In this document: one piece after another, positions 1 to 64,000 of the stretch
Layout of the letters: each line of letters begins with the position of its first letter
How positions within the stretch are numbered: position 1 is the first letter of the stretch
NCBI GenBank assembly: GCA_964017185.1
Contig: OZ024884.1
Span: 19,996,048-20,060,047, forward strand
Source: Rugalucina vietnamica
Taxonomy: Eukaryota; Mollusca; Bivalvia; Lucinida; Lucinidae
DNA length: 64,000 bases
Direction: 5' to 3'
Program-made: the position numbers and the translations under genes
The notes under the pieces: model-generated
Database searches by the model: none
What the model was told of the DNA's origin: nothing
What the model saw: only the letters and a program-made list of their open reading frames with translations

Positions 1-75
1 ATTCAAACATGTTTATTGGTATATGCAGCAGATCTCAGGTGAGCGTTTACAGGACCATTGGTCATTTTGTTTAGC
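1..75 (+). repeat. 3' end of a bivalve AGCTCACCT/AGGTGAGC-family repeat
   Basis: The motif CAGGTGAGCGTTTACA followed by GGACCATTGGTC matches the terminus of the copies ending near 15335 and 22405 in this window. Only the 3' end lies inside the window. Non-coding. Confidence 0.6.
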
Positions 76-259
76 ATTTTAACCAAAATCTAATCATAAA
101 TTACAGGTCCATAATGAGAAAAAAATACACTTCAATATTTACAATGAACGTCTATGGGGAAATCGCCCAAAGTGTGTTTTTGAAACTGGCTACAACATTC
201 CGGCATATAAAATATATTTCATCAAAAAAGGGTCGTCTGCCTTGATTTAGGACCTAATA

Positions 260-1285
260 TACGAGGTATGGCAGGAAAGTTCGTAGACACCATTAGTATT
301 TTCAACAGGAAAAGAAATTCGGTCAAAATGAATATATCTGGGTTTGCAAAAATATTTCATGAGCAAATAGACGAAATTTTATGAAAATCTGGCCAACAAG
401 ACATCTTCTACAGCCTTTTATGTGCATCTGCCTAACCGGGAGCGGGGCAAGGGTCAACGTCTCAGTGACGTTACTTGAAGTTTATTGCTGTCAGTGCTTT
501 ATATATTTGTAAAAAGTTTAACCGATGTTTCAGAGTTATTCCACATAGGGTCCTTGGATATCGGTTCAATTTTATTATGTGAATCCAGCTGTCAAATGCA
601 GATCTGTGCCAACTGTCTCCAGGTTCTCTGATGACCGGTTGAACATATGAAACCATTTTCATTCGCTGAGAATGTAAGACGAGTGCCCTTCCGCCGCCGT
701 TTATCATCTTAGATGATCTATCGTGCATCCAAAAATCAACTTTGCCACTTGTAAACTAGTGACAGACAAACTGATAGCTTATATGTTGTTGTTTATATAA
801 TTTCCATCGTGTCTGTTGGCCATTTCCATAATAAAAACACACAATTGTATGGTTATCGGCTGTTCTCCGACGTCAAAATTACGCCATTTTTTCAAACAAC
901 TTTTTCGGACTGCATCTGAAATTTTGTTCACAGATATCAAACTGTACTGCCGCCAAGGCCCAAACATTCAGAAAACGTTGTTGATTGAAAATTCTTTCAG
1001 GATCAAAATATTTTAACGTTACTGAACACTTTCGTGCCGTTTCACAAGCAAAAACAGAATGTGAAAATCGTCACATTTTATCACGTTTTGACACCTGCCC
1101 CGCACGGCCCTGCCCTCAAGCAGAAAAGTGGCCATACCAAGCGTGTTATTACTTCAAATTGCACAAAATTTCTGAAATATACACATAAAATATTGCTGCT
1201 TGAAATTATGCAAAACGCTTCTTCAACAACGCGTTACTTTTCCTGATAGTTGAAGTGTCTACGAACTTTCCTGCCATACCTCGTA
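260..1285. mobile_element. TA-flanked TIR DNA transposon, non-autonomous
   Basis: A 31-bp segment at 260-290 is repeated exactly in inverted orientation at 1255-1285. Both outer ends are TA followed (or preceded) by CGAGGTATGGCAGG, consistent with a TA target duplication and 29-bp terminal inverted repeats as in Tc1/mariner-like elements. The interior (~970 bp) has only short ORFs; I recognise no DDE/DDD transposase in either orientation, so it is a decayed or internally deleted derivative. The superfamily is inferred from TA and TIR length only. Confidence 0.72.
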
Positions 1286-1721
1286 GTGGAAAAAATGAAA
1301 ATTATTTATTTTTTGATATGCGATGTATCAGGTTTTGTATGGTTCTTAGCAATAGCCGTACTTAAGCTGTGTAATGAATTTTCTGCCATCTTTAAACCAC
1401 GAAAACATAACGGGATTCTAACAAATGACCACACTTCTTAAATGCAATATTCGAGTCAAAATAAATATTATCAAGGGCAAATTTCGGGAAAAATGTTGAT
1501 ACTATGCTGAATAAAGACAAAAACAAGCGTAACGTCAACAGTTAGGCCTCTCTCAAACGCGGCTTGCATTGTATTTTAGATATAACGAACAAAACAGAGA
1601 TCGTTTAAGAGCAGTGAACATTCTGTTTCATTTGGTGGGTGAATCAAAGCTGGCTAGTGTATTTTAACATTTTTCTTCTATAATCAATCTATGTCGCTAA
1701 AATGTACGAGCAATATAATTA

Positions 1722-2425
1722 AAGGGCCAGAAAGTCAATTTTGCAGATTTTGCGAATGTCAAATAACTCATACTATCTTATGATGTATATTAAGTTTTTC
1801 AGTGGGTACCCTAACCAGTTAATCCCAAAAAGCGTTAAATCAATCGACAATTAACTTGTCAGTGAACATGACAATACACTACTCTCCCTAATTGGCTGGT
1901 TTACTCATTGTGGTTAGAAATTGTTTTGTTTTTCACAACATCACGGCCGTATATTTCACCGAAATATTGGATAAGTTCATCTTGGGCCTGTATAACTTCC
2001 ATGCAATGTGAGCGGAAGCTCTAAATCAACTGCCGGATGTCCGCAAGAGGTATCATGCCCCGATCGGTAAGAGGGTGTTGTTGAAATCGCCTTGCAATCC
2101 GGACGATGATTTAAAACTGTCTGTCACACTGCATGGAGGTTAAACAACTCCATGCTTTATATGCCCGTTACTGGGTTGATATTAACGATCATATTCTTGT
2201 AAAAACAAGATTTTTTGTAGAATATGCTACCCAACCCACCATGTGTAAAATTGCGAATTTTTGAGGGTAGTGTTGTGCCATGATCACTGACAATTTTATT
2301 GTCGATTGATTTTAAGCTTTTTGGGGCTTATTGGTGAGGGTACCCATTGAGCATTTGTTATACCTCATAAAATAACATATAAAATTATTGGACACTCACA
2401 AAATCTGCACAATTAGATTTCTGAT
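1722..2425. mobile_element. Foldback/MITE-like element with ~165-bp inverted arms
   Basis: The left arm at about 1722-1892 and the right arm at about 2262-2425 are imperfect inverted copies. Shared blocks include GGGTACCCTxACCA, CAATCGACAAT and GTCAGTGAxCATG. The centre (~370 bp) is unique and non-coding. The arms have diverged, so the copy is old. No clear target duplication was found. Confidence 0.6.
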
Positions 2426-2711
2426 GTTTTTGATGAGTGTATAAAAAACACTACCTATTGCCTATGTCCGATGCACAAAGTTGAATTCTGTGCGCTGTTT
2501 TTATTAAACCTTCCTTTTCATGGCACTTAACTTCTTGCAAAATAAGATGAAAAATATATGAAATAGAGGAATTTTAATATGATGAAATACCATTCTTGAC
2601 AAGTATATCAATAGTGCGATAATGATACTAAAGCTTAATGAAATTTGTGTGTTGCCACTTTTATTCACATGTATCAGAAACACCAAACGTTTCAGATTTT
2701 CAATATTTCAG

Positions 2712-2942
2712 ACATAAACGAGTGTCTTAAGAATCCATGCCTTCATGACGGCATTTGTGAAAATACACTGGGCTCCTTCAGGTGTCTCTGTGCATCGAAC
2801 TGGATTGGCCGACAGTGCGAAATTGACGTTAACGAATGTTTAAACTTGACGAAATGTGAACACGGAGGGACATGTATCAACTATGAGGGCGGTTTCCGAT
2901 GTCAGTGTCTAGAGGGGTGGACTGGGCCAACTTGTAATATAG
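2712..2942 (+). CDS. Internal exon: two calcium-binding EGF-like domains
   Basis: The exon follows a polypyrimidine/AG acceptor (TTTCAG, ending at 2711) and ends at a GTGAGC donor (GT at 2943). It is 231 bp, symmetric phase 1-1. It encodes two EGF repeats, each with six cysteines and the Ca-binding lead D-I-N-E-C or D-V-N-E-C. Each has the C-x-N-x4-F/Y-x-C-x-C core (ENTLGSFRCLC and INYEGGFRCQC) and a closing G-x2-C. Such exons are typical of Notch-, fibrillin-, fibropellin- and fibulin-type proteins acting in adhesion, matrix or signalling; the parent gene cannot be named from two repeats. The upstream in-frame ATG at 2645 lies in the intron and is not a start. The next exon seen in the same phase is at 22422. 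Confidence 0.85.
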
Positions 2943-2985
2943 GTGAGCTCAAACATATCTTAGGGAAACTCATTTCATAATATGT

Positions 2986-3165
2986 AGATTATCGGACTCC
3001 AAATCGAGAGATCCTGGGTTCGATTCCCACTGACGGAACTGTGCATTTCTATGAGCAAAGCGTTTTGAGTCCCCACAGTACTGTTTAATACCCATGAAGC
3101 AATGGCTTAGTTTCAACCCGACTAAAAAATTGTTGACTGGTACGTTGATCCTCAATGCAAACAAA
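2986..3165 (+). mobile_element. tRNA-derived SINE, copy 1
   Basis: A pol III B-box-like GGTTCGATTCC lies at about 3017 after a tRNA-like stretch (ATCGGACTCCAAATCGA). The body ends in GTTGACTGGTACGTTGATCC and a CAATGCAAACAAA tail. The same head, body and tail recur antisense at 22777-23012. It lies only ~40 bp downstream of the EGF exon donor. Confidence 0.7.
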
Positions 3166-4207
3166 ACGCCATTTCATATTCAGTGTATTTGATTTGAAGT
3201 AATTACCAGATAAAATATCATTAGACGTTGAGGGACCAATAGACCCTGTTTCATTATGCCGGGAATTTTTGAAAGGTGTGATTTTCTGAAAACCAATCCG
3301 CTTCCCTTCAAAATGACACGTGTTAGCACTTGGGGCGTTTGGACGTTGCGGCATCTTGAATGCGTAACATACGTGACATGTTACAAATTTCATGAGAACC
3401 GCCATAAAATTAACATTTGGTCTAGTTTTATGAAGTTCAGAGCCAGCGCGTAGACTACTCTAAAGATTGACCTACTTTTAATTAAATTACAAGACAACTC
3501 GTACACCTCTCTACAACTGCAACTGCACTTTTGAGTCTAGTGGCTTGACCATCGTGTTAGTAGGATTCCGGGTCGTTTCGCCAAGGACCGTGTAAACACC
3601 CAAACAAACACCCAGGCAAACCTCCCTTTGGTTGGTAACATTTGTACCAATGGTGCAGTAGGTATCAAAAATGGGACAAATTGTTAAATTCGTGGAACTG
3701 GTGCATGACTGCATTCTATCTAAGCAACAACGGAATGAAATGAACCGACGGTATTGTGACGCTATATGGTCAGGCCTGAAAGCTTTGACCGCACCCAACC
3801 TGCCGTGTAGCCAATTACATTCTATCCAAGCCACAACGGAATGAAATGAACCGACAGTACTGTGACGGTCGATTGTCAGGTATGAATGCTTTGACCGTGC
3901 AGCGTTTTATTTCTGTTCAGTCACATGAACCACGATGAAATGGGAGTACGGTCAGATTCTTTGACATTCAAGTTTATATATGCGAAGCGTAGACCAAGCT
4001 TTTTGTAAAAGCTTATACTTGTAGGAATAGCTGTTGACGTTTGTATATCTTTGATATGACAGTACTATTTCCAATCTTCGGCATCCACAGGATCCAGTTT
4101 TTCCATGTATTTAGACCAGTGTGCTTGCAAAACGAAAACTAGGAACCTATCAGACGGATTATTCAGGGAAATCGACTCTAAAGCTGAGCTATGATAACTC
4201 CTTTTTT
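3166..4207. other. Intronic sequence with a partial tandem duplication
   Basis: I see no gene. The only structure is an imperfect direct repeat of about 85 bp at 3711-3795 and 3817-3900. The shared core is AACGGAATGAAATGAACCGAC, followed by TGTGACG and GCTTTGACCG. Confidence 0.5.
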
Positions 4208-4303
4208 AAGGAGCGTAGTAGCGCAGTCGGTAGAGGGGATGGCCCCGTATAGCTAGGCGCAGAAGCCGTAGTCTGCGGGTTCGAAACCTACCTTTGCCGA
4301 TTT
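4208..4303 (+). mobile_element. tRNA-like sequence (SINE head or tRNA pseudogene)
   Basis: A-box-like TAGCGCAGTCGG and B-box-like GGTTCGAAACC are about 60 bp apart, with a long variable region as in class II tRNAs. The acceptor ends (GGAGCGT and CTTTGCC) do not pair well. It is therefore more likely a SINE head or tRNA pseudogene than a working tRNA. Confidence 0.5.
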
Positions 4304-4484
4304 AGTACAGCTTTATCTCTCTACTTTATATATAACATCATGTTTAATAAACATCTGTTCATTACAAACATTTAAAAACAATATCAAAATAGTATGTACC
4401 TAAATAGTTGTATTCATTTAGTAAAACGTGTACAAAACTCATATTTCTCACTGGCAAAACTCTTGAAAACAAAAACCTTTCCTT

Positions 4485-5034
4485 ACTTATTCTTTTATTT
4501 TGCATTACTTGCCATAAATGCCTTGTACAAAAATTTTGAAATATTTCTTATTTTGGTTTCATCAACTGTTTTCATTTAATTGTACAATGTGTTTGAATAT
4601 GCTTCATAGGGGAACAATTCGTATCTCAAAGGCTCATATTAGGGACATTATATCATGAAATGAAATTCGTCCTCTACAACAAAAACATTTCTCTTGAGAC
4701 AAATTGGACAGTTTCTAAAACTTTTATCTATATCAAGTTGCATGCCCTTTTCAATCATCAATTCGTGAGCTTAACATCTAAAATTTGCTAGTACGCGTCT
4801 ATGTTTGTAACTTAAATCAATGGAAAGATATCTTTTAACATCGAGGAGTGTTTTTAGATTTCTATAGTGCTCTACTTTAGACTTTTCTGAGATTTTTCTA
4901 TACCAATTATGCATAAAACAATCTTTAATTCTTTAGGTCTTCCAACAGTTTGATATATCCACACATTACAAATCCATATGTGAATAGCAGTGACTTGATA
5001 TGTGTTGCCCAAGTAACTCTACCAATAGAATCTA
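4485..5034 (-). pseudogene. Decayed LINE reverse transcriptase, C-terminal part
   Basis: Reading the minus strand gives a conceptual chain resembling the C-terminal tail of bivalve LINE polymerases. It has a basic stretch, a C-P-I-C pair, then V-E-D-E-F-H-F and a final C-P, which form the usual CCHC-like end, followed by an I-x-N-I-S-K-F-L-Y-K-A-F tail. In-frame stops interrupt it at several places. Identification rests on this motif order, not on the RT core, which is absent. LINE family unassigned. Confidence 0.65.
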
Positions 5035-5483
5035 AGGACTTAAACATTTCGAATTATTGTTTAGGATACCTCTATATGTAACAAGCGGATCCAAAAATGC
5101 ATTAGTTCTCACAAAGTTCTTAGATGAAAAGAGCATTGTATTGTTATGACTAAAGTAAGGGTATCTCAATGATGAGACATGTCTTATACCGAGATTAGTT
5201 ATAAGTTCTGTCTTAGGATAAGACATGTCATAAAACGCTTCGTGAAACGAGATTGTTACTCTCAGAATGGCCAAATATTAAAAGGAAGTTTCACATTATT
5301 TATTTTACAAGTATGTTGTCTCAATTTCGACTAAAATCAATGCTGTGAAATGAAAGGGTAGTACATGTACTACTCTCGCATTATTATCAACATTTCAGTG
5401 GCAACAATAAATTTTCATATTAGCAAATCCCTGCGGAGAGTTGACTTGTCACCATAATAAAACGCCGACTATTGCGATACAAT
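5035..5483. other. No recognisable gene
   Basis: AT-rich sequence between the LINE remnant and a PLE 3' end. The antisense reading frame at 5032-5274 may be upstream RT sequence of the same LINE, but I see no motif to prove it. Confidence 0.35.
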
Positions 5484-5890
5484 GATCAGGAAATGAGGCA
5501 ATCAGAAAGAAATTCCCACTCCAAAAACTAAGGTGGGAAAAACAATCAGGACTTTATACTAAGAAAACATATTGTAATCAGAATGGGCATCCATTTTCCC
5601 AATAGGTGGCCACTCAGTTATCCATACGCAAATAAAAAATAAAAAAAATACATACATGTAAGGTGCTAACAAAACTACATAAACAATAAGAACCATCACA
5701 GAAGTATAGCCTTGGAACAATCAGTAATATAAAATTACTGGCTACCTTATCGATTTTATATGGCCATAACCTTACCATCAGCTTCTGCAGTGGTTCACAA
5801 CATTTAGCTAGTTGTTCGGTCCTCTAAATGAAATCTGTAACTAGTCAATAAATCATAAAGGATAAACATAAAAAAATCAGGATAACTACC
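5484..5890 (-). mobile_element. PLE family X, 3'-end fragment (copy X1)
   Basis: Antisense match to the 3' untranslated end of the family X element seen at 38846-39463. It has the terminal GATC-rich block, the AGTGGCCACCTATTGGGAAAA block (inverted here), the structured module and the ACTAGTTA/TTCGGTCCTC block. There is no coding sequence. It lies in the putative EGF intron. Confidence 0.75.
5690..5796 (-). ncRNA. Conserved structured RNA module, copy A
   Basis: 107 nt. The outer stem pairs GAACCACTGCAGAAG with CTTCTGTGATGGTTC (14 of 15 positions including G-U). The inner loop carries ATGGCCAT after GGTT. The hairpin is AGTAAT/ATTACT. It is the most diverged of the family X copies, yet the stems are kept. 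Function unknown. Confidence 0.6.
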
Positions 5891-6220
5891 ATGATGACTC
5901 AAAAACGAGGACTCAAAGATTCAAAATAAAATAATAGACTTTCATATTTTTAAAGCTACATGTAGCATTTATCGGTGTTCTTTTTCTCTCATCTAGTTAT
6001 CGTTATAGGCACTAGAGCGTTCTAGTTTTGAACTGTGTGGTCATTATGCATGCAAGCAGAAAGACCCGATCCCCTGTAGAAACAATCAAGAAATAATGCG
6101 ACGCCATATCATAGGTCGGGTATGCCTACCAAATCTCCGTATCTGCGATATTCCAACTTTTCAGGACATAGTTTTTAACTTAATAACTTTGATAGGTAAT
6201 GCCATAGTTTATGTAATGCT

Positions 6221-7168
6221 GCGTTTACACTATGTTCCTGGTGGCCACGACAGCCCCGTTTGCTCGAAACCTAGCATGTCGTGAAATATTTGTCACATAT
6301 GTCTCCGTTTTCAAGATCTTTTACGTCTTGTTAAGTTTTCTTACATTTTATTACGATAATCCGTAACACGCCGTGGTTGTGAAAAGCCGGTGTGTCCAGA
6401 GGTGCTGAGGAACTTCACGGTTGTTCACGAATTATCACGATTATAAGCACGTTCTATTACGGCATGTTACGTTCTGTTGCGGTCAGTTGCGTGACCGAGG
6501 GGCAACACGCTTTTTGCTCTTTCTGTCAATGTCTGCTACGGACGAAACGTAGACACAATGCAGTTTAAAGCATTTTGTGCCTTTTGTATAAGAATAAGCT
6601 CTTTGAAAAAATAGCAAACGCGCTCCTTAACAACCGACTGCAGAGTTGATTAAGACTGTGGGTGATTTTATTTCCTCTTCAGTGACAAAGTGCAGCGTTT
6701 TGTTTTTTTTTTTGTTCACTACAGTGATTGCTCATATGACGGAACTTGTCTCCATGATATGTCATTTTATATTTTTAAACTTCATGCACCTTGATAATCG
6801 AACTATAACGTGACACACGTAGTAGAGCGGAGTGAACACCGTAACACACCGTATCGTTACGCAACAAAAAAGTTTTTCGTAAGCAACGGGACGAGACGTG
6901 AGTCGACCGTGATCAAACGCAGGTAAACGTGGAAGATCCGTAGCTTGTCGGGCTATTTACTAGTTTCCCTTCACAGTGCACTACGGACCGCCTCCAAGTT
7001 TCGCTACGTACTGTACGTACTGTCACAGTATGATACGTTCAGCCCGTTTTATCACGACCCATTACGTTTCTCATTTCCGTCGTGATTGTCGTGGCAGATT
7101 TTAAAACTGTCAAAAATTTGCAACGTCGCCCACGGTGCCGTGACCGCCGGGAGCAAAGTGTAAACACT
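6221..7168. mobile_element. Non-autonomous TIR transposon, ~0.95 kb
   Basis: The left end GCGTTTACACTATGTTCC is an imperfect inverted match of the right end (GGGAGCAAAGTGTAAACAC). The TIR extends about 30 bp (..TGGTGGCCACGACA versus CGGCGGTCACGGCA). The interior is rich in short ACGTA/TACG inverted motifs and has no transposase. Target duplication not resolved. Confidence 0.6.
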
Positions 7169-7787
7169 ACATTATGCAGATATTCATATTACATATTTGT
7201 TTCTTTCTTAACTTAATGAAAAGGAGCATGAAAAAAAAACAAATAATTGGATGAGATACAACTTTTCGACCCATTTTTCGCTAATAATTGGGTGAGTTGC
7301 GACCTTGTAGCCCTACTTTAGCATGTAATATGACATTTGGCAAACAACTTTGTGAACGTATTATACCAAATGCTCGTAACTCAAACAATTTTGTATCTTT
7401 TATGTGTAGGAATACGATAATTTGATAGAAAGTTCGCTGAATAGTTGATATTCCCGCGGTGTAAATAAAAGCATTTTGGCCTCAAGTCAAGTGGTTTTTG
7501 TACCCGACCGACAATATGTATGTATCAAAGCTTACAGACAAAACCCTGTTGACATTTAAACAAAACATGCGCATATGACACAACGACTTCGCACAAACAG
7601 CATCCGCACAAACAATATTATACTTATATATATATACCTTGAAGCACATTCTGCGTGTCACAACACCCTAATGTTCGGTAGTGCCATGAAATGAAGGCAA
7701 GGAACAACATGATCTTTGTTGTTGACTTGACTGGCGCGCTAAACCACAAAACAAACACGATCAAACAAAAGTCTTCTGCCATGCATT
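7169..7787. other. Unannotated intronic sequence
   Basis: AT-rich sequence with no gene, no RNA and no clear repeat boundary that I can support. Confidence 0.4.
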
Positions 7788-8340
7788 TTAGCTCACCTAA
7801 CCGAAGGATCACAGGTGAGCTTATAGTATACCCATGCTCCGTCGTCCGTCGTTGTTGTCGTCGTCGTCGTCGTCGTTCACACTTTTCAAACATCTTCTCC
7901 TCTGGAACCGCTTGTCTAATGAAAGCCAAACCTCATGTAGAGCATCCTTAAGAAGGGGGAACAACAGTTTTATAAATGGTCCAGGTCACATGACCTAGAT
8001 GGCCGCCATGGCTATAAATAGCAAAAACCTTTAAAATCTTCTTCTCCAGAACCAGAAGGCCTATGATTTTGAAATTTGCCATAAAGCATCAGGCACTAGA
8101 GCTCTACAAAGTCTGTATAAATCATGACCCTGGGATGACCTTGACCTATTTTACGGCAAGGTCAATATAGGTCGCCCATGTAGTTGAATGGGGAAAATTG
8201 TTAAAATATGATTTGAGGAACAAAACTTGCAGGAAATGGGCAGATAGACAAAGTATTTATGTTTATGAAAACAATTTGTCCCCAGGGGGGTTGTCTGTCC
8301 CCGCCCAAGGGCTATATACGTGTATATGACCATAATATTG
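7788..8340 (+). repeat. Bivalve AGCTCACCT repeat, 5' part (split by LTR element 1)
   Basis: Starts with TTTTAGCTCACCT and a hairpin that re-forms AGGTGAGCTTATAGTA, then a CGT/GTC-rich tract at 7837-7879, then a ~450-bp unit. Unit landmarks are CTTCTCCAGAACCAGAAGGC, GGTCACATGACC, ATGGCCGCCATGG and ACGGCAAGGTCA. It is continuous with 14377 onward once the LTR element (TSD ATTG) is ignored. Confidence 0.75.
8337..8340. repeat. Target site duplication ATTG (5') of LTR element 1
   Basis: ATTG directly precedes the 5' LTR and recurs at 14377-14380 directly after the 3' LTR. Four base pairs suits a Ty3/gypsy-type integrase. Confidence 0.85.
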
Positions 8341-8511
8341 TGTTATGTATGACAGTTACTTGTTGAAAGATGTGCATTCAGCACTGGTAAACTTCCCAAG
8401 GGAGTCTGCCCAGGAAAGTATGATGTTATACATATGATGTTTACTTGTTGTCCTTAGCAATTATTTACTTTTAGTGTCCCAGATATTGGACATAAACAGG
8501 TTGTTTACTTC

Positions 8512-8531
8512 AGAATTTTCTAGAAATTTCA
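8512..8531 (+). promoter_or_regulatory. Heat-shock element 1 (four nGAAn units)
   Basis: The contiguous pentamers AGAAT, TTTCT, AGAAA, TTTCA alternate GAA and TTC perfectly, the canonical HSF1 trimer site. The same site is intact at 13717-13736; the 5' LTR of element 2 has TTA in place of TTC in the second unit. Confidence 0.75.
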
Positions 8532-8582
8532 AATTGTTCTTTGACGGAAAAGTCCGGAAAAATCTGGAAGAACCAAAGATGT

Positions 8583-8597
8583 AGAATCTTCTAGAAA
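8583..8597 (+). promoter_or_regulatory. Heat-shock element 2 (three units)
   Basis: Pentamers AGAAT, CTTCT, AGAAA in register. This is a perfect three-unit HSE in the LTR U3 region. Confidence 0.75.
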
Positions 8598-8627
8598 AAT
8601 CTTTTTTTTATGTCAAAAGAATATTGT

Positions 8628-8642
8628 GGAATTTTCTGGAAG
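8628..8642 (+). promoter_or_regulatory. Heat-shock element 3 (three units)
   Basis: Pentamers GGAAT, TTTCT, GGAAG in register, a perfect three-unit HSE. Confidence 0.75.
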
Positions 8643-8657
8643 GATAATGGCCTCTCT

Positions 8658-8672
8658 AGAATATTCCAGAAC
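8658..8672 (+). promoter_or_regulatory. Heat-shock element 4 (three units)
   Basis: Pentamers AGAAT, ATTCC, AGAAC in register, a perfect three-unit HSE about 85 bp upstream of the TATA box. Confidence 0.75.
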
Positions 8673-8755
8673 ATTAAATTTTGGTAAACAACTTGTTATT
8701 TTTAGTATATGATATCATAGAATTTGCTGGAAGAATCCTGAATGTTCCTCAGTGC

Positions 8756-8763
8756 TATATAAG
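8756..8763 (+). promoter_or_regulatory. LTR TATA box
   Basis: TATATAAG in the context GTGCTATATAAGGGC, conserved in the LTR copies. Transcription would start roughly 25-30 bp downstream, placing all four HSEs in U3. The start site is inferred. Confidence 0.7.
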
Positions 8764-9173
8764 GGCTACAAATTTTCATAAGGACAATCTTTGGGTACTG
8801 TTACTTTTAAGAAGTCAAAATCTATCTTACTGGAATTTAAACTTATTCTTGGATTACTTTGTGATATTCGATTCTGGATTGGGACATAGTGCTATTTTGA
8901 AACAAACTTTAATTCTTGGGATCAGAAACTGATACAGACTTGTGTTAAAAAATTCTGAGGGACATTCAGACATTCTTTAAGGGAATTAACATCTTGAAAG
9001 GTATTGAACATTCATTTTTGTTTGATTGTATATATGCTTTTGATTGTTTCACATGTAATTACTGGTTAAATCACTTCTAAATAGATTTGTTAAATTTTAA
9101 ACAAAGCTTGTTGCTGGCTAACCAACTTGTTGGTTTCCGTAATCTTCTAGTTACGCCTGGCACGTAACAGAAT

Positions 9174-9191
9174 TGGGGGCTCGTCCGGGAT
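9174..9191 (+). promoter_or_regulatory. Primer binding site, tRNA-Pro
   Basis: TGGGGGCTCGTCCGGGAT begins four bases after the LTR. It is complementary over 18 nt to the 3' end (including CCA) of animal tRNA-Pro. This is the same PBS used by several tRNA-Pro-primed retroviruses, here in a gypsy-type element. Confidence 0.88.
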
Positions 9192-9280
9192 TGAAATTTC
9201 TTGTGCACCAAATTTATTTAAAATTCTAAAGTATCTTCACTGTTTGCTGTTTAAATAGCTAAAGCCAGCAAAAAGCAACC

Positions 9281-10711
9281 ATGTCATTCAAACTAAGTGA
9301 CTTTATTGCTGCGCCTTCTCAGGAGATGTTAGATAAGGCCAAAAAGAGTGACCTCTTAGACATAGCTGATCATTATGGGTTGTCAAATATCAAGACTTCC
9401 ATGTTAAAACATGAAATTAAGAACATTTTGATTCAGTTTCTTGTTGACGAGGAAATTTTTGATTCCTCGGCTACTTCTCAGATTCTAGTCACTCAGACTG
9501 ACTTGCAGTTGAGGGAACTAGAAATCAAAAGACAAATTGAGATGGAAAAACTAAAATTTGAGTATGAAGAAAGAATAAGGTTGGCAACTTTAGAACGGGA
9601 TGAAAGAATAAGGGCAGGAAAGGCTGAAAGGGAAGAAAGAATAAGATTGGAAACTTTAGAACGGGAAGAAAGAATGCATAAACAAAAGTTAGAAATGGAA
9701 GAACGAGAGAAGGAAAAACAAAGAGAATTAGAACGAGAAAAAATTGAGTTAGAAAAAGAAAAATTAGAAAGAGAAGAAAGGCTTGAAATTGAAAAAGAAA
9801 ACTTTAAATTTGAAATTGAAGAAAAAGAAAGAGAAAGGCAGTTTCAGTTAAGAATTAAGAAAATTGAACTTAATGACAAATCAAAATCAAAATCTTTGCC
9901 TTTGGCTACTAGTACAGTATTTGATGTCACAAAACACATTCGTCTCGTTCCTCCATTTCAAGAAAAAGAGGTTGACAAATATTTCTTACATTTTGAGAAG
10001 GTGGCAGAAAACTTGAAATGGCAAAGAGAGCACTGTGCCTTGCTTTTGCAAAGTGTTGTAATTGGTAAAGCTCGAGAAATTTACACTCAGCTTTCTCTTG
10101 AGCAAAGCTCAGATTATGATACAGTAAAGGAATTTATTCTTAAGGCTTATGAGTTGGTCCCTGAAGCTTACAGGCAGAAATTTAGGGATTGTAGAAAAGA
10201 ACATGACCAGACTCATGTTGAGTTTGCTAGAACAAAAGAGCAACTATTTGATAGATGGTGCTCTTCAAAGAAAGTAGGTTCTGATCATGCAAAGCTAAGG
10301 CAGCTCATGCTTGTTGAAGAATTCAAACGGTGCATAAATTCTGATGTTAAGGCTTTCTTGAACGAAAGAGAAGTTGAAAACTTGGAAACAGCAGCACGTT
10401 TAGCTGATGACTATGCTTTGACTCATAAGGCTTCATTTATCAACAAGCCATATCCTAGGAAACCATATAACCATCAATCAAAGCAAATTACCCCTCAGTC
10501 AAAACCATATTCCCCTCAGTCCGGTCCCAAAGCCAATCCCAGTAATCCAACTGACAATTCCAGTCCAAAACCCAAATTTTCTAGTGAAAACAAAGGACAA
10601 AATCCCTTATCCCAGCCAATTTGTAATTATTGTAAGAAAACTGGCCACATTATTTCTGAATGTTTGGCACTGAAACGAAAGAAAGAAAGAGAAAATCTAG
10701 ATAGTGCTTAA
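9281..10711 (+). pseudogene. gag: Gag polyprotein of element 1 (nonsense-terminated)
   Basis: A 476-residue chain from the first ATG after the PBS (context AGCAACCATG). The N-terminal ~80 residues are followed by a long Glu/Lys/Arg coiled-coil stretch (about 85-210). Next is a capsid-like region and a Pro/Gln/Ser-rich linker with repeated SKQITPQSKPYSPQS-type segments. A CX2CX4HX4C zinc knuckle lies at about 448-461 (CNYCKKTGHIISEC). It packages element RNA in cytoplasmic particles. The stop TAA at 10709 is a single-base difference from element 2, which reads AAA there and continues into protease. The ancestral gag and pol were therefore one frame. Confidence 0.88.
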
Positions 10712-12739
10712 CCGACAGGCCTCACCTCCTTAAAGGCTAAACCACAGTCTTGTATCCAGGAAGAAAACCCTATACTGACCAGAACTTGTAAAGAGTCAGT
10801 CTCTGAGGATTCTACTTTGGAGATTTATGAACCATTCTTATCAGATGGTTTTGTGTCACTTAACAGTGACTCTGCCCAGTCTACCCCTATCAAAATCTTA
10901 CGAGATACCGGAGCTTCTCAATCCCTTATCTTGGCAGATACCTTGCCATTTTCCGAGAAGTCTTCTTCTGGGACAAGTGTCCTTATCCAGGGCGTAGAGT
11001 GTGGATTTGTTAACGTACCCCTCCATAATATCTATTTGTCCTCTGACTTAGTAACAGGTCCCGTGGCTGTAGGTATTAGACCTTATCTACCTTTTAAAGG
11101 TGTTCACTTGCTGTTAGGCAATGATTTGGCAGGAGATCAGGTTGTGGTAAACCCACTTTTGACCAGCACACCATGTGTTGATCAACCGCCTGATCCCATT
11201 GAGCAGGAAATTCCTGACCTTTACCCTTCTTGTGCTGTTACTAGGGCAATGGCTAAGAAAGCCAAATTATATGATGGGATGCAGGACATAAATTTAACTG
11301 ACACTTTGATAGGTCAGTCCTTTAATAAAGAGATTTCAACATCTCTTTCCCCTAGTCAGTCTGAAATTCAGACTGACCCTAGCAATCCAAGGTCGGGGTC
11401 AGAAAATGACCTTTCACCCTCAACGTCAAATGATCAAGGTCATGACCAGATGTCAAGGTCACAGCTTTGTAAAGAACAACACAGTGATTCTGAGATCTCG
11501 CCTTTATTTGAAAGGGCTTTAGATGAGAAAGAAACATCCCAGGTCCCTGTTTGCTATTATGTCAAAAATGGCATATTAATGCGAAAATGGCGTCCTCCAG
11601 ATGTCTCAGCAGAAGATGAGTGGACTGTTAACCACCAAATTGTGATCCCTAGGGTTTATCGCCCTGAAATCTTAAACTTGGCCCATGAAACTCCAATGTC
11701 AGGCCATTTAGGTGTAAATAAGACCTATCACAAGATCCTTAATCATTTCTACTGGCCAGGAATAAAATCTGATGTATCTCAACACTGCAAATCCTGCCAC
11801 ACTTGTCAGATGGTAGGAAAACCCAATCAGACTATTCCTAAAGCTCAGTTACAGCCCATTCCTGCCTTTGATGAACCTTTCAGCAGAGTGATTATTGATT
11901 GTGTAGGTCCCTTACCCAAAACAAAGAAAGGTTGTGAATATCTTCTGACCATAATGTGTGCTTCAACTCGCTTTCCTGAAGCTATCCCACTCAGAAATAT
12001 CAAGGCTAAAACAATAGTTAATGCACTTGTGAAGTTCTTCACATTTGTAGGCCTCCCAAAATCTATCCAGTCAGACCAGGGCTCAAATTTTATGTCAGGA
12101 ATTTTTCAGCAAGTCATGTACGAACTTGGAATTAAGCAATACAAGTCATCGGCTTACCAACCTGAAAGCCAAGGTGCCTTAGAAAGATTCCATCAGACTT
12201 TGAAAAACATGATCAGATCTTACTGCTTTGACACTGAAAAAGATTGGGATGAAGGCATACACTTGCTTCTATTTGCTGTAAGAGAATCTGTACAAGAGTC
12301 TCTGGGGTTCAGCCCATTTGAGCTTGTTTTTGGGCACACTGTACGTGGACCGTTAAAACTTCTAAAAGAGAAATTTCTCTCAGATGATGACAGTTCTTTG
12401 AACTTACTTCAGAATGTGTCTGATTTCAAAAACAGACTATCAAAGGCCTGTGATGCAGCTCAGTCCAATCTCAAATCTGCTCAAAGCAAAATGAAGATTC
12501 GTTATGATGAAAATGCTAAAGACAGAAATTTTGAACCTGGAGACAAGGTACTTGCTCTCTTGCCCATTCCTGTCAGACCTTCACAAGCTAGATATTATGG
12601 CCCGTATACTGTTGATAAAAAGTTAAGTGACGTGAATTACATTGTTAACACTCCTGGGAGGCGCAAGCAAAACAGCTATGTCACATTAATATGCTCAAGA
12701 AGTATATTGATAGGGATAGTTCTGTTATTTCATCAGTAA
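10712..12739 (+). pseudogene. pol: Protease-integrase part of Pol, element 1
   Basis: In frame with gag after the premature TAA. The aspartic protease motif D-T-G-A lies near 10905. The integrase follows, with an H-x7-H pair near 11688 and C-x2-C near 11787 forming the HHCC zinc finger. The catalytic D, D, E are near 11897, 12073 and 12182 (IIDCVG, SDQGSN, GALERFH). A GPY module (YYGPYTV) lies near 12595. Integrase precedes RT, unlike ordinary gypsy elements. A lost A in the run near 12672 shifts the frame, so the last ~20 residues of the reading are out of frame. Confidence 0.88.
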
Positions 12740-13173
12740 ATATAGTTAATTCTGTCCCTCATGAACAAAATCAAATGGCCTCTGAGGACTTCAACTTGGA
12801 GAAATCTGATCCCTCGTCATCGAAACTCCAGAATTCTGACATACTACAGAATCTTGATCAGAAACTGTCTCACCTTGATTCAGACAAAAGACTTGAACTG
12901 AAACAGTTAGTTCTCGAATATGAGCACTGATTTCCGGACATTCCATCCAGAACTGACAAAATCTATCATGATGTTGACATTATTGAAGGTTCAAAACCTG
13001 TAAAGCAACATCCTTACAGAATGAAACCTGTAAAACAGCAATATCTCAGGGAAGAAGTTCAATATTTGCTGGACAATGATTTCATTGAACCCAGCCAAAG
13101 TGAATGGAGTTCTCCTTGTATTCTTGTACCAAAGCCAGACAGGACATTTAGAATGTGCACAGACTATCGAAAA
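12691..13173 (+). pseudogene. pol: Start of the RT region, element 1 (truncated)
   Basis: The frame after the single-base loss encodes the linker and the first RT motifs (VKQQYLREEVQYLLD, LVPKPD, MCTDYRK). It has a TGA at 12928 where element 2 has TTA. RT similarity ends abruptly after the YRK motif. The fingers/palm core, including Y-I-D-D, is missing, so no polymerase can be made. Confidence 0.82.
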
Positions 13174-13286
13174 AAAAGTACAAGTAGGCAAAGATCAGGA
13201 AAAGGCGCAATCAGAAAAAGACTCCCACTCCAAAAACCAAGGTGGGAAAAAAACAAACTAACAATCAGGCACTTGTACCATGAAAA
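13174..13286 (-). mobile_element. Family X PLE 3'-terminal fragment replacing the RT/RNase H core
   Basis: AAAAGTACAAGTAGGCAAAG onward to TACCATGAAA is the reverse complement of the extreme 3' end of family X, as at 55935-56048 and 39345-39465. It joins the YRK codons of RT directly to the end of RNase H (sequence matching 47969 onward in element 2). About 0.97 kb of pol was thus deleted and filled with ~0.11 kb. Confidence 0.85.
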
Positions 13287-13400
13287 AACAAGAACCAGCG
13301 TTTACTCAGGTGGAGTCTCATGTTGCAAGAGCACAATCTTGACATCAGACATATCCGAGGAAGAGATAATATCATTCCAGACACCCTAAGCAGAGCTTAA
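13287..13400 (+). pseudogene. pol: Terminal RNase H codons, element 1
   Basis: The last ~37 codons of RNase H (HNLDIRHIRGRDNIIPDTLSR type end) are preserved as DNA but disconnected from any catalytic residues. They match 47969-48082 of element 2. Confidence 0.75.
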
Positions 13401-13536
13401 GTGCCTTTACAATGCTGATGTCCAGCTTTGTGCTGTTGTATTTGATTAGTTTTGCACAAATTTTGCTAAACATATTGTATACAATTATCCAGTATTGCAA
13501 AAGAAAGCTTTATTTTATAAAACTTTCTTTTCTTTG

Positions 13537-13548
13537 AAGAGGGGAAGT
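13537..13548 (+). promoter_or_regulatory. Polypurine tract
   Basis: GAAGAGGGGAAG directly abuts the 3' LTR, as at 48218-48229 in element 2. It is the expected plus-strand primer. Confidence 0.85.
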
Positions 13549-14376
13549 GTTATGTATGACAGTTACTTGTTAAGATGTGCATTCAGCACTGGTAAACTTC
13601 CCAAGGGAGTATGCCCAGGAAAGTATGATGTTATACATATGATGTTTACTTGTTGTCCTTAGCAATTATTTACTTTTAGTGTCCCAGATATTGGACATAA
13701 ACAGGTTGTTTACTTCAGAATTTTCTAGAAATTTCAAATTGTTCTTTGACGGAAAAGTCCGGAAAAATCTGGAAGAACCAAAGATGTAGAATCTTCTAGA
13801 AAAATCTTTTTTTTTTATGTCAAAAGAATATTGTGGAATTTTCTGGAAGGATAATGGCCTCTCTAGAATATTCCAGAACATTAAATTTTGGTAAACAACT
13901 TGTTATTTTTAGTATATGATATCATAGAATTTGCTGGAAGAATCCTGAATGTTCCTCAGTGCTATATAAGGGCTACAAATTTTCATAAGGACAATCTTTG
14001 GGTACTGTTACTATTAAGAAGTTTAAATCTATCTTACTGGAATTTAAACTTATTCTTGGATTACTTTGTGATATTCGATTCTGGATTGGGACATAGTGCT
14101 ATTTTGAAACAAACTTTAATTCTTGGGATCAGAAACTGATACAGACTTGTGTTAAAAAATTCTGAGGGACATTCAGACATTCTTTAAGGGAATTAACATC
14201 TTGAAAGGTATTGTACATTCATTTTTGTTTGATTGTATATATGCTTTTGATTGTTTCACATGTAATTACTGGTTAAATCACTTCTAAATAGATTTGTTAA
14301 ATTTTAAACAAAGCTTGTTGCTAGCTAACCAACTTGTTGGTTTCCTTAATCTTCTAGTTACGCCTGGCACGTAACA
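13549..14376 (+). repeat. 3' LTR of element 1
   Basis: 828 bp, closely matching the 5' LTR with scattered substitutions and small indels (for example GTTAAGATG for GTTGAAAGATG). It ends CTGGCACGTAACA and is followed by TSD ATTG. Confidence 0.95.
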
Positions 14377-15335
14377 ATTGAAACATCTTCTCCTCTGAAA
14401 CCGCTTGGCCAATCAAAGCCAAACTTTATATGGAGCATCGTTAGGAAGGGGCAATCGAAGCTTGTATAAATGGTCAAGGTCACATGACCAAGATGGCCGC
14501 CATGGCTATAAATAGCAAAAACCTTAAAAATCTTCTTCTCCAGAACCAGAAGGCATATAATTTTGAAACTTGGCATGAAGCATTAGGCAATGGAGCTCTA
14601 CAAAGTTTATATAAATCATGACCCTTGAATGACCTTAACCTATTTTACGGCAAGGTCAACATAGGTCGCTGATGCATTTGAATTGGATAAATTGTTCAAA
14701 TGTGATTTGAGGGGCAAAACTTGCTGGCAATGGGCAAGTAGACAGAATATTTATGTTTATGAAAAAACAATTTGTCCCTAGGGGATTGTCTATCCCTGCC
14801 ACAGGGCTATATACATGTACTTGACCATAATATACAAACATCATCTGATCTGAAACCGCTTGGCCAATCAAAGCTAACTTTTATGTGGAGGATCGTTATG
14901 AAAATTTGCATAAAATGGTCAAGGTCACATGACCAAGATGGCTGCCATGGCTATAAATAGCAAAAACCTTTTAAAATCTTCTTCTCCAGAACCAGAAGGC
15001 CTATAATTTTGAAACTTGGCTTGAAGCATCAGGCAATAGAACTCTACAAAGTTTATATAAATCGTGATCCTTGGATGACATTGACCTATTTTACGGCAAG
15101 GTAAACTTAGGTCGCCCATGCATTTGAATTGGGAAAATTGTTAAAATTTCATTTGAAGGGCAAAACTTGCAGTAAATTGACTGAAGTTTTATGATTTGAA
15201 AAAGAAATTGACTCAAGGGGTTGCGCTTACCCGGCTCCGGTGTTACATGTTTATTACCATTCTAGTCAAACAAGTTTATTGGTATATATCTCAGGTTTCA
15301 GGTGAGCGTTTACATGGCCATTGATCCTCTGGTTG
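14377..15335 (+). repeat. Bivalve AGCTCACCT repeat, 3' part, two further ~450-bp units
   Basis: Continues the repeat begun at 7788. Two more units (about 14381-14832 and 14833-15240) repeat the CTTCTCCAGAACCAGAAGGC, GGTCACATGACCAAGATGG and ACGGCAAGGT landmarks. It ends at CAGGTGAGCGTTTACATGG. Confidence 0.72.
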
Positions 15336-16742
15336 GAAAGTGGCTTTGAATTAGCAGACACCATTTTTTGATGAAATTAATGGTTTAAAGGGCAAGTCGC
15401 TTTGTATCCTTCGATACAAAACATTAATATTTTTAGTCAGGAACATCATGTCATACATGTATGTCATGACGTTGCGTTTGATTTAATAAAAACAAAACGT
15501 CTTTAATCGTTGATTATATACATGTTCAGCTGAAATACTAAACATTACAGTTCTCAACAGAGACAGCGACAAGTCAGTGTCCTTCTATTCCCGTTTCAAA
15601 GAAAATGAGTAAATAATTACGATTTCCGTCACAAGCAATGCCAAATCAATTATCAACCTAAACATGAATTTAACTCCAAAATCGTGTCTTAAGCCATATC
15701 CCAAAATGCACAATTTCGTCATAAAAAAAAAACTTGCCTATACTGATAACAAGTTTGCAATGTCACTAATACACACTGCCAAAATATTAAGTTTGCGTTT
15801 TCAATTAAAATTTACGTTCAGGTTCAAGAACAATTCCCATAGGCGTAGGTGTGCAGAAAGCCAAACGACACAAACCCAAGCACAGGCGCAAGTGTAACAT
15901 CAGTCTTATGCGACGTTGCGAAAATCTCCCAAAAAACACCTTCCAGTCCCACTAAATCGTAAGCAATCGTACAATTGTGTAATCAAAAGATTTTTGATAC
16001 GATTGCATATGCAAGATCTGTAAAATGTTTTCCAACGTGTTGCTGCTGTCTTAATTCGCATATTGGGGTCAACGAAATGACCCCCTAACTAATATTAAGA
16101 CAATCTTAAAGCGATCTTAAGCTCAGTGGGACCATGACTTTACGCAGACTAATGTGTTTATTAAATAAGGGGTTTGGGAATGTGCTATTACTCGGATTCA
16201 AATATCGCAATATACTGTTTTAAAATTTTCAAAATGGTTTGAATGAGACTATTTTCTTGTTACCTTGTGACCTTATTCGACTCTCCGCCCATAATATACG
16301 CAAGCCAATCATTTTAGAGGGGTTGCTGATACTGGAAATGAACAGATAAATAGGGGCGGAGCATATGTAAATTCATTTACTGACACTTGTGAATATCACG
16401 GAATTTTCTCTCAGACTGACATTTTATAATTTCAAAACTTTAAATGGAAAATAAATATAACATTTAAAAAAAATATCGAAAACATTAAGTTTATCAGCGA
16501 AATCAAACATTCAATTTTACAGCTTCCAATAATAAACACATCATAAATTTTACAACTTAAGGGGTCATCACACCTATGCGAATTGCTTTAACGCAGACTT
16601 GCGAAAACGAAAAAAAAAATATTTAGTGTTTTCTTGACGAAAGTTTGAAATTATGTTATTTAACATATGCTGTAATTAATCCTTCAACAAACGGTAAGCG
16701 CTTTGTTGCAAATGGTTACGAATCATGACGTTAATAAGCAAA
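15336..16742. other. Unannotated sequence
   Basis: About 1.4 kb with no gene, splice-flanked exon or clear repeat that I can support. Short reading frames here lack homology that I recognise. Confidence 0.4.
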
Positions 16743-17926
16743 ATATACTATGCGACTTAAGTTTAGCATTTTTAATTGATTTCCGAATTTCAAATTGGTA
16801 TGAAGATGAACTGAAACAAACCTTTTCACCCATCAATATCAAAACCTTATGAAACCACGATTTCAACTTTTCGCCGAAAAGCCATGGCCATCTTTTCCTG
16901 GCGCAATGACGCTGCGTCAAGGTGTACATGGGTGTCACCTCAAAATTTACATTGTTTCTCGGCATCTGAAAAGTTAACGATTTATTCCCAAAACAGTCAT
17001 TTAACATCTTTTTGTGCTCAAAAAGAGCATTGTACCATCATCGTAGAGATTTGGTTTCTTTCTGGTATCAGGTAACGACCCCAGTGCATGACGTAACTGA
17101 CGTCGTTTTGCTCCCTTGCCTTTGTCCCGAGGTGTCGCAATACGTGTTAAATTGCTGAAATGACGTGGGATTTCGCTTTTGTACGAGAAAACTTTGCTTA
17201 GTATGCGTATACAATTCGATGTAATGCGATCAAGTCTAGTCTTGCACGGTTACGTTTAACGTTTACAGGATCGAAAACCTATCGGCGACATTCACGATGC
17301 TCGCACCACGCACCTTTTTCCCGTCAGCTGTTTTGATACAAATGCATCTTTCCATGCCGTTAATTATCAAGCCTGAAATTCGTTGGTTGCCTAGAAATCG
17401 ATAACGTCACTATGACATGAATTTGTCATTGCCCTGTATCATGATACCCTTACGTTGTATGGCGTCATTATGTCGGTTTTTGACGCTGTCAGCTGATGGA
17501 ACATGGTTCTTGGAGACAGTATCGTACTCTCGCAAGCTTAAAAGATTCGGTTGGCTGTCTTATTCTTCTTGTTTGCGCTGAGCATATAGATCTTCATGTT
17601 ACGTTGGTTTAACGTCAGGCCATGACGGCGTTCCCTCATGGAATTTTTCAAATGTCATTCCGGTTTATTCATTATGATACTTTGACCAAAAAACTAAGGC
17701 AAATAATGATAACATGTGATGCACGCGGAATGCTGGGCACGTAATTTGCATGATGTTTTAAACGTAACGTAGCAATCCGTGGACGTAAAAATAATACACA
17801 AACTCGCATTGAAATATGAATTTGAGCATCACTTGACATACTAAAAGCTTATCAAAAGTTTTTAAACTTTTGATTTTGAAAATGATAATGGAGAAAAATT
17901 TGCTAAACTTGAGTCTCATACTATAT
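16743..17926. mobile_element. 1.18-kb non-autonomous TIR element, copy 1
   Basis: The ends carry ATATACTATGCGACTTAAG and its near inverse (ending CATACTATAT), with shared GTTTAGCA/TGCTAAAC. The whole 1184-bp body is repeated in the same orientation at 57727-63044, where it is interrupted by a foldback element. No transposase is encoded. Flanks suggest an AT-rich target, possibly ATAT. Confidence 0.78.
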
Positions 17927-18193
17927 AATTATATCGATTAATTACTCTACCCATGTGTGACAAAGCTGTATCATTTTTTCTAGGCGATTATTTTGAAGAT
18001 GTTTCACCATCATTATAGCATTCCCATGCAATATAGCATTCCCAAGCAATATATGCCCTTTAAACACCACTTTTATAAAGTAAAACTAGGGTATACAGGG
18101 ATACACAATTTTCTTATTTTTGATCCAAAATAAAGATTGTGAGTACACAAAGAACCACCCGCCGAGGCGGTTTTAAGGTATATCATCAATAAA
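17927..18193. other. Spacer with a dispersed motif
   Basis: Contains a stretch (about 18061-18165: GGGTATACAGGGATACAC.. TTCTTATTTTTG.. GATTGTGAGTAC) that recurs at 53391-53465. Non-coding dispersed repeat. Confidence 0.4.
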
Positions 18194-18429
18194 TGAGCCA
18201 CCTCGTGGAAAAACCAACAATGTGGTTTCCGAACAGGTCCGGCACAAACCGGCCTGTACAGCTACAGAAGCAGGCTAGAAGCTTGAAATTTTGGAGTTAA
18301 GTAGAGGAGGAATTGTACTATCCGAGTAGCGAAAACAAAGGCGCTGATCAGCTTCGCGGATACCGCGAAGCTGATCTGCGCCTTTGTTTTCGCCTATGTA
18401 GATTGTTGGTTTTCCCATGAGGCGGCTCA
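18194..18429. mobile_element. Small TIR/hairpin element
   Basis: The outer inverted repeats are GAGCCACCTCGTGGAAAAAC and GTTTTCCCATGAGGCGGCTC. Inside, 18328-18393 is a long hairpin (GCGAAAACAAAGGCGC ... GCGCCTTTGTTTTCGC) with a three-base loop at CGGATACCG. MITE-like and non-coding. Confidence 0.65.
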
Positions 18430-19768
18430 AATGTTTTCCTAATGATTTGTTTTTGCTGCTGCACAATCCTCCGTTTATTGCATGAGCAACTTATGTAATG
18501 GTGTTTTGTTTTGTCTTCCATGATGCTTTAATGAGTTGTTTCTTTTTCGCAGATGTTTCACTTTTTAGCTCACCTGAGCCGAAGGCTCAAAGGTGAGCTT
18601 ATAGTATAGTAGTCGAGCCTTCGTCCGTCCGTGCGTCTGTGCGTCCTTCCGTCCTTCCGTACACATTTTCAAACTTAAATATCTCTAAGACAACTAGGCC
18701 AGTCGTGATCAAATTTTATCTAAAGCAATATTGAGGAAGGGGTAAGTTTGTGTTAGGTTTTGGGCCAGGTCGGATTAAAACTCTGGCTTTCATGGAAACA
18801 AGAAGCTCCCATAGACTTACAATGGGAAAAAACGTAAAAAAATCATATTCTTCGAAATCACAAGGCCCAGAGCTCTCATATTTTGTGTGTAGCATTGTAT
18901 AGTAGTCCTCTTTATGAATCCTGCCAACCGTGCCCCTGGGGTCCATACAGGCTCCGCCCCGAGGCCGTCATGGGAAAAACATAAAAAAGCTTCTTCTCCG
19001 AAACCACAAGGCCCAGCTGAGCTATCATATTTTGTATGAAGCAATGTGTAGTGGTCTTCTTTATAAATCCTGCCAACCAAAATGTCCCCGCCTAGGGGTC
19101 ATTAGCTCCATTAGACTTTCAATGGGAAAAAGTCTTCTCCTCTGAATTCACAAGGCACATAGCTTTCCTATTTTGTGCGTTACAACGTATAGTGGTCCTC
19201 TTTATAAATCCTGCCAACCGTGCCCCTGGTGTTCATACAGGCCACATCCCGGGGGCATCATGGAAAAAAACCATAAAAAATCTTCTCCAAGGCCCAGAAC
19301 TTTTATATTTTGTATGTAGCAATTTGTAGTGGTCCTCTTTATAAATACCGCCAACCATGCCCATGGGGTCAAATATGGCCACGCCCCGGGGGTCATTAGC
19401 GCCTATAGACTTACAATGGGAAAAACATAAAAAGCAATCTTCTTCTCCAAAACCACAAGGCCCAGAGCTTTCAAATTTTGTGTTTAGCAATGTATAGTGG
19501 TCATCTTTATAAATCCTGCAAACCGTGTCCTTAGGATCCATACAGGCCTCGTCCCGGGGGCGTCATGGGAAAAAACATAAAACAACCTTCTTCTCCCAAA
19601 GCACAAGGCCCAGAGCTATCATTTTTTGTATTTAGCAATGTATGGTGATCCTCTTTATCTTGCCAACCATGCCCCTGGCTCCGTCCCGGGGGTCATTATC
19701 TCCAACAGACTTACAATGGGAAAAACATAAAAAAATCTTCTTCTCCGAAGCCACAAGGTCGAGAGTTT

Positions 19769-20085
19769 TCAAATTTTATCGTAGACACTATGAATTGATT
19801 TCCAAATATAATGTTGGGTTAAAGACGCTTTTAAGTGAGGGCCTTTCGGAACCTGAATTTTATGGTGACTTGGTTTACAAATTTAAGAAACTTAAAGGAA
19901 TTAATGATTTTTCTTTTCAGTTCAGAAAAATCATAACACGTTACAGACGTATAGGTTATAACTTGAATGTTATGCGGCAGTCTGCATGCTTAGTTTTTAA
20001 CCCAATCATGGTTGATAACTATGCTGCTTTCTTTAATTGCACGCCGGTGGGTCGGGCGTCAGACTCTATGATGGTCCCGACATAA
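19769..20085 (+). pseudogene. Family X PLE ORF, C-terminal fragment
   Basis: About 105 codons, nearly identical to the end of the ORF in copy X3 (KFYRRHYELISKYN ... RASDSMMVPT, stop TAA). It lacks the whole RT core, so it is a 5'-truncated insertion. The upstream in-frame ATG at 19642 lies in satellite sequence and is irrelevant. Confidence 0.8.
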
Positions 20086-20353
20086 AGCTACATGTATTCA
20101 TTTTAGTTGGTTGGGGCCGGAGCTTCTTGTCTGTTGCTTGGCCCACCGGGGTCCAACTGGTGATTTTCTTTTGCTCCGGAGTTAGTAGGTTATTCGGCGC
20201 CCAGGGATCTCCATCGTCGGGCAGCTTACTCAGTCTGTGAGTCCTGGTTTTTGATTCATCAGGATGTTTATCATGATTTATTTGTTTGTTCTTGATGATT
20301 CATTGACTAGTTAGAGATTCACCACGAGGACCGAATAACTAACTAAATGTTAT

Positions 20354-20459
20354 GAACCACTGCAGAAGCTGAGGGTGAGGTTATGGCCATGTAAAACCGG
20401 TTTAAGCCCCCCAGTTTTTTATAACTGACCGTTCCAAGGCGGGACTGCTGCAGTGGTTC
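20354..20459 (+). ncRNA. Conserved structured RNA module, copy B
   Basis: The outer stem GAACCACTGCAG/CTGCAGTGGTTC is a perfect 12-bp inverted repeat. GGTT/AACC encloses the loop ATGGCCATGTAA. The hairpin is CAGTT/AACTG, which differs in sequence from the other copies while preserving pairing. Confidence 0.68.
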
Positions 20460-20701
20460 ATATTTATCCAAGTTATTCCAATAATGAGTTTTTGTTGTAT
20501 GACTTTGTGGCCACTCGAATATCTTTTGGCTGTTCACTTAGCCCTCTGCATTTTATTTGTTGAGTCCAAGCTAGCACTGTGACCACCTTACCTTCAATAG
20601 CTGCTCACCCTGCTTTCCGTTATACATGTTATACGTTGGTACCTATATTTTATATCTCTAAACATGATTTCCTTATTGCTTGTTTATATGTGTGTATATC
20701 A

Positions 20702-20810
20702 GAGCCACTGCTGAAGATAAGGGCGAGGTTATGGCCATGTAAAACCGGTTTAAGCCCGCCAGTAACTTTGTGTTACTGATCGTTCCAAGTCGATACTTCT
20801 GTGGTGGTTC
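20702..20810 (+). ncRNA. Conserved structured RNA module, copy C
   Basis: Second module in the same PLE 3' region. The outer stem is GAGCCACTGCTGAAG/CTTCTGTGGTGGTTC (14 of 15 with G-U). The inner stems are GGGC/GCCC and GGTT/AACC with loop ATGGCCATGTAA, and the hairpin is AGTAAC/GTTACT. Confidence 0.68.
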
Positions 20811-21717
20811 TTTTTGTTTTATGTCTTGGTGTTTTTAAAAAAAAATTTTGTGCTGTTGGCGCCTTATGTATGTTTTCATATTTTTAGTTAAGTTAAGGTA
20901 ACTGAGTGGCCACCTATTGGGAAAATAGCTGCTCATTCGGCTTACGATATGTTTCATGGTATAAGTACCTGACTGTTAGTTTGGTTTTTTCCCACCTCGG
21001 TTTTTGGAGTGGGAATCTTTTTCTGATTGCGCCTTTTCCTGATCTTTGCCTACTTTGCCTTCATACTTTGCGTGTAGCAATGTATAGTGGTCCTCTTTAA
21101 AAATCCTGCTGACTGTGCCCCTGAGGATCATACAGGCCCTGCACCGGGGGCATCATTATCTGCCATAGTCTTATAATGGGAAATACATGTAAAAATTTTC
21201 TTCTCTGAAACAACAAGAAGCCAAAGCTTCTATATTTAGTATGCAGCATTGATATTGGAAGCTTTACATAAATCCTGCAAATCATGCCCCTTGGGTCAAA
21301 ACTGGCCCACCTAAGTGGGTCCATAGCTCCCATAGACTTACAATTGGAAAAACATTAAAAATAATCTTCTTCTCCAAAACAAATGGCACAAAGCTTTCCT
21401 ATTTTATGTTGAGCAATGTATAGTACTCCTCTTTATAAATCCCGCCAACGATGCCCCTGGTTTCCATATAGGCCACGCCCAAGGCATGTCATTATCTACC
21501 ATAGACTTAAAATGTAAGTTCATGAAAAAAATCTTCTTCTCTGCAACCGCATGACACAAAGCTTGTATATTTGATATGCAAAAATGTCATGTTGAGCTAC
21601 ATAAATCCTGCCAATTATGCCCGCGGATGAAATATGGCCCCACTCCAGGGGGCATTATTGGACCCTGACCTTGTATGATGATTCTTTCAAGTAAACCAAA
21701 AAGGCAGACAAATATAA

Positions 21718-21863
21718 TCCATCATGGGTGTCCAGTGGAGATAGGAAAATCCCAACCCGAGGGTCCACCCGTTCCAGTAGGAAACGAGACTCGCCGAGTT
21801 TTCCACTGGAACGGTGGACCCGAGGGTAGGGATTTTCCTTTCCTACTGAACACCCGTGATCGC
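21718..21863. repeat. Hairpin-forming inverted repeat
   Basis: The left arm (GTGTCCAGTGGAGATAGGAA ... GTTCCAGTAGGAAA) and the right arm (TTTTCCACTGGAACGGTGGA ... CTACTGAACACC) are imperfect reverse complements of ~65 bp around CGAGACTCGCCGAG. MITE-like and non-coding. Confidence 0.7.
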
Positions 21864-22421
21864 TTTTTTTTCTTACATACTCCGCTTTTATCCTTTTACC
21901 GGTAACGTAACCTGGTACCGTGCTTTAACCCTTGTGACGTTGTGCATATTACGGATGTGACGTCAAATGTAAATAAATCGCTGTCAAAGTCAATAGAGAT
22001 GTAGTTTTTATTTGTTTTTATTTTAAAACGAGTGTGATTCAAGAATACTCGCTGTGAAAAACATCACTTTTGTCTAGTTTTGGTGAACGCCATTGCTGCA
22101 AGCAGTAGAAACGATCGAATTATATCGCATGCTTTTCTTATCTTGCATGAGCAACAAAACCAGCAGTGTAAGATCGATTTATCTACCACCACTAAAATAC
22201 CGGAATTTTTCTAGCTTTATGATAGAGGTATGTAAGAAAAGAGAATACACAATCCAGACAAGAGCTATTCTGCTGAAGTAAGTAGGGTTTCAAGGTCACA
22301 TGACCAAGATGGTCACCATACCCATATATGGTGAAAACCCCAACTACTCTGTCCAGTGACTGTGTTTGTTGGCTCTCAGGTGAGCGATCGTTGCCATTGG
22401 GCTACTTTTTTCTTTTCCCAG

Positions 22422-22678
22422 ATGTAGATGAGTGTTCTCTGTTACGTCCACGATGTGAAAATGGAGCGACTTGCCTCAACGTTCTTGGTGGATACAAGTG
22501 TGTCTGTGCACCAGGTTATACGGGAACAAACTGTGAAAATGACTTCAATGAATGCCTTGATAGCCCTTGCTTAAATGGTGGAACATGTGTAAATACATTT
22601 GGCTCTTTCACGTGCATGTGTCCGTCGTATTACAAAGGGCTTAGATGTGAAATTTACTCTCCCAGTGGCCGTCGTTAG
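22422..22678 (+). CDS. Terminal exon: two cbEGF-like domains and stop codon
   Basis: The acceptor TTTTTTCTTTTCCCAG ends at 22421. The exon enters in phase 1, matching the donor phase of 2712-2942. It encodes two EGF repeats led by D-V-D-E-C and D-F-N-E-C, each with six cysteines and G-G-Y/S-F aromatic cores (LGGYKCVC and FGSFTCMC). An eight-residue tail (IYSPSGRR) precedes TAG at 22676. No transmembrane segment follows, so this isoform would be secreted or matrix-bound. No good AATAAA signal was found close downstream. That it belongs to the same gene as the first exon is inferred from strand, phase and domain type. Confidence 0.82.
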
Positions 22679-22776
22679 AACCAATATTCAAGGACAAGTA
22701 GAAAAGAACAATGGTATATGAAGAGTTAGTGCAAAATTATCGCATGTTCTATAAAATGTGACGAAGACGTTTGCAA

Positions 22777-23012
22777 CTTATGTATGTATGTATGTATGTA
22801 TGTATGTATGTATGTATGTTTATTTGTGTTTGTTTGTATTGAGGCTAAACGTCCCAGTCAACATTTTTTCAGTCATGTCGGGACGAAGCCCATGCTTCCT
22901 GGATTTAACCAGTAATGTAGGGAGAATGTGTCTTGCTCAAGGACACAACACGGTGCCGCCTTAGGGGATCGAGCCCAGGACTTGTCGATTCGGAGTCCGA
23001 TGCGCTACCACT
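22777..23012 (-). mobile_element. tRNA-derived SINE, copy 2, with (CATA)n tail
   Basis: Read antisense: tRNA-like head (GCGCATCGGACTCCGAATCG), B-box-like GGGCTCGATCC, body ending GTTGACTGGGACGTTTAGCC, then CAATACAAACAAA and a CATA-repeat tail. On the + strand the tail is the TATG microsatellite at about 22778-22818. It is the same family as 2986-3165. Confidence 0.75.
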
Positions 23013-23339
23013 TTTCAAAAGTCAAAGAAGACACACTGGAAATTATTTTTACATATATTGCTACCGGCTTCATCCATCTTGTAATTTTCAAGCTATGCTA
23101 TTTACGTTACGACTTCAGTGATACAATTTCCGGCCTCAACGCCCGAAAATTAACATCGAAGAAGCGTTACGTTATTTGAGTATTTTGTAATTGTTTATTT
23201 AAGTGTTTTATAACAGGAAACATTTATATATAGGTAAATTATAAATGTGTTTTAAATAATATATATTGAAAAATAATGATATCTGGATTTTTACATCATT
23301 TAATTACCGCGACCGTTTTCTTAATACTAATCAGGCGGA
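23013..23339. other. Spacer between SINE and LINE
   Basis: AT-rich, no gene recognised. It could contain the 3' end of the EGF transcript, but I see no canonical polyadenylation signal. Confidence 0.35.
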
Positions 23340-26300
23340 TTTAACATGATAGCTCGTCTCTCACTAATGAGAAAGACCATCATTATTTCTTGAATAGTGC
23401 TGATGTGTGTTGGTGAGTTCTTTGATGGCTGACTAGGCCAATTCTGGCTCTAAACTGTCGGTTGCAAGTAGAGCAAGTCAATGTCATAGAGTCTGCTGGT
23501 GGCACATTTGTTTTGGCTTTGCGCTCTCTTCGCTTTCTTTCAGCTTCACAGATTCTCTTCTTTTCATAGAGAGCTGCTCCTTTGTTGATGAGACCTCGCC
23601 ACTTTGATCGCTCCTGTGCAGTCTGTTCCCAGGACCCCATTGGTATTTCGAAATCCTTCAGAGAGGCTTTGAGTGTGTCTTTGTAGCGTTTCTTCTGGCC
23701 ACCTTGAGAGCGCTTTCCCTCCTGTAGTTCTCCATAGAAAACTTTCTTTGGAAGTCGCGCATCAGGCATTCTTATAACATGGCCAGTCCATCTTAGCTGT
23801 GCTAGCTTTAAGACTGTATGCATGCTTTGCATCCCTGCTTTCCTCAGGACCTCTGTGTCTGGAATCTTGTCCTGGCACTTGATTTTTAACAACTTTCTCA
23901 AACAGCTTAAGTGGAAATGGTTAAGTCTCTTTGCATGGCGTTGGTATACTGTCCAGGTCTCACATGCATACAAGAGGGTTGGCAGTACCACAGCCTTGTA
24001 GACTTTCAGCTTGGTGTCAAGCTTGATTCCATTTCGCTCCCAGACATTTGCACGGAGTCTTCCGAATGCCACACTAGCTTTTGCAATTCTGGCAGTGATC
24101 TCATCATCAATATGCACTGCTCTGGAGAGAGTGCTTCCCAGGTAGGTGAACTTGTCAACAACTTTCAGTTTTTGCCCATTCACAGTGATGGTTGGTTCAT
24201 TATATGGTTTTCCGGGGGCTGGTTGGTGTACAACCTCTGTCTTTTTTGTGCTGATTGTGAGATCATAGTTATCACATGACTGTGAGACTTGATCCATGGC
24301 TCTTTGCATTTTTGCCTCTGTGTTGGCATTCTTATCCATATCATCTGCATAGAGGAGCTCATCTAGCACATCAGTCTGGACCTTAGCTTTGGCTTGCAAC
24401 CTTCTGAGGTTGAATATGTTGCCATCAAAACGGTACCTGATTGGAAAACCAGTGTCACTGTCCTGAAAAACATCCATAAGCATGGCAGAAAACATCATGC
24501 TGAACAGTGTTGGTGCCAGAACACAGCCTTGTTTGACCCCATTTGTTACTTCAAATGGTTCAGAGAACTCTCCATCATTCTGCACACGTGCCTGCATGCC
24601 ATCATGAAACTGCCACACCATAGCTATGAATCTGGGTGGACAGCCAAACTTGGCCATGATTTTCAAGAGTCCATCACGACTAACAGTGTCAAAAGCTTTG
24701 GTGAGGTCAACAAACGTCATGTATAGATCTACATTCTGTTCTTGGCATTTCTCCTGAAGCTGTCTTGCTGTGAAGATCATGTCTATTGTCCCTCTGTCTT
24801 TTCTGAATCCTCATTGACTTTCAGGGATAAGTCCCGTCTGATCAAGATGAGCATTCAGACGATTCAACAGAATTTTTGCAAGTATCTTCCCAGCAATTGA
24901 TAGGAGGGAGATGCCTCACTGACGAGGATTTCCTTTCCGCTTGTATAGGTGGATTATGGATGCATCCTTAAATTCTTTTGGGATAGCCTCCTTCCTCCAC
25001 ATACAGTGAAACAACTCTGTCAGTTTCTCTGCCATGGGTAGCCCCCCAGCTTTGTAAACTTCGGCAGGAATTGCATCTGCACCTGGGGCTTTGCCAGATG
25101 ATAGTTGTTGAACTGCTTTTCTTGTTTCCGTAACGGTAGGAAATTCATCTAACAGAACATTGCACTCTATCTGTGGAAGTCTGTCGATTGCATCCTGATT
25201 GATGCTTGATGGTCGATTAAGCACACTATTGAAGTTTTCTGCCCACCTTTCCAAGATAGCTTCTTTATGTGTGAGAAGAGTGTTTCCATCTGCACTGAGC
25301 AATGTGGTGGCTCCAGAACTCTTTGGACCATAAATGGTTTTCAGTGCATCATGAAATTTCTTCATGTCCTTTCTATCCGCAAAAGACTGAATTTCTTCTG
25401 TTTTCTTCCTCAGCCAGGAATCTTGCATGTCCCTAAGCTTGGTCTGGACTGTCTTACAAATGTTGCTGTAGGCTGCTTTCTTTGATACTGAGCTAGTATC
25501 ATCTTGATGTGCCTTGAGCAAACGGTGCTTTTCTTCAAGAAGCCTCTGAATTTCATCATCATTCTCATCAAATCAGTCTTGATGTTTGCGAGATGGATGG
25601 CCTAAGGTGCTTGCAGCTGAAGAAAGAACTGTTTTATGGAAAACTGTCCAGTTTTCTTCGGGGTCCTCTGAACTGAGATTCATTGCATCCAGTTGGTTGC
25701 AAATGTCTGTTAAGAAATCTTGTCTCATGCTGTCTTTATTCAGCTTTGAGACATCCAGTCTCTTAGGAGCTTTCTTGCCTTGAGGTCGCCTCGCAGGCTG
25801 TATTCTTAGGTTGAGTTTGCTGACAACCAGTCTATGATCTGTCCAGCAGTCTGCACCACACATAGTCTTTGTCACTTTAACATCCTGCCTGTCTGTTCTC
25901 CGCACTATGACATAGTCTATGAGATGCCAGTGTTTGGAACGGGGATGCATCCAGGATGTTTTGTTCCTATTAGGTAGACGGAAGATTGTGTTGGTGATTA
26001 GAAGATCATGTTCAGCACATTTCCTGAGAAGCAAGAGACCATTGCTGTTGCACTTTCCAACCTCTTCTGGACCTATAACTCCTTCCCAGGTCTGGTGGTC
26101 TGTACCCACTCTGGCATTAAAGTCGCCAAGAAGGATAAGCTTGTCTGTGCGGGGTGTTGCAGAAATAACATTGTCTAGGTCATCATAGAACTTGTCCTTG
26201 ACCTCATCTGGATTGGTCATTGTGGGTGCATAAGCACTGACAATAGTTGCATGTTTATTGCCTGACAGAGGAAGTCTCAATGTCATTAGACGGTCATTAA

Positions 26301-27235
26301 TGCCTTTTGGCAATCCTGACAGCTTACCAACAAGTTCTGTTTTGATGGCAAAGTCAACTCCTGCTTCACGCCTCTCTTCACTTTTGCGTCCACTCCAGAA
26401 GAAGGTGTATCCAGCACCAACTTCTTTGATCTCCCCAACATCTGCGAACCGAGTCTCACTCAATGCAGCTATCTGTATATCATACCTCCCAAGTTCTCTG
26501 CCCACAAGGTCTCTAAACAAAACCTAAGAAAGGGTAGATGGAGCTCTTCAGCTGTGGCCAGCAATTCATCTAGGAGAAGGAAACTCCAAAATCAAACCTG
26601 TGTGTTTGGATATGCCCAGTCCAGATATGCAAAGACTGTTTCGGTAGATTGAGCGGAAGAAATCATCTGATTCAACGGTTCAGAAAGCGATACAGCAACA
26701 TGTTGTGGAACATGCAGAGCGTGACAAGGCACTAAAGATGTTACGGTCATCCACTGCATCCAAACCCAACTCCAGACGTCTTGACCTGTGTCTTGCCTCT
26801 GGGCGCAGCTGGGCGAGGACTAGAGAGTGAGGTTGACGTTGCGCACCTCTTCCTCACGTTAATCCAATTTCATAGCGCATGTCATCTTATTTCTCAACAC
26901 ACAAGCACTTGCATACACAACAATTTCATCACACTTGTACCCACATACCTACAAAGTCCTGTGGCGATGGGCGTGTGGCGAAGCAGCAGGTGTAGGACAC
27001 ACTGGGAGCTGTAGTTGCAGACCTGCACACAGGCGGCTCAGTTCTAATGGTCGTTTTCTGTGAGGAGAAGCAGTAAGCAGAATTCGGCAGTCGGCTGAGT
27101 GACTGAGCAGACCTATTTAGGACCGCACTGCTCACCCCCGTAGCATGGGGAAGGGGCTAGAAAAGGTGCCCTAAACAATTGCCTGCTTCAAACCCCCAGG
27201 CTGGTTAACCGCGATCAGCGGGGATCCCCTTAAGC
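23340..27235 (-). mobile_element. APE-type non-LTR retrotransposon (LINE), near full length
   Basis: Antisense element with ~700 bp of 5' leader (26521-27235), one long endonuclease-RT ORF and a short 3' end. The type is widespread in molluscs and cnidarians and often annotated craniofacial-development-protein-2-like. Exact clade not assigned. The 5' boundary is approximate; no target duplication identified. Confidence 0.82.
23383..26520 (-). pseudogene. LINE ORF2: endonuclease-RT with C-terminal C2H2 finger (three stops)
   Basis: About 1046 codons stay in one frame across the region. An N-terminal EEP/APE nuclease (IAALSETRFAD, LLGDFNARVG, SWMHPRSKHWHLIDYV, TDHRLV) is followed by a linker and RT. 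RT motifs are GKAPGADAIPAEVYK, FVDLTKAFDTV, NGVKQGCVLAPTLF and LLYADD. A maturase-like tail (LLYACETW, LAQLRWTGHV) and a final C-x2-C-x12-H-x3-H zinc finger follow. Breaks are TGA at 25573-25575 (in HQD*FDEND), TGA at 24916-24918 with a likely ~12-bp deletion, and TGA at 24811-24813. The apparent start is non-ATG, so the N-terminus is uncertain. It would copy LINE RNA by target-primed reverse transcription if intact. Confidence 0.85.
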
Positions 27236-27299
27236 GGTCGAAATACAAAGAAAAAAGCTAGTAACATAGCAACGTTAGTAACGTTTACACATAGAAATG

Positions 27300-27990
27300 T
27301 CATGGCATCAGCAAATTTTGTTAAGTTTAGGGTTGAGTATATTCAAGAAATATTTTTCTTTCGACAACCTAGCTGAAACATCATTGACATGAAATTTATA
27401 GAAAGGAAAAGTAGAATATTTAGGATCAGTAGAACAGCAAAGGTCTAAATGTGCAGAGACGGGGAGTTGTTTTGTTAAAGGGATTCTAATTTGCTGGTCG
27501 TGAACTGTCCGTCTATTCTGCCCGTCTGTCCGATGCAAAATTCTTTGCAGCCGTTGCAGATTGAAAGATAAAGAACATTTTGCACTGCACAGTCCATGTC
27601 TTCTTTAACGTGAAAAGTTTTGTTCTGCAAAGTTATGGTTAATCCCTCAATTCAGTCTTTACAAAGCCCACACCGGGGCTCATTACATCGGGTGGCCTTT
27701 GCGGACGTTTTTTAAGTCATTAAATACAGATTTTGTTAGAAGGCGCTTAAGGCTTGGGAGTTGTATATATAAACGATTTAATCCTAAGGCTTTTGATTTG
27801 ATTATCTGTTCACTAAACATTTCAGAAACGCGCATTATCTTAAAATGCATTCTGAGGCCGCATTTGTCCCATTTTTTGAAATGTCCTTCAATATCGAAGG
27901 TACGAGTCATCGTCGAGGGATTAACATACATTTTTGATCTTTCGAATTTAAATTTCGCGGTCGCTGTCACTGGCGACTTTCAGTGAGGTG
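27300..27990 (-). pseudogene. PLE fragment: C-terminal GIY-YIG endonuclease region (family Y, copy 2)
   Basis: The antisense reading gives, in shifting frames, a KRLLTKSVF segment, a cysteine-rich linker (H-R-C-G-L-C-K-D type) and a GIY-YIG start (NVLYLSIC then C-I-G-Q-T-G). It ends in a KYSTFPFYKFHVND ... KEKYFLNILNPKLN tail. The organisation parallels the downstream PLE at 28370-30181, but the sequence differs clearly, so it is another subfamily. The RT core is absent. Confidence 0.72.
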
Positions 27991-28369
27991 GGGGACGACT
28001 CGTCAGGTCATATTTGAGAGGAAGACGAGGGGCGACATGAAACATTACTTGGTCAAGAATTATCGATAGCAAAACGAAGGCGAATTAAATAAGGTAGGTA
28101 CAAAATGGTTTATTCCATACATCTAACTCGTAAGCTCAGTAGGCTGAGTGTGAGAAGGTTACGCGAGCAGGTTACTCATTTTTGACAATTTATTTGCTTA
28201 GAAAAATGGGAAAAAATACATGCACTGATTAGATGCAAGAATGAAACAAAATCCATACAGCAATTTAAATTCAAATCGTTAACAATGTCATTATATATAC
28301 AATGTTAACAGTGTTTATTATTGTCTCCCCGTGACCAGTATTGTTTAACTGTCTAATGTTAACGGGACA
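27991..28369. other. Spacer between the two PLE copies
   Basis: No gene or repeat recognised. It may include the 5' junction of the downstream PLE. Confidence 0.35.
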
Positions 28370-28382
28370 CAGAATATATATA

Positions 28383-30181
28383 TACAAACAAATGGTAGAA
28401 TCTATAATAAATGACTCCTATTATGAAAAATTAGCAGCAGATCCTCATAAAGAAACTTCTCTAAAATACAATAAATTTTTAAACAAATATCAAAACCAGT
28501 TAACAGAAAAAGAACTTGATTATTTAAGGAATTTTGAAATCAAGTCAAGCCAATTTTACGGCCTACCAAAGATACACAAAAATGAAAGTATAAATGAAAA
28601 ATGTAAATTGTCAAATTCATCTTACGTAGAGGTGACAGATGTAGATGACTTAAAGCTTCGACAGATAGTAGCTGGCCCGTCCTGCCTTACTCATAGACTG
28701 AGTTATTGGATATTCTTCTACGACCGTTCACAAAGCATGTAAAAAGTAATTTACGTGATACAACGGACTTTCTAAATAATTTACCAAATAAAGTCCAACC
28801 AAACACATTACTTGCCTCGTTTGACATCGAGGCACTTTACTCGAATATTCCACATGATTTAGGAATACTTGCAGTGGAATATTGGCTAGAAAAAATATCC
28901 AGAAGAACTCAAAAATAGGTTTTCAAAAGATTTTGTTCTAGATGGCATAAAATTCATACTTGAGAACAATACATTTTCCTTCAACCAGGCCCACTACAAA
29001 CAGGTAAAAGGCACAGCCATGGGGACTAAGTTCGCACCTGTATTTGCGACCTTAACTATCGGGTACTTAGATGAAAAACTATATGAAATAATAGAAGGTA
29101 CTTTCGATAGTGAATTTGCCAACCATTTCATAGAATATTGGAAACGGTTTCTTGACGACTGTTTTGTACCATGGCCAAAGTCAGATCATGATCTCAAAAC
29201 CTTACACAATATTTTGAATAATTTGCACCAAGATATAAACTTTACATTGAACTACAGTAATAAAGAAATACCATTCCTAGACGTTCTGGTAAAAAACCAA
29301 AACGGTAAAATAGAAACAGATATTTTCTATAAGGAGACAGACAGCAGGCAATATTTGTTATTCTACTCCTGCCATCCTAGGCATACCAAAGTAAATATCC
29401 CATATAACCTTGCACGCCGTATCAGAACCATTGTATCTGATGACACAACCCTAAATAATCGTATGGAGGAACTAAAATGTTTCTTGAACAAACAAAAATA
29501 TCCTGGGCAAGTAATTGATTACGGCGTGAAAAGGGCCATGGCATTAAATAAAAATGTTCCGAGAAAAGTAAAGCCTAAAACAACAAAAAATATCATACAT
29601 TTTGTATCAACGCACAACCCCAAAGATCCCCAAAGGTTCAATGAAATTAGAGAAAATTTACCTATTTATGAAGAAGACGATATAATGAGCCGTTTGCTTT
29701 CAAACTACAAACTTATTAAAAGTAAAAGGCAGCCTTATAATCTCAAACGTCTTCTTACAAAGGCAAAATTCCAATCAAATGACATTCCGGAAGTGAGAAG
29801 GTGCAACAAACCGACCTGCGGCCTCTGTATTCATTTGTTGGAAGGTAGTTCAATACAGTTTAATTGTGGAATTAATTTCAAGGTCCATGAAAACATGTCA
29901 TGTAATGTAAGTAATGTTATTTATGCAATGAAATGCAGGGGCTGCGGGGAAGAATACATCGGAGAAACTGGTGGACTTTTACGGTTCATAATCAACAAAT
30001 CCGTGACCCTCGCACAAGAATGTTAAAAGTTAGTGTACACATATATATTGCAAACACTTTGACACCTAAATATCAAATAGTCCCATTTTATAAGATGTAT
30101 TCTGAAAGTATAAGCTTGCGACGGGCCAAAGAACGATATTTTATTGATACTTTGAAACCAAAACTGAACAGAGCAGCATAA
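28383..30181 (+). pseudogene. PLE polyprotein: RT plus GIY-YIG nuclease (frameshifted)
   Basis: The RT begins in the thumb-distal region (FYGLPKIHK, LKLRQIVAGP). It then shows ASFDIEALYSNIPHD (motif A), GTAMGTKFAPVFA (motif B), RFLDDCF (catalytic DD) and PFLDVLV. A linker with paired cysteines (C-N-K-P-T-C-G-L-C) leads to the nuclease start VIYAMKCRGCGEEYIGETGG. The end reads LKVSVHIYIA ... KERYFIDTLKPKLN. Frame breaks occur near 28715, near 28915 and near 29985, giving four overlapping frames. The N-terminus is missing. A known role of the family is telomeric or AT-site retrotransposition. Confidence 0.85.
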
Positions 30182-30454
30182 TTTACAGCAGTGCCCCATC
30201 AGAGTGTTCTTAACGCCATATGCATGTATGTTTATTACGTATTATTTGCCTTCAAATCTCGCAACATTATAACGTACGTTATTTTCATGTTAATTACGTT
30301 ATATTATCGTAACGTTACTAAAGATGTTACGTGTCGTTGCTTAGTAATGTATTCTTGAAAATCTGTAACAAAACAGTGAAACCGTTAGAATATAGTGACA
30401 ATTACAAGTTTATACGGCAATATCGGACTTCTGATTTTTATATATATACAGGCG

Positions 30455-30495
30455 CAACAGTCCTGAAGAGCTGAGCGAAACGCGTTGACACGTTG
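30455..30495 (+). ncRNA. Candidate type I hammerhead ribozyme of the PLE
   Basis: Core CTGAAGA (30463-30469), two-base-pair stem II GC/GC with loop TGA (30470-30476), and GAAA (30477-30480). Stem III is minimal, inside the palindrome ACGCGT (30480-30485), with U at the cleavage position (30486). Stem I is closed by CAAC.A.GTC with GAC.AC.GTTG (30455-30462 and 30487-30495). PLEs are known to carry minimal hammerheads that often act as dimers through stem III; the palindromic stem III fits that. Confidence 0.75.
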
Positions 30496-30540
30496 TTTAA
30501 AATATTTTCTATTAAAGCCAAAAAACATGTGACGTCAACT

Positions 30541-31632
<1,092 letters not shown>

Positions 31633-31790
31633 CGCTTGAGCAGCATTAGTTAGCAAAGTAATGCATTGTCATTGGCATTAAAACTGATTTGGAGCATTGA
31701 CATTAGCATTGGCATTAGCTAGTTTTTTTTAAAGAATGCATTGTCATTAGCATTATTTAACAAAATAATGCATTAGCATTGGCATTAGTT
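31633..31790. repeat. Degenerate GCATTRGCATTA minisatellite
   Basis: Many imperfect units of ATTGGCATTAG / AATGCATTGTCATTAGC are interleaved, including blocks of AAAATAATGCATTAGC. Non-coding. Confidence 0.7.
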
Positions 31791-31853
31791 TTCAGGTTGT
31801 TTTGCAATCTAGGGAATCGAACCAGTGCAATAATGGTTTGTATATGTATCTTC

Positions 31854-31903
31854 ATTGAACATTTAAAAGTCAACTATCATTGAACATTTAAAAGTCAACT
31901 ATC
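31854..31903. repeat. 25-bp unit duplicated in tandem
   Basis: ATTGAACATTTAAAAGTCAA plus CTATC occurs twice without change. Confidence 0.85.
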
Positions 31904-32235
31904 ATACATTGCCGATTCTGGTACTTCAAAGTTATTTTTACATATTCATAATAGAGATGATCAACTCAGTATAAGATCAAGAACTGATGTATCAAATTAT
32001 GCATCCATCACTGTTCAACTTCAAACCATTTCTATTTATAGCAACACCGTTTCAGGTCTGCTACGTCATCACATGTTATCGGTATGGGGGAAATTAGTAC
32101 TGTGCCTTTCCAATACCTATTATCAGCAGATGCAGACTTTCTCCTATTCATCTACTTTTGATTATAGTATAACTCATCATCGGAGTTATTTTATTTTGGT
32201 TCGAGTCCATAATCGGTAGTATCGTCGTTTCAAAC

Positions 32236-32250
32236 TGGTAGCAGAGCGAG
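32236..32250 (+). promoter_or_regulatory. Putative BEL/Pao primer binding site
   Basis: TGGTAGCAGAGCGAG follows the putative LTR end and resembles the TGGTAxCAGAGC sites downstream of BEL and copia LTRs. The donor tRNA is not assigned. Confidence 0.5.
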
Positions 32251-32286
32251 GTTATTTCAACACAAATCGACAGAAATACGAGTTTT

Positions 32287-33185
32287 ATGATGGTGTCGTC
32301 GGAAAACAAGGACACAATCGGGAGCAGCGGAATCGTTGACTTTACGGAGATGGAAAACGGATTTAAAAAGGACAAAACCTGGGGTAAATCCAACTTTACA
32401 AGATCGTTAAACAATTTGATGGGATTGATAGATGAACGTGATTTAGCCAGTCGGCCGGAAGCTATCGAAGCTCACAAGAGACTAGAAAGCTCTTGGGAAA
32501 TTCTGTTGGACATTCTTACAAACGTTTTTGATTTTTATACAAGCCATAACGAACATAAGAAATGTGAACGCATTGTCAGTGAGATGTAGCGGCTAGAAAC
32601 GGACTTTGATGCGGTGTTAAAATCTTCACGGGATTTTCGATTATCGTCTGCAGAAATTACGACCGGGGCTGAATATTGCGGATCAGAGTTCAGAGACACA
32701 TGAAAAAGAACAGTTGCAGACAGAATCACCACAGGAAACAAGTTAGGTAAAGCTTTATGAACTTTTATCGCAAAATAACGTCTTTGTACAAATCGAAATA
32801 CAAACACGATATGCAACGCTGCAAGACAATTCGCTTATTATGAACAATAACGGGGTTCCGGCTAGCGATAGATCAGTAAATGCAAGTCCCAGTTGGTGCG
32901 ACAAAGCGGGGAAGAAACACGTTGGTCATGTTCGAGAGAAAATACATATGGATTCGGCGATAAATGCACGTGCCGCACCGTTTGAGCCACGTGATCAATC
33001 CTACGGTGACACATCTATGACAACCGGAAAAAGTAGCAATTACTCTATCGGACAAAACCTTTGGAGACAACTGAAACGGGTCCAGCTCCCTGTATTCTCG
33101 GGTGACAAGAAAAACTACCAAAGCTGGGAGGCGGCGTTTCTCGCATGCATCGACAACACCCCAGCCACCGCAGAATTAATATTTC
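32287..33185 (+). pseudogene. gag: BEL/Pao gag, N-terminal part (broken)
   Basis: The first frame (from 32287) encodes ~100 residues with an acidic/helical N-terminal region. It ends at TAG 32587, where the family context suggests a sense codon. The chain resumes beyond with stops, then from 32840 in a Ser/Asn-rich linker. It then reaches the diagnostic WRQLKRVQLPVFSGDK and YQSWEAAFLACID segment of BEL gag (DUF1759-type) at about 33060-33165. Similarity stops near 33185 at foreign sequence. Confidence 0.72.
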
Positions 33186-33595
33186 GTACGTTTCAACTAA
33201 TAGAACGAAATAGTTGTCTTTGTGCTTCGGGAGCGCAACAAAATTGTAGTGTACTTGCCTTATGCAGGGTGTATTGGTTTTTTATGCACGGGTGATTTCA
33301 TGAGTGAGCGATTTTACTGTAGCTAGTAAGGTCAGTTTTTAGGCGGCTCTCGAAGTGGACAGTTTTAAACCAAAATTTGTATCTTAAGGTGTTAGATTGC
33401 CACCGGAGTATACTGCACTGCATATAATCTACAGCCTGTTTACCAGCTAGAAAAAATAAGGGCTAGTTGGATGTTTTTGCTGGGTGGCGGGTATTCTGTA
33501 CGGGGTCAAGGTCATCCAAAGTAGACCTCTGAAAGTGACCGACATGCGCGTATCCAGAAAATTTTCTCAGGGGGGTGGGGGTGGGTGTCCAAATT

Positions 33596-33850
33596 CCGAG
33601 AAGGGGTCTGACGGAAAATTTCAACATGGCAAAAATTAATAATATGGCAATTTCAGGGGGGGGGGAGGGGTTCGGACCCCCTGTCCCCCCTCTGGATCCG
33701 CCCATGACGAGCTATTTACGTAAGCAATTCGGGCTAGCTCGTCATGGGCGGATCCAGAGGGGGGGACAGGGGGTCCGAACCTCTCCCCCCTGAAATTGCC
33801 ATATTATTAATTTTTGCCATGTTGAAATTTTCCGTCAGACCCCTTCTCGG
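33596..33850. mobile_element. Young hairpin (foldback) element inside BEL gag
   Basis: Two ~117-bp arms, from CCGAGAAGGGGTCTGACGG inward to CCGCCCATGACGAGCTA, are almost perfect reverse complements around ATTTACGTAAGCAATTCGGGC. Differences are confined to the G-runs. GGGCGGATCCAGAGGGGG occurs in each arm. Extremely strong DNA/RNA hairpin potential; non-coding. Confidence 0.85.
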
Positions 33851-34710
33851 AAACTCGGTGGAGCACGGCGCCAGATATCATTATAGATCGAGGAACTGGA
33901 GAACTTTAGACAGGTTCGAACTGGGAAAGCAAAAGATTTGGAGCAGTTTGCGGATTTGCTAGACATAGCTATCGTCAACCTTCAGGAGGCAAATCAGCGA
34001 CACGAACTAGGTAACGGCTCTTAATATACCCGGTTACAAGAAAACTTCCACAGGCTATTCTGGCTAGCTTACATCGATGTGTTTATGACAACAACATGAC
34101 TCAGTCCGTAACTACATTGTACCTTACGAAATTGGGTAAATCGGAATTCCAGGCAGTAGCTTCCGAAACCGTCATAGACTACTTCTTCACGTTCCGGACA
34201 GAGACAAGCAACAACATTTTTCGGGGATAACAGAGAGAATCGTGCTGAGAAGCAGTGCTGTCAGGCTTGTAGACGAGACCATCGGAATTGGTCATGTGAA
34301 GCTTTTAAACAGGAACGTAGCTCTGATAGATGGGACATAGCTAAACGTTGCCAACTTTGTTTCCGTTGTTTGGTAGAGGGACATTCTGGGAAATCTTGCC
34401 CACGGAGTCGCCAGTGTGGGCTGAACGGATGCAACGAATTACACCATAGATTGCTCCATTGACGGCTAACGTATCTACGACATATTTCCTTGCACTTCGT
34501 ACTGTACCAGTCATACTGGAGAATGATACCCGGTCACTGAAGGTCAACGCCCTCATGGACGATGCGAGTACGAATTCATATAAAATGCTGACGTGGCCGC
34601 GGAGCTTGGATTGCAAGGTAAGACAGAGAGAGTTATTGTTAATGTTTTAAATGGACAGGTTGAAACAGTTCAAACACAGCCTGTAAACTTTGCATTGGAA
34701 ATAAGGAGGT
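33851..34710 (+). pseudogene. gag: BEL/Pao gag end and protease-like region (broken)
   Basis: After the hairpin, the reading resumes with KDLEQFADLLDIAIVNLQEA (a BEL gag segment; stop-riddled). At about 34230-34460 a C-x2-C-x3-H-x4-C block and L-C-F-R-C-L-V-E-G-H-S-G-K-S-C form the knuckle region. At 34490-34640 TVPVILENDTRSLKVNALMD-D-A-S resembles the BEL protease start. Several frames and stops; not functional. Confidence 0.68.
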
Positions 34711-35170
34711 AAGCAATTTTAGTAAAAGAATAAATAAAATGATGATTTTGAAAACAGTAGAAATCAAATGGGATTTTTCTCTTCGAATAACAATTTGAAA
34801 ACAAAAATCCCGTGGGAGAAAATAAACTTTGAGATTAGGTTGCGAAAAGTTGTCTGAAATATGTGCTTTGATGAATGAATCATAGTTTTACTGTGGTATT
34901 TATATTTGAAGAATTCTCCCGCTGGAGAAAAATCCATAAACAGTTTTAAGGATTTTTTCTCCCAGGGAAGGCTTTATAACATCCAATGGGAGAAACAGAC
35001 TCCCGTGTTTTTTTTTAAATATCTCGTGGGATTTTACCCCTTTGACCTTAAATTGTGCCAATGTGTTTTTTTATATATATATTTCTGGTTAAACAATATA
35101 ATTAAAATACACTATAGGTTCTATTTCATCATATTAAAGTGATTAAAAGTCTCTAAAACAGTTAGAATTA
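34711..35170. other. AT-rich spacer
   Basis: Contains scattered CCCGTGGGAGAAAA / TTTTCTCCCAGGG inverted motifs (34800-35035) but no gene. Confidence 0.35.
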
Positions 35171-35915
35171 CAAGGTTGATTTGCCAATTGGCAACAAAAC
35201 TGGTGGTTGTTTAAAATGATTACCCTTGAATTACCTTGACTTATTTTGCGGCAAGGTCAGTTTCGGAAACATAGGCTTTTACATGGGAAAAGGTGAAAAC
35301 AAAGGATATTTTGGAAACAATTGCAGCCTGAGACTTGAAAGTTGCTAGATGCAGATAACTAATGGAGCCAATGATGGTATGTAATTTATTAAGGTCAAGG
35401 TCGGTTCTTGACGTTGACGTAAGGTCATTTAAATATTAAAATTAAGATTATGGTTTTCTCAGAAATCACAGGGCCTATGAAAAGGAAATCTTATGTGGAG
35501 CCTCCATGCTTAGGGAAACAAAATTGTGTGCGTTAAATCTTGGTCGAATGCTCAACATGGCCACCATGCTCACAAATGCTCAAAAATCTCCTACTCCAGA
35601 ACTGTGGGCGGATTTTCAAGAAGCTTGGTATTTCGCATCAGCAACCTTAGCCCACAATAGTTTGTACCAATGATGACCCGATGATGACCTTGACCTATTT
35701 TAGGGCAAAGTCATTTTTTAGAAACTGGCTTTAACATTGATAAAAAAGTGAAAATAATGTTTTGGAAACTATTGCAGTTTGAAACTTGGCAGATGCAAAC
35801 AACTAATAAAGCCAGTGTAGGAATGATGCTTTTCAAGGTCAAGGTCATTTCATGATGACTAAATGCTCCACGATTATGCTTCAGGTGGGCGTTCTCGGGA
35901 CAAATGGTCCTCTGT
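35171..35915 (+). repeat. Bivalve AGCTCACCT-family repeat, 3' part
   Basis: Units with TTACCTTGACTTATTTTGCG, GCAAGGTCAG and GAAACTGGCTTTAACATTGA repeat at ~480-bp spacing (35230 and 35685). It ends TTCAGGTGGGCGTTCTCGGG, a variant of the family terminus. No 5' start is seen. Confidence 0.6.
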
Positions 35916-36131
35916 TTTTTATTTCGATCAAAACTGTTTAGGCAGTTTTAAAGGATTTCTATTTTTTCTTTTTTTTTAACTGTCAGCCATTTTGTTTACC
36001 CGGTCCATTGGCGGTGGAAATTTCCATTGTTCTGTTATTTTTCATTTAACATTAAATTTGACATAAATTAACTTGGCTCTCTGAAGCTGACATTTTTCTA
36101 CATTCTGTTTTATATTGTCATGTTTTTGGTC

Positions 36132-36336
36132 TTTGTTTCAGAAAAGAAATAACGATACAGGTATGCCGATTGTATAAACAATGCCTCTAAAGGTCTGATG
36201 CCTGTAAGACTACATTCATTAAAGTTACACCATTTGTTTCAGAAAAGAAATAACGATACAGGTATGCCGATTGTATAAACAATGCCTCTAAAGGTCTGAT
36301 GCCTGTAAGACTACATTCATTAAAGTTACACCATTT
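36132..36336. repeat. 101-bp perfect tandem duplication
   Basis: TTTGTTTCAGAAAAGAAATA to TTAAAGTTACACCATTT is present twice in succession with no difference noted. Recent duplication; each unit starts with a TTTCAG acceptor-like string. Confidence 0.88.
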
Positions 36337-36716
36337 CATCAGATGGGAAATGCATTCATGAGCTTTGAGCCGCTAAGGAGAAGATAACACTGGCCCAGAA
36401 ACAAAGATGCTATAACTGTGACGTTGCACTAGAGTAATGTAGTGTTTGAGAACTATTGTCTGCACCATCTTTCAGAAACTGCAAAGTTCAAAATCTCACT
36501 TTTCTGAAACACCACAAGAAAAATATGATCATGTTGTCTTTTTGCAACGCAAAAGGCGTAACAAATGCCCATATAATTTTGAAAATCGGTTCACTAATAA
36601 GATAATTATGCCTAAAAAATATTTTTAATAGGCCTTTTGCATGTGCAAGGGTAATCAAAACACCTTAAAAATTAAAAAAAATCTGTGGAATAACTTTAAG
36701 AGTTTGGCACTCAGCT

Positions 36717-38845
36717 TTGCATACAATACAATTTGGTTATGGTTTGGTGCATTTTAAGGGAAAAATAATCAATTTTGATTTTTTCCTGGAAAATAGTTAT
36801 TCCCTTGCTGACATTTTTATTATTATTTGTTACAAATATAACAAACCAATCAGAAATACTATTTTTAATTTCAATAAACTTGTTTCTGATCTTGATATCC
36901 ATGCTAATACTCCTAAGTCTTGAGATTGTAAAGATTCAAAATATGTTTATCAACCCGCTGGACATATTGTTACTGGAAATTTAAAAATAATTTCGGATTC
37001 TAGAATTCGCAAAATTGTTTCTAAAGGTCCGAAATATAGATTCCCTTCCTACATTAATTTCGACAAATGTAGAGAGGAGATTTCATCTGCATTAAATGAT
37101 TTCGGTAATCGATGGTGTAAACGAGAGGGTGTTGAGGATAATGCTCTTAAAGAATGGAAAAGAAGTATCTTCACTATCGTGGATAAACGTATTAAGTTTT
37201 ATTCACAAAATACTAATCTTTTACCTCCTAAACCAAAATCGTCATTTAGGCATTTGAAGCAGGGTATCCAAGAATTTCATAGAAAGTATGTCTTGGTTCC
37301 GGCAGATAAAGCCGCAAACAATGTTGTTGTCGTTTGTAGGCTTCACTACGTTAACACCTTAAAACAGGAGCTTGATGGTACCAGGGCTTATCTGGAGACA
37401 GATACTGATGAGGTGTCTGTAGTTAATGCCCACTTAAACGATTTACCTGTTAAGTTTTCTGTTTGTGTCAATGAAGGCCAAGACAAACTTCCTACGATGT
37501 ATTGGTTACCTAAGCTTCACAAAAGACCATACAAAGCTAGATTTATTGCAAATTCTAGCTCTTGTACTACCACTGAACTTTCTAAATTATTAACTTCCTG
37601 TCTTACTGCTATCAAATCTCATGTTATAAGATACTGTGAGACAGTGTATGAAACTTCAAATAAAAATTGGTTTTGGTCAATTAAAAATTCTGGTGAGGTG
37701 CTCAGTAAATTGAAGTGTAGAGGGTTCCGTGCGACAAGCTTGTCCACATATGCTTTTTCTACTCTGTATACAACATTACCACATAATCTAATTAAAGAAA
37801 AACTTCTGGATTTGATAGAGTGGACCTTCAAAAGGGCATTAAAAAACTATGGTTCTCTTTATTTGGCATGTAATGACAGAAAGGCTTTTTTCACTTCCTC
37901 TGACCAAAGTCGGTATACACTTTGGTCATGTCAGAATGTATGCGACGCCTTATCCTATCTCCTTGATAATATTTATATTAGATTTGGGACCAAGTTATAC
38001 AGACAAATTGTTGGAATTCCGATGGGTACAAATTGCGCACCTCTCGTAGCTGATTTATTTTTATACTGCTACGAAAGAGATTTCATGGATTCTCTTAACC
38101 ATGATAATCAAGCTGATGTTATCGAGGCTTTTAATTCCACATCTAGGTACCTCGATGACCTATTGAACATTGACAACCCTTATTTTGAAGGTATGGTCAA
38201 TCAAATTTATCCACCTGAACTTCAGTTGAACAAAGCCAATATCTCAGATACTGAAGCCCCCTTTTTAGATCTACATCTTTCTGTTGCAAATGGATTTGTT
38301 TCTTCTAAAATTTATGATAAGCGCGATGACTTTGATTTTGATATAAAAATTTTCCTTTTTTGGATGGTGACGTTCCTCGTCGTACTTCTTATGGTGTATA
38401 CATTTCGCAACTTATTAGGTTTGCTAGAGTCTGCAATCATGTTACAGACTTCAACGCTCGAAATAAATGTTTAACGGCAAAACTTCTCCAACAGGGCTAT
38501 CGGTATCATAAACTTCGAAAAACATTTTCTAAATTTTATCGTAGACACTATGAATTGATTTCCAAATATAATGTTGGGTTAAAGACGCTTTTAAGTGAGG
38601 GCCTTTCGGAACCTGAATTTTATGGTGACTTGGTTTACAAATTTAAGAAACTTAAAGGAATTAATGATTTTTCTTTTCAGTTCAGAAAAATCATAACACG
38701 TTACAAACGTATAGGTTATAACTTGAATGTTATGCGACAGTCTGCATGCTTAGTTTTTAACCCAATCATGGTTGATAACTATACTGCCTTCTTTAATTGC
38801 ACGCCGGTGTGTCGGGCGTCAGACTCTATGATGGCCCCGACATAA
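36717..38845 (+). pseudogene. Family X PLE-type reverse transcriptase (one stop, one frameshift)
   Basis: About 700 codons. The N-terminal part has a C-K-D-S and G-H-I-V-T-G-N-L block. Next come VLVPADKAANNVVVVC, YWLPKLHKRP, YAFSTLYTTLPHNLI (motif A region), VGIPMGTNCAPLVADLF (motif B), SRYLDDLL (catalytic YLDD) and EAPFLDLHL. The C-terminal third is Lys/Arg/Tyr-rich (YRRHYELISKYN ... FRKIITRYKRIGYN). RT motifs place it with Penelope-like RTs, but no C-terminal GIY-YIG domain is present. N-terminal-EN PLEs (Naiad/Chlamys type) are one possible home, with any nuclease lost by 5' truncation. Lesions: TGA at 36921 and a frameshift near 38352. Confidence 0.78.
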
Positions 38846-39107
38846 AGCTATTCATTTTAGTTGGTTGGGGCCGGAGCTTCTTGTCTGTTGCTTGGCCCAC
38901 CGGGGTCCAACTGGTGTTTTTCTTTTGCTCCGGAGTTCGTAGGTTATTCGGCGCCCAGGGATCTCCATCGTCGGGCAGCTTACTCAGTCTGTGAGTCCTG
39001 GTTTTTGATTCATCAGGATGTTTATCATGATTTATTTGTTTGTTCTTGATGATTCATTGACTAGTTAGAGATTCACCACGAGGACCGAATAACTAACTAA
39101 ATGTTAT

Positions 39108-39216
39108 GAACCCCTGCAGAAGTTGAGGGTGAGGTTATGGCCATGTAAAACCGGTTTAAGCCCGCCAGTAACTTTGTGTTACTGATCGTTCCAAGTCGAT
39201 ACTTCTGTGGTGGTTC
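39108..39216 (+). ncRNA. Conserved structured RNA module, copy D
   Basis: 109 nt. The 5' half resembles copy B and the 3' half copy C, as if the ~350 bp between the two modules of X2 had been lost by recombination. The outer stem pairs at 14 of 15; the loop is ATGGCCATGTAA and the hairpin AGTAAC/GTTACT. Confidence 0.68.
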
Positions 39217-39474
39217 TTTTTGTTTTATGTCTTGGTGTTTAAAAATTTTTTTGTGCTGTTGGCGCCTTATGTATGTTTTCATATTTTTAGTTAAGTTAAG
39301 GTAACTGAGTGGCCACCTATTGGGAAAATAGCTGCCCATTCGGCTTACGATTGTTTCATGGTATAAGTACCTGATTGTTAGTTTGGTTTTTTCCAACCTC
39401 GGTTTTTGGAGTGGGAATCTTTTTCTGATTGCGCCTTTTCCTGATCTTTGCCTACTTGTACCTTTTTACAATGG

Positions 39475-39675
39475 AAAAAAACCCTAATCAATTTTTTTTT
39501 CTGGCATAAAATTTTTATTTGTCAACCGATTTTCAAAATTTTTGTGGCACTTTTGGAATGCAAAATGACTTTTGGAATGCAAAATGGTGACATGGTAATA
39601 TTTTTCTGGAGGTCTTTCAGAAAAGTGAGATTTTGAAAAAAATGCAGTTTCTGGGAGATGGTGTGCAGACAATAG
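39475..39675 (-). repeat. Inverted copy of the segment upstream of the X3 ORF
   Basis: Read antisense it matches 36447-36627 (TATTGTCTGCACACCATCT.., CAAAATCTCACTTTTCTGAA, TTTTGAAAATCGGTT). It sits head-on against the truncated coding part of X4, a 5'-inversion geometry. Confidence 0.65.
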
Positions 39676-40043
39676 ATATTTTCCTTTTTTGGATGGTGAC
39701 GTTCCTCGTCGTGCTTCTTATGGTGTATACATTTCGCAGCTTATTAGGTTTGCTAGAGTCTGCAATCATGTTACAGACTTCAACGCTCGAAATAAATGTT
39801 TAACGGCAAAACTTTTCCAACAGAGCTATCGGTATCATAAACTTCGAAAAACCTTTTCTAAATTTTATCGTAGACACTATGAATTGATTTCCAAATATAA
39901 GGTTGGGTTAAAGATGCTTTTAAGTGAGGGCCTTTCAGAACCTGAATTTTATGGTGACTTGGTTTACAAATTTAAGAAACTTAAAGGAATTAATGACTTT
40001 TCTTTTCAGTTCAGAAAAATCATAACACGTTACAGACGTATAG
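39676..40043 (+). pseudogene. Family X copy X4, 5' half (split by LTR element 2)
   Basis: The C-terminal coding part from FLDGDVPRRASYGVY to FRKIITRYRRI, interrupted at ATAG (40040-40043) by LTR element 2 and continuing at 52428. Close to X3 in sequence. A 5'-truncated insertion. Confidence 0.82.
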
Positions 40044-40876
40044 TGTTATGTATGACAGTTACTTGTTGAAAGATGTGCATTCAGTACTGGTAAACTTCCC
40101 AAGGGAGTATGCCCAGGAAAGTATGATGTTATACATATGGTGTTTACTTGTTGTCCTTAGCAATTATTTACTTTTAGTGTCCCAGATATTGGACATAAAC
40201 AGGTTGTTTACTTCAGAATTTTATAGAAATTTCAAATTGTTCTTTGACGGAAAAGTCCGGAAAAATCTAAAAAAGAACCTGGAAAGATGTAGAATCTTCT
40301 AGAAAAATCTTTTTTATGTCAAAAGAATATTGTGGAATTTTCTTGAAGGATAATGGCCTCTCTAGAATATTCCAGAACATTAAATTTTGGTAAACAACTT
40401 GTTATTTTTAGTATATGATATCATAGAATTTGCTGGAAGAATCCTGAATGTTCCTCAGTGCTATATAAGGGCTACAAATTTTCATAAGGACAATCTTTGG
40501 GTACTGTTACTATTAAGAAGTCAGAATCTATCTTATTGGAATTTAAACTTATTCTTGGATTACTTTGTGATATTCGATTCTGGATTGGGACATAGTGCTA
40601 TTTTGAAACAAACTTTAATTCTTGGGATCAGAAACTGATACAGACTTGTGTTAAAAAATTCTGAGGGACATTCAGACATTCTTTAAGGGAATTAACAGCT
40701 TGAAAGGTATTGTACATTCATTTTTTGTTTGATTGTATATATGCTTTTGATTGTTTCGCATGTAATTACTGGTTAAATCACTTCTAAATAGATTTGTTAA
40801 ATTTTAAACAAAGCTTGTTGCTGGCTAACCAACTTGTTGGTTTCCTTAATCTTCTAGTTACGCCTGGCACGTAACA
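40044..40876 (+). repeat. 5' LTR of element 2
   Basis: 833 bp with the same TG..CA ends, TATATAAG box and heat-shock elements as element 1. HSE1 is damaged (TTATAGAA for TTCTAGAA); HSE2 and HSE4 remain. Confidence 0.95.
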
Positions 40877-40880
40877 GAAT

Positions 40881-40898
40881 TGGGGGCTCGTCCGGGAT
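40881..40898 (+). promoter_or_regulatory. Primer binding site, tRNA-Pro (element 2)
   Basis: TGGGGGCTCGTCCGGGAT again follows the LTR by four bases. Confidence 0.88.
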
Positions 40899-40987
40899 TG
40901 AAATTTCTTGTGCACCAAATTTATTTAAAATTCTAAAGTATCTTCACTGTTTGCTGTTTAAATAGCTAAAGCCAGCTAAAAGCAACC

Positions 40988-42796
40988 ATGTCATTCAAAC
41001 TAAGTGACTTTATTGCTGCGCCTTCTCAGGAGCTGTTAGATAAGGCCAAAAGGTCTTAGACATAGCTGATCATTATGGGTTGTCAAATATCAAGACTTCC
41101 ATGTTAAAACATGAAATTAAGAACATTTTGATTCAGTTTTTTGTTGACGAGGAAATTTTTGATTCCTCGGCTACTTCTCAGATTCTAGTCACTCAGACTG
41201 ACTTGCAGTTGAGGGAACTAGAAATCAAAAGACAAATTGAGATGGAAAAAACTAAAATTTGAGTATGAAGAAAGAATAAGGTTGGAAACTTTAGAGCGGG
41301 ATGAAAGAATAAGGGCAGAAAAGGCCGAAAGGGAAGAAAGAATAAGATTGGAAACTTTAGAACGGGAAGAAAGAATGTATAAACAAAGGTTAGAAATGGA
41401 AGAGCGAGAGAAGGAGAAACAAAGAGCTTTAGAATATGAAAAATTAGAACAAGAAGAACGGCTCGAAATTGAAAAAGAAAAATTGAGATTTGAAAATGAA
41501 GAAAAAGAAAGAAAAAGGCTATTTCAGTTAAGACTCAAAGAAATTGAATTTAATGAAAAATCAAAATCAAAATCTTTATCTTCAGACACAAGCAAAATAT
41601 TTGATGTCACAAAACACATCCGTCTCGTTCCTCCATTTCAAGAAAAAGAGGTTGACAAATATTTCTTACATTTTGAGAAGGTGGCAGAAAACTTGAAATG
41701 GCCAAAAGAGCACTGGACCTTGCTTTTGCAAAGTGTTGTAACTGGTAAAGCTAGAGAAATTTACACTCAGCTTTCTCTTGAGCAAAGCTCAGATTATGAT
41801 ACAATAAAGGAATTTATTCTTAAGGCTTATGAGCTGGTCCCTGAGGCATACAGGCAGAAATTTAGAGACTGTAGAAAAGAACATGACCAGACTCATGTTG
41901 AGTTTGCTAGAACAAAAGAGCAACTATTTGATAGATGGTGTTCTTCAAAGAAAGTAGGTTCTGATCATGCAAAGCTAAGGCAGCTCATGCTTGTTGAAGA
42001 ATTCAAACGGTACATAAATTCTGATGTTAAGGCTTTCTTGAATGAAAGAGAAGTTGAAAACTTTGAAACAGCAGCACGTTTAGCTGATGACTATGCTTTG
42101 ACTCATAAGGCTTCATTTGTCAACAAGCCATATCCTAGGAAACCATATAACCCTCAATCAAAGCAAATTACCCCTCAGTCAAAACCATATTCCCCTCAGT
42201 CCGGTCCCAAAGCCAATCCCAGTAATCCAACTGACAATTCCAGACCAAAACCCAAATTTTCTAGTGAAAACAAAGGACAAAATCCCTTATCCCAGCCAAT
42301 TTGTAATTATTGTAAGAAAACTGGCCACATTATTTCTGAATGTTTGGCACTGAAACGAAAGAAAGAAAGAGAAAATCTAGATAGTGCTAAACCGACAGGC
42401 CTCACCTCCTTAAAGGCTAAACCACAGTCTTGTATCCAGGAAGAAAACCCTATACTGACCAGAACTTGTAAAGAGTCAGTCTCTGAGGATTCTATTATGG
42501 GGATTTATGAACCATTCTTATCAGATGGTTTTGTGTCACTTAACAGTGACTCTGCCCAGTCTACCCCCATTAAAATCTTACGAGATACCGGAGCTTCTCA
42601 ATCCCTTATCTTGGCAGATACCTTGCCATTTTCCGAGAAGTCTTCTTCTGGGACAAGTGTCCTTATCCAGGGCGTAGAGTGTGGATTTGTTAACGTACCC
42701 CTCCATAATATCTATTTGTCCTCTGACTTAGTAACAGGTCCCGTGGCTGTAGGTATTAGACCTTCCTTACCCTTTAAAGGTATTCATTTGCTGTAA
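40988..42796 (+). pseudogene. gag-pol: Gag-protease of element 2 (fused frame, indels, terminal stop)
   Basis: Starts at ATG 40988. Relative to element 1, seven bases are missing near 41052 and one A is gained near 41247, so about 65 codons between them are out of frame. From there one open frame runs through the coiled coil, capsid-like region and CX2CX4HX4C knuckle into the D-T-G-A-S protease without a gag stop. This shows that gag and pol were a single ORF. The frame ends at TAA 42794, a T-to-A change relative to element 1. Synonymous and conservative differences from element 1 are spread throughout. Confidence 0.88.
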
Positions 42797-44165
42797 GGCA
42801 ATGATTTGGCAGGAGATAAGGTTGTGGTAAACCCACTTTTGACCAGCACACCATGTGTTGATCAACCGCCTGATCCCATTGAGCAGGAAATTCCCGACCT
42901 TTACCCTTCTTGTGCTGTTACTAGGGCAATGGCTAAGAAAGCCAAATTATATGATGGGATGCAGGACATAAATTTAACTGACACTTTGATAGGTCAGTCC
43001 TTTAATAAAGAGATTTCAACATCTCTTTCCCCTAGTCAGTCTGATATTCAGACTGACCCTAGCAATCCAAGGTCAGGGTCAGAAAATGACCTTTCACCTT
43101 CCAACTCAAATGACCAAGGTCATGACCAGCTGTCAAGGTCACAGCTTTGTAAAGAACAACACAGTGATCCTGAGATCTCGCCTTTATTTCAAAGGGCTTT
43201 AGATGAAAAAGAAATATCCCAGGTCCCTGTTTGCTATTATGTCAAAACTGGCATATTAATGCGAAAATGGCGTCCTCCAGATGTCTCAGCAGAAGATGAG
43301 TGGACTGTTAACCACCAAATTGTGATCCCTAGGGTTTATCGCCCTGAAATCTTAAACTTGGCCCATGAAACTCCAATGTCAGGCCATTAAGGTGTAAATA
43401 AGACCTATCACAAGATCCTTAATCATTTCTACTGGCCAGGAATAAAATCTGATGTATCTCAACACTGCAAATCCTGCCACACTTGTCAGATGGTAGGAAA
43501 ACCCAATCAGACTATTCCTAAAGCTCAGTTACAGCCCATTCCTGCCTTTGATGAACCTTTCAGCGGAGTGATTATTGATTGTGTAGGTCCCTTACCCAAA
43601 ACAAAGAAAGGTTGTGAATATCTTCTGACCATAATGTGTGCTTCAACTCGCTTTCCTGAAGCTATCCCACTCAGAAATATCAAGGCTAAAACAATAGTTA
43701 ATGCACTTGTGAAGTTCTTCACATTTGTAGGCCTCCCAAAATCTATCCAGTCAGACCAGGGCTCAAATTTTATGTCAGGAATTTTTCAGCAAGTCATGTA
43801 CGAACTTGGAATTAAGCAATACAAGTCATCGGCTTACCACCCTGAAAGCCAAGGTGCCTTAGAAAGATTCCATCAAACTTTGAAAAACATGATCAGATCT
43901 TACTGCTTTGACACTGAAAAAGATTGGGATGAAGGCATACACTTGCTTCTATTTGCTGTAAGAGAATCTGTACAAGAGTCTCTGGGGTTCAGCCCATTTG
44001 AGCTTGTTTTTGGGCACACTGTACGTGGACCGTTAAAACTTCTAAAAGAGAAATTTCTCTCAGATGATGACAATTCTTTGAACTTACTTCAGTATGTGTC
44101 TGATTTCAAAAACAGACTATCAAAGGCCTGTGATGCAGCTCGGTCCAATCTCAAATCTGCTCAAA
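42797..44165 (+). pseudogene. pol: Integrase region of element 2 (one stop; cut by transposon)
   Basis: Same frame as gag. Linker, then zinc finger (H-E-T-P-M-S-G-H, with TAA at 43388 just after; C-K-S-C-H-T-C) and the D,D,E core (IIDCVG, SDQGSN, GALERFH with the family-typical Y-H-P-E-S-Q-G before it). Interrupted at TCAAA (44161-44165) by the TIR transposon; it resumes at 46326. Confidence 0.88.
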
Positions 44166-46320
44166 CACAGTGTATATCCGAGCGTATGCAGAACAGACGG
44201 TTACGGAACGGACAGACGTTTACAGGAGCACGCGTTTTTTCGCGCCAAAAATGTTTTGTACAGTTTTTCATCCAAAACTGTACGCTTCGAATGTATTGTT
44301 ATATCGGCCTTGCATGTCCATCTACTATCTTCCAAAACACCATAATTTCCGGCATAGAAGCCTTGTAGTTTAAGCAGAATTTTGTTGCTTAGCAACAAAA
44401 ACATTACGGAGCGGAACAGTCTACAGATTCGTTTATGTTACGGGGCGGAACAGACGTAGCCTACGAAAAAAAACAGACGAATCAGCATACGGAGCGGTCA
44501 CAGACGGCCATGAATACTACATGAACAACACTGTGATGTCAAATATAACACTTTGCGGCAACCTTCTGTATTGTAGCACTCGAACGTGACCAGATGGAAT
44601 ACGCCTGGTGACCTGGATCAGCATCGTACATGTATCAGAATAGCATCGACTATGTTGTGAAAACAAAAAGTTGTTTGGGGGCAAACAGCAGATCAGAGAG
44701 AGAGAGGGGGAGAGGTCCCGATAGCTCAGTAGTAAAAGTGCCCGCTTCGGGGGCGAGATGTCGTTGGTTCGCCCAGGCCGCGGCATATCAAATGCGTTAG
44801 ATTCCTTGGTGCTCAGCATCACGAGGCAATCACGGCTTTTCTTCTCCTTTAAATATAGTATCACTAATAGTGCATATCTAACAATAAATTCTAAAATAAA
44901 AGACTGAAAAAAGTCTGAAAAGGTCCGATAATAAGACTCATGTCTGTTTTAACCGGAGGTCTGTATGGAAGGCTGGCGTTCGTGCTGAATACGTTAGTAA
45001 TATAGAGACCCTAGAATTTCGGTCAAAGGAAAAGGTTCCCTGTTTGCATACTCAGTCCTTAAGCAAAGTCATCAAGCGAACACCCACCTCCGTACACACC
45101 GGCGGGAGTACTCTCCAAAGCATCGATCATATATTCCAAAGTCTTTCAATATATGAATGATGCGTGAGAATCAGCCAAGACGCCGCAAAAGGGAGCTTGC
45201 GGCGGGAGATAAAATCTTTGGCGTGATTTGTAAGCATATATGATTCTGTCATGCATCTTACTTATTTGATTTACTCGCAGTTTATTACTATTTAGCCATG
45301 CTTGTGCATATTAACACGATGAAGCATCGGAATATGAACATGATGAAACATCCAATGAATCCATGTTGTTATGACGTACGCCATAAACATTTATTAAAGT
45401 AAGAATTTAGAATTTTAGATGTCATGACAAAAACCTGTCGGGAAATGGCTTCCGCTGCCTGATTACTCATTGAAGTGCTAGTGTCGTCTAGCTGTGACAA
45501 GGACACAATACCGACTGTCAGCCACTAGCTAGCTGCGATCCACTGTATACTGGCCGACTGAGATGGCATAGTTGTTCATGACATTGCACCTGGGTTAAAA
45601 TTGTTTGATTTCTTATTTTATTGTTAGATGATAGAAGTGAAATACTTTTCTGTTTACACAACACTCAATGAAACTGCTAATTCGACACCGACACCGTAAT
45701 TACTAAATAGATTGTAGTCATGTTCCAAAAATAAACGTTCAGTGAGCTAAAACATGTTTGTATCTTACATTTCTACTATACAGCGTCTGTTTCTATCCCT
45801 ATTCTAAAGCTCGCCTACGTCTGTTCCGTTTCGTATGGAAATGCGTCATTTCGTCTGTTCCGCTCCGTAACAAACGACTGTACCGCCGCGTAACCATGAA
45901 ATTACCATACGCTTCAGAAAAAAAAAAACAAATCTTGGCTATTTTTACTGGAAAACATATAAAATATTTAATGTCTGGTGGTTCAGGACATATTTAACTA
46001 CATACGGACTAAATCCAAAAGGTTGACAATGGCTTATTTTGCAAGCAATCTCGACACACAGCCAAAAAAAATACAAATTATGGCATTTTTCACACGTCTT
46101 TGGCAGTTATGGCGAACCCCCTGAAAAATCATTGTGCTCTTGAGCACAGACAACTAGACGGGTATGTATGCAACACATCTGCTCTAGTTTGGTCTCAATA
46201 TTTGCATTAGTCACTTTAAAAGAACGGAAAAAACATTTTGGCGCGAAAAAGCGCGTGCTCCTGTAAACGTCTGTCCGTTCCGTAACCGTCTGTTCTGCAT
46301 ACGCTCAGATATACACTGTG
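44166..46320. mobile_element. Transib/RAG-like non-autonomous DNA transposon (CACAGTG termini)
   Basis: 2155 bp flanked by a 5-bp duplication TCAAA; the empty site is seen in element 1 (GCTCAAAGC at 12480). ~90-bp terminal inverted repeats begin CACAGTGTATATC and differ at only a few positions. Subterminal repeats of CGTCTGTTCCG/CGGAACAGACG recur inside each end. A 5-bp TSD with a CACWRTG terminus is the signature of Transib/RAG-family transposases; no transposase is encoded, so it would need a helper. A hAT-like family with 5-bp TSD is a less likely alternative. Confidence 0.82.
44717..44870 (+). mobile_element. tRNA-derived SINE inside the CACAGTG transposon
   Basis: A tRNA-like head (TCCCGATAGCTCAGTAGTAA, A box) and a degraded B box (GGTTCGCCCAGGCC) are followed by GCGGCATATCAAATGCGTTA and CTTGGTGCTCAGCATCACG. 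This resembles a SINE type widespread in bivalves with a conserved post-tRNA region. It is a different family from the one at 2986. Confidence 0.65.
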
Positions 46321-46325
46321 TCAAA

Positions 46326-48082
46326 GCAAAATGAAGATTCGTTATGATGAAAATGCTATAGACAGAAATTTTGAACCTGGAGACAAGGTACTTGCTCTCT
46401 TGCCCATTCCTGGCAGACCTTTACAAGCTAGATATTATGGCCCGTATACTGTTGATAAAAAGTTAAGTGACGTGAATTACATTGTTAACACTCCTGGGAG
46501 GCGCAAGCAAAAACAGCTATGTCACATTAATATGCTCAAGAAGTATATTGATAGGGATAGTTCTGTTATTTCATCAGTTAATTCTGTCCCTCATGAACAA
46601 AATCAAATGGACTCTGAGGACTTCAACTTGGAGAAGTCTGATCCCTCGTCATCGAAACTCCAGAATTCTGACATACTACAGAATCTTGATCAGAAACTGT
46701 CTCACCTTGATTCAGACAAAAGACTTGAACTGAAACAGTTAGTTCTCGAATATGAGCACTTATTTCCGGACATTCCATCCAGAACTGACAAAATCTATCA
46801 TGATGTTGACATTATTGAAGGTTCAAAACCTGTAAAGCAACATCCTTACAGAATGAACCCTGTAAAACAGCAATATCTCAGGGAAGAAGTTCAATATTTG
46901 CTGGACAATGATTTCATTGAACCCTGCCAAAGTGAATGGAGTTCTCTTTGTATTCTTGTACCAAAGCCAGACGGGACAGTTAGAATGTGCACAGACTATC
47001 GAAAAGTCAATTCTGTCACTAAAACAGACACTTTTCCTATCCCACGAATCGATGACTGCATTGATAATATTGGACATGCCAAGTATGTTACAAAGTTCGA
47101 TCTGCTAAAGGGATTTTGGCAGATACCCCTCACGGACAGAGCAAAGGAGATCTCGGCATTTGTTACACCAGATGGACTGTACCAGTATAAAGTCATGCCA
47201 TTTGGAATGAAGAACTCGCCTGCGACTTTTCAGCGGCTGGACAACAGTTTGATTTCCAATCTGGATGGCTGTAAAGCCTATATCGACGACGCTATTATCT
47301 TCAGTGAGGAGTGGCAACAACACTTGCAGACAATCAGAACATTCTTTGACCGGCTAAGTGATGCTAAACTAACTGTGAACTTGGCAAAATGTGAATTTTG
47401 CCATGCAAACTTGACATTTCTTGGACACATTGTAGGTCAAGGTCAGGTAAAACCTGTAGAAGCTAAAGTTTAGGCTATCTCTGATTTTCCTGTACCTACT
47501 AGCAAAAGACAACTGATACGCTTTCTGGGTATGGCTGGATATTACAGCAAATTCTGCAACAACTTCTCGGCTATAGCTGATCCTCTGACAAACTTGCTTG
47601 GTAAGAAGGCCAAGTATGTTTGGACAGATGACTGCCAGAAGTCATTTGATAAGCTCAAGGCCATACTTAGAAGTGCTCCGGTTCTCTTAGCACCAAGTTT
47701 TGACAAAGAGTTCAAGTTGGCTGTAGATGCCAGTGATGTTGGTGCAGGCAGTGTATTGTTGCAAGAAGATGACAATGGTGTTGACCATCCTGTTTGTTAT
47801 TTTTCCAAAAAGTTTAACAAGCATCAGAGAAATTACTCTACCATAGAGAAAGAATGCCTATCTCTAATCCTTGCGCTTCAGCACTTTGAAGTTTACTTAG
47901 CTTCTTCACATGCACCAATTGTTGTCTTCAGTGACCACAATCCACTGACTTTCATACATAAAATGAAAAACAAGAACCAGCGTTTACCCAGGTGGAGACT
48001 CATGTTGCAAGAGCACAATCTTGACATCAGACATATCCGAGGAAGAGATAATATCATTCCAGACACCCTAAGCAGAGCTTAA
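46326..48082 (+). pseudogene. pol: GPY-RT-RNase H region of element 2 (one stop)
   Basis: GPY module (ARYYGPYTV), acidic linker, then RT: LVPKPDGTVRMCTDYRK, KFDLLKGFWQIPLT (motif A), VMPFGMKNSPATFQ (motif B), AYIDDAIIFS (catalytic Y-I-D-D) and FLGHIVGQG. After TAG 47471 (in EAKV*AISDF) come RFLGMAGYYSKFC and RNase H with LAVDASDVGAGSVL, STIEKECLSLILAL, VVFSDHNPL and HIRGRDNIIPDTLSRA. The ORF ends at TAA 48080, ~150 bp before the LTR. Lying after integrase, it completes the Gmr1 order. Confidence 0.9.
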
Positions 48083-48217
48083 GTGCCTCTACAATGCTGA
48101 TGTCCAGCTTTGTGCTGTTGTATTTGATTAGTTTTGCACAAATTTTGCTAAACATATTGTATAAAATTATCCAGTATTGCAAAAGAAAGCTTTATTTTAT
48201 AAAACTTTCTTTTCTTT

Positions 48218-48229
48218 GAAGAGGGGAAG
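48218..48229 (+). promoter_or_regulatory. Polypurine tract of element 2
   Basis: GAAGAGGGGAAG immediately before the 3' LTR. Confidence 0.85.
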
Positions 48230-48681
48230 TGTTATGTATGACAGTTACTTGTTGAAAGATGTGCATTCAGTACTGGTAAACTTCCCAAGGGAGTATGCCC
48301 AGGAAAGTATGATGTTATACATATGATGTTTACTTGTTGTCCTTAGCAATTATTTACTTTTAGTGTCCCAGATATTGGACATAAACAGGTTGTTTACTTC
48401 AGAATTTTCTAGAAATTTCAAATTGTTCTTTGACGGAAAAGTCCGGAAAAATCTAAAAAAGAACCTGGAAAGATGTAGAATCTTCTAGAAAAATCTTTTT
48501 TATGTCAAAAGAATATTGTGGAATTTTCTGGAAGGATAATGGCCTCTCTAGAATATTCCAGAACATTAAATTTTGGTAAACAACTTGTTATTTTAGTATA
48601 TGATATCATAGAATTTGCTGGAAGAATCCTGAATGTTCCTCAGTGCTATATAAGGGCTACAAATTTTCATAAGGACAATCT
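48230..48681 (+). repeat. 3' LTR of element 2, left piece
   Basis: Includes all four HSEs and the TATA box. It breaks off at GGACAATCT where the antisense LINE begins; the LTR resumes at 52045. Confidence 0.93.
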
Positions 48682-51600
48682 GAATCTGAATAGTTTACTG
48701 GTGACACGCCAAATGACATTATTTCACCAGGGGGTTCGGATGGGGGAGAAATTAGTCCCTTGAACGCACGAGTGTAGCGAACTTGGACGCACAGTCATCA
48801 GACATTTAAGCAGAGGAGATAAGTGAATCAGGGAGGTCATTCCAGTCCCTGATAGTCTGTGGAAAGAAACTACTTTTGTACGCTTCTTTGCTAGCTGAAG
48901 GTATCTGAAAAGCCAAAGAGTGTTGATTTCTACAACGCCTATTCTTTGGGATAAGGTCATCTGGCTTTACCCTTTAGACCTTTGTATAGCAATATAAGTC
49001 TACTATCCTTCCTCCTTTTCTTAAGAGATTCCCATTTCAGTTGACCTAAAATGCCAGTCATGCTCCCAGTTTCAAAAACATAATTTCCCGTCACAAACCT
49101 TGCCGCACGATTTTGTACCTTTTCCAGTTCTTCCTGGAGGCCATGAGTGTGAGGGTTCCAAACTGAGCTTCCATATTCCAAGACCGGCCGCACCAGTCCT
49201 TTATAAGCTGCTTCTTTCACATCTGGGGGACAAGAATACAAATTTCTCCTTAAGAATCCGAGAGTTCTGTTAGCCTTTGTACAGACATTGGAAATATGAG
49301 TATTCCATTTCAAATCATTTGTGATAGTTACACCCAGGTATGTTATGCTTTCAACGTTTTCCAGTACAGTGCCCTCAAGGGTGTAGTTAGCCTGTATCTT
49401 ACTAGACCGTTTATTTGTCAGCTGCATCATGTTGCATTTGACGGGTTGAAATCTCATTCCCAATTTCCTGGCCCAACTGCCTAAACGATCAATGTCTCTC
49501 TGAAGTTTCAATGTATCCTCTTCATTCTTGATTTCACGATAGCAAACACAATCATCAGCAAAGAGTCTTATTTCAGACTCAATGTCTGCTGAGATGTCAT
49601 TTATATACAAGGAAAACAGCAAGAGGCCGAGAACGGTGCCCTGAGGGACACCCGACACAACTGGAGCCCAATCCGATTTAATACCATTAACCACTACCCT
49701 TTGTTGTCGGAAACAAAGGAAAGCATTTATCCAATTCAGTGTTGTTCCACCTATTCCATAGCTAAACAATTTGCTTTTAAGAAGTTCATGGGGAGGACTA
49801 TCAAAAGCCTTTTCAAAATCGAGTATAAAAGTGTCGACCTGGCCTTTATAGTCTAAGATTTTGGCCCAGTCATTTATCACTGTAGTCAACTGAGTTTCAC
49901 AGCTATGCCATTTCCTAAATGCGTGTTGCCTGTCCGACAAGAGGATGGGCCATAATATTTGAGCATACAATATGTTCAAGAAGCTTACAAGGAATGCATG
50001 TCAAAGAAACAGGGCGGTAATTGCGGGCAAGTGACCTGTCGCCCTTCTTAAACAGGGGGCAAATATTAGCAAGAGACCATTCTTTAGGAATTTCACCTGT
50101 ATCAATTGACTGCTGGAAGAGATGGGCGAATACCGGCCCTAATTCCACAGCCAGTTCCTTTAGGACTCTGGGATGAAGCTCATCAGGCCCTAAGGCTTTA
50201 GACGGGTTTAGACCTTTGAGAAGTTTGGTCACCCCTTTGTGACCACAATATCATGCATGAATGGGGCAGATCTATCCATAAGAGGGACCTGTTTGTATTC
50301 TCTTTTAGTGAAAACATCCGAGAACTGACCATTAAATTCTTCCGCCTTCTCAAATTCGGATTGTGCAATTCCACTTCCATTTCTCTTTTTCAACGGGGGA
50401 ATACCTTGGGTATCTTTTTTCTGACTGTTTATGTACCTGTAAAAATCTCTAGGATTAGCCTTAACATCTCCTACCAAGTTGTTTACGTAAAGATCATGCT
50501 GCTTCCTGATATCAGCTTTGATCTCTTTCCATAAAGATTCAAATTTAGATCTAAATTTTGCACTACCAGTCTTTTTAGCTTTGCATGAGTTGCATTTTTT
50601 CTGCGAATCTTCCTCCTTATTTCAGGTGATATCCAAGGGACAGAGGAAACTGAGCGACTAGTTTTTGAGGGGATATGTTTATCTGCCGATTCCTGAATAA
50701 ACGATGATATGAGATTGAAATTTTCCTGGACCGACCGAGTATCTGAGTAACCGTTGAAGTATCTTTCCTTTGCAAATTTAAGTGTTTCTGCTCTCATAGA
50801 TTCATAATCACCTTTCTGATAACGATACACTTTTCTCCTAGGTTTCTTTATTGGGGGGATAGCAATTTTCAAAGTGCCAGAAACAATGTCATGATCACTG
50901 AGCTTATCCGGGGAATGAATGTCTGCAAACTGACCAGGAAGAGAGGTCAAAATTAAGTCCAAAGTATTTCTTTCTCTGGTGGGGAAATTGACTAATTGTT
51001 CCAAACCGTGGTCATTCATGATATCTATCAAAATCTGACCCTCCGTCTGACTCAATGTTGACCCAGATTTGCTGAGTCTGTCCGGCCATACAATATCTCT
51101 AAAGTTGAAATCACATAAAACGTGAATTAAGGGGGGTTTGTTGCCTTTATTAATATTTTTGATTTTGTCAAGCTGTTCTCTAAATAAATTGTCAAACTTT
51201 TCCAGGGAATTCAATAAGTCATTTCCATTGTCCGATACTGGTAAATGACCATCGACAGGTGGTCGATACCAGCTAGCCACAAAGTGAGTTTTCTTATTTA
51301 CAAAAAGTTTGACCCAAACTGACTCTGAGTCATTGTCCAATTCTGTGAGGGGTATGTGTGGGATGTCCTTGTGCACAAGAAGCATAACACCACCACCATT
51401 TAAGGTTCTATCCTTTCTGTACACGCTGTATGGAAAATATTCCGGAAATAATTCAGACGTTAATATGGAATTGTCAATTTTTGTCTCCTGAATCGCCAAA
51501 ATCTGAGATTGATGAAAATCAATGAAGGCCAACAACTCAAGTTTTTTGCCTCTTATACTGTTTATGTTGATACTGGAAAATTTCAGACCACTAATAAAAC

Positions 51601-52044
51601 GGTTTTTGCTAGTCAAGGTTTCAGTGGACTTGGTTTCATGACCTTTTGCAAGTAGGTCAAACCTATTTTCACTTTCCAAGTTAAACTGTTCATTGAAAAA
51701 AGAATCTGAGAAATTGAAAAAGTCACATTTTGGGCAAATCCATGTACAGTTTGAGTTTTGCATTGCTTCATACTCTGAGTCTGACATAAAAGAACAGTTA
51801 TTGTGCACCCACATTTCACATTTGTCACACTGGACAGCCTTATGGGAATTCAAAACAGCACCACTGCATAGGCTGCACTCAGCTTTGCAGTTTGAACAAT
51901 ACCAAGAATCATTATCCGACTCAATCTTTTGTAACTCAACGGGACCAAGATTTACGCAAGACGCATGGAAGCGTTTCTCGCAATCTTCACATTTAACTGC
52001 TTTCTCGGCCGCCTTGCAATACTTCTTGCACGTGCAAGAAGTAT
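48682..52044 (-). mobile_element. PHD-finger LINE (CR1/Jockey-like group) in the 3' LTR
   Basis: Antisense insertion of ~3.36 kb. Its 3' end (at 48682 on the + strand) is a short GAATCT-type repeat. Its 5' end is a perfect 28-bp palindrome (52018-52045). No target duplication beyond a shared T can be seen. The order is two PHD-like fingers, APE endonuclease, RT. Confidence 0.87.
48745..52030 (-). pseudogene. LINE polyprotein: two PHD fingers, endonuclease, RT (frameshifted)
   Basis: Minus-strand reading from ~52030 gives one PHD-like Cys4-His-Cys3 block (C-E-D-C-E-K-R-F-H-A-S-C). A second follows (QCDKCEMWVHNNC..WICPKC). The APE nuclease is next (ININSIRGKKLEL, AIQETKID, ASWYRPP, LCDFNFRDI, LSDHDIV). 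RT motifs are GPDELHPRVLKELA, LARNYRPVSLT, ILDFEKAFDSPPH, GVPQGTVLGLLLF and LFADDCV. The C-terminal DWNDLPDSL-type tail lies near 48800-48850. Frame changes near 50480, 50230 and 49950, plus a stop in the tail, inactivate it. ILCDFNF has C where the nuclease usually has GD. Confidence 0.85.
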
Positions 52045-52423
52045 TTGGGTACTGTTATTATTAAGAAGTCAAAATCTATCTTACTGGAATTTAAACTTAT
52101 TTTTGGATTACTTTGTGATATTCGATTCTGGATTGGGACATAGTGCTATTTTGAAACAAACTTTAATTCTTGGGATCAGAAACTGATACAGACTTGTGTT
52201 AAAAAATTCTGAGGGACATTCAGACATTCTTTAAGGGAATTAACAGCTTGAAAGGTATTGTACATTCATTTTTGTTTGATTGTATATATGCTTTTGATTG
52301 TTTCACATGTAATTACTGGTTAAATCACTTCTAAATAGATTTGTTAAATTTTAAACAAAGCTTGTTGCTGGCTAACCAACTTGTTGGTTTCCTTAATCTT
52401 CTAGTTACGCCTGGCACGTAACA
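52045..52423 (+). repeat. 3' LTR of element 2, right piece
   Basis: Resumes TTGGGTACTG and runs to CTGGCACGTAACA, followed by the TSD ATAG. Together with the left piece it makes an 831-bp LTR. Confidence 0.93.
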
Positions 52424-52762
52424 ATAGGTTATAACTTGAATGTTATGCGACAGTCTGCATGCTTAGTTTTTAACCCAATTATTGCTGATAACTATGCTGC
52501 CTTCTTTAATTGCACGCCGGTGGGTCGGGCGTCAGACTCTATGATGGCCCCGACATTAAGCTATTCATTTTAGTTGGTTGGGACCGGAGCTTCTTGTCTG
52601 TTGCTTGGCCCACCGGGGTCCAACTGGTGTTTTTCTTTTGCTCCGGAGTTAATAGGTTATTCGGCGCCCAGGGATCTCCATCGTCGGGTAGCTTACTCAA
52701 TCTGCGAGTCCTGGTTTTTGATTCATCAGGATGTTTATCATGATTTATTTGTTTGTTTTTGA
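52424..52762 (+). pseudogene. Family X copy X4, 3' half
   Basis: Continues the ORF from 40043 (IGYNLNVMRQSACLVFNP ... RASDSMMAPT, stop near 52556). Then comes ~200 bp of 3' region, breaking off after ATTTGTTTGTTTTTGATA before the structured module. Confidence 0.8.
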
Positions 52763-52767
52763 TACAT

Positions 52768-52944
52768 GTACGTCAAATTATAGACGTAGTAGCGACTTTG
52801 AATATGTGTGGCATCAGACGTTTTGTGTGCGGTTATTTCAAATACACATAGCACCCTGGTATTGTTCGGTCTCCTTAAGCGGTCAGCTTGGAAGCATGTT
52901 TTCAAACTCAGTTTTGCGTCCGTTTTAAGAATATTCCATTCATC

Positions 52945-53038
<94 letters not shown>
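52768..53038 (+). repeat. Dispersed repeat ending in (CA)n(GA)n, copy 1
   Basis: A ~180-bp body (GTAGCGACTTTGAATA.., TTATTTCAAATACACATA.., GGTCAGCTTGGAAGCAT) ends in ~58 bp CA and ~36 bp GA. The same body and CA tail recur at 56470-56709. Confidence 0.72.
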
Positions 53039-53041
<3 letters not shown>

Positions 53042-53477
53042 AATGTAAGAAATATTATTATGACCAATCCAAGAAGGTATTGTGTATGTATTTCATTTTA
53101 TTAAGTTCATTTATAAAATACTTGCAGCAGTATAGCCCATGCATACTGGATTTGGTTGTTATAATGATATCGTATTTATGATCTGGAATGTTTGTTCTTT
53201 CATGAACGCCAATTTTGTAATGATTTAGCAATGTGTTTTAATGAGGGAATGAATCATTTTGACTGAAATAAATGCTTATTAAGTGCCGGTTATGATAAAA
53301 ATCGTGCAAAATTGAAAATTCACTTCGCCAGGAAAACATGTCCGTGCAATGTCCGTGCAATGAATACCCCCTTAAACCCCACTTTGATATAGGAAACCTG
53401 GGGTTTACAGGGGTATACGTATTTTTCTTATTTTTGCTCCAAAACTTAGATTGTGGGTACTCGTTAGAACCGCCTCA
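53039..53477. other. Spacer with a dispersed motif
   Basis: 53391-53465 resembles 18061-18165 (TACAGGGGTATAC.. TTCTTATTTTTGCTCC.. GATTGTGGGTAC). No gene. Confidence 0.4.
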
Positions 53478-54150
53478 ATAAACTTGTTTCTTATCTTGAT
53501 ATTCATGCTAATACTAATACTAATAAGTCTTGAGATTGACAAGATTCAAAATATCTTCACCAACCCGCTAAACATATAAAAACTGGAAATTTAAAAATAA
53601 TTTCGGATTCTAGAATTCGCAAAATTGTTTCTAAAGGACCAAAATATAGATTCCCTTCCTAAATGTAGGGAGGAGATTGCATGTGCATTGAATGATTTTG
53701 GAAATCAATGGTGTAAGCGAGAGGGTGTTGAGGATGGTGCTCTTAAAGCATGGAAAAGAATTTTTACTATTGTAGATAAACGTATTTATTCATAAAATAC
53801 TAATCTTTTACCTTCTAAACCCATATCGTCCTTTAGGCATTTGAAGCAGGGTATCCAAGAATTTCATAGAAAGTATGTCTTGGTTCCAGCAGACAATGTT
53901 CCGCAAACAATGTAGTTTTTGTTTGTAGGATTCACTACATTTACACCTTTAAACGGAACTTGATGGTACCAGGGCTTATAAGGAGACAGATAGTGATGAA
54001 ATATCTGCAGTTAATGATCACTTAAACGAATTACCTGAGTCTTCTGTTTGTGTCAATGAAGACCAAGGTAAACTTCTTACTATGTATTGGTTACCTAAGC
54101 TTCACAAAAAGACCGAATAAGGCTAGATTTATTGCTAATTCTAGTTCTTG

Positions 54151-55111
54151 TGTAACGTTTCAAGGACCGAGCACTGTACTTCTGTATATCTTAAGTTACG
54201 AAAACCAAGATATTTGAAACACGTACCGAGCAAGATGCTATTTAAACGACTATGTTGATATCTGAACAAGATGAGGCACACCAAGAGCACCGCCTTGGAA
54301 CGGTTAGTAATACAATTACTAGGGGGCTTAAACCGGTTTTATGGGATCCCAACCCTCGCCCTAGGTCTTGGTGTGGTTCATACTCCTTGCATTGGAAATG
54401 ATGTCTGACTATGCTGGATAATAATTCTAATGCAATACTTGATATGTGACTGAATGATTTCAAACCAAATCTACGTCCAGGAACTGATAATTCAAAACGC
54501 CATTTGCTCAACACTGGCAGGCTTGAAGCCCCTATGGTTACCGTTTCATTGGCTACCCCACTATAGCCTAAATCACAGGCTTCCCAGGAACTTCTATTTG
54601 AGACTCCAGATTGTTCCAGTGATCGAAATGATACTGTGAACAAGGTCCAGCTATCGCAATGATCTCTGTGACCAAGGCCCAGCTATCGCAATGATCTCTG
54701 CGGCCAAAGAGTCTCAAATGTTCGTTCAGCACTAGAGGATAAGAGTTATCGCAATGATCTCTCTTTATCCCAAAGCCTGAGCTCCGTGCCACGAAGCCTA
54801 TTTACTACTACATCATCAACTCTCTTCGACCTAAACTGTCCGACTGCGACTATCACTGCCTCGCTTGCTCCTTTTATACCCATCCAGTCACGTGCAATAT
54901 CCGGGTTGTTCCATTATAGCGGGAAAGTCTATTCTAGAAAATTAAGTAGGTGAATCAGGTGCGAAAGCGATTTCCTTGTAAAACACGACACACGTCGATT
55001 TTAATCGGGAAAACTGACAAAGTTGTGCGGTTTTACATGATGAATATCAAACTATGAGCTTTTAAAGAAATTTAAATAGAAACTACGATTTTAAAATGGA
55101 TATTCGTCACA
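54151..55111. mobile_element. ~0.96-kb insertion carrying a diverged structured module
   Basis: Splits X5 between TAGTTCTTGT and ACTTGTACTACC. Ends read TGTAACG and CGTCACA, an imperfect short inverted pair; CTTGT may be the duplicated target. It contains module copy E and three tandem TATCGCAATGATCTC units (54650-54765). No protein recognised. Confidence 0.55.
54273..54379 (-). ncRNA. Conserved structured RNA module, copy E (diverged)
   Basis: The outer stem CACACCAAGA/TCTTGGTGTG has replaced the CACTGCAG pair of other copies. The loop palindrome is GGGATCCC instead of ATGGCCAT. The hairpin is AGTAAT/ATTACT; core AAAACCGGTTTAAGCCC and CGTTCCAAGGCGG are kept. This is the strongest single case for selection on structure. 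Confidence 0.7.
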
Positions 55112-55730
55112 CTTGTACTACCACTGAACTTTCTAAATTATTGACTTCCTGTCTTACTGCTATCAAATCTCATGTCATAAGATACTGTGAGACGGTGTAT
55201 GAAACGTCAAACAAAAACTGGATTTGGTCAATAAAAAATCTGACGAGGTGCTCAGTAAATTGAAGTGTAGATGGTTCCGTGCGACGAGCTTGCCCACATA
55301 CGATTTTTCTACTCTTTATACCATATTGCCACATAATCTGATTAAAGAAAAACTTCTCGAATTGATAGAGCGGACCTTCAAAAGAGCATTAAACTATGGT
55401 TCACTTTATTTGGGCGGTAATGACAGAAAAAGGTACAAGTAGGCAAAGCTTTTTTCACGTCCTCTGACCAAAGTCGATATACACTTTTGTCATGTCAGAA
55501 TGTATGTGATGCCTTATCCTATCTCCTGGATAATATTTATATTAGATTCGGAACCAAGTTAAACAGACAAATTGTTGGAATTCCGATGGGTACAAATTGC
55601 GCCCCACTCGTAGCTGATTTATTTTTTATACTGTTACGAAAGAGATTTCATGGATTCTCTTAACCATGACAATCAAACTGATGTTGTCGAGGCCTTTAAT
55701 TCGACTTCTATGTACTTCGATGACATTTTA

Positions 55731-55934
55731 GAGCATTAAAGGCATGTGTATATTACATGGGCATACTATCATAATGACTTTTCAAAATAAATTAAAAAAA
55801 TACTATTTGCACCTCCATTTCAGTTTTCATGGCTCTTACTGGCTCTGAAAAATTCATATTCATATGAAAATGACAAATATATCACAGAGAATACACCTGT
55901 TTGCATAATTGCAGTATTATGCAATACAGATGAA
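55731..55934. other. Short unannotated spacer
   Basis: AT-rich sequence between X5 and X6, no feature recognised. Confidence 0.35.
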
Positions 55935-56345
55935 AAAAGGTACAAGTAGGCAAAGATCAGGAAAAGGCGCTATCAGAAAAAGATTCCCACTCCAAAAACC
56001 GAGGTGGAAAAAAAAAACAAACTAACAATCAGGTACTTATACCATGAAACATATCGTAAGTCGAATGAGCAGCTATTTTCCCAATAGGTGGCCACTCAGT
56101 TACCTTAACTTAACTAGAAATATGAAAACATACATAAGGCGCCAACAGCACAAAAATTTTAAACACCAAGACATAAAACAAAAAGAACCACCACAGAAGT
56201 ATCGACTTGGGACGATCAGTAACACAAAGTTACTAGCGGGCTTAAACCGGTTTTACAGGTACCTAACCTCACCCTCAGCTTCTGCAGTGGTTCATAACAT
56301 TTAGTTAGTTATTCGGTCCTCGTGGTGAATCTCTAACTAGTCAAT
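55935..56345 (-). mobile_element. Family X 3'-end fragment (copy X6)
   Basis: Antisense 3' end from AAAAAGGTACAAGTAGGC to the ACTAGTCAATGAATCAT block, ~410 bp, with one structured module and no coding sequence. Confidence 0.82.
56185..56293 (-). ncRNA. Conserved structured RNA module, copy F
   Basis: The outer stem pairs at 15 of 15 positions including G-U (GAACCACTGCAGAAG / CTTCTGTGGTGGTTC). The loop palindrome is AGGTACCT, a third version. The hairpin is AGTAAC/GTTACT. Confidence 0.72.
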
Positions 56346-56351
56346 GAATCA

Positions 56352-56463
56352 TCTACAGCTATTGCCCTTCTGTTTTCCCGTATAAAATGACAGCCGTGGT
56401 TCGTATCAGGTAAAATCACGACAGTCGTTTTATACGGGAAAAACCAAATGGGCAATAGCTGTT
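56352..56463. repeat. Hairpin/MITE-like inverted repeat
   Basis: AGCTATTGCCC..GTTTTCCCGTATAAAA and TTTTATACGGGAAAAAC..GGGCAATAGCT are inverted copies around a ~37-bp loop. Non-coding. Confidence 0.75.
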
Positions 56464-56469
56464 GATACG

Positions 56470-56640
56470 TCAACTAACTGACTTAGTAGCGATTTTAGAT
56501 ACGTGTCGCATCAGAAGTGTTATGTGCGATTATTTCAAATACACATAACACTCTGGGATTGCTGGGACTCCTTCGGCGGTCAGCTTAGAAGCATACTATT
56601 TAACTTATAACTTCCGTTATAAGAATATTTTTTTCATCTT

Positions 56641-56709
<69 letters not shown>
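56470..56709 (+). repeat. Dispersed repeat ending in (CA)n, copy 2
   Basis: Same body as 52768-52946 followed by ~66 bp of CA. Confidence 0.72.
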
Positions 56710-56711
<2 letters not shown>

Positions 56712-56919
56712 TGCTCATACTTAAGTAAACATTCAAAATAAAATGTATTTCTTAAATTGCAAATGCTATGCAAGCCACAGATAGATTATTGATTGGAAAC
56801 GAGAAATTGGCCATTTTACAGACACACGACGTTGAAACAACGCTGGATCAAATTTATTCACTTGAAAGCAACATTTGCACAAAATGTTGAAACAGTAGAA
56901 GCAACAATGGGGCACACAT

Positions 56920-57062
56920 CGTTGAAAAAATGTTAAATAAATGTTGATTCAGTCAACGTTTTAACATTGTTGAATCAATTCGATTCCTTGAATCAACATT
57001 GATTCTACAAGATTGTTTCAAATTGATTGAATCAACACTGATTCGAAATTGTTTGAACATTG
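56920..57062. repeat. Internally repetitive TTGAATCAACATTG tract
   Basis: Imperfect alternating TTGATTCA / TGAATCAA / AACATTG units, partly palindromic. Likely the end of an unidentified MITE. Non-coding. Confidence 0.5.
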
Positions 57063-57726
57063 TGTATTTGCTCAAACACAGTATAGTTTTTGCTCATAAA
57101 ATATTTAACGTACGCCTGGGTCGTTCCGTATTGGCCGTCCGTAATTTCCCTTATCAAATGACATTCGCCCGTTTGTACTTTGCCGTATTGGTTTTGTCGC
57201 CAAACAACGGAATAAAACCATAAAACCCTGTAAAGGTTGATAATCAATGATCCTACAGATGGATATTGAGAAAGATATATAGCCTCCATAAGATTATACC
57301 ATGAAAAGTTTAGGTGTTCTGTAAAAAAAACAGCAAAATAACTTACCCGCCAAAACGCAAGCGCTGTCATCAACGTACGTAATTAAGCGAACCAGTTGGA
57401 ATTTGATGAGGCGTATGTACGGTGTGATTATGGAAGAAGAATGATTTTCTGCTATAAATTACAAGAATTTGTTTCTAGAAACGTTACCATGTTATTACGT
57501 AAAGTATGTCACCATAATAATGACCCATGGTCTGCTTCATATGTACATATCTAAAGGTAAAGCACGTATTTGCTTTTTGTCATAAATTGTGGTGATCCGC
57601 TTAGCTGCTTGAATTAAAAATCATACATTGGTAATGTACGTAACACACTCTGGCACGATAAAGCCGCAGCAGTCAGAGTGTTTAAAAGCGACATTTAGTA
57701 GCTTACGGTACTGGCTTTTAGAAAAT
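57063..57726. other. Unannotated sequence
   Basis: No gene or repeat boundary that I can support. Confidence 0.35.
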
Positions 57727-60700
57727 ATATACTATAAGACTTAAGTTTAGCAATTTTTATTTAATTTCGAAATTGCAAATTAGTCAATGTCGAATGGGAA
57801 TCTCGCGCGATTTTTTTGACGATTTATGACGACCTATATAAAACATATCTATGAGGTACATGTATAACATTAAACCTGTTCGTCGCACTTACATCCGCGT
57901 CAGAGTCGATTTATACCGTCATCAATATGGCGGCTATCTGACTATACATGAATTATTCGTATTTCCATCAAAATCAATCGAAAACATCGCATTATTGCCT
58001 TTTTTGCGAAGAAAATGTATGAAATGCATCTGATCATACACACGATAGACGAATTTAGTCGATGGGTTAAAGGATATTGCTTTATCCAATCATGCGTTCG
58101 TTCGTGCATACGTCGGACATACGTTTTTCTTCAAAATACGCCAACTTAAAGACCCCGGGAGCTAATTTGATGCACCACCAGGACAAATTTTCATGGGTGC
58201 AAAATCATTCCATTGGACCCCAAAAATACAAAGAATTTTGTCCTCAAAGATAAACTCAACTGCACTATGAAAAAATGCATAGTTTCCATGGCAACCGTAA
58301 ACGAGATTCTTGAGCATGAGGGTGTGCATACAAAATTGATCATATCTCCATTGTTGCTTATCCTAGACTACTGAACATGGTCTCATTTTAAAGCTTAGAC
58401 AGCCCTTTCTTCTTATAGTAAGTAATGCAAATTATCTAATTTGCATATGCATTAATTTTAATGAAAATATGAAAAATGGCAAAAAGTCGTTAAAATCCAT
58501 AAATGAACTAATTTCAGGCCCAAACTGCCATTGTGACACTTTGTTATTGAACCAGTAATATCATATGACAAATTTATCGATGAACTTGCCCTATATGAAG
58601 ATTACCTCATTTTCATATTCATGAAAATTAATAAAATGTCAAAAAGTGAGGAAAAACGAGGGAAAATTGATAACCATTGCAAGGTATTGCATATGTTTTA
58701 AGGCCTAACTTGCATCTCTGGGACAAATTCTCAAGGCTGTTAGTGTTGTCAGAGAGACCACCTTAATGCCATCAAATATTGTCCTCAGCAATAAAAGCAT
58801 TTCCATGATGTAAAATTGCTTTTTCACACCACCTCTCATGTGATTCTACAGAATAGGGAGTACTTACAAAAATACTCATGTTCCACCAACAGAATGCTCT
58901 AAAATACTATAATTAGTCTGATAGTGATGCATGAACTGAACAATTTAATCTTTATAACTCGTATTTAAATCTCTGAACTCACTTATTTATGAAAAGTAAC
59001 AAAATAGAAAATATAAAAAAAAAATAAATAAAAATAAAAACATTAAAAATAAAGACGAATTGTGGAACAATAGGAGGTATATGTACCAAAATCGCTTTTA
59101 CCAGAGCTGTTTATCAACCCAGGGTGCTGAAAGAAGTATTCAATGAATGCTATGGCAATGTACTATGGTCCTGAAGTATTATAAGAATAATCTGATTTCC
59201 AATATCATGAATTTTAATGAAAACTAAAGACATTTTAGAGAAAAGACAATAAAAAAATGAGTTAACCTGCAAAATGACTTGTATTACGGCAATCTAAAGT
59301 CCTATAGTGCTGAAAATGGCATCAAATGGTGTCTAGGGCAATATTATAACATCCTGAATTACAATTTACGAGTCATTTGGTGTTAGTTTCATGAGTTTTA
59401 AGAATATCAACAAAACCTTTTGAATTTAGTGGGTGGGAATACGGAATAATTAAGGGGGTATACGTAGAAGAGCTATAATTGGCATCAAATGATTGCTATG
59501 ACAATTTCTGTAATGATTATAATAATCAGCTATTTTTTGTTGTATGGATATTACTGAGATCTTCATAAATAAGAGAAAAATCAACGAAAAATGAACGGGT
59601 ACACAAAAAGCAAATCACTCATATCTCAGCTGACAAAATCATAAAAATGCCGAAAATGGTTCCATTAGAATGATAGGTGAACGCACTAATAGTAGTACGA
59701 TAGCTTAACCACATGTTATTAAATTTTCTGAAAGTTACATAAAGTTTCGAAAAAATATAAAAATTGAAGAATGTGCTTCACCAAAATTTATTAAATCTTG
59801 CTTGCCAGAAAACATGATTTATACATCTGAGCACATGACAATAAAACATTGTCCTAGCAATAAATTGAGGCCATTTTGAGTTCTCCACGGCTATTGGCAG
59901 ATGAGATCTAAGCATTGTTATTGGTGTACCCCTTCATTTTTCATTGATTTTGCTATTTTTATTAAGATCTCATTAATATCAATAGATCTACAAGAAAAAT
60001 GGCTGAAGCTTGAGTAGCCGAAACCGCGGTATGAGTCTATTTCTCATTTATATGTTAACTGCAGTTCTACCCTTTTTTCTTACTTTATATATCGGATTAT
60101 ATGGTTACAGAACATTGTCTTAGCAATCATTTATTACCAATTATAGCTCCCCGGGTCTTTCAGTAACCCAGATACGGGCGTTTTTCTACGCCTACCCCTT
60201 AATTGTTCGAATTCAAAACGTTTTGTTAATATTCTTAAAACTTAAACACAAATGACCCACACTTGATAGTACAGGACGGTATAATAATGCCCTAGACACC
60301 ATTTGATGTCATTCTTCAGCACCATATGACTTTTGATTGCCGAGATACAAATCATTTTATATGCTAAATCATTTATTTATTTATTTATTTATTTATGTAT
60401 TTATTTATTTCATTTTTTCTCTCTTTAAAATTTCTTAAGCTTTCATTAAATTCATGAAACTGAAAATCAGATTACTCTTATACTATACTTTATGGTCATA
60501 GTACATTGTCATAGCATTCATTTGATACCTTTTCAGCATCCTGCGTTGGTTAACAGCTCTGGTACAAGTGATTTTGCACATATACCCTCTATTTGTTTAA
60601 CAATTTTTCGCCAATTCTTTATGTTTTTTTTTTTTTTTTTTTTAAATAATTTTCATGAATAAGTACGGTTAATTCAATGATTTAAATATTAGGTATCAAG

Positions 60701-60844
60701 GCTAAATTGTTTGGTTCATGTATCACTATCAGACCAATTATAGTACTCTATTGGTAGAATATAAGTATTATAGTAAAAACATCCTATTCTTTAGAATCGC
60801 ACGAGGAGTGGTGTGGAAACTATGTAATTTTATATCATGCAAAT

Positions 60845-60875
<31 letters not shown>

Positions 60876-63044
60876 CATTTCTGATGACAATATTTGATGG
60901 CATTAAGGTTGTCCCCCTGAAAACACTGACAGTCTTGAGAATTTGTCCCAGGGATCCAAGATAGATAGATTGTATCGTATAACATATACAATACCTTGCA
61001 ATGGATATATTTTTTCTCTCGTTTTTCCGCACTTTTTGGCATTTTTATTAATATTCATGAATATGCAAATGAGATGATTTTCAAATAATACCAGGTCATC
61101 AATAAATTCGTCATATGATATTACGGGTTCAATAACAAAGTGTCAAAACGACAGCTTGGGCCTGAAATTACTACTTTTATGGATTTTTAAAGATTTTTCT
61201 GCCATTTTGCATGTTTTTATGAAAATTAATGAGTATGCTAATTAGAAAATTTGCATTACTTACCATAAAAAGAGCTATGTCTATGCTTTAAAATGAGGCC
61301 TTGTTCAATAATCTAAGATAAGTAGCAGTGGAGATATGATCAATTTTGTATGTATACCCCCATCTTCAAGAATCACGTTAATGGTTGCCATGGAAACCGT
61401 GCATTTTTCATAGTGCATTTGAGTTTATCTTTGGGGACAATATTTTTTTTTTTTCATTTCTGGGGTGTCAGTGAATGATTTGGCACCAATAAAAATGTCT
61501 TGGGCGATGCAAACTAGGTCAAATTAGCTCCCGGTGTACTTTGCATAGTTTGGCACTTTTGTATGCAGATTTTATCGTGACGTGGCTCATATTTTCAGTG
61601 CTATGCCCTTTGTGAGAGATACTTTTGTGCTAAAATAGCTTTTATAAATACATTTGGTATAATCCACCCATTTAAAAACAGCGATAAGCTGGAAAATCAA
61701 TTTTATCTGGCAAGCATAATATGAAAATGGTTGTTTAAAATGCATACTATGAGTGAGCTGGTCGCCATTTTGATGACGTCATATTTCAGCCCAGACGCGG
61801 GTCTCAGGGCGACGAACTCGTTTAAATTGTTGCATATGCCCCAAAGTTTGATTTAAGGTAGGTCGTCACAAATCGTCATGAAATTCCCACGGGACGATTT
61901 TTTTTGCCCATTCGACATTGACTACAAGATGAATTGAACTAAAACCTTTAACCCATCAATATTTAATCTTTAAGGAACCACAATTTCTACTTTTCGCCGG
62001 AAAGGCATCTTTTCCTGACGCAGTTACGCTACGTCAAAGTTTACAGGGGTGTCACCTCAAAATTCACATTGTTTCTCGCCATATGAAAAGTTAACCTTTT
62101 ATTCCCAAAACAGTCATTTCACATCTTCTTGTGCTCAAAAAGAGTACAGTACCATGATCGTAGAGATTTGGTTCCATTATGGTACCAGGTAACGCCCCCG
62201 TTGTATGACGTAACTGACGTCATTTTGCTCCCTGGCCTTTCTCCCGAGGTGAACCCATATGTGTTTAATTGCTGAAATGACGTGCGATTTCGCTTTTACG
62301 AGAAAAAATTCACATAGCAGACCTGTAAGTTTTGATGTGATGTCAAGTCTAGTCTTGCACGTTTACGTTTAACGTTAACAGGACCAAAAACGTAACGATG
62401 ATATTCACGGTGTTCACACCACGCAGGTTGTTTCCTGTCAGCTGTTTCGATACAAACCCATCTTTCCATGTCATGAATTATCAAACCTTATATTCGTGGT
62501 TGCCTACAAACAGATTACGTCAATATGACGTCAAATTGGCATTGCCCTATATCATGACAGCCTTACGTTGCCTGGCGTCATGGTGCCGGTTTTAGATGCT
62601 ATCAGCTGATGGAATATGGTTCTAGGACACTGTATCGTACTCTAGCAAACTAAGAAATTTCAATTGGCTTCCTTTTTCTTAATGTCTGCACTTAGCATAT
62701 TGATATTCGTGTAACGCTGGTTTAACGTCAGGCCATGACGGTGTCCCCTCACGGAATTTTTCAAATGTCATTCCGGTTTATTCGTTACGACACTTTTACC
62801 AATCAAACAAGGCAAAAATTGATAACATGTGATGCACGTGGAATGCTGGGCACGTGATTTGTATGATTTTTTAAACGTAACGTAGCAACACCTGGCCGTG
62901 AGAAAATCACACAAACTCGTCTCGAAACATGAATTTGAGCATCACTTGACATATTAAAAGCGTACGTAAATAAAGTTTTCAAACATTTGATTTTGAAAAT
63001 AATGATGGATGAAAAAACTGCTAAACTTAAGTCTTATAGTATAT
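57727..63044. mobile_element. 1.18-kb non-autonomous TIR element, copy 2 (interrupted)
   Basis: A perfect 26-bp TIR (ATATACTATAAGACTTAAGT...; 57727-57752 and 63019-63044) surrounds sequence collinear with 16743-17926. It is split at TA by the 4140-bp foldback element. Without it the length is about 1178 bp. No transposase. ATAT beside ACTATAAG at both ends may be the target duplication. Confidence 0.82.
57783..61922. mobile_element. 4.1-kb foldback element with ~2-kb inverted arms
   Basis: Begins GTCAATGTCGAATGGG and ends with its inverse, flanked by TA on both sides. The arms are diverged reverse complements around a centre near 59800. Examples are GGGAGCTAATTTGA at 58156 versus TCAAATTAGCTCCC near 61519, and TTTTAAGAATATCAACAAAA near 59396 versus its inverse near 60220. 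Each arm contains AT-rich simple tracts (TTTA repeats at 60370-60412, poly-T at 60847-60875). No ORF of note. Confidence 0.82.
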
Positions 63045-63804
63045 GTTTACTAAACTCCCCGGCTTGGTGCACCCATGCTAAATCATAGCCTAACAGGTCC
63101 TGGATCTCTTTACCAATACACCACAGAGGCTTCTACATTGCATTTGTTTCCTGAGGAAGCTAGCATGGGCTGGTCGCTAGAATAGGCTGGCCCTCCAGAT
63201 CTCTCATCCGTTTGTACACTTACTACTATATAACACCTGTTTTTAACATCTGTTTTTAAATCTGATCATGCGCTATAGACGTACACTGCATGCGAAAAGA
63301 CATATTATACACTTTGTTGTCAAGTATTTTCAAATTTTCAGGCAATGGAAAACAATTTTTGGTTATTAACACGATTGGGTGACCGGATTTTAGTGTATCC
63401 ATTTGGTAGCATTAAAAGTCAAATCGAAGTGCGTGTCTAAATAGCATAAACGCGCTTAAAGTGACTGATGATTTTAGCTACTGGCATGAAACATCAAGGT
63501 ATAACACAAATGCTTTGACCATCTTCAAATGCTTAATTACGACAAGGTGCTAGAACTCAGATTTTAAACGTTTAAAGTTTATAAAGAAAACTTTAAATTT
63601 TTGCGCGTAAAATGAAACGAATTCGAAAGTTTGAATCACAATAATTAAAAAAATAATAGACACGGTCTTGTTTAAAAATTACTATAACTTTTGGCGCTGT
63701 AATTATATGCCGAAGTGTTTTGACCACTTTACGCTTGTCGTCAGCGAAAAACACTAGCTTCTTAAAAGGCATTAAACGAATGTACTTAAGGTTGAACGTT
63801 ATCA
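63045..63804. other. Unannotated sequence
   Basis: No gene recognised. The antisense frame at 63593-63805 has no motif to support it. Confidence 0.35.
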
Positions 63805-63960
63805 CTCCCAGCAGGCACTTGACGTCAACTTGACGTCAGATATTGGTTGTATTTTGGTCACGACATCATACAACCAATAACCAACGTCCACCTGACGTCC
63901 AGTTATGACGTCAGTGGACGTATTGATATGACGTCAAATTGACGCCGGATTCAAACATCA
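63805..63960. repeat. GACGTC-rich repeat end
   Basis: CCCAGCAGGCACTTGACGTC is followed by repeated TTGACGTCA, CTGACGTC, ATGACGTCA palindromes and a CCAATA/TATTGG inverted pair. Resembles the CAGCAGGC-terminated MITEs of many invertebrates and fish; it runs towards the window edge. Confidence 0.5.
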
Positions 63961-64000
63961 GTCTAACGCCATATGTCGACAGAGTTAGCTGCCCTTGAAA

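Follow-up and report, generated by a model that had tools for sequence, protein, structure and literature searches.

A probable divergent type-P5 twister with palindromes in the place of stem P1, carried by Penelope-like and non-coding LTR elements of a lucinid clam

Penelope-like elements (PLEs) carry minimal type-I hammerheads that stand in tandem in their pLTRs, have a weak stem and may act as dimers, as summarised from Lunse 2017 and Cervera 2014, the work cited there (PMC7761336, PMC11167929). A lizard PLE hammerhead is described as cutting only when its protein was added (PMC11167929). Hammerheads are also carried by retrozymes, in LTRs in plants, whereas those of animals are non-LTR elements; the same source gives one sentence to unpublished twisters, truncated and placed 5' in RTE retrotransposons (PMC7761336). 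In twister, as outlined for the known structures, an L2 dinucleotide pairs with two bases bulged in L4 (T2), T1 joins L1 and L4, and P4 gains two pairs, one G-C and one U.A (PMC5408937). The permutations P1, P3 and P5 are already known (PMC10085705).

The window, that is, the whole 64,000-nt stretch of Rugalucina vietnamica DNA that was analysed, holds six copies of a structured RNA module. This module is probably a divergent twister of type P5 whose stem P1 would be made in trans, by palindrome pairing of two copies (a dimeric twister). The copies are as follows.

5690..5796, - strand: copy A, placed by alignment; decayed, and not among the copies given to the permissive Rfam scan
20354..20459, + strand: copy B, first putative ribozyme of the tandem B-C pair (348 nt start to start)
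20702..20810, + strand: copy C, a whole type-P5 twister-like module
39108..39216, + strand: copy D, in a PLE 3' region, downstream of the PLE ORF and SECIS element
54273..54379, - strand: copy E, inside an LTR whose element is non-coding; L1 reads GAGGG and the palindrome TGGGATCCCA
56185..56293, - strand: copy F, with L4 reading GUCCCAAG (the twister consensus letters) and palindrome 1 reading AGGTACCT

Alignments reproduced exactly the coordinates and strands given in an initial annotation, and a covariance model built from the six copies returns all of them at 98-132 bits. At E<=10 the same model gives seven further matches, five of them antisense strands of module copies (18-25 bits) and the other two scoring 9.0 and 7.9 bits. 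Each of the six has a better fold than its dinucleotide shuffles have on average (z -2.3 to -4.0). The decay of copy A consists of AAGG for GAGG, a 2-nt deletion in palindrome 2 and one P2 mismatch. Sequence comparison assigns five copies to the 3' part of a single PLE family and copy E to a separate insertion. Two kinds of element thus carry the module, and the proposal of a mobile, covarying structured RNA is supported.

Read from the sequence, the order of parts is P5 - A/U-rich - P2' - GAGG(L1) - P1 region - U^AA(L1) - P2 - L2 - P3 - P4/L4 - P5'. In copy C (+ strand) they lie as follows.

20702-20716 with 20796-20810, + strand: outer stem P5 (named P1 in the initial annotation); 91.9% of cells paired
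20721..20724, + strand: P2 5' strand GGGC, pairing with 20754-20757 (GCCC); 91.9% of cells paired
20725..20728, + strand: L1 strand GAGG, putative T1 pseudoknot with CC of L4
20731..20738, + strand: palindrome 1, ATGGCCAT, proposed to pair in trans (variants outside copy C: AGGTACCT, AGGATCCT, AGGCGCCT, GGGATCCC)
20742..20751, + strand: palindrome 2, AAACCGGTTT, proposed to be P1 formed in trans (variants outside copy C: AAATCGATTT, AAACTAGTTT)
20751..20753, + strand: U^AA, with a predicted cut at U20751/A20752, placed from twister through the Rfam model alignment
20758..20759, + strand: L2 dinucleotide GC, T2 partner of 20789-20790
20761..20777, + strand: P3 hairpin AGTAAC/GTTACT; 96.0% paired
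20779..20794, + strand: P4 and L4, AUC-G-U-UCC-AA-GU-C-GAU, from the Rfam alignments; P4 88.2% paired

The initial annotation could match the module to no named ribozyme. This has to be revised: its parts follow the published anatomy of twister, and when copies B-F were compared with 4227 Rfam families in permissive E-value mode, a twister model was the best family in four of the five, at sub-threshold scores. Copies C (20.8 bits, E 0.073), D (20.8 bits, E 0.021) and F (17.8 bits, E 0.15) matched twister-P1, and copy E matched Twister-P5 (16.2 bits, E 0.22) as its sole match at E<=10; copy B gave no twister match at E<=10. No copy reached the gathering score (20.8 vs 67.2 for the one model, 16.2 vs 37.6 for the other). 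The alignments share one register, comprising UAA, P2, L2, P3 (in the P1 model), P4 and GU(U/C)CCAAG. The twister-P1 matches align well only from UAA to P4 and their 3' third does not fit, as would be expected if the order of parts were permuted. In copy E, the Twister-P5 model places GGC-GAGGG upstream of the P1 region.

The low scores leave room for a chance likeness of some unrelated RNA class to twister, since all four matches are sub-gathering (E 0.02-0.22) and copy B has none. We regard this as highly improbable, however, because two twister models pick out the one module family in a single register and because a descriptor based on the Rfam consensus (P2b, GAGG, UAA, P2a, T2, P4, GUYYCAA) behaves accordingly; its Y at two L4 positions was chosen after the module had been seen. 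This descriptor hits five places in the window, all of them module copies, and misses the decayed copy A. In 300 dinucleotide-shuffled windows it gave 5 matches, a mean of about 0.02 per window, and in a larger control of 4264 shuffled windows 17 places (mean 0.004, maximum 1 per window).

The likeness to twister (type P5, RF02684; type P1, RF03160) extends over the sequence in which the parts stand, the L1 letters UAA and GAGG(G), T2 between L2 and L4, a P4 with the extra G-C and U.A, the GU(U/C)CCAAG loop and the optional P3. The module differs in its sub-gathering score, its long P5 and the palindromes that replace a cis P1. It differs also in T1: in most PLE copies the first C of GUCCCAAG and the third G of GAGGG are each replaced by U, which leaves two of the three T1 pairs Watson-Crick. 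Across 36 distinct aligned rows, UUUAA occurs in 30, GAGG in 28 (GAGGU in 26, GAGGG in the 2 rows of the LTR family) and an L4 of GUUCCAAG in 28; GUCCCAAG is confined to copy F. The claim that the module lacks a hammerhead agrees with Rfam, which at gathering score finds none in the window and, in the window and locus L009 together, no hammerhead or other class besides SECIS_1; very small hammerheads might escape a search at this score.

These 36 rows, condensed from 63 matches in the window and further loci, also served for covariation. P5, P2, P3 and P4 were part of the alignment model, so their pairing counts lean that way; T2, T1, a cis P1 and the palindromes lay outside it. Over the whole structure 92.5% of cells are paired, compared with 87.0% in shuffles, and 15 pairs change on both sides, compared with 7.9 (each reached by 0/500 shuffles). 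Slid versions of the structure pair only 31-48% of cells. In further pair types, the structure does no better than shuffles (128/500). The covariation initially reported for the outer stem and P3 thus holds on a larger set of distinct rows (P5 91.9%, P3 96.0% paired). P2 and P4 have one pair each that changes on both sides, in an alignment that was fitted to these helices. At the first pair of T2 (35 rows), GU occurs 13 times and CG 11 times, with 11 rows unpaired; GC/GU and CC/GG alternate, with copies B and E having CC in L2 and GG in L4. T1 (GG/CC) is 96.9% paired without any both-side change.

The three-way junction first drawn for the module missed P4 (ATCG/CGAT around the conserved GTTCCAAG). 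In it, P2 had been drawn as GGGY/GCCC continued by GGTT/AACC; the outer part stands at 91.9% paired, whereas the inner part shows no covariation beyond shuffles and was dropped. A second cis helix, GGCC/GGTT, proposed by an energy model, was also dropped for want of covariation. A stem P1 in cis beside the cleavage site was therefore not found with either helix, and for this reason the module is called a twister variant here rather than a plain member.

One could still suppose a twister with a cis P1 (GGUU/AACC or GGCC/GGUU), in which the palindromes would be a kissing-loop dimerisation or packaging signal. GGTT/AACC does pair in 96.2% of cells, energy models pick cis pairings in this region, and dimerising palindromic loops occur in retroviral RNA. 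We consider this reading unlikely, though it deserves attention. Shuffles reach the pairing of GGTT/AACC in 161/500 cases and its covariation score in 120/500, and neither cis helix rises above them in covariation. In addition, GGUU/AACC would take the GG that T1 needs and so compete with T1, and the end of palindrome 2 falls on the predicted cleavage site, the place where P1 would be expected.

The stretch from GAGG to UAA contains two palindromes (module columns 30-37 and 41-50), and their centres show compensatory changes: AGG-TA/CG/AT/GC-CCT in the first and AAA-CCGG/TCGA/CTAG-TTT in the second. When they are treated as self-pairing, 96.7% of cells pair and the covariation score is 0.257 vs 0.093 (both 0/500 shuffles), while 4/500 shuffles reach their number of both-side-change pairs and 43/500 their further pair types. 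Since neighbouring bases are unable to pair inside a single hairpin, these changes suggest pairing between molecules or between two modules. Predicted self-duplexes of nine palindromes range from -7.9 to -18.2 kcal/mol, compared with -4.2 to -6.2 kcal/mol for three versions with unpairable centres.

The same pattern is seen throughout the genome (1.09 Gb, 47 contigs), the only one from which copies and counts were taken. The pattern TTAGGNNCCTGTAAAA has 13,987 matches, compared with 37 for its control. Among the matches listed, the first 100, which lie in a 7.8-Mb stretch at the start of contig C1, have the centres TA (48), CG (22), AT (15), GC (8), TG (4) and GT (3), every one pairable with wobbles included. 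Genome-wide, AGGNNCCT has 101 RR centres (4 of the 10 unpairable ones) and 178 CA centres, so that these five of ten unpairable centres account for 279/13,987. For palindrome 2, the 19-nt core pattern GTAAAANNNNTTTAAGCCC has 22,114 matches and its reversed-pattern control 3. Of 100 listed, 70 have CCGG, 19 TCGA and the remainder nine other types, with 93 pairable and 90 pairable without wobbles. A 3-A variant of palindrome 2 has 263 copies, and 72 of the 100 listed have palindromic centres. Recurrent centres comprise three beyond the commonest in palindrome 1 and TCGA, less so CTAG, in palindrome 2. All these counts are inflated by descent from a small number of lineages, in that related copies are not independent events.

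Palindromes are generic dyad signals, and they might act in DNA, as the site of a homodimeric protein, an endonuclease target or a cruciform, with the RNA being a non-catalytic structured UTR. The preference for wobbles bears on this: TG outnumbers its mirror mismatch CA genome-wide (256 vs 178; one-sided binomial p 1e-4), a modest excess that favours an RNA-level cause and does not prove it. TG and GT together make up 7 of the 100 listed centres, though TG is just 256/13,987 genome-wide. A DNA-level role nevertheless appears very improbable, as each of four centre dinucleotides is frequent, a freedom that a DNA-reading protein would hardly permit, and as the surrounding RNA helices covary and bear the twister signature.

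Another reading is that of a dead former twister, hitch-hiking in abundant repeats with no present function. Many copies are indeed decayed, including copy A, a copy at locus L018 and the five of seven random-locus copies that fail the strict descriptor. We hold this to be quite improbable, as the core is kept in well-conserved copies and two kinds of element retain the same module, with the ribozyme alone in common. Moreover, compensatory centre changes outnumber single ones: among the 100 listed copies of the 3-A variant, 42 differ from CCGG at two places, 33 of these being palindromic, and 13 differ at one.

The copies, helices, covariation, twister signature, palindromes and element context are direct observations. 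Under the preferred reading of a twister with P1 formed in trans, the module RNA would cut itself at UUU^AA, after the last U, and the P1 that lies directly below the cleavage site in other twisters would be replaced by the two self-complementary palindromes. The partners could be two modules in one transcript (the PLE tandem of about 348 nt, or two LTRs) or two RNAs. Identical copies made from one template can pair in this way only if they are palindromic, which would fit tandem pLTRs. Cutting at both modules might then release unit-length RNA from transcripts of tandem elements, a role suggested here by analogy with the one proposed for retrozyme ribozymes. Self-cleavage, dimerisation and a biological role are in this sense what we infer from the sequence.

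The main host is a PLE, represented in the window by two features near copy D.

36924..38474, + strand: ORF of the PLE reverse transcriptase, upstream of copy D and preceded by an in-frame TGA codon (36921-36923)
38820..38887, + strand: SECIS element where the PLE ORF ends (Rfam RF00031, 37.4 bits vs a gathering score of 35)

A fuller example is locus L009, a 4574-bp tandem unit in which a B-C pair is followed by the ORF and then by another B-C pair. Its frame at 2519-5812 has TGA as its only inner stops (at 2975, 3008 and 3887) and ends with TAA at 5810, overlapped by a SECIS element at 5787-5854. With only TGA as inner in-frame stops and a SECIS element, the PLE is, on its sequence, a selenoprotein retroelement. 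Its N-terminal segment has a weak GIY-YIG match (E 0.006, 17.3 bits vs a cut-off of 22.6); the whole frame, read with TGA as Sec, has none at E<=1. Searches of Pfam and PDB sequences returned no RT family for the PLE RT, and the C-terminal segment and the ORF upstream of copy D are taken to be PLE RT from characteristic motifs. Naiad-type PLEs join an N-terminal GIY-YIG to a C-terminal RT, and the host is a candidate for this type. Craig et al. 2021 are said to describe Naiads as lacking canonical hammerheads and clam Naiads as selenoproteins.

Tandem arrangement is seen in one subfamily of this PLE. A second module lies 344-350 nt away in 10 of the 11 distinct B copies examined among 40 matches listed, the exception being at L015; no such pair was found at D, F or A or among seven random-locus copies. 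PLE 3' sequence adjoins six of those seven, while the copy at L018:1077 matches only in the module and a few flanking bases. In a search for homologous proteins, 2401 of 7992 scored candidates reach E<=0.001. The 120 listed include two that are named, PLE proteins from Candidatus Thiodiazotropha MAGs (80 and 83% identical), and these probably represent DNA of the lucinid clam host that was binned with the symbiont. A second, different PLE-like RT ORF was recognised by eye at 28890-30026, with no Pfam match passing the cut-off, and no ribozyme copy was found between 20810 and 39108.

Like the PLE hammerheads, the module is a small, putatively self-cleaving motif set in tandem in a PLE, with a stem that may need a dimer. 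It differs in belonging to another ribozyme class and in that the contact in trans is suggested by palindromes. If the reading is right, a different class stands at the hammerhead position of PLEs and is again apparently dimeric, which would suggest paired self-cleavage to be a requirement of PLEs rather than an accident of hammerheads.

Copy E belongs to a separate host.

54151..55111, - strand: solo LTR holding copy E (TGTGACG...GTTACA), 961 bp, inside a PLE copy; ends placed by eye

It is flanked by a 4-bp repeat, CAAG, at 54147-54150 and 55112-55115, and has TATAAAA at 54872-54878 (placed by eye). No hammerhead reaches gathering score in this LTR, and the twister-like module is there instead. 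Related elements at L037 (a trimer) and L038 (a dimer) consist of an LTR of 958-967 bp, 166 or 189 bp of non-coding sequence and another LTR, with a TATA box and a GGGGGGA end; L039 is solo. After the LTR, L037 and L038 have the PBS-like TGGTGGCAGCGGTGGGAT, presumably complementary to tRNA-Leu. Dimers and trimers are common: 24 of the 40 best matches listed sit in 9 dimers and 2 trimers, at a spacing of 1.12-1.42 kb. The layout of an LTR retrozyme (a non-coding LTR, PBS, short internal stretch, PPT and LTR, in tandem multimers) is therefore present, and the element is a candidate animal LTR retrozyme. It resembles retrozymes in being non-coding, in the ribozyme-like module within its repeat, in the PBS/PPT-like ends of the plant forms and in its genomic dimers and trimers; it departs from them in having a twister-like module instead of a hammerhead and in being an LTR form in an animal. 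The RTE twisters similarly place twister in a retrotransposon, in another element class and position than here. By blastn at E 1e-8, the PLE and LTR hosts share only the module of about 118 nt.

A possible helper is a Gypsy-type element at L027 (2765-9450), which has 1022-bp LTRs and the same PBS-like letters; a 31-bp, 90% match to the retrozyme-like element spans the LTR end and PBS. The two Gypsy elements of the window were rejected as partners of the LTR family, as neither the LTR nor the internal stretch matches, and the PBS-like letters are absent from both.

Module copies appear to be very numerous. In 200 kb of random loci, five loci held 7 sense copies of at least 39 bits, and the whole set held four weaker ones; the seven per 200 kb suggest tens of thousands genome-wide and agree with the pattern count. 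Two of the seven pass the strict descriptor. In bacterial/archaeal and viral sequence collections the strict pattern found 0 and 0 relatives, and a looser pattern found 4 bacterial contigs (about 2 expected by simple arithmetic) and 0 viral.

A more far-reaching reading makes the module an obligate dimer with a shared palindromic P1, cleaving only when two element copies, or both ends of a single transcript, meet, and the unrecognised ribozyme of the Naiads, a clade reported to lack hammerheads; it would also have entered an LTR retrozyme of an animal and would number tens of thousands of copies. We judge the chances for and against this whole to be evenly balanced. Searches of open-access literature, judged by the titles and opening lines of abstracts listed, turned up neither a dimeric twister nor a twister within a PLE or an LTR retrozyme. 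If the trans reading is true, it adds a new way for a twister to work, in which one stem forms only between two copies. The gain would then comprise a twister form whose P1 is intermolecular, a single genome with a very large population of ribozymes, and an LTR retrozyme of an animal that employs twister.

Some further observations concern variation in the module and its surroundings. In the copies at L030 (9779-9909) and L010 (2879-3008), a C-rich insert, some 20-25 nt long, separates UAA from L2. The two Gypsy elements of the window (8340-14376 and 40039-48681) are 96-99% alike in their matching parts, with rearranged insertions, and 36132-36336 is a perfect tandem duplication of 101 bp.
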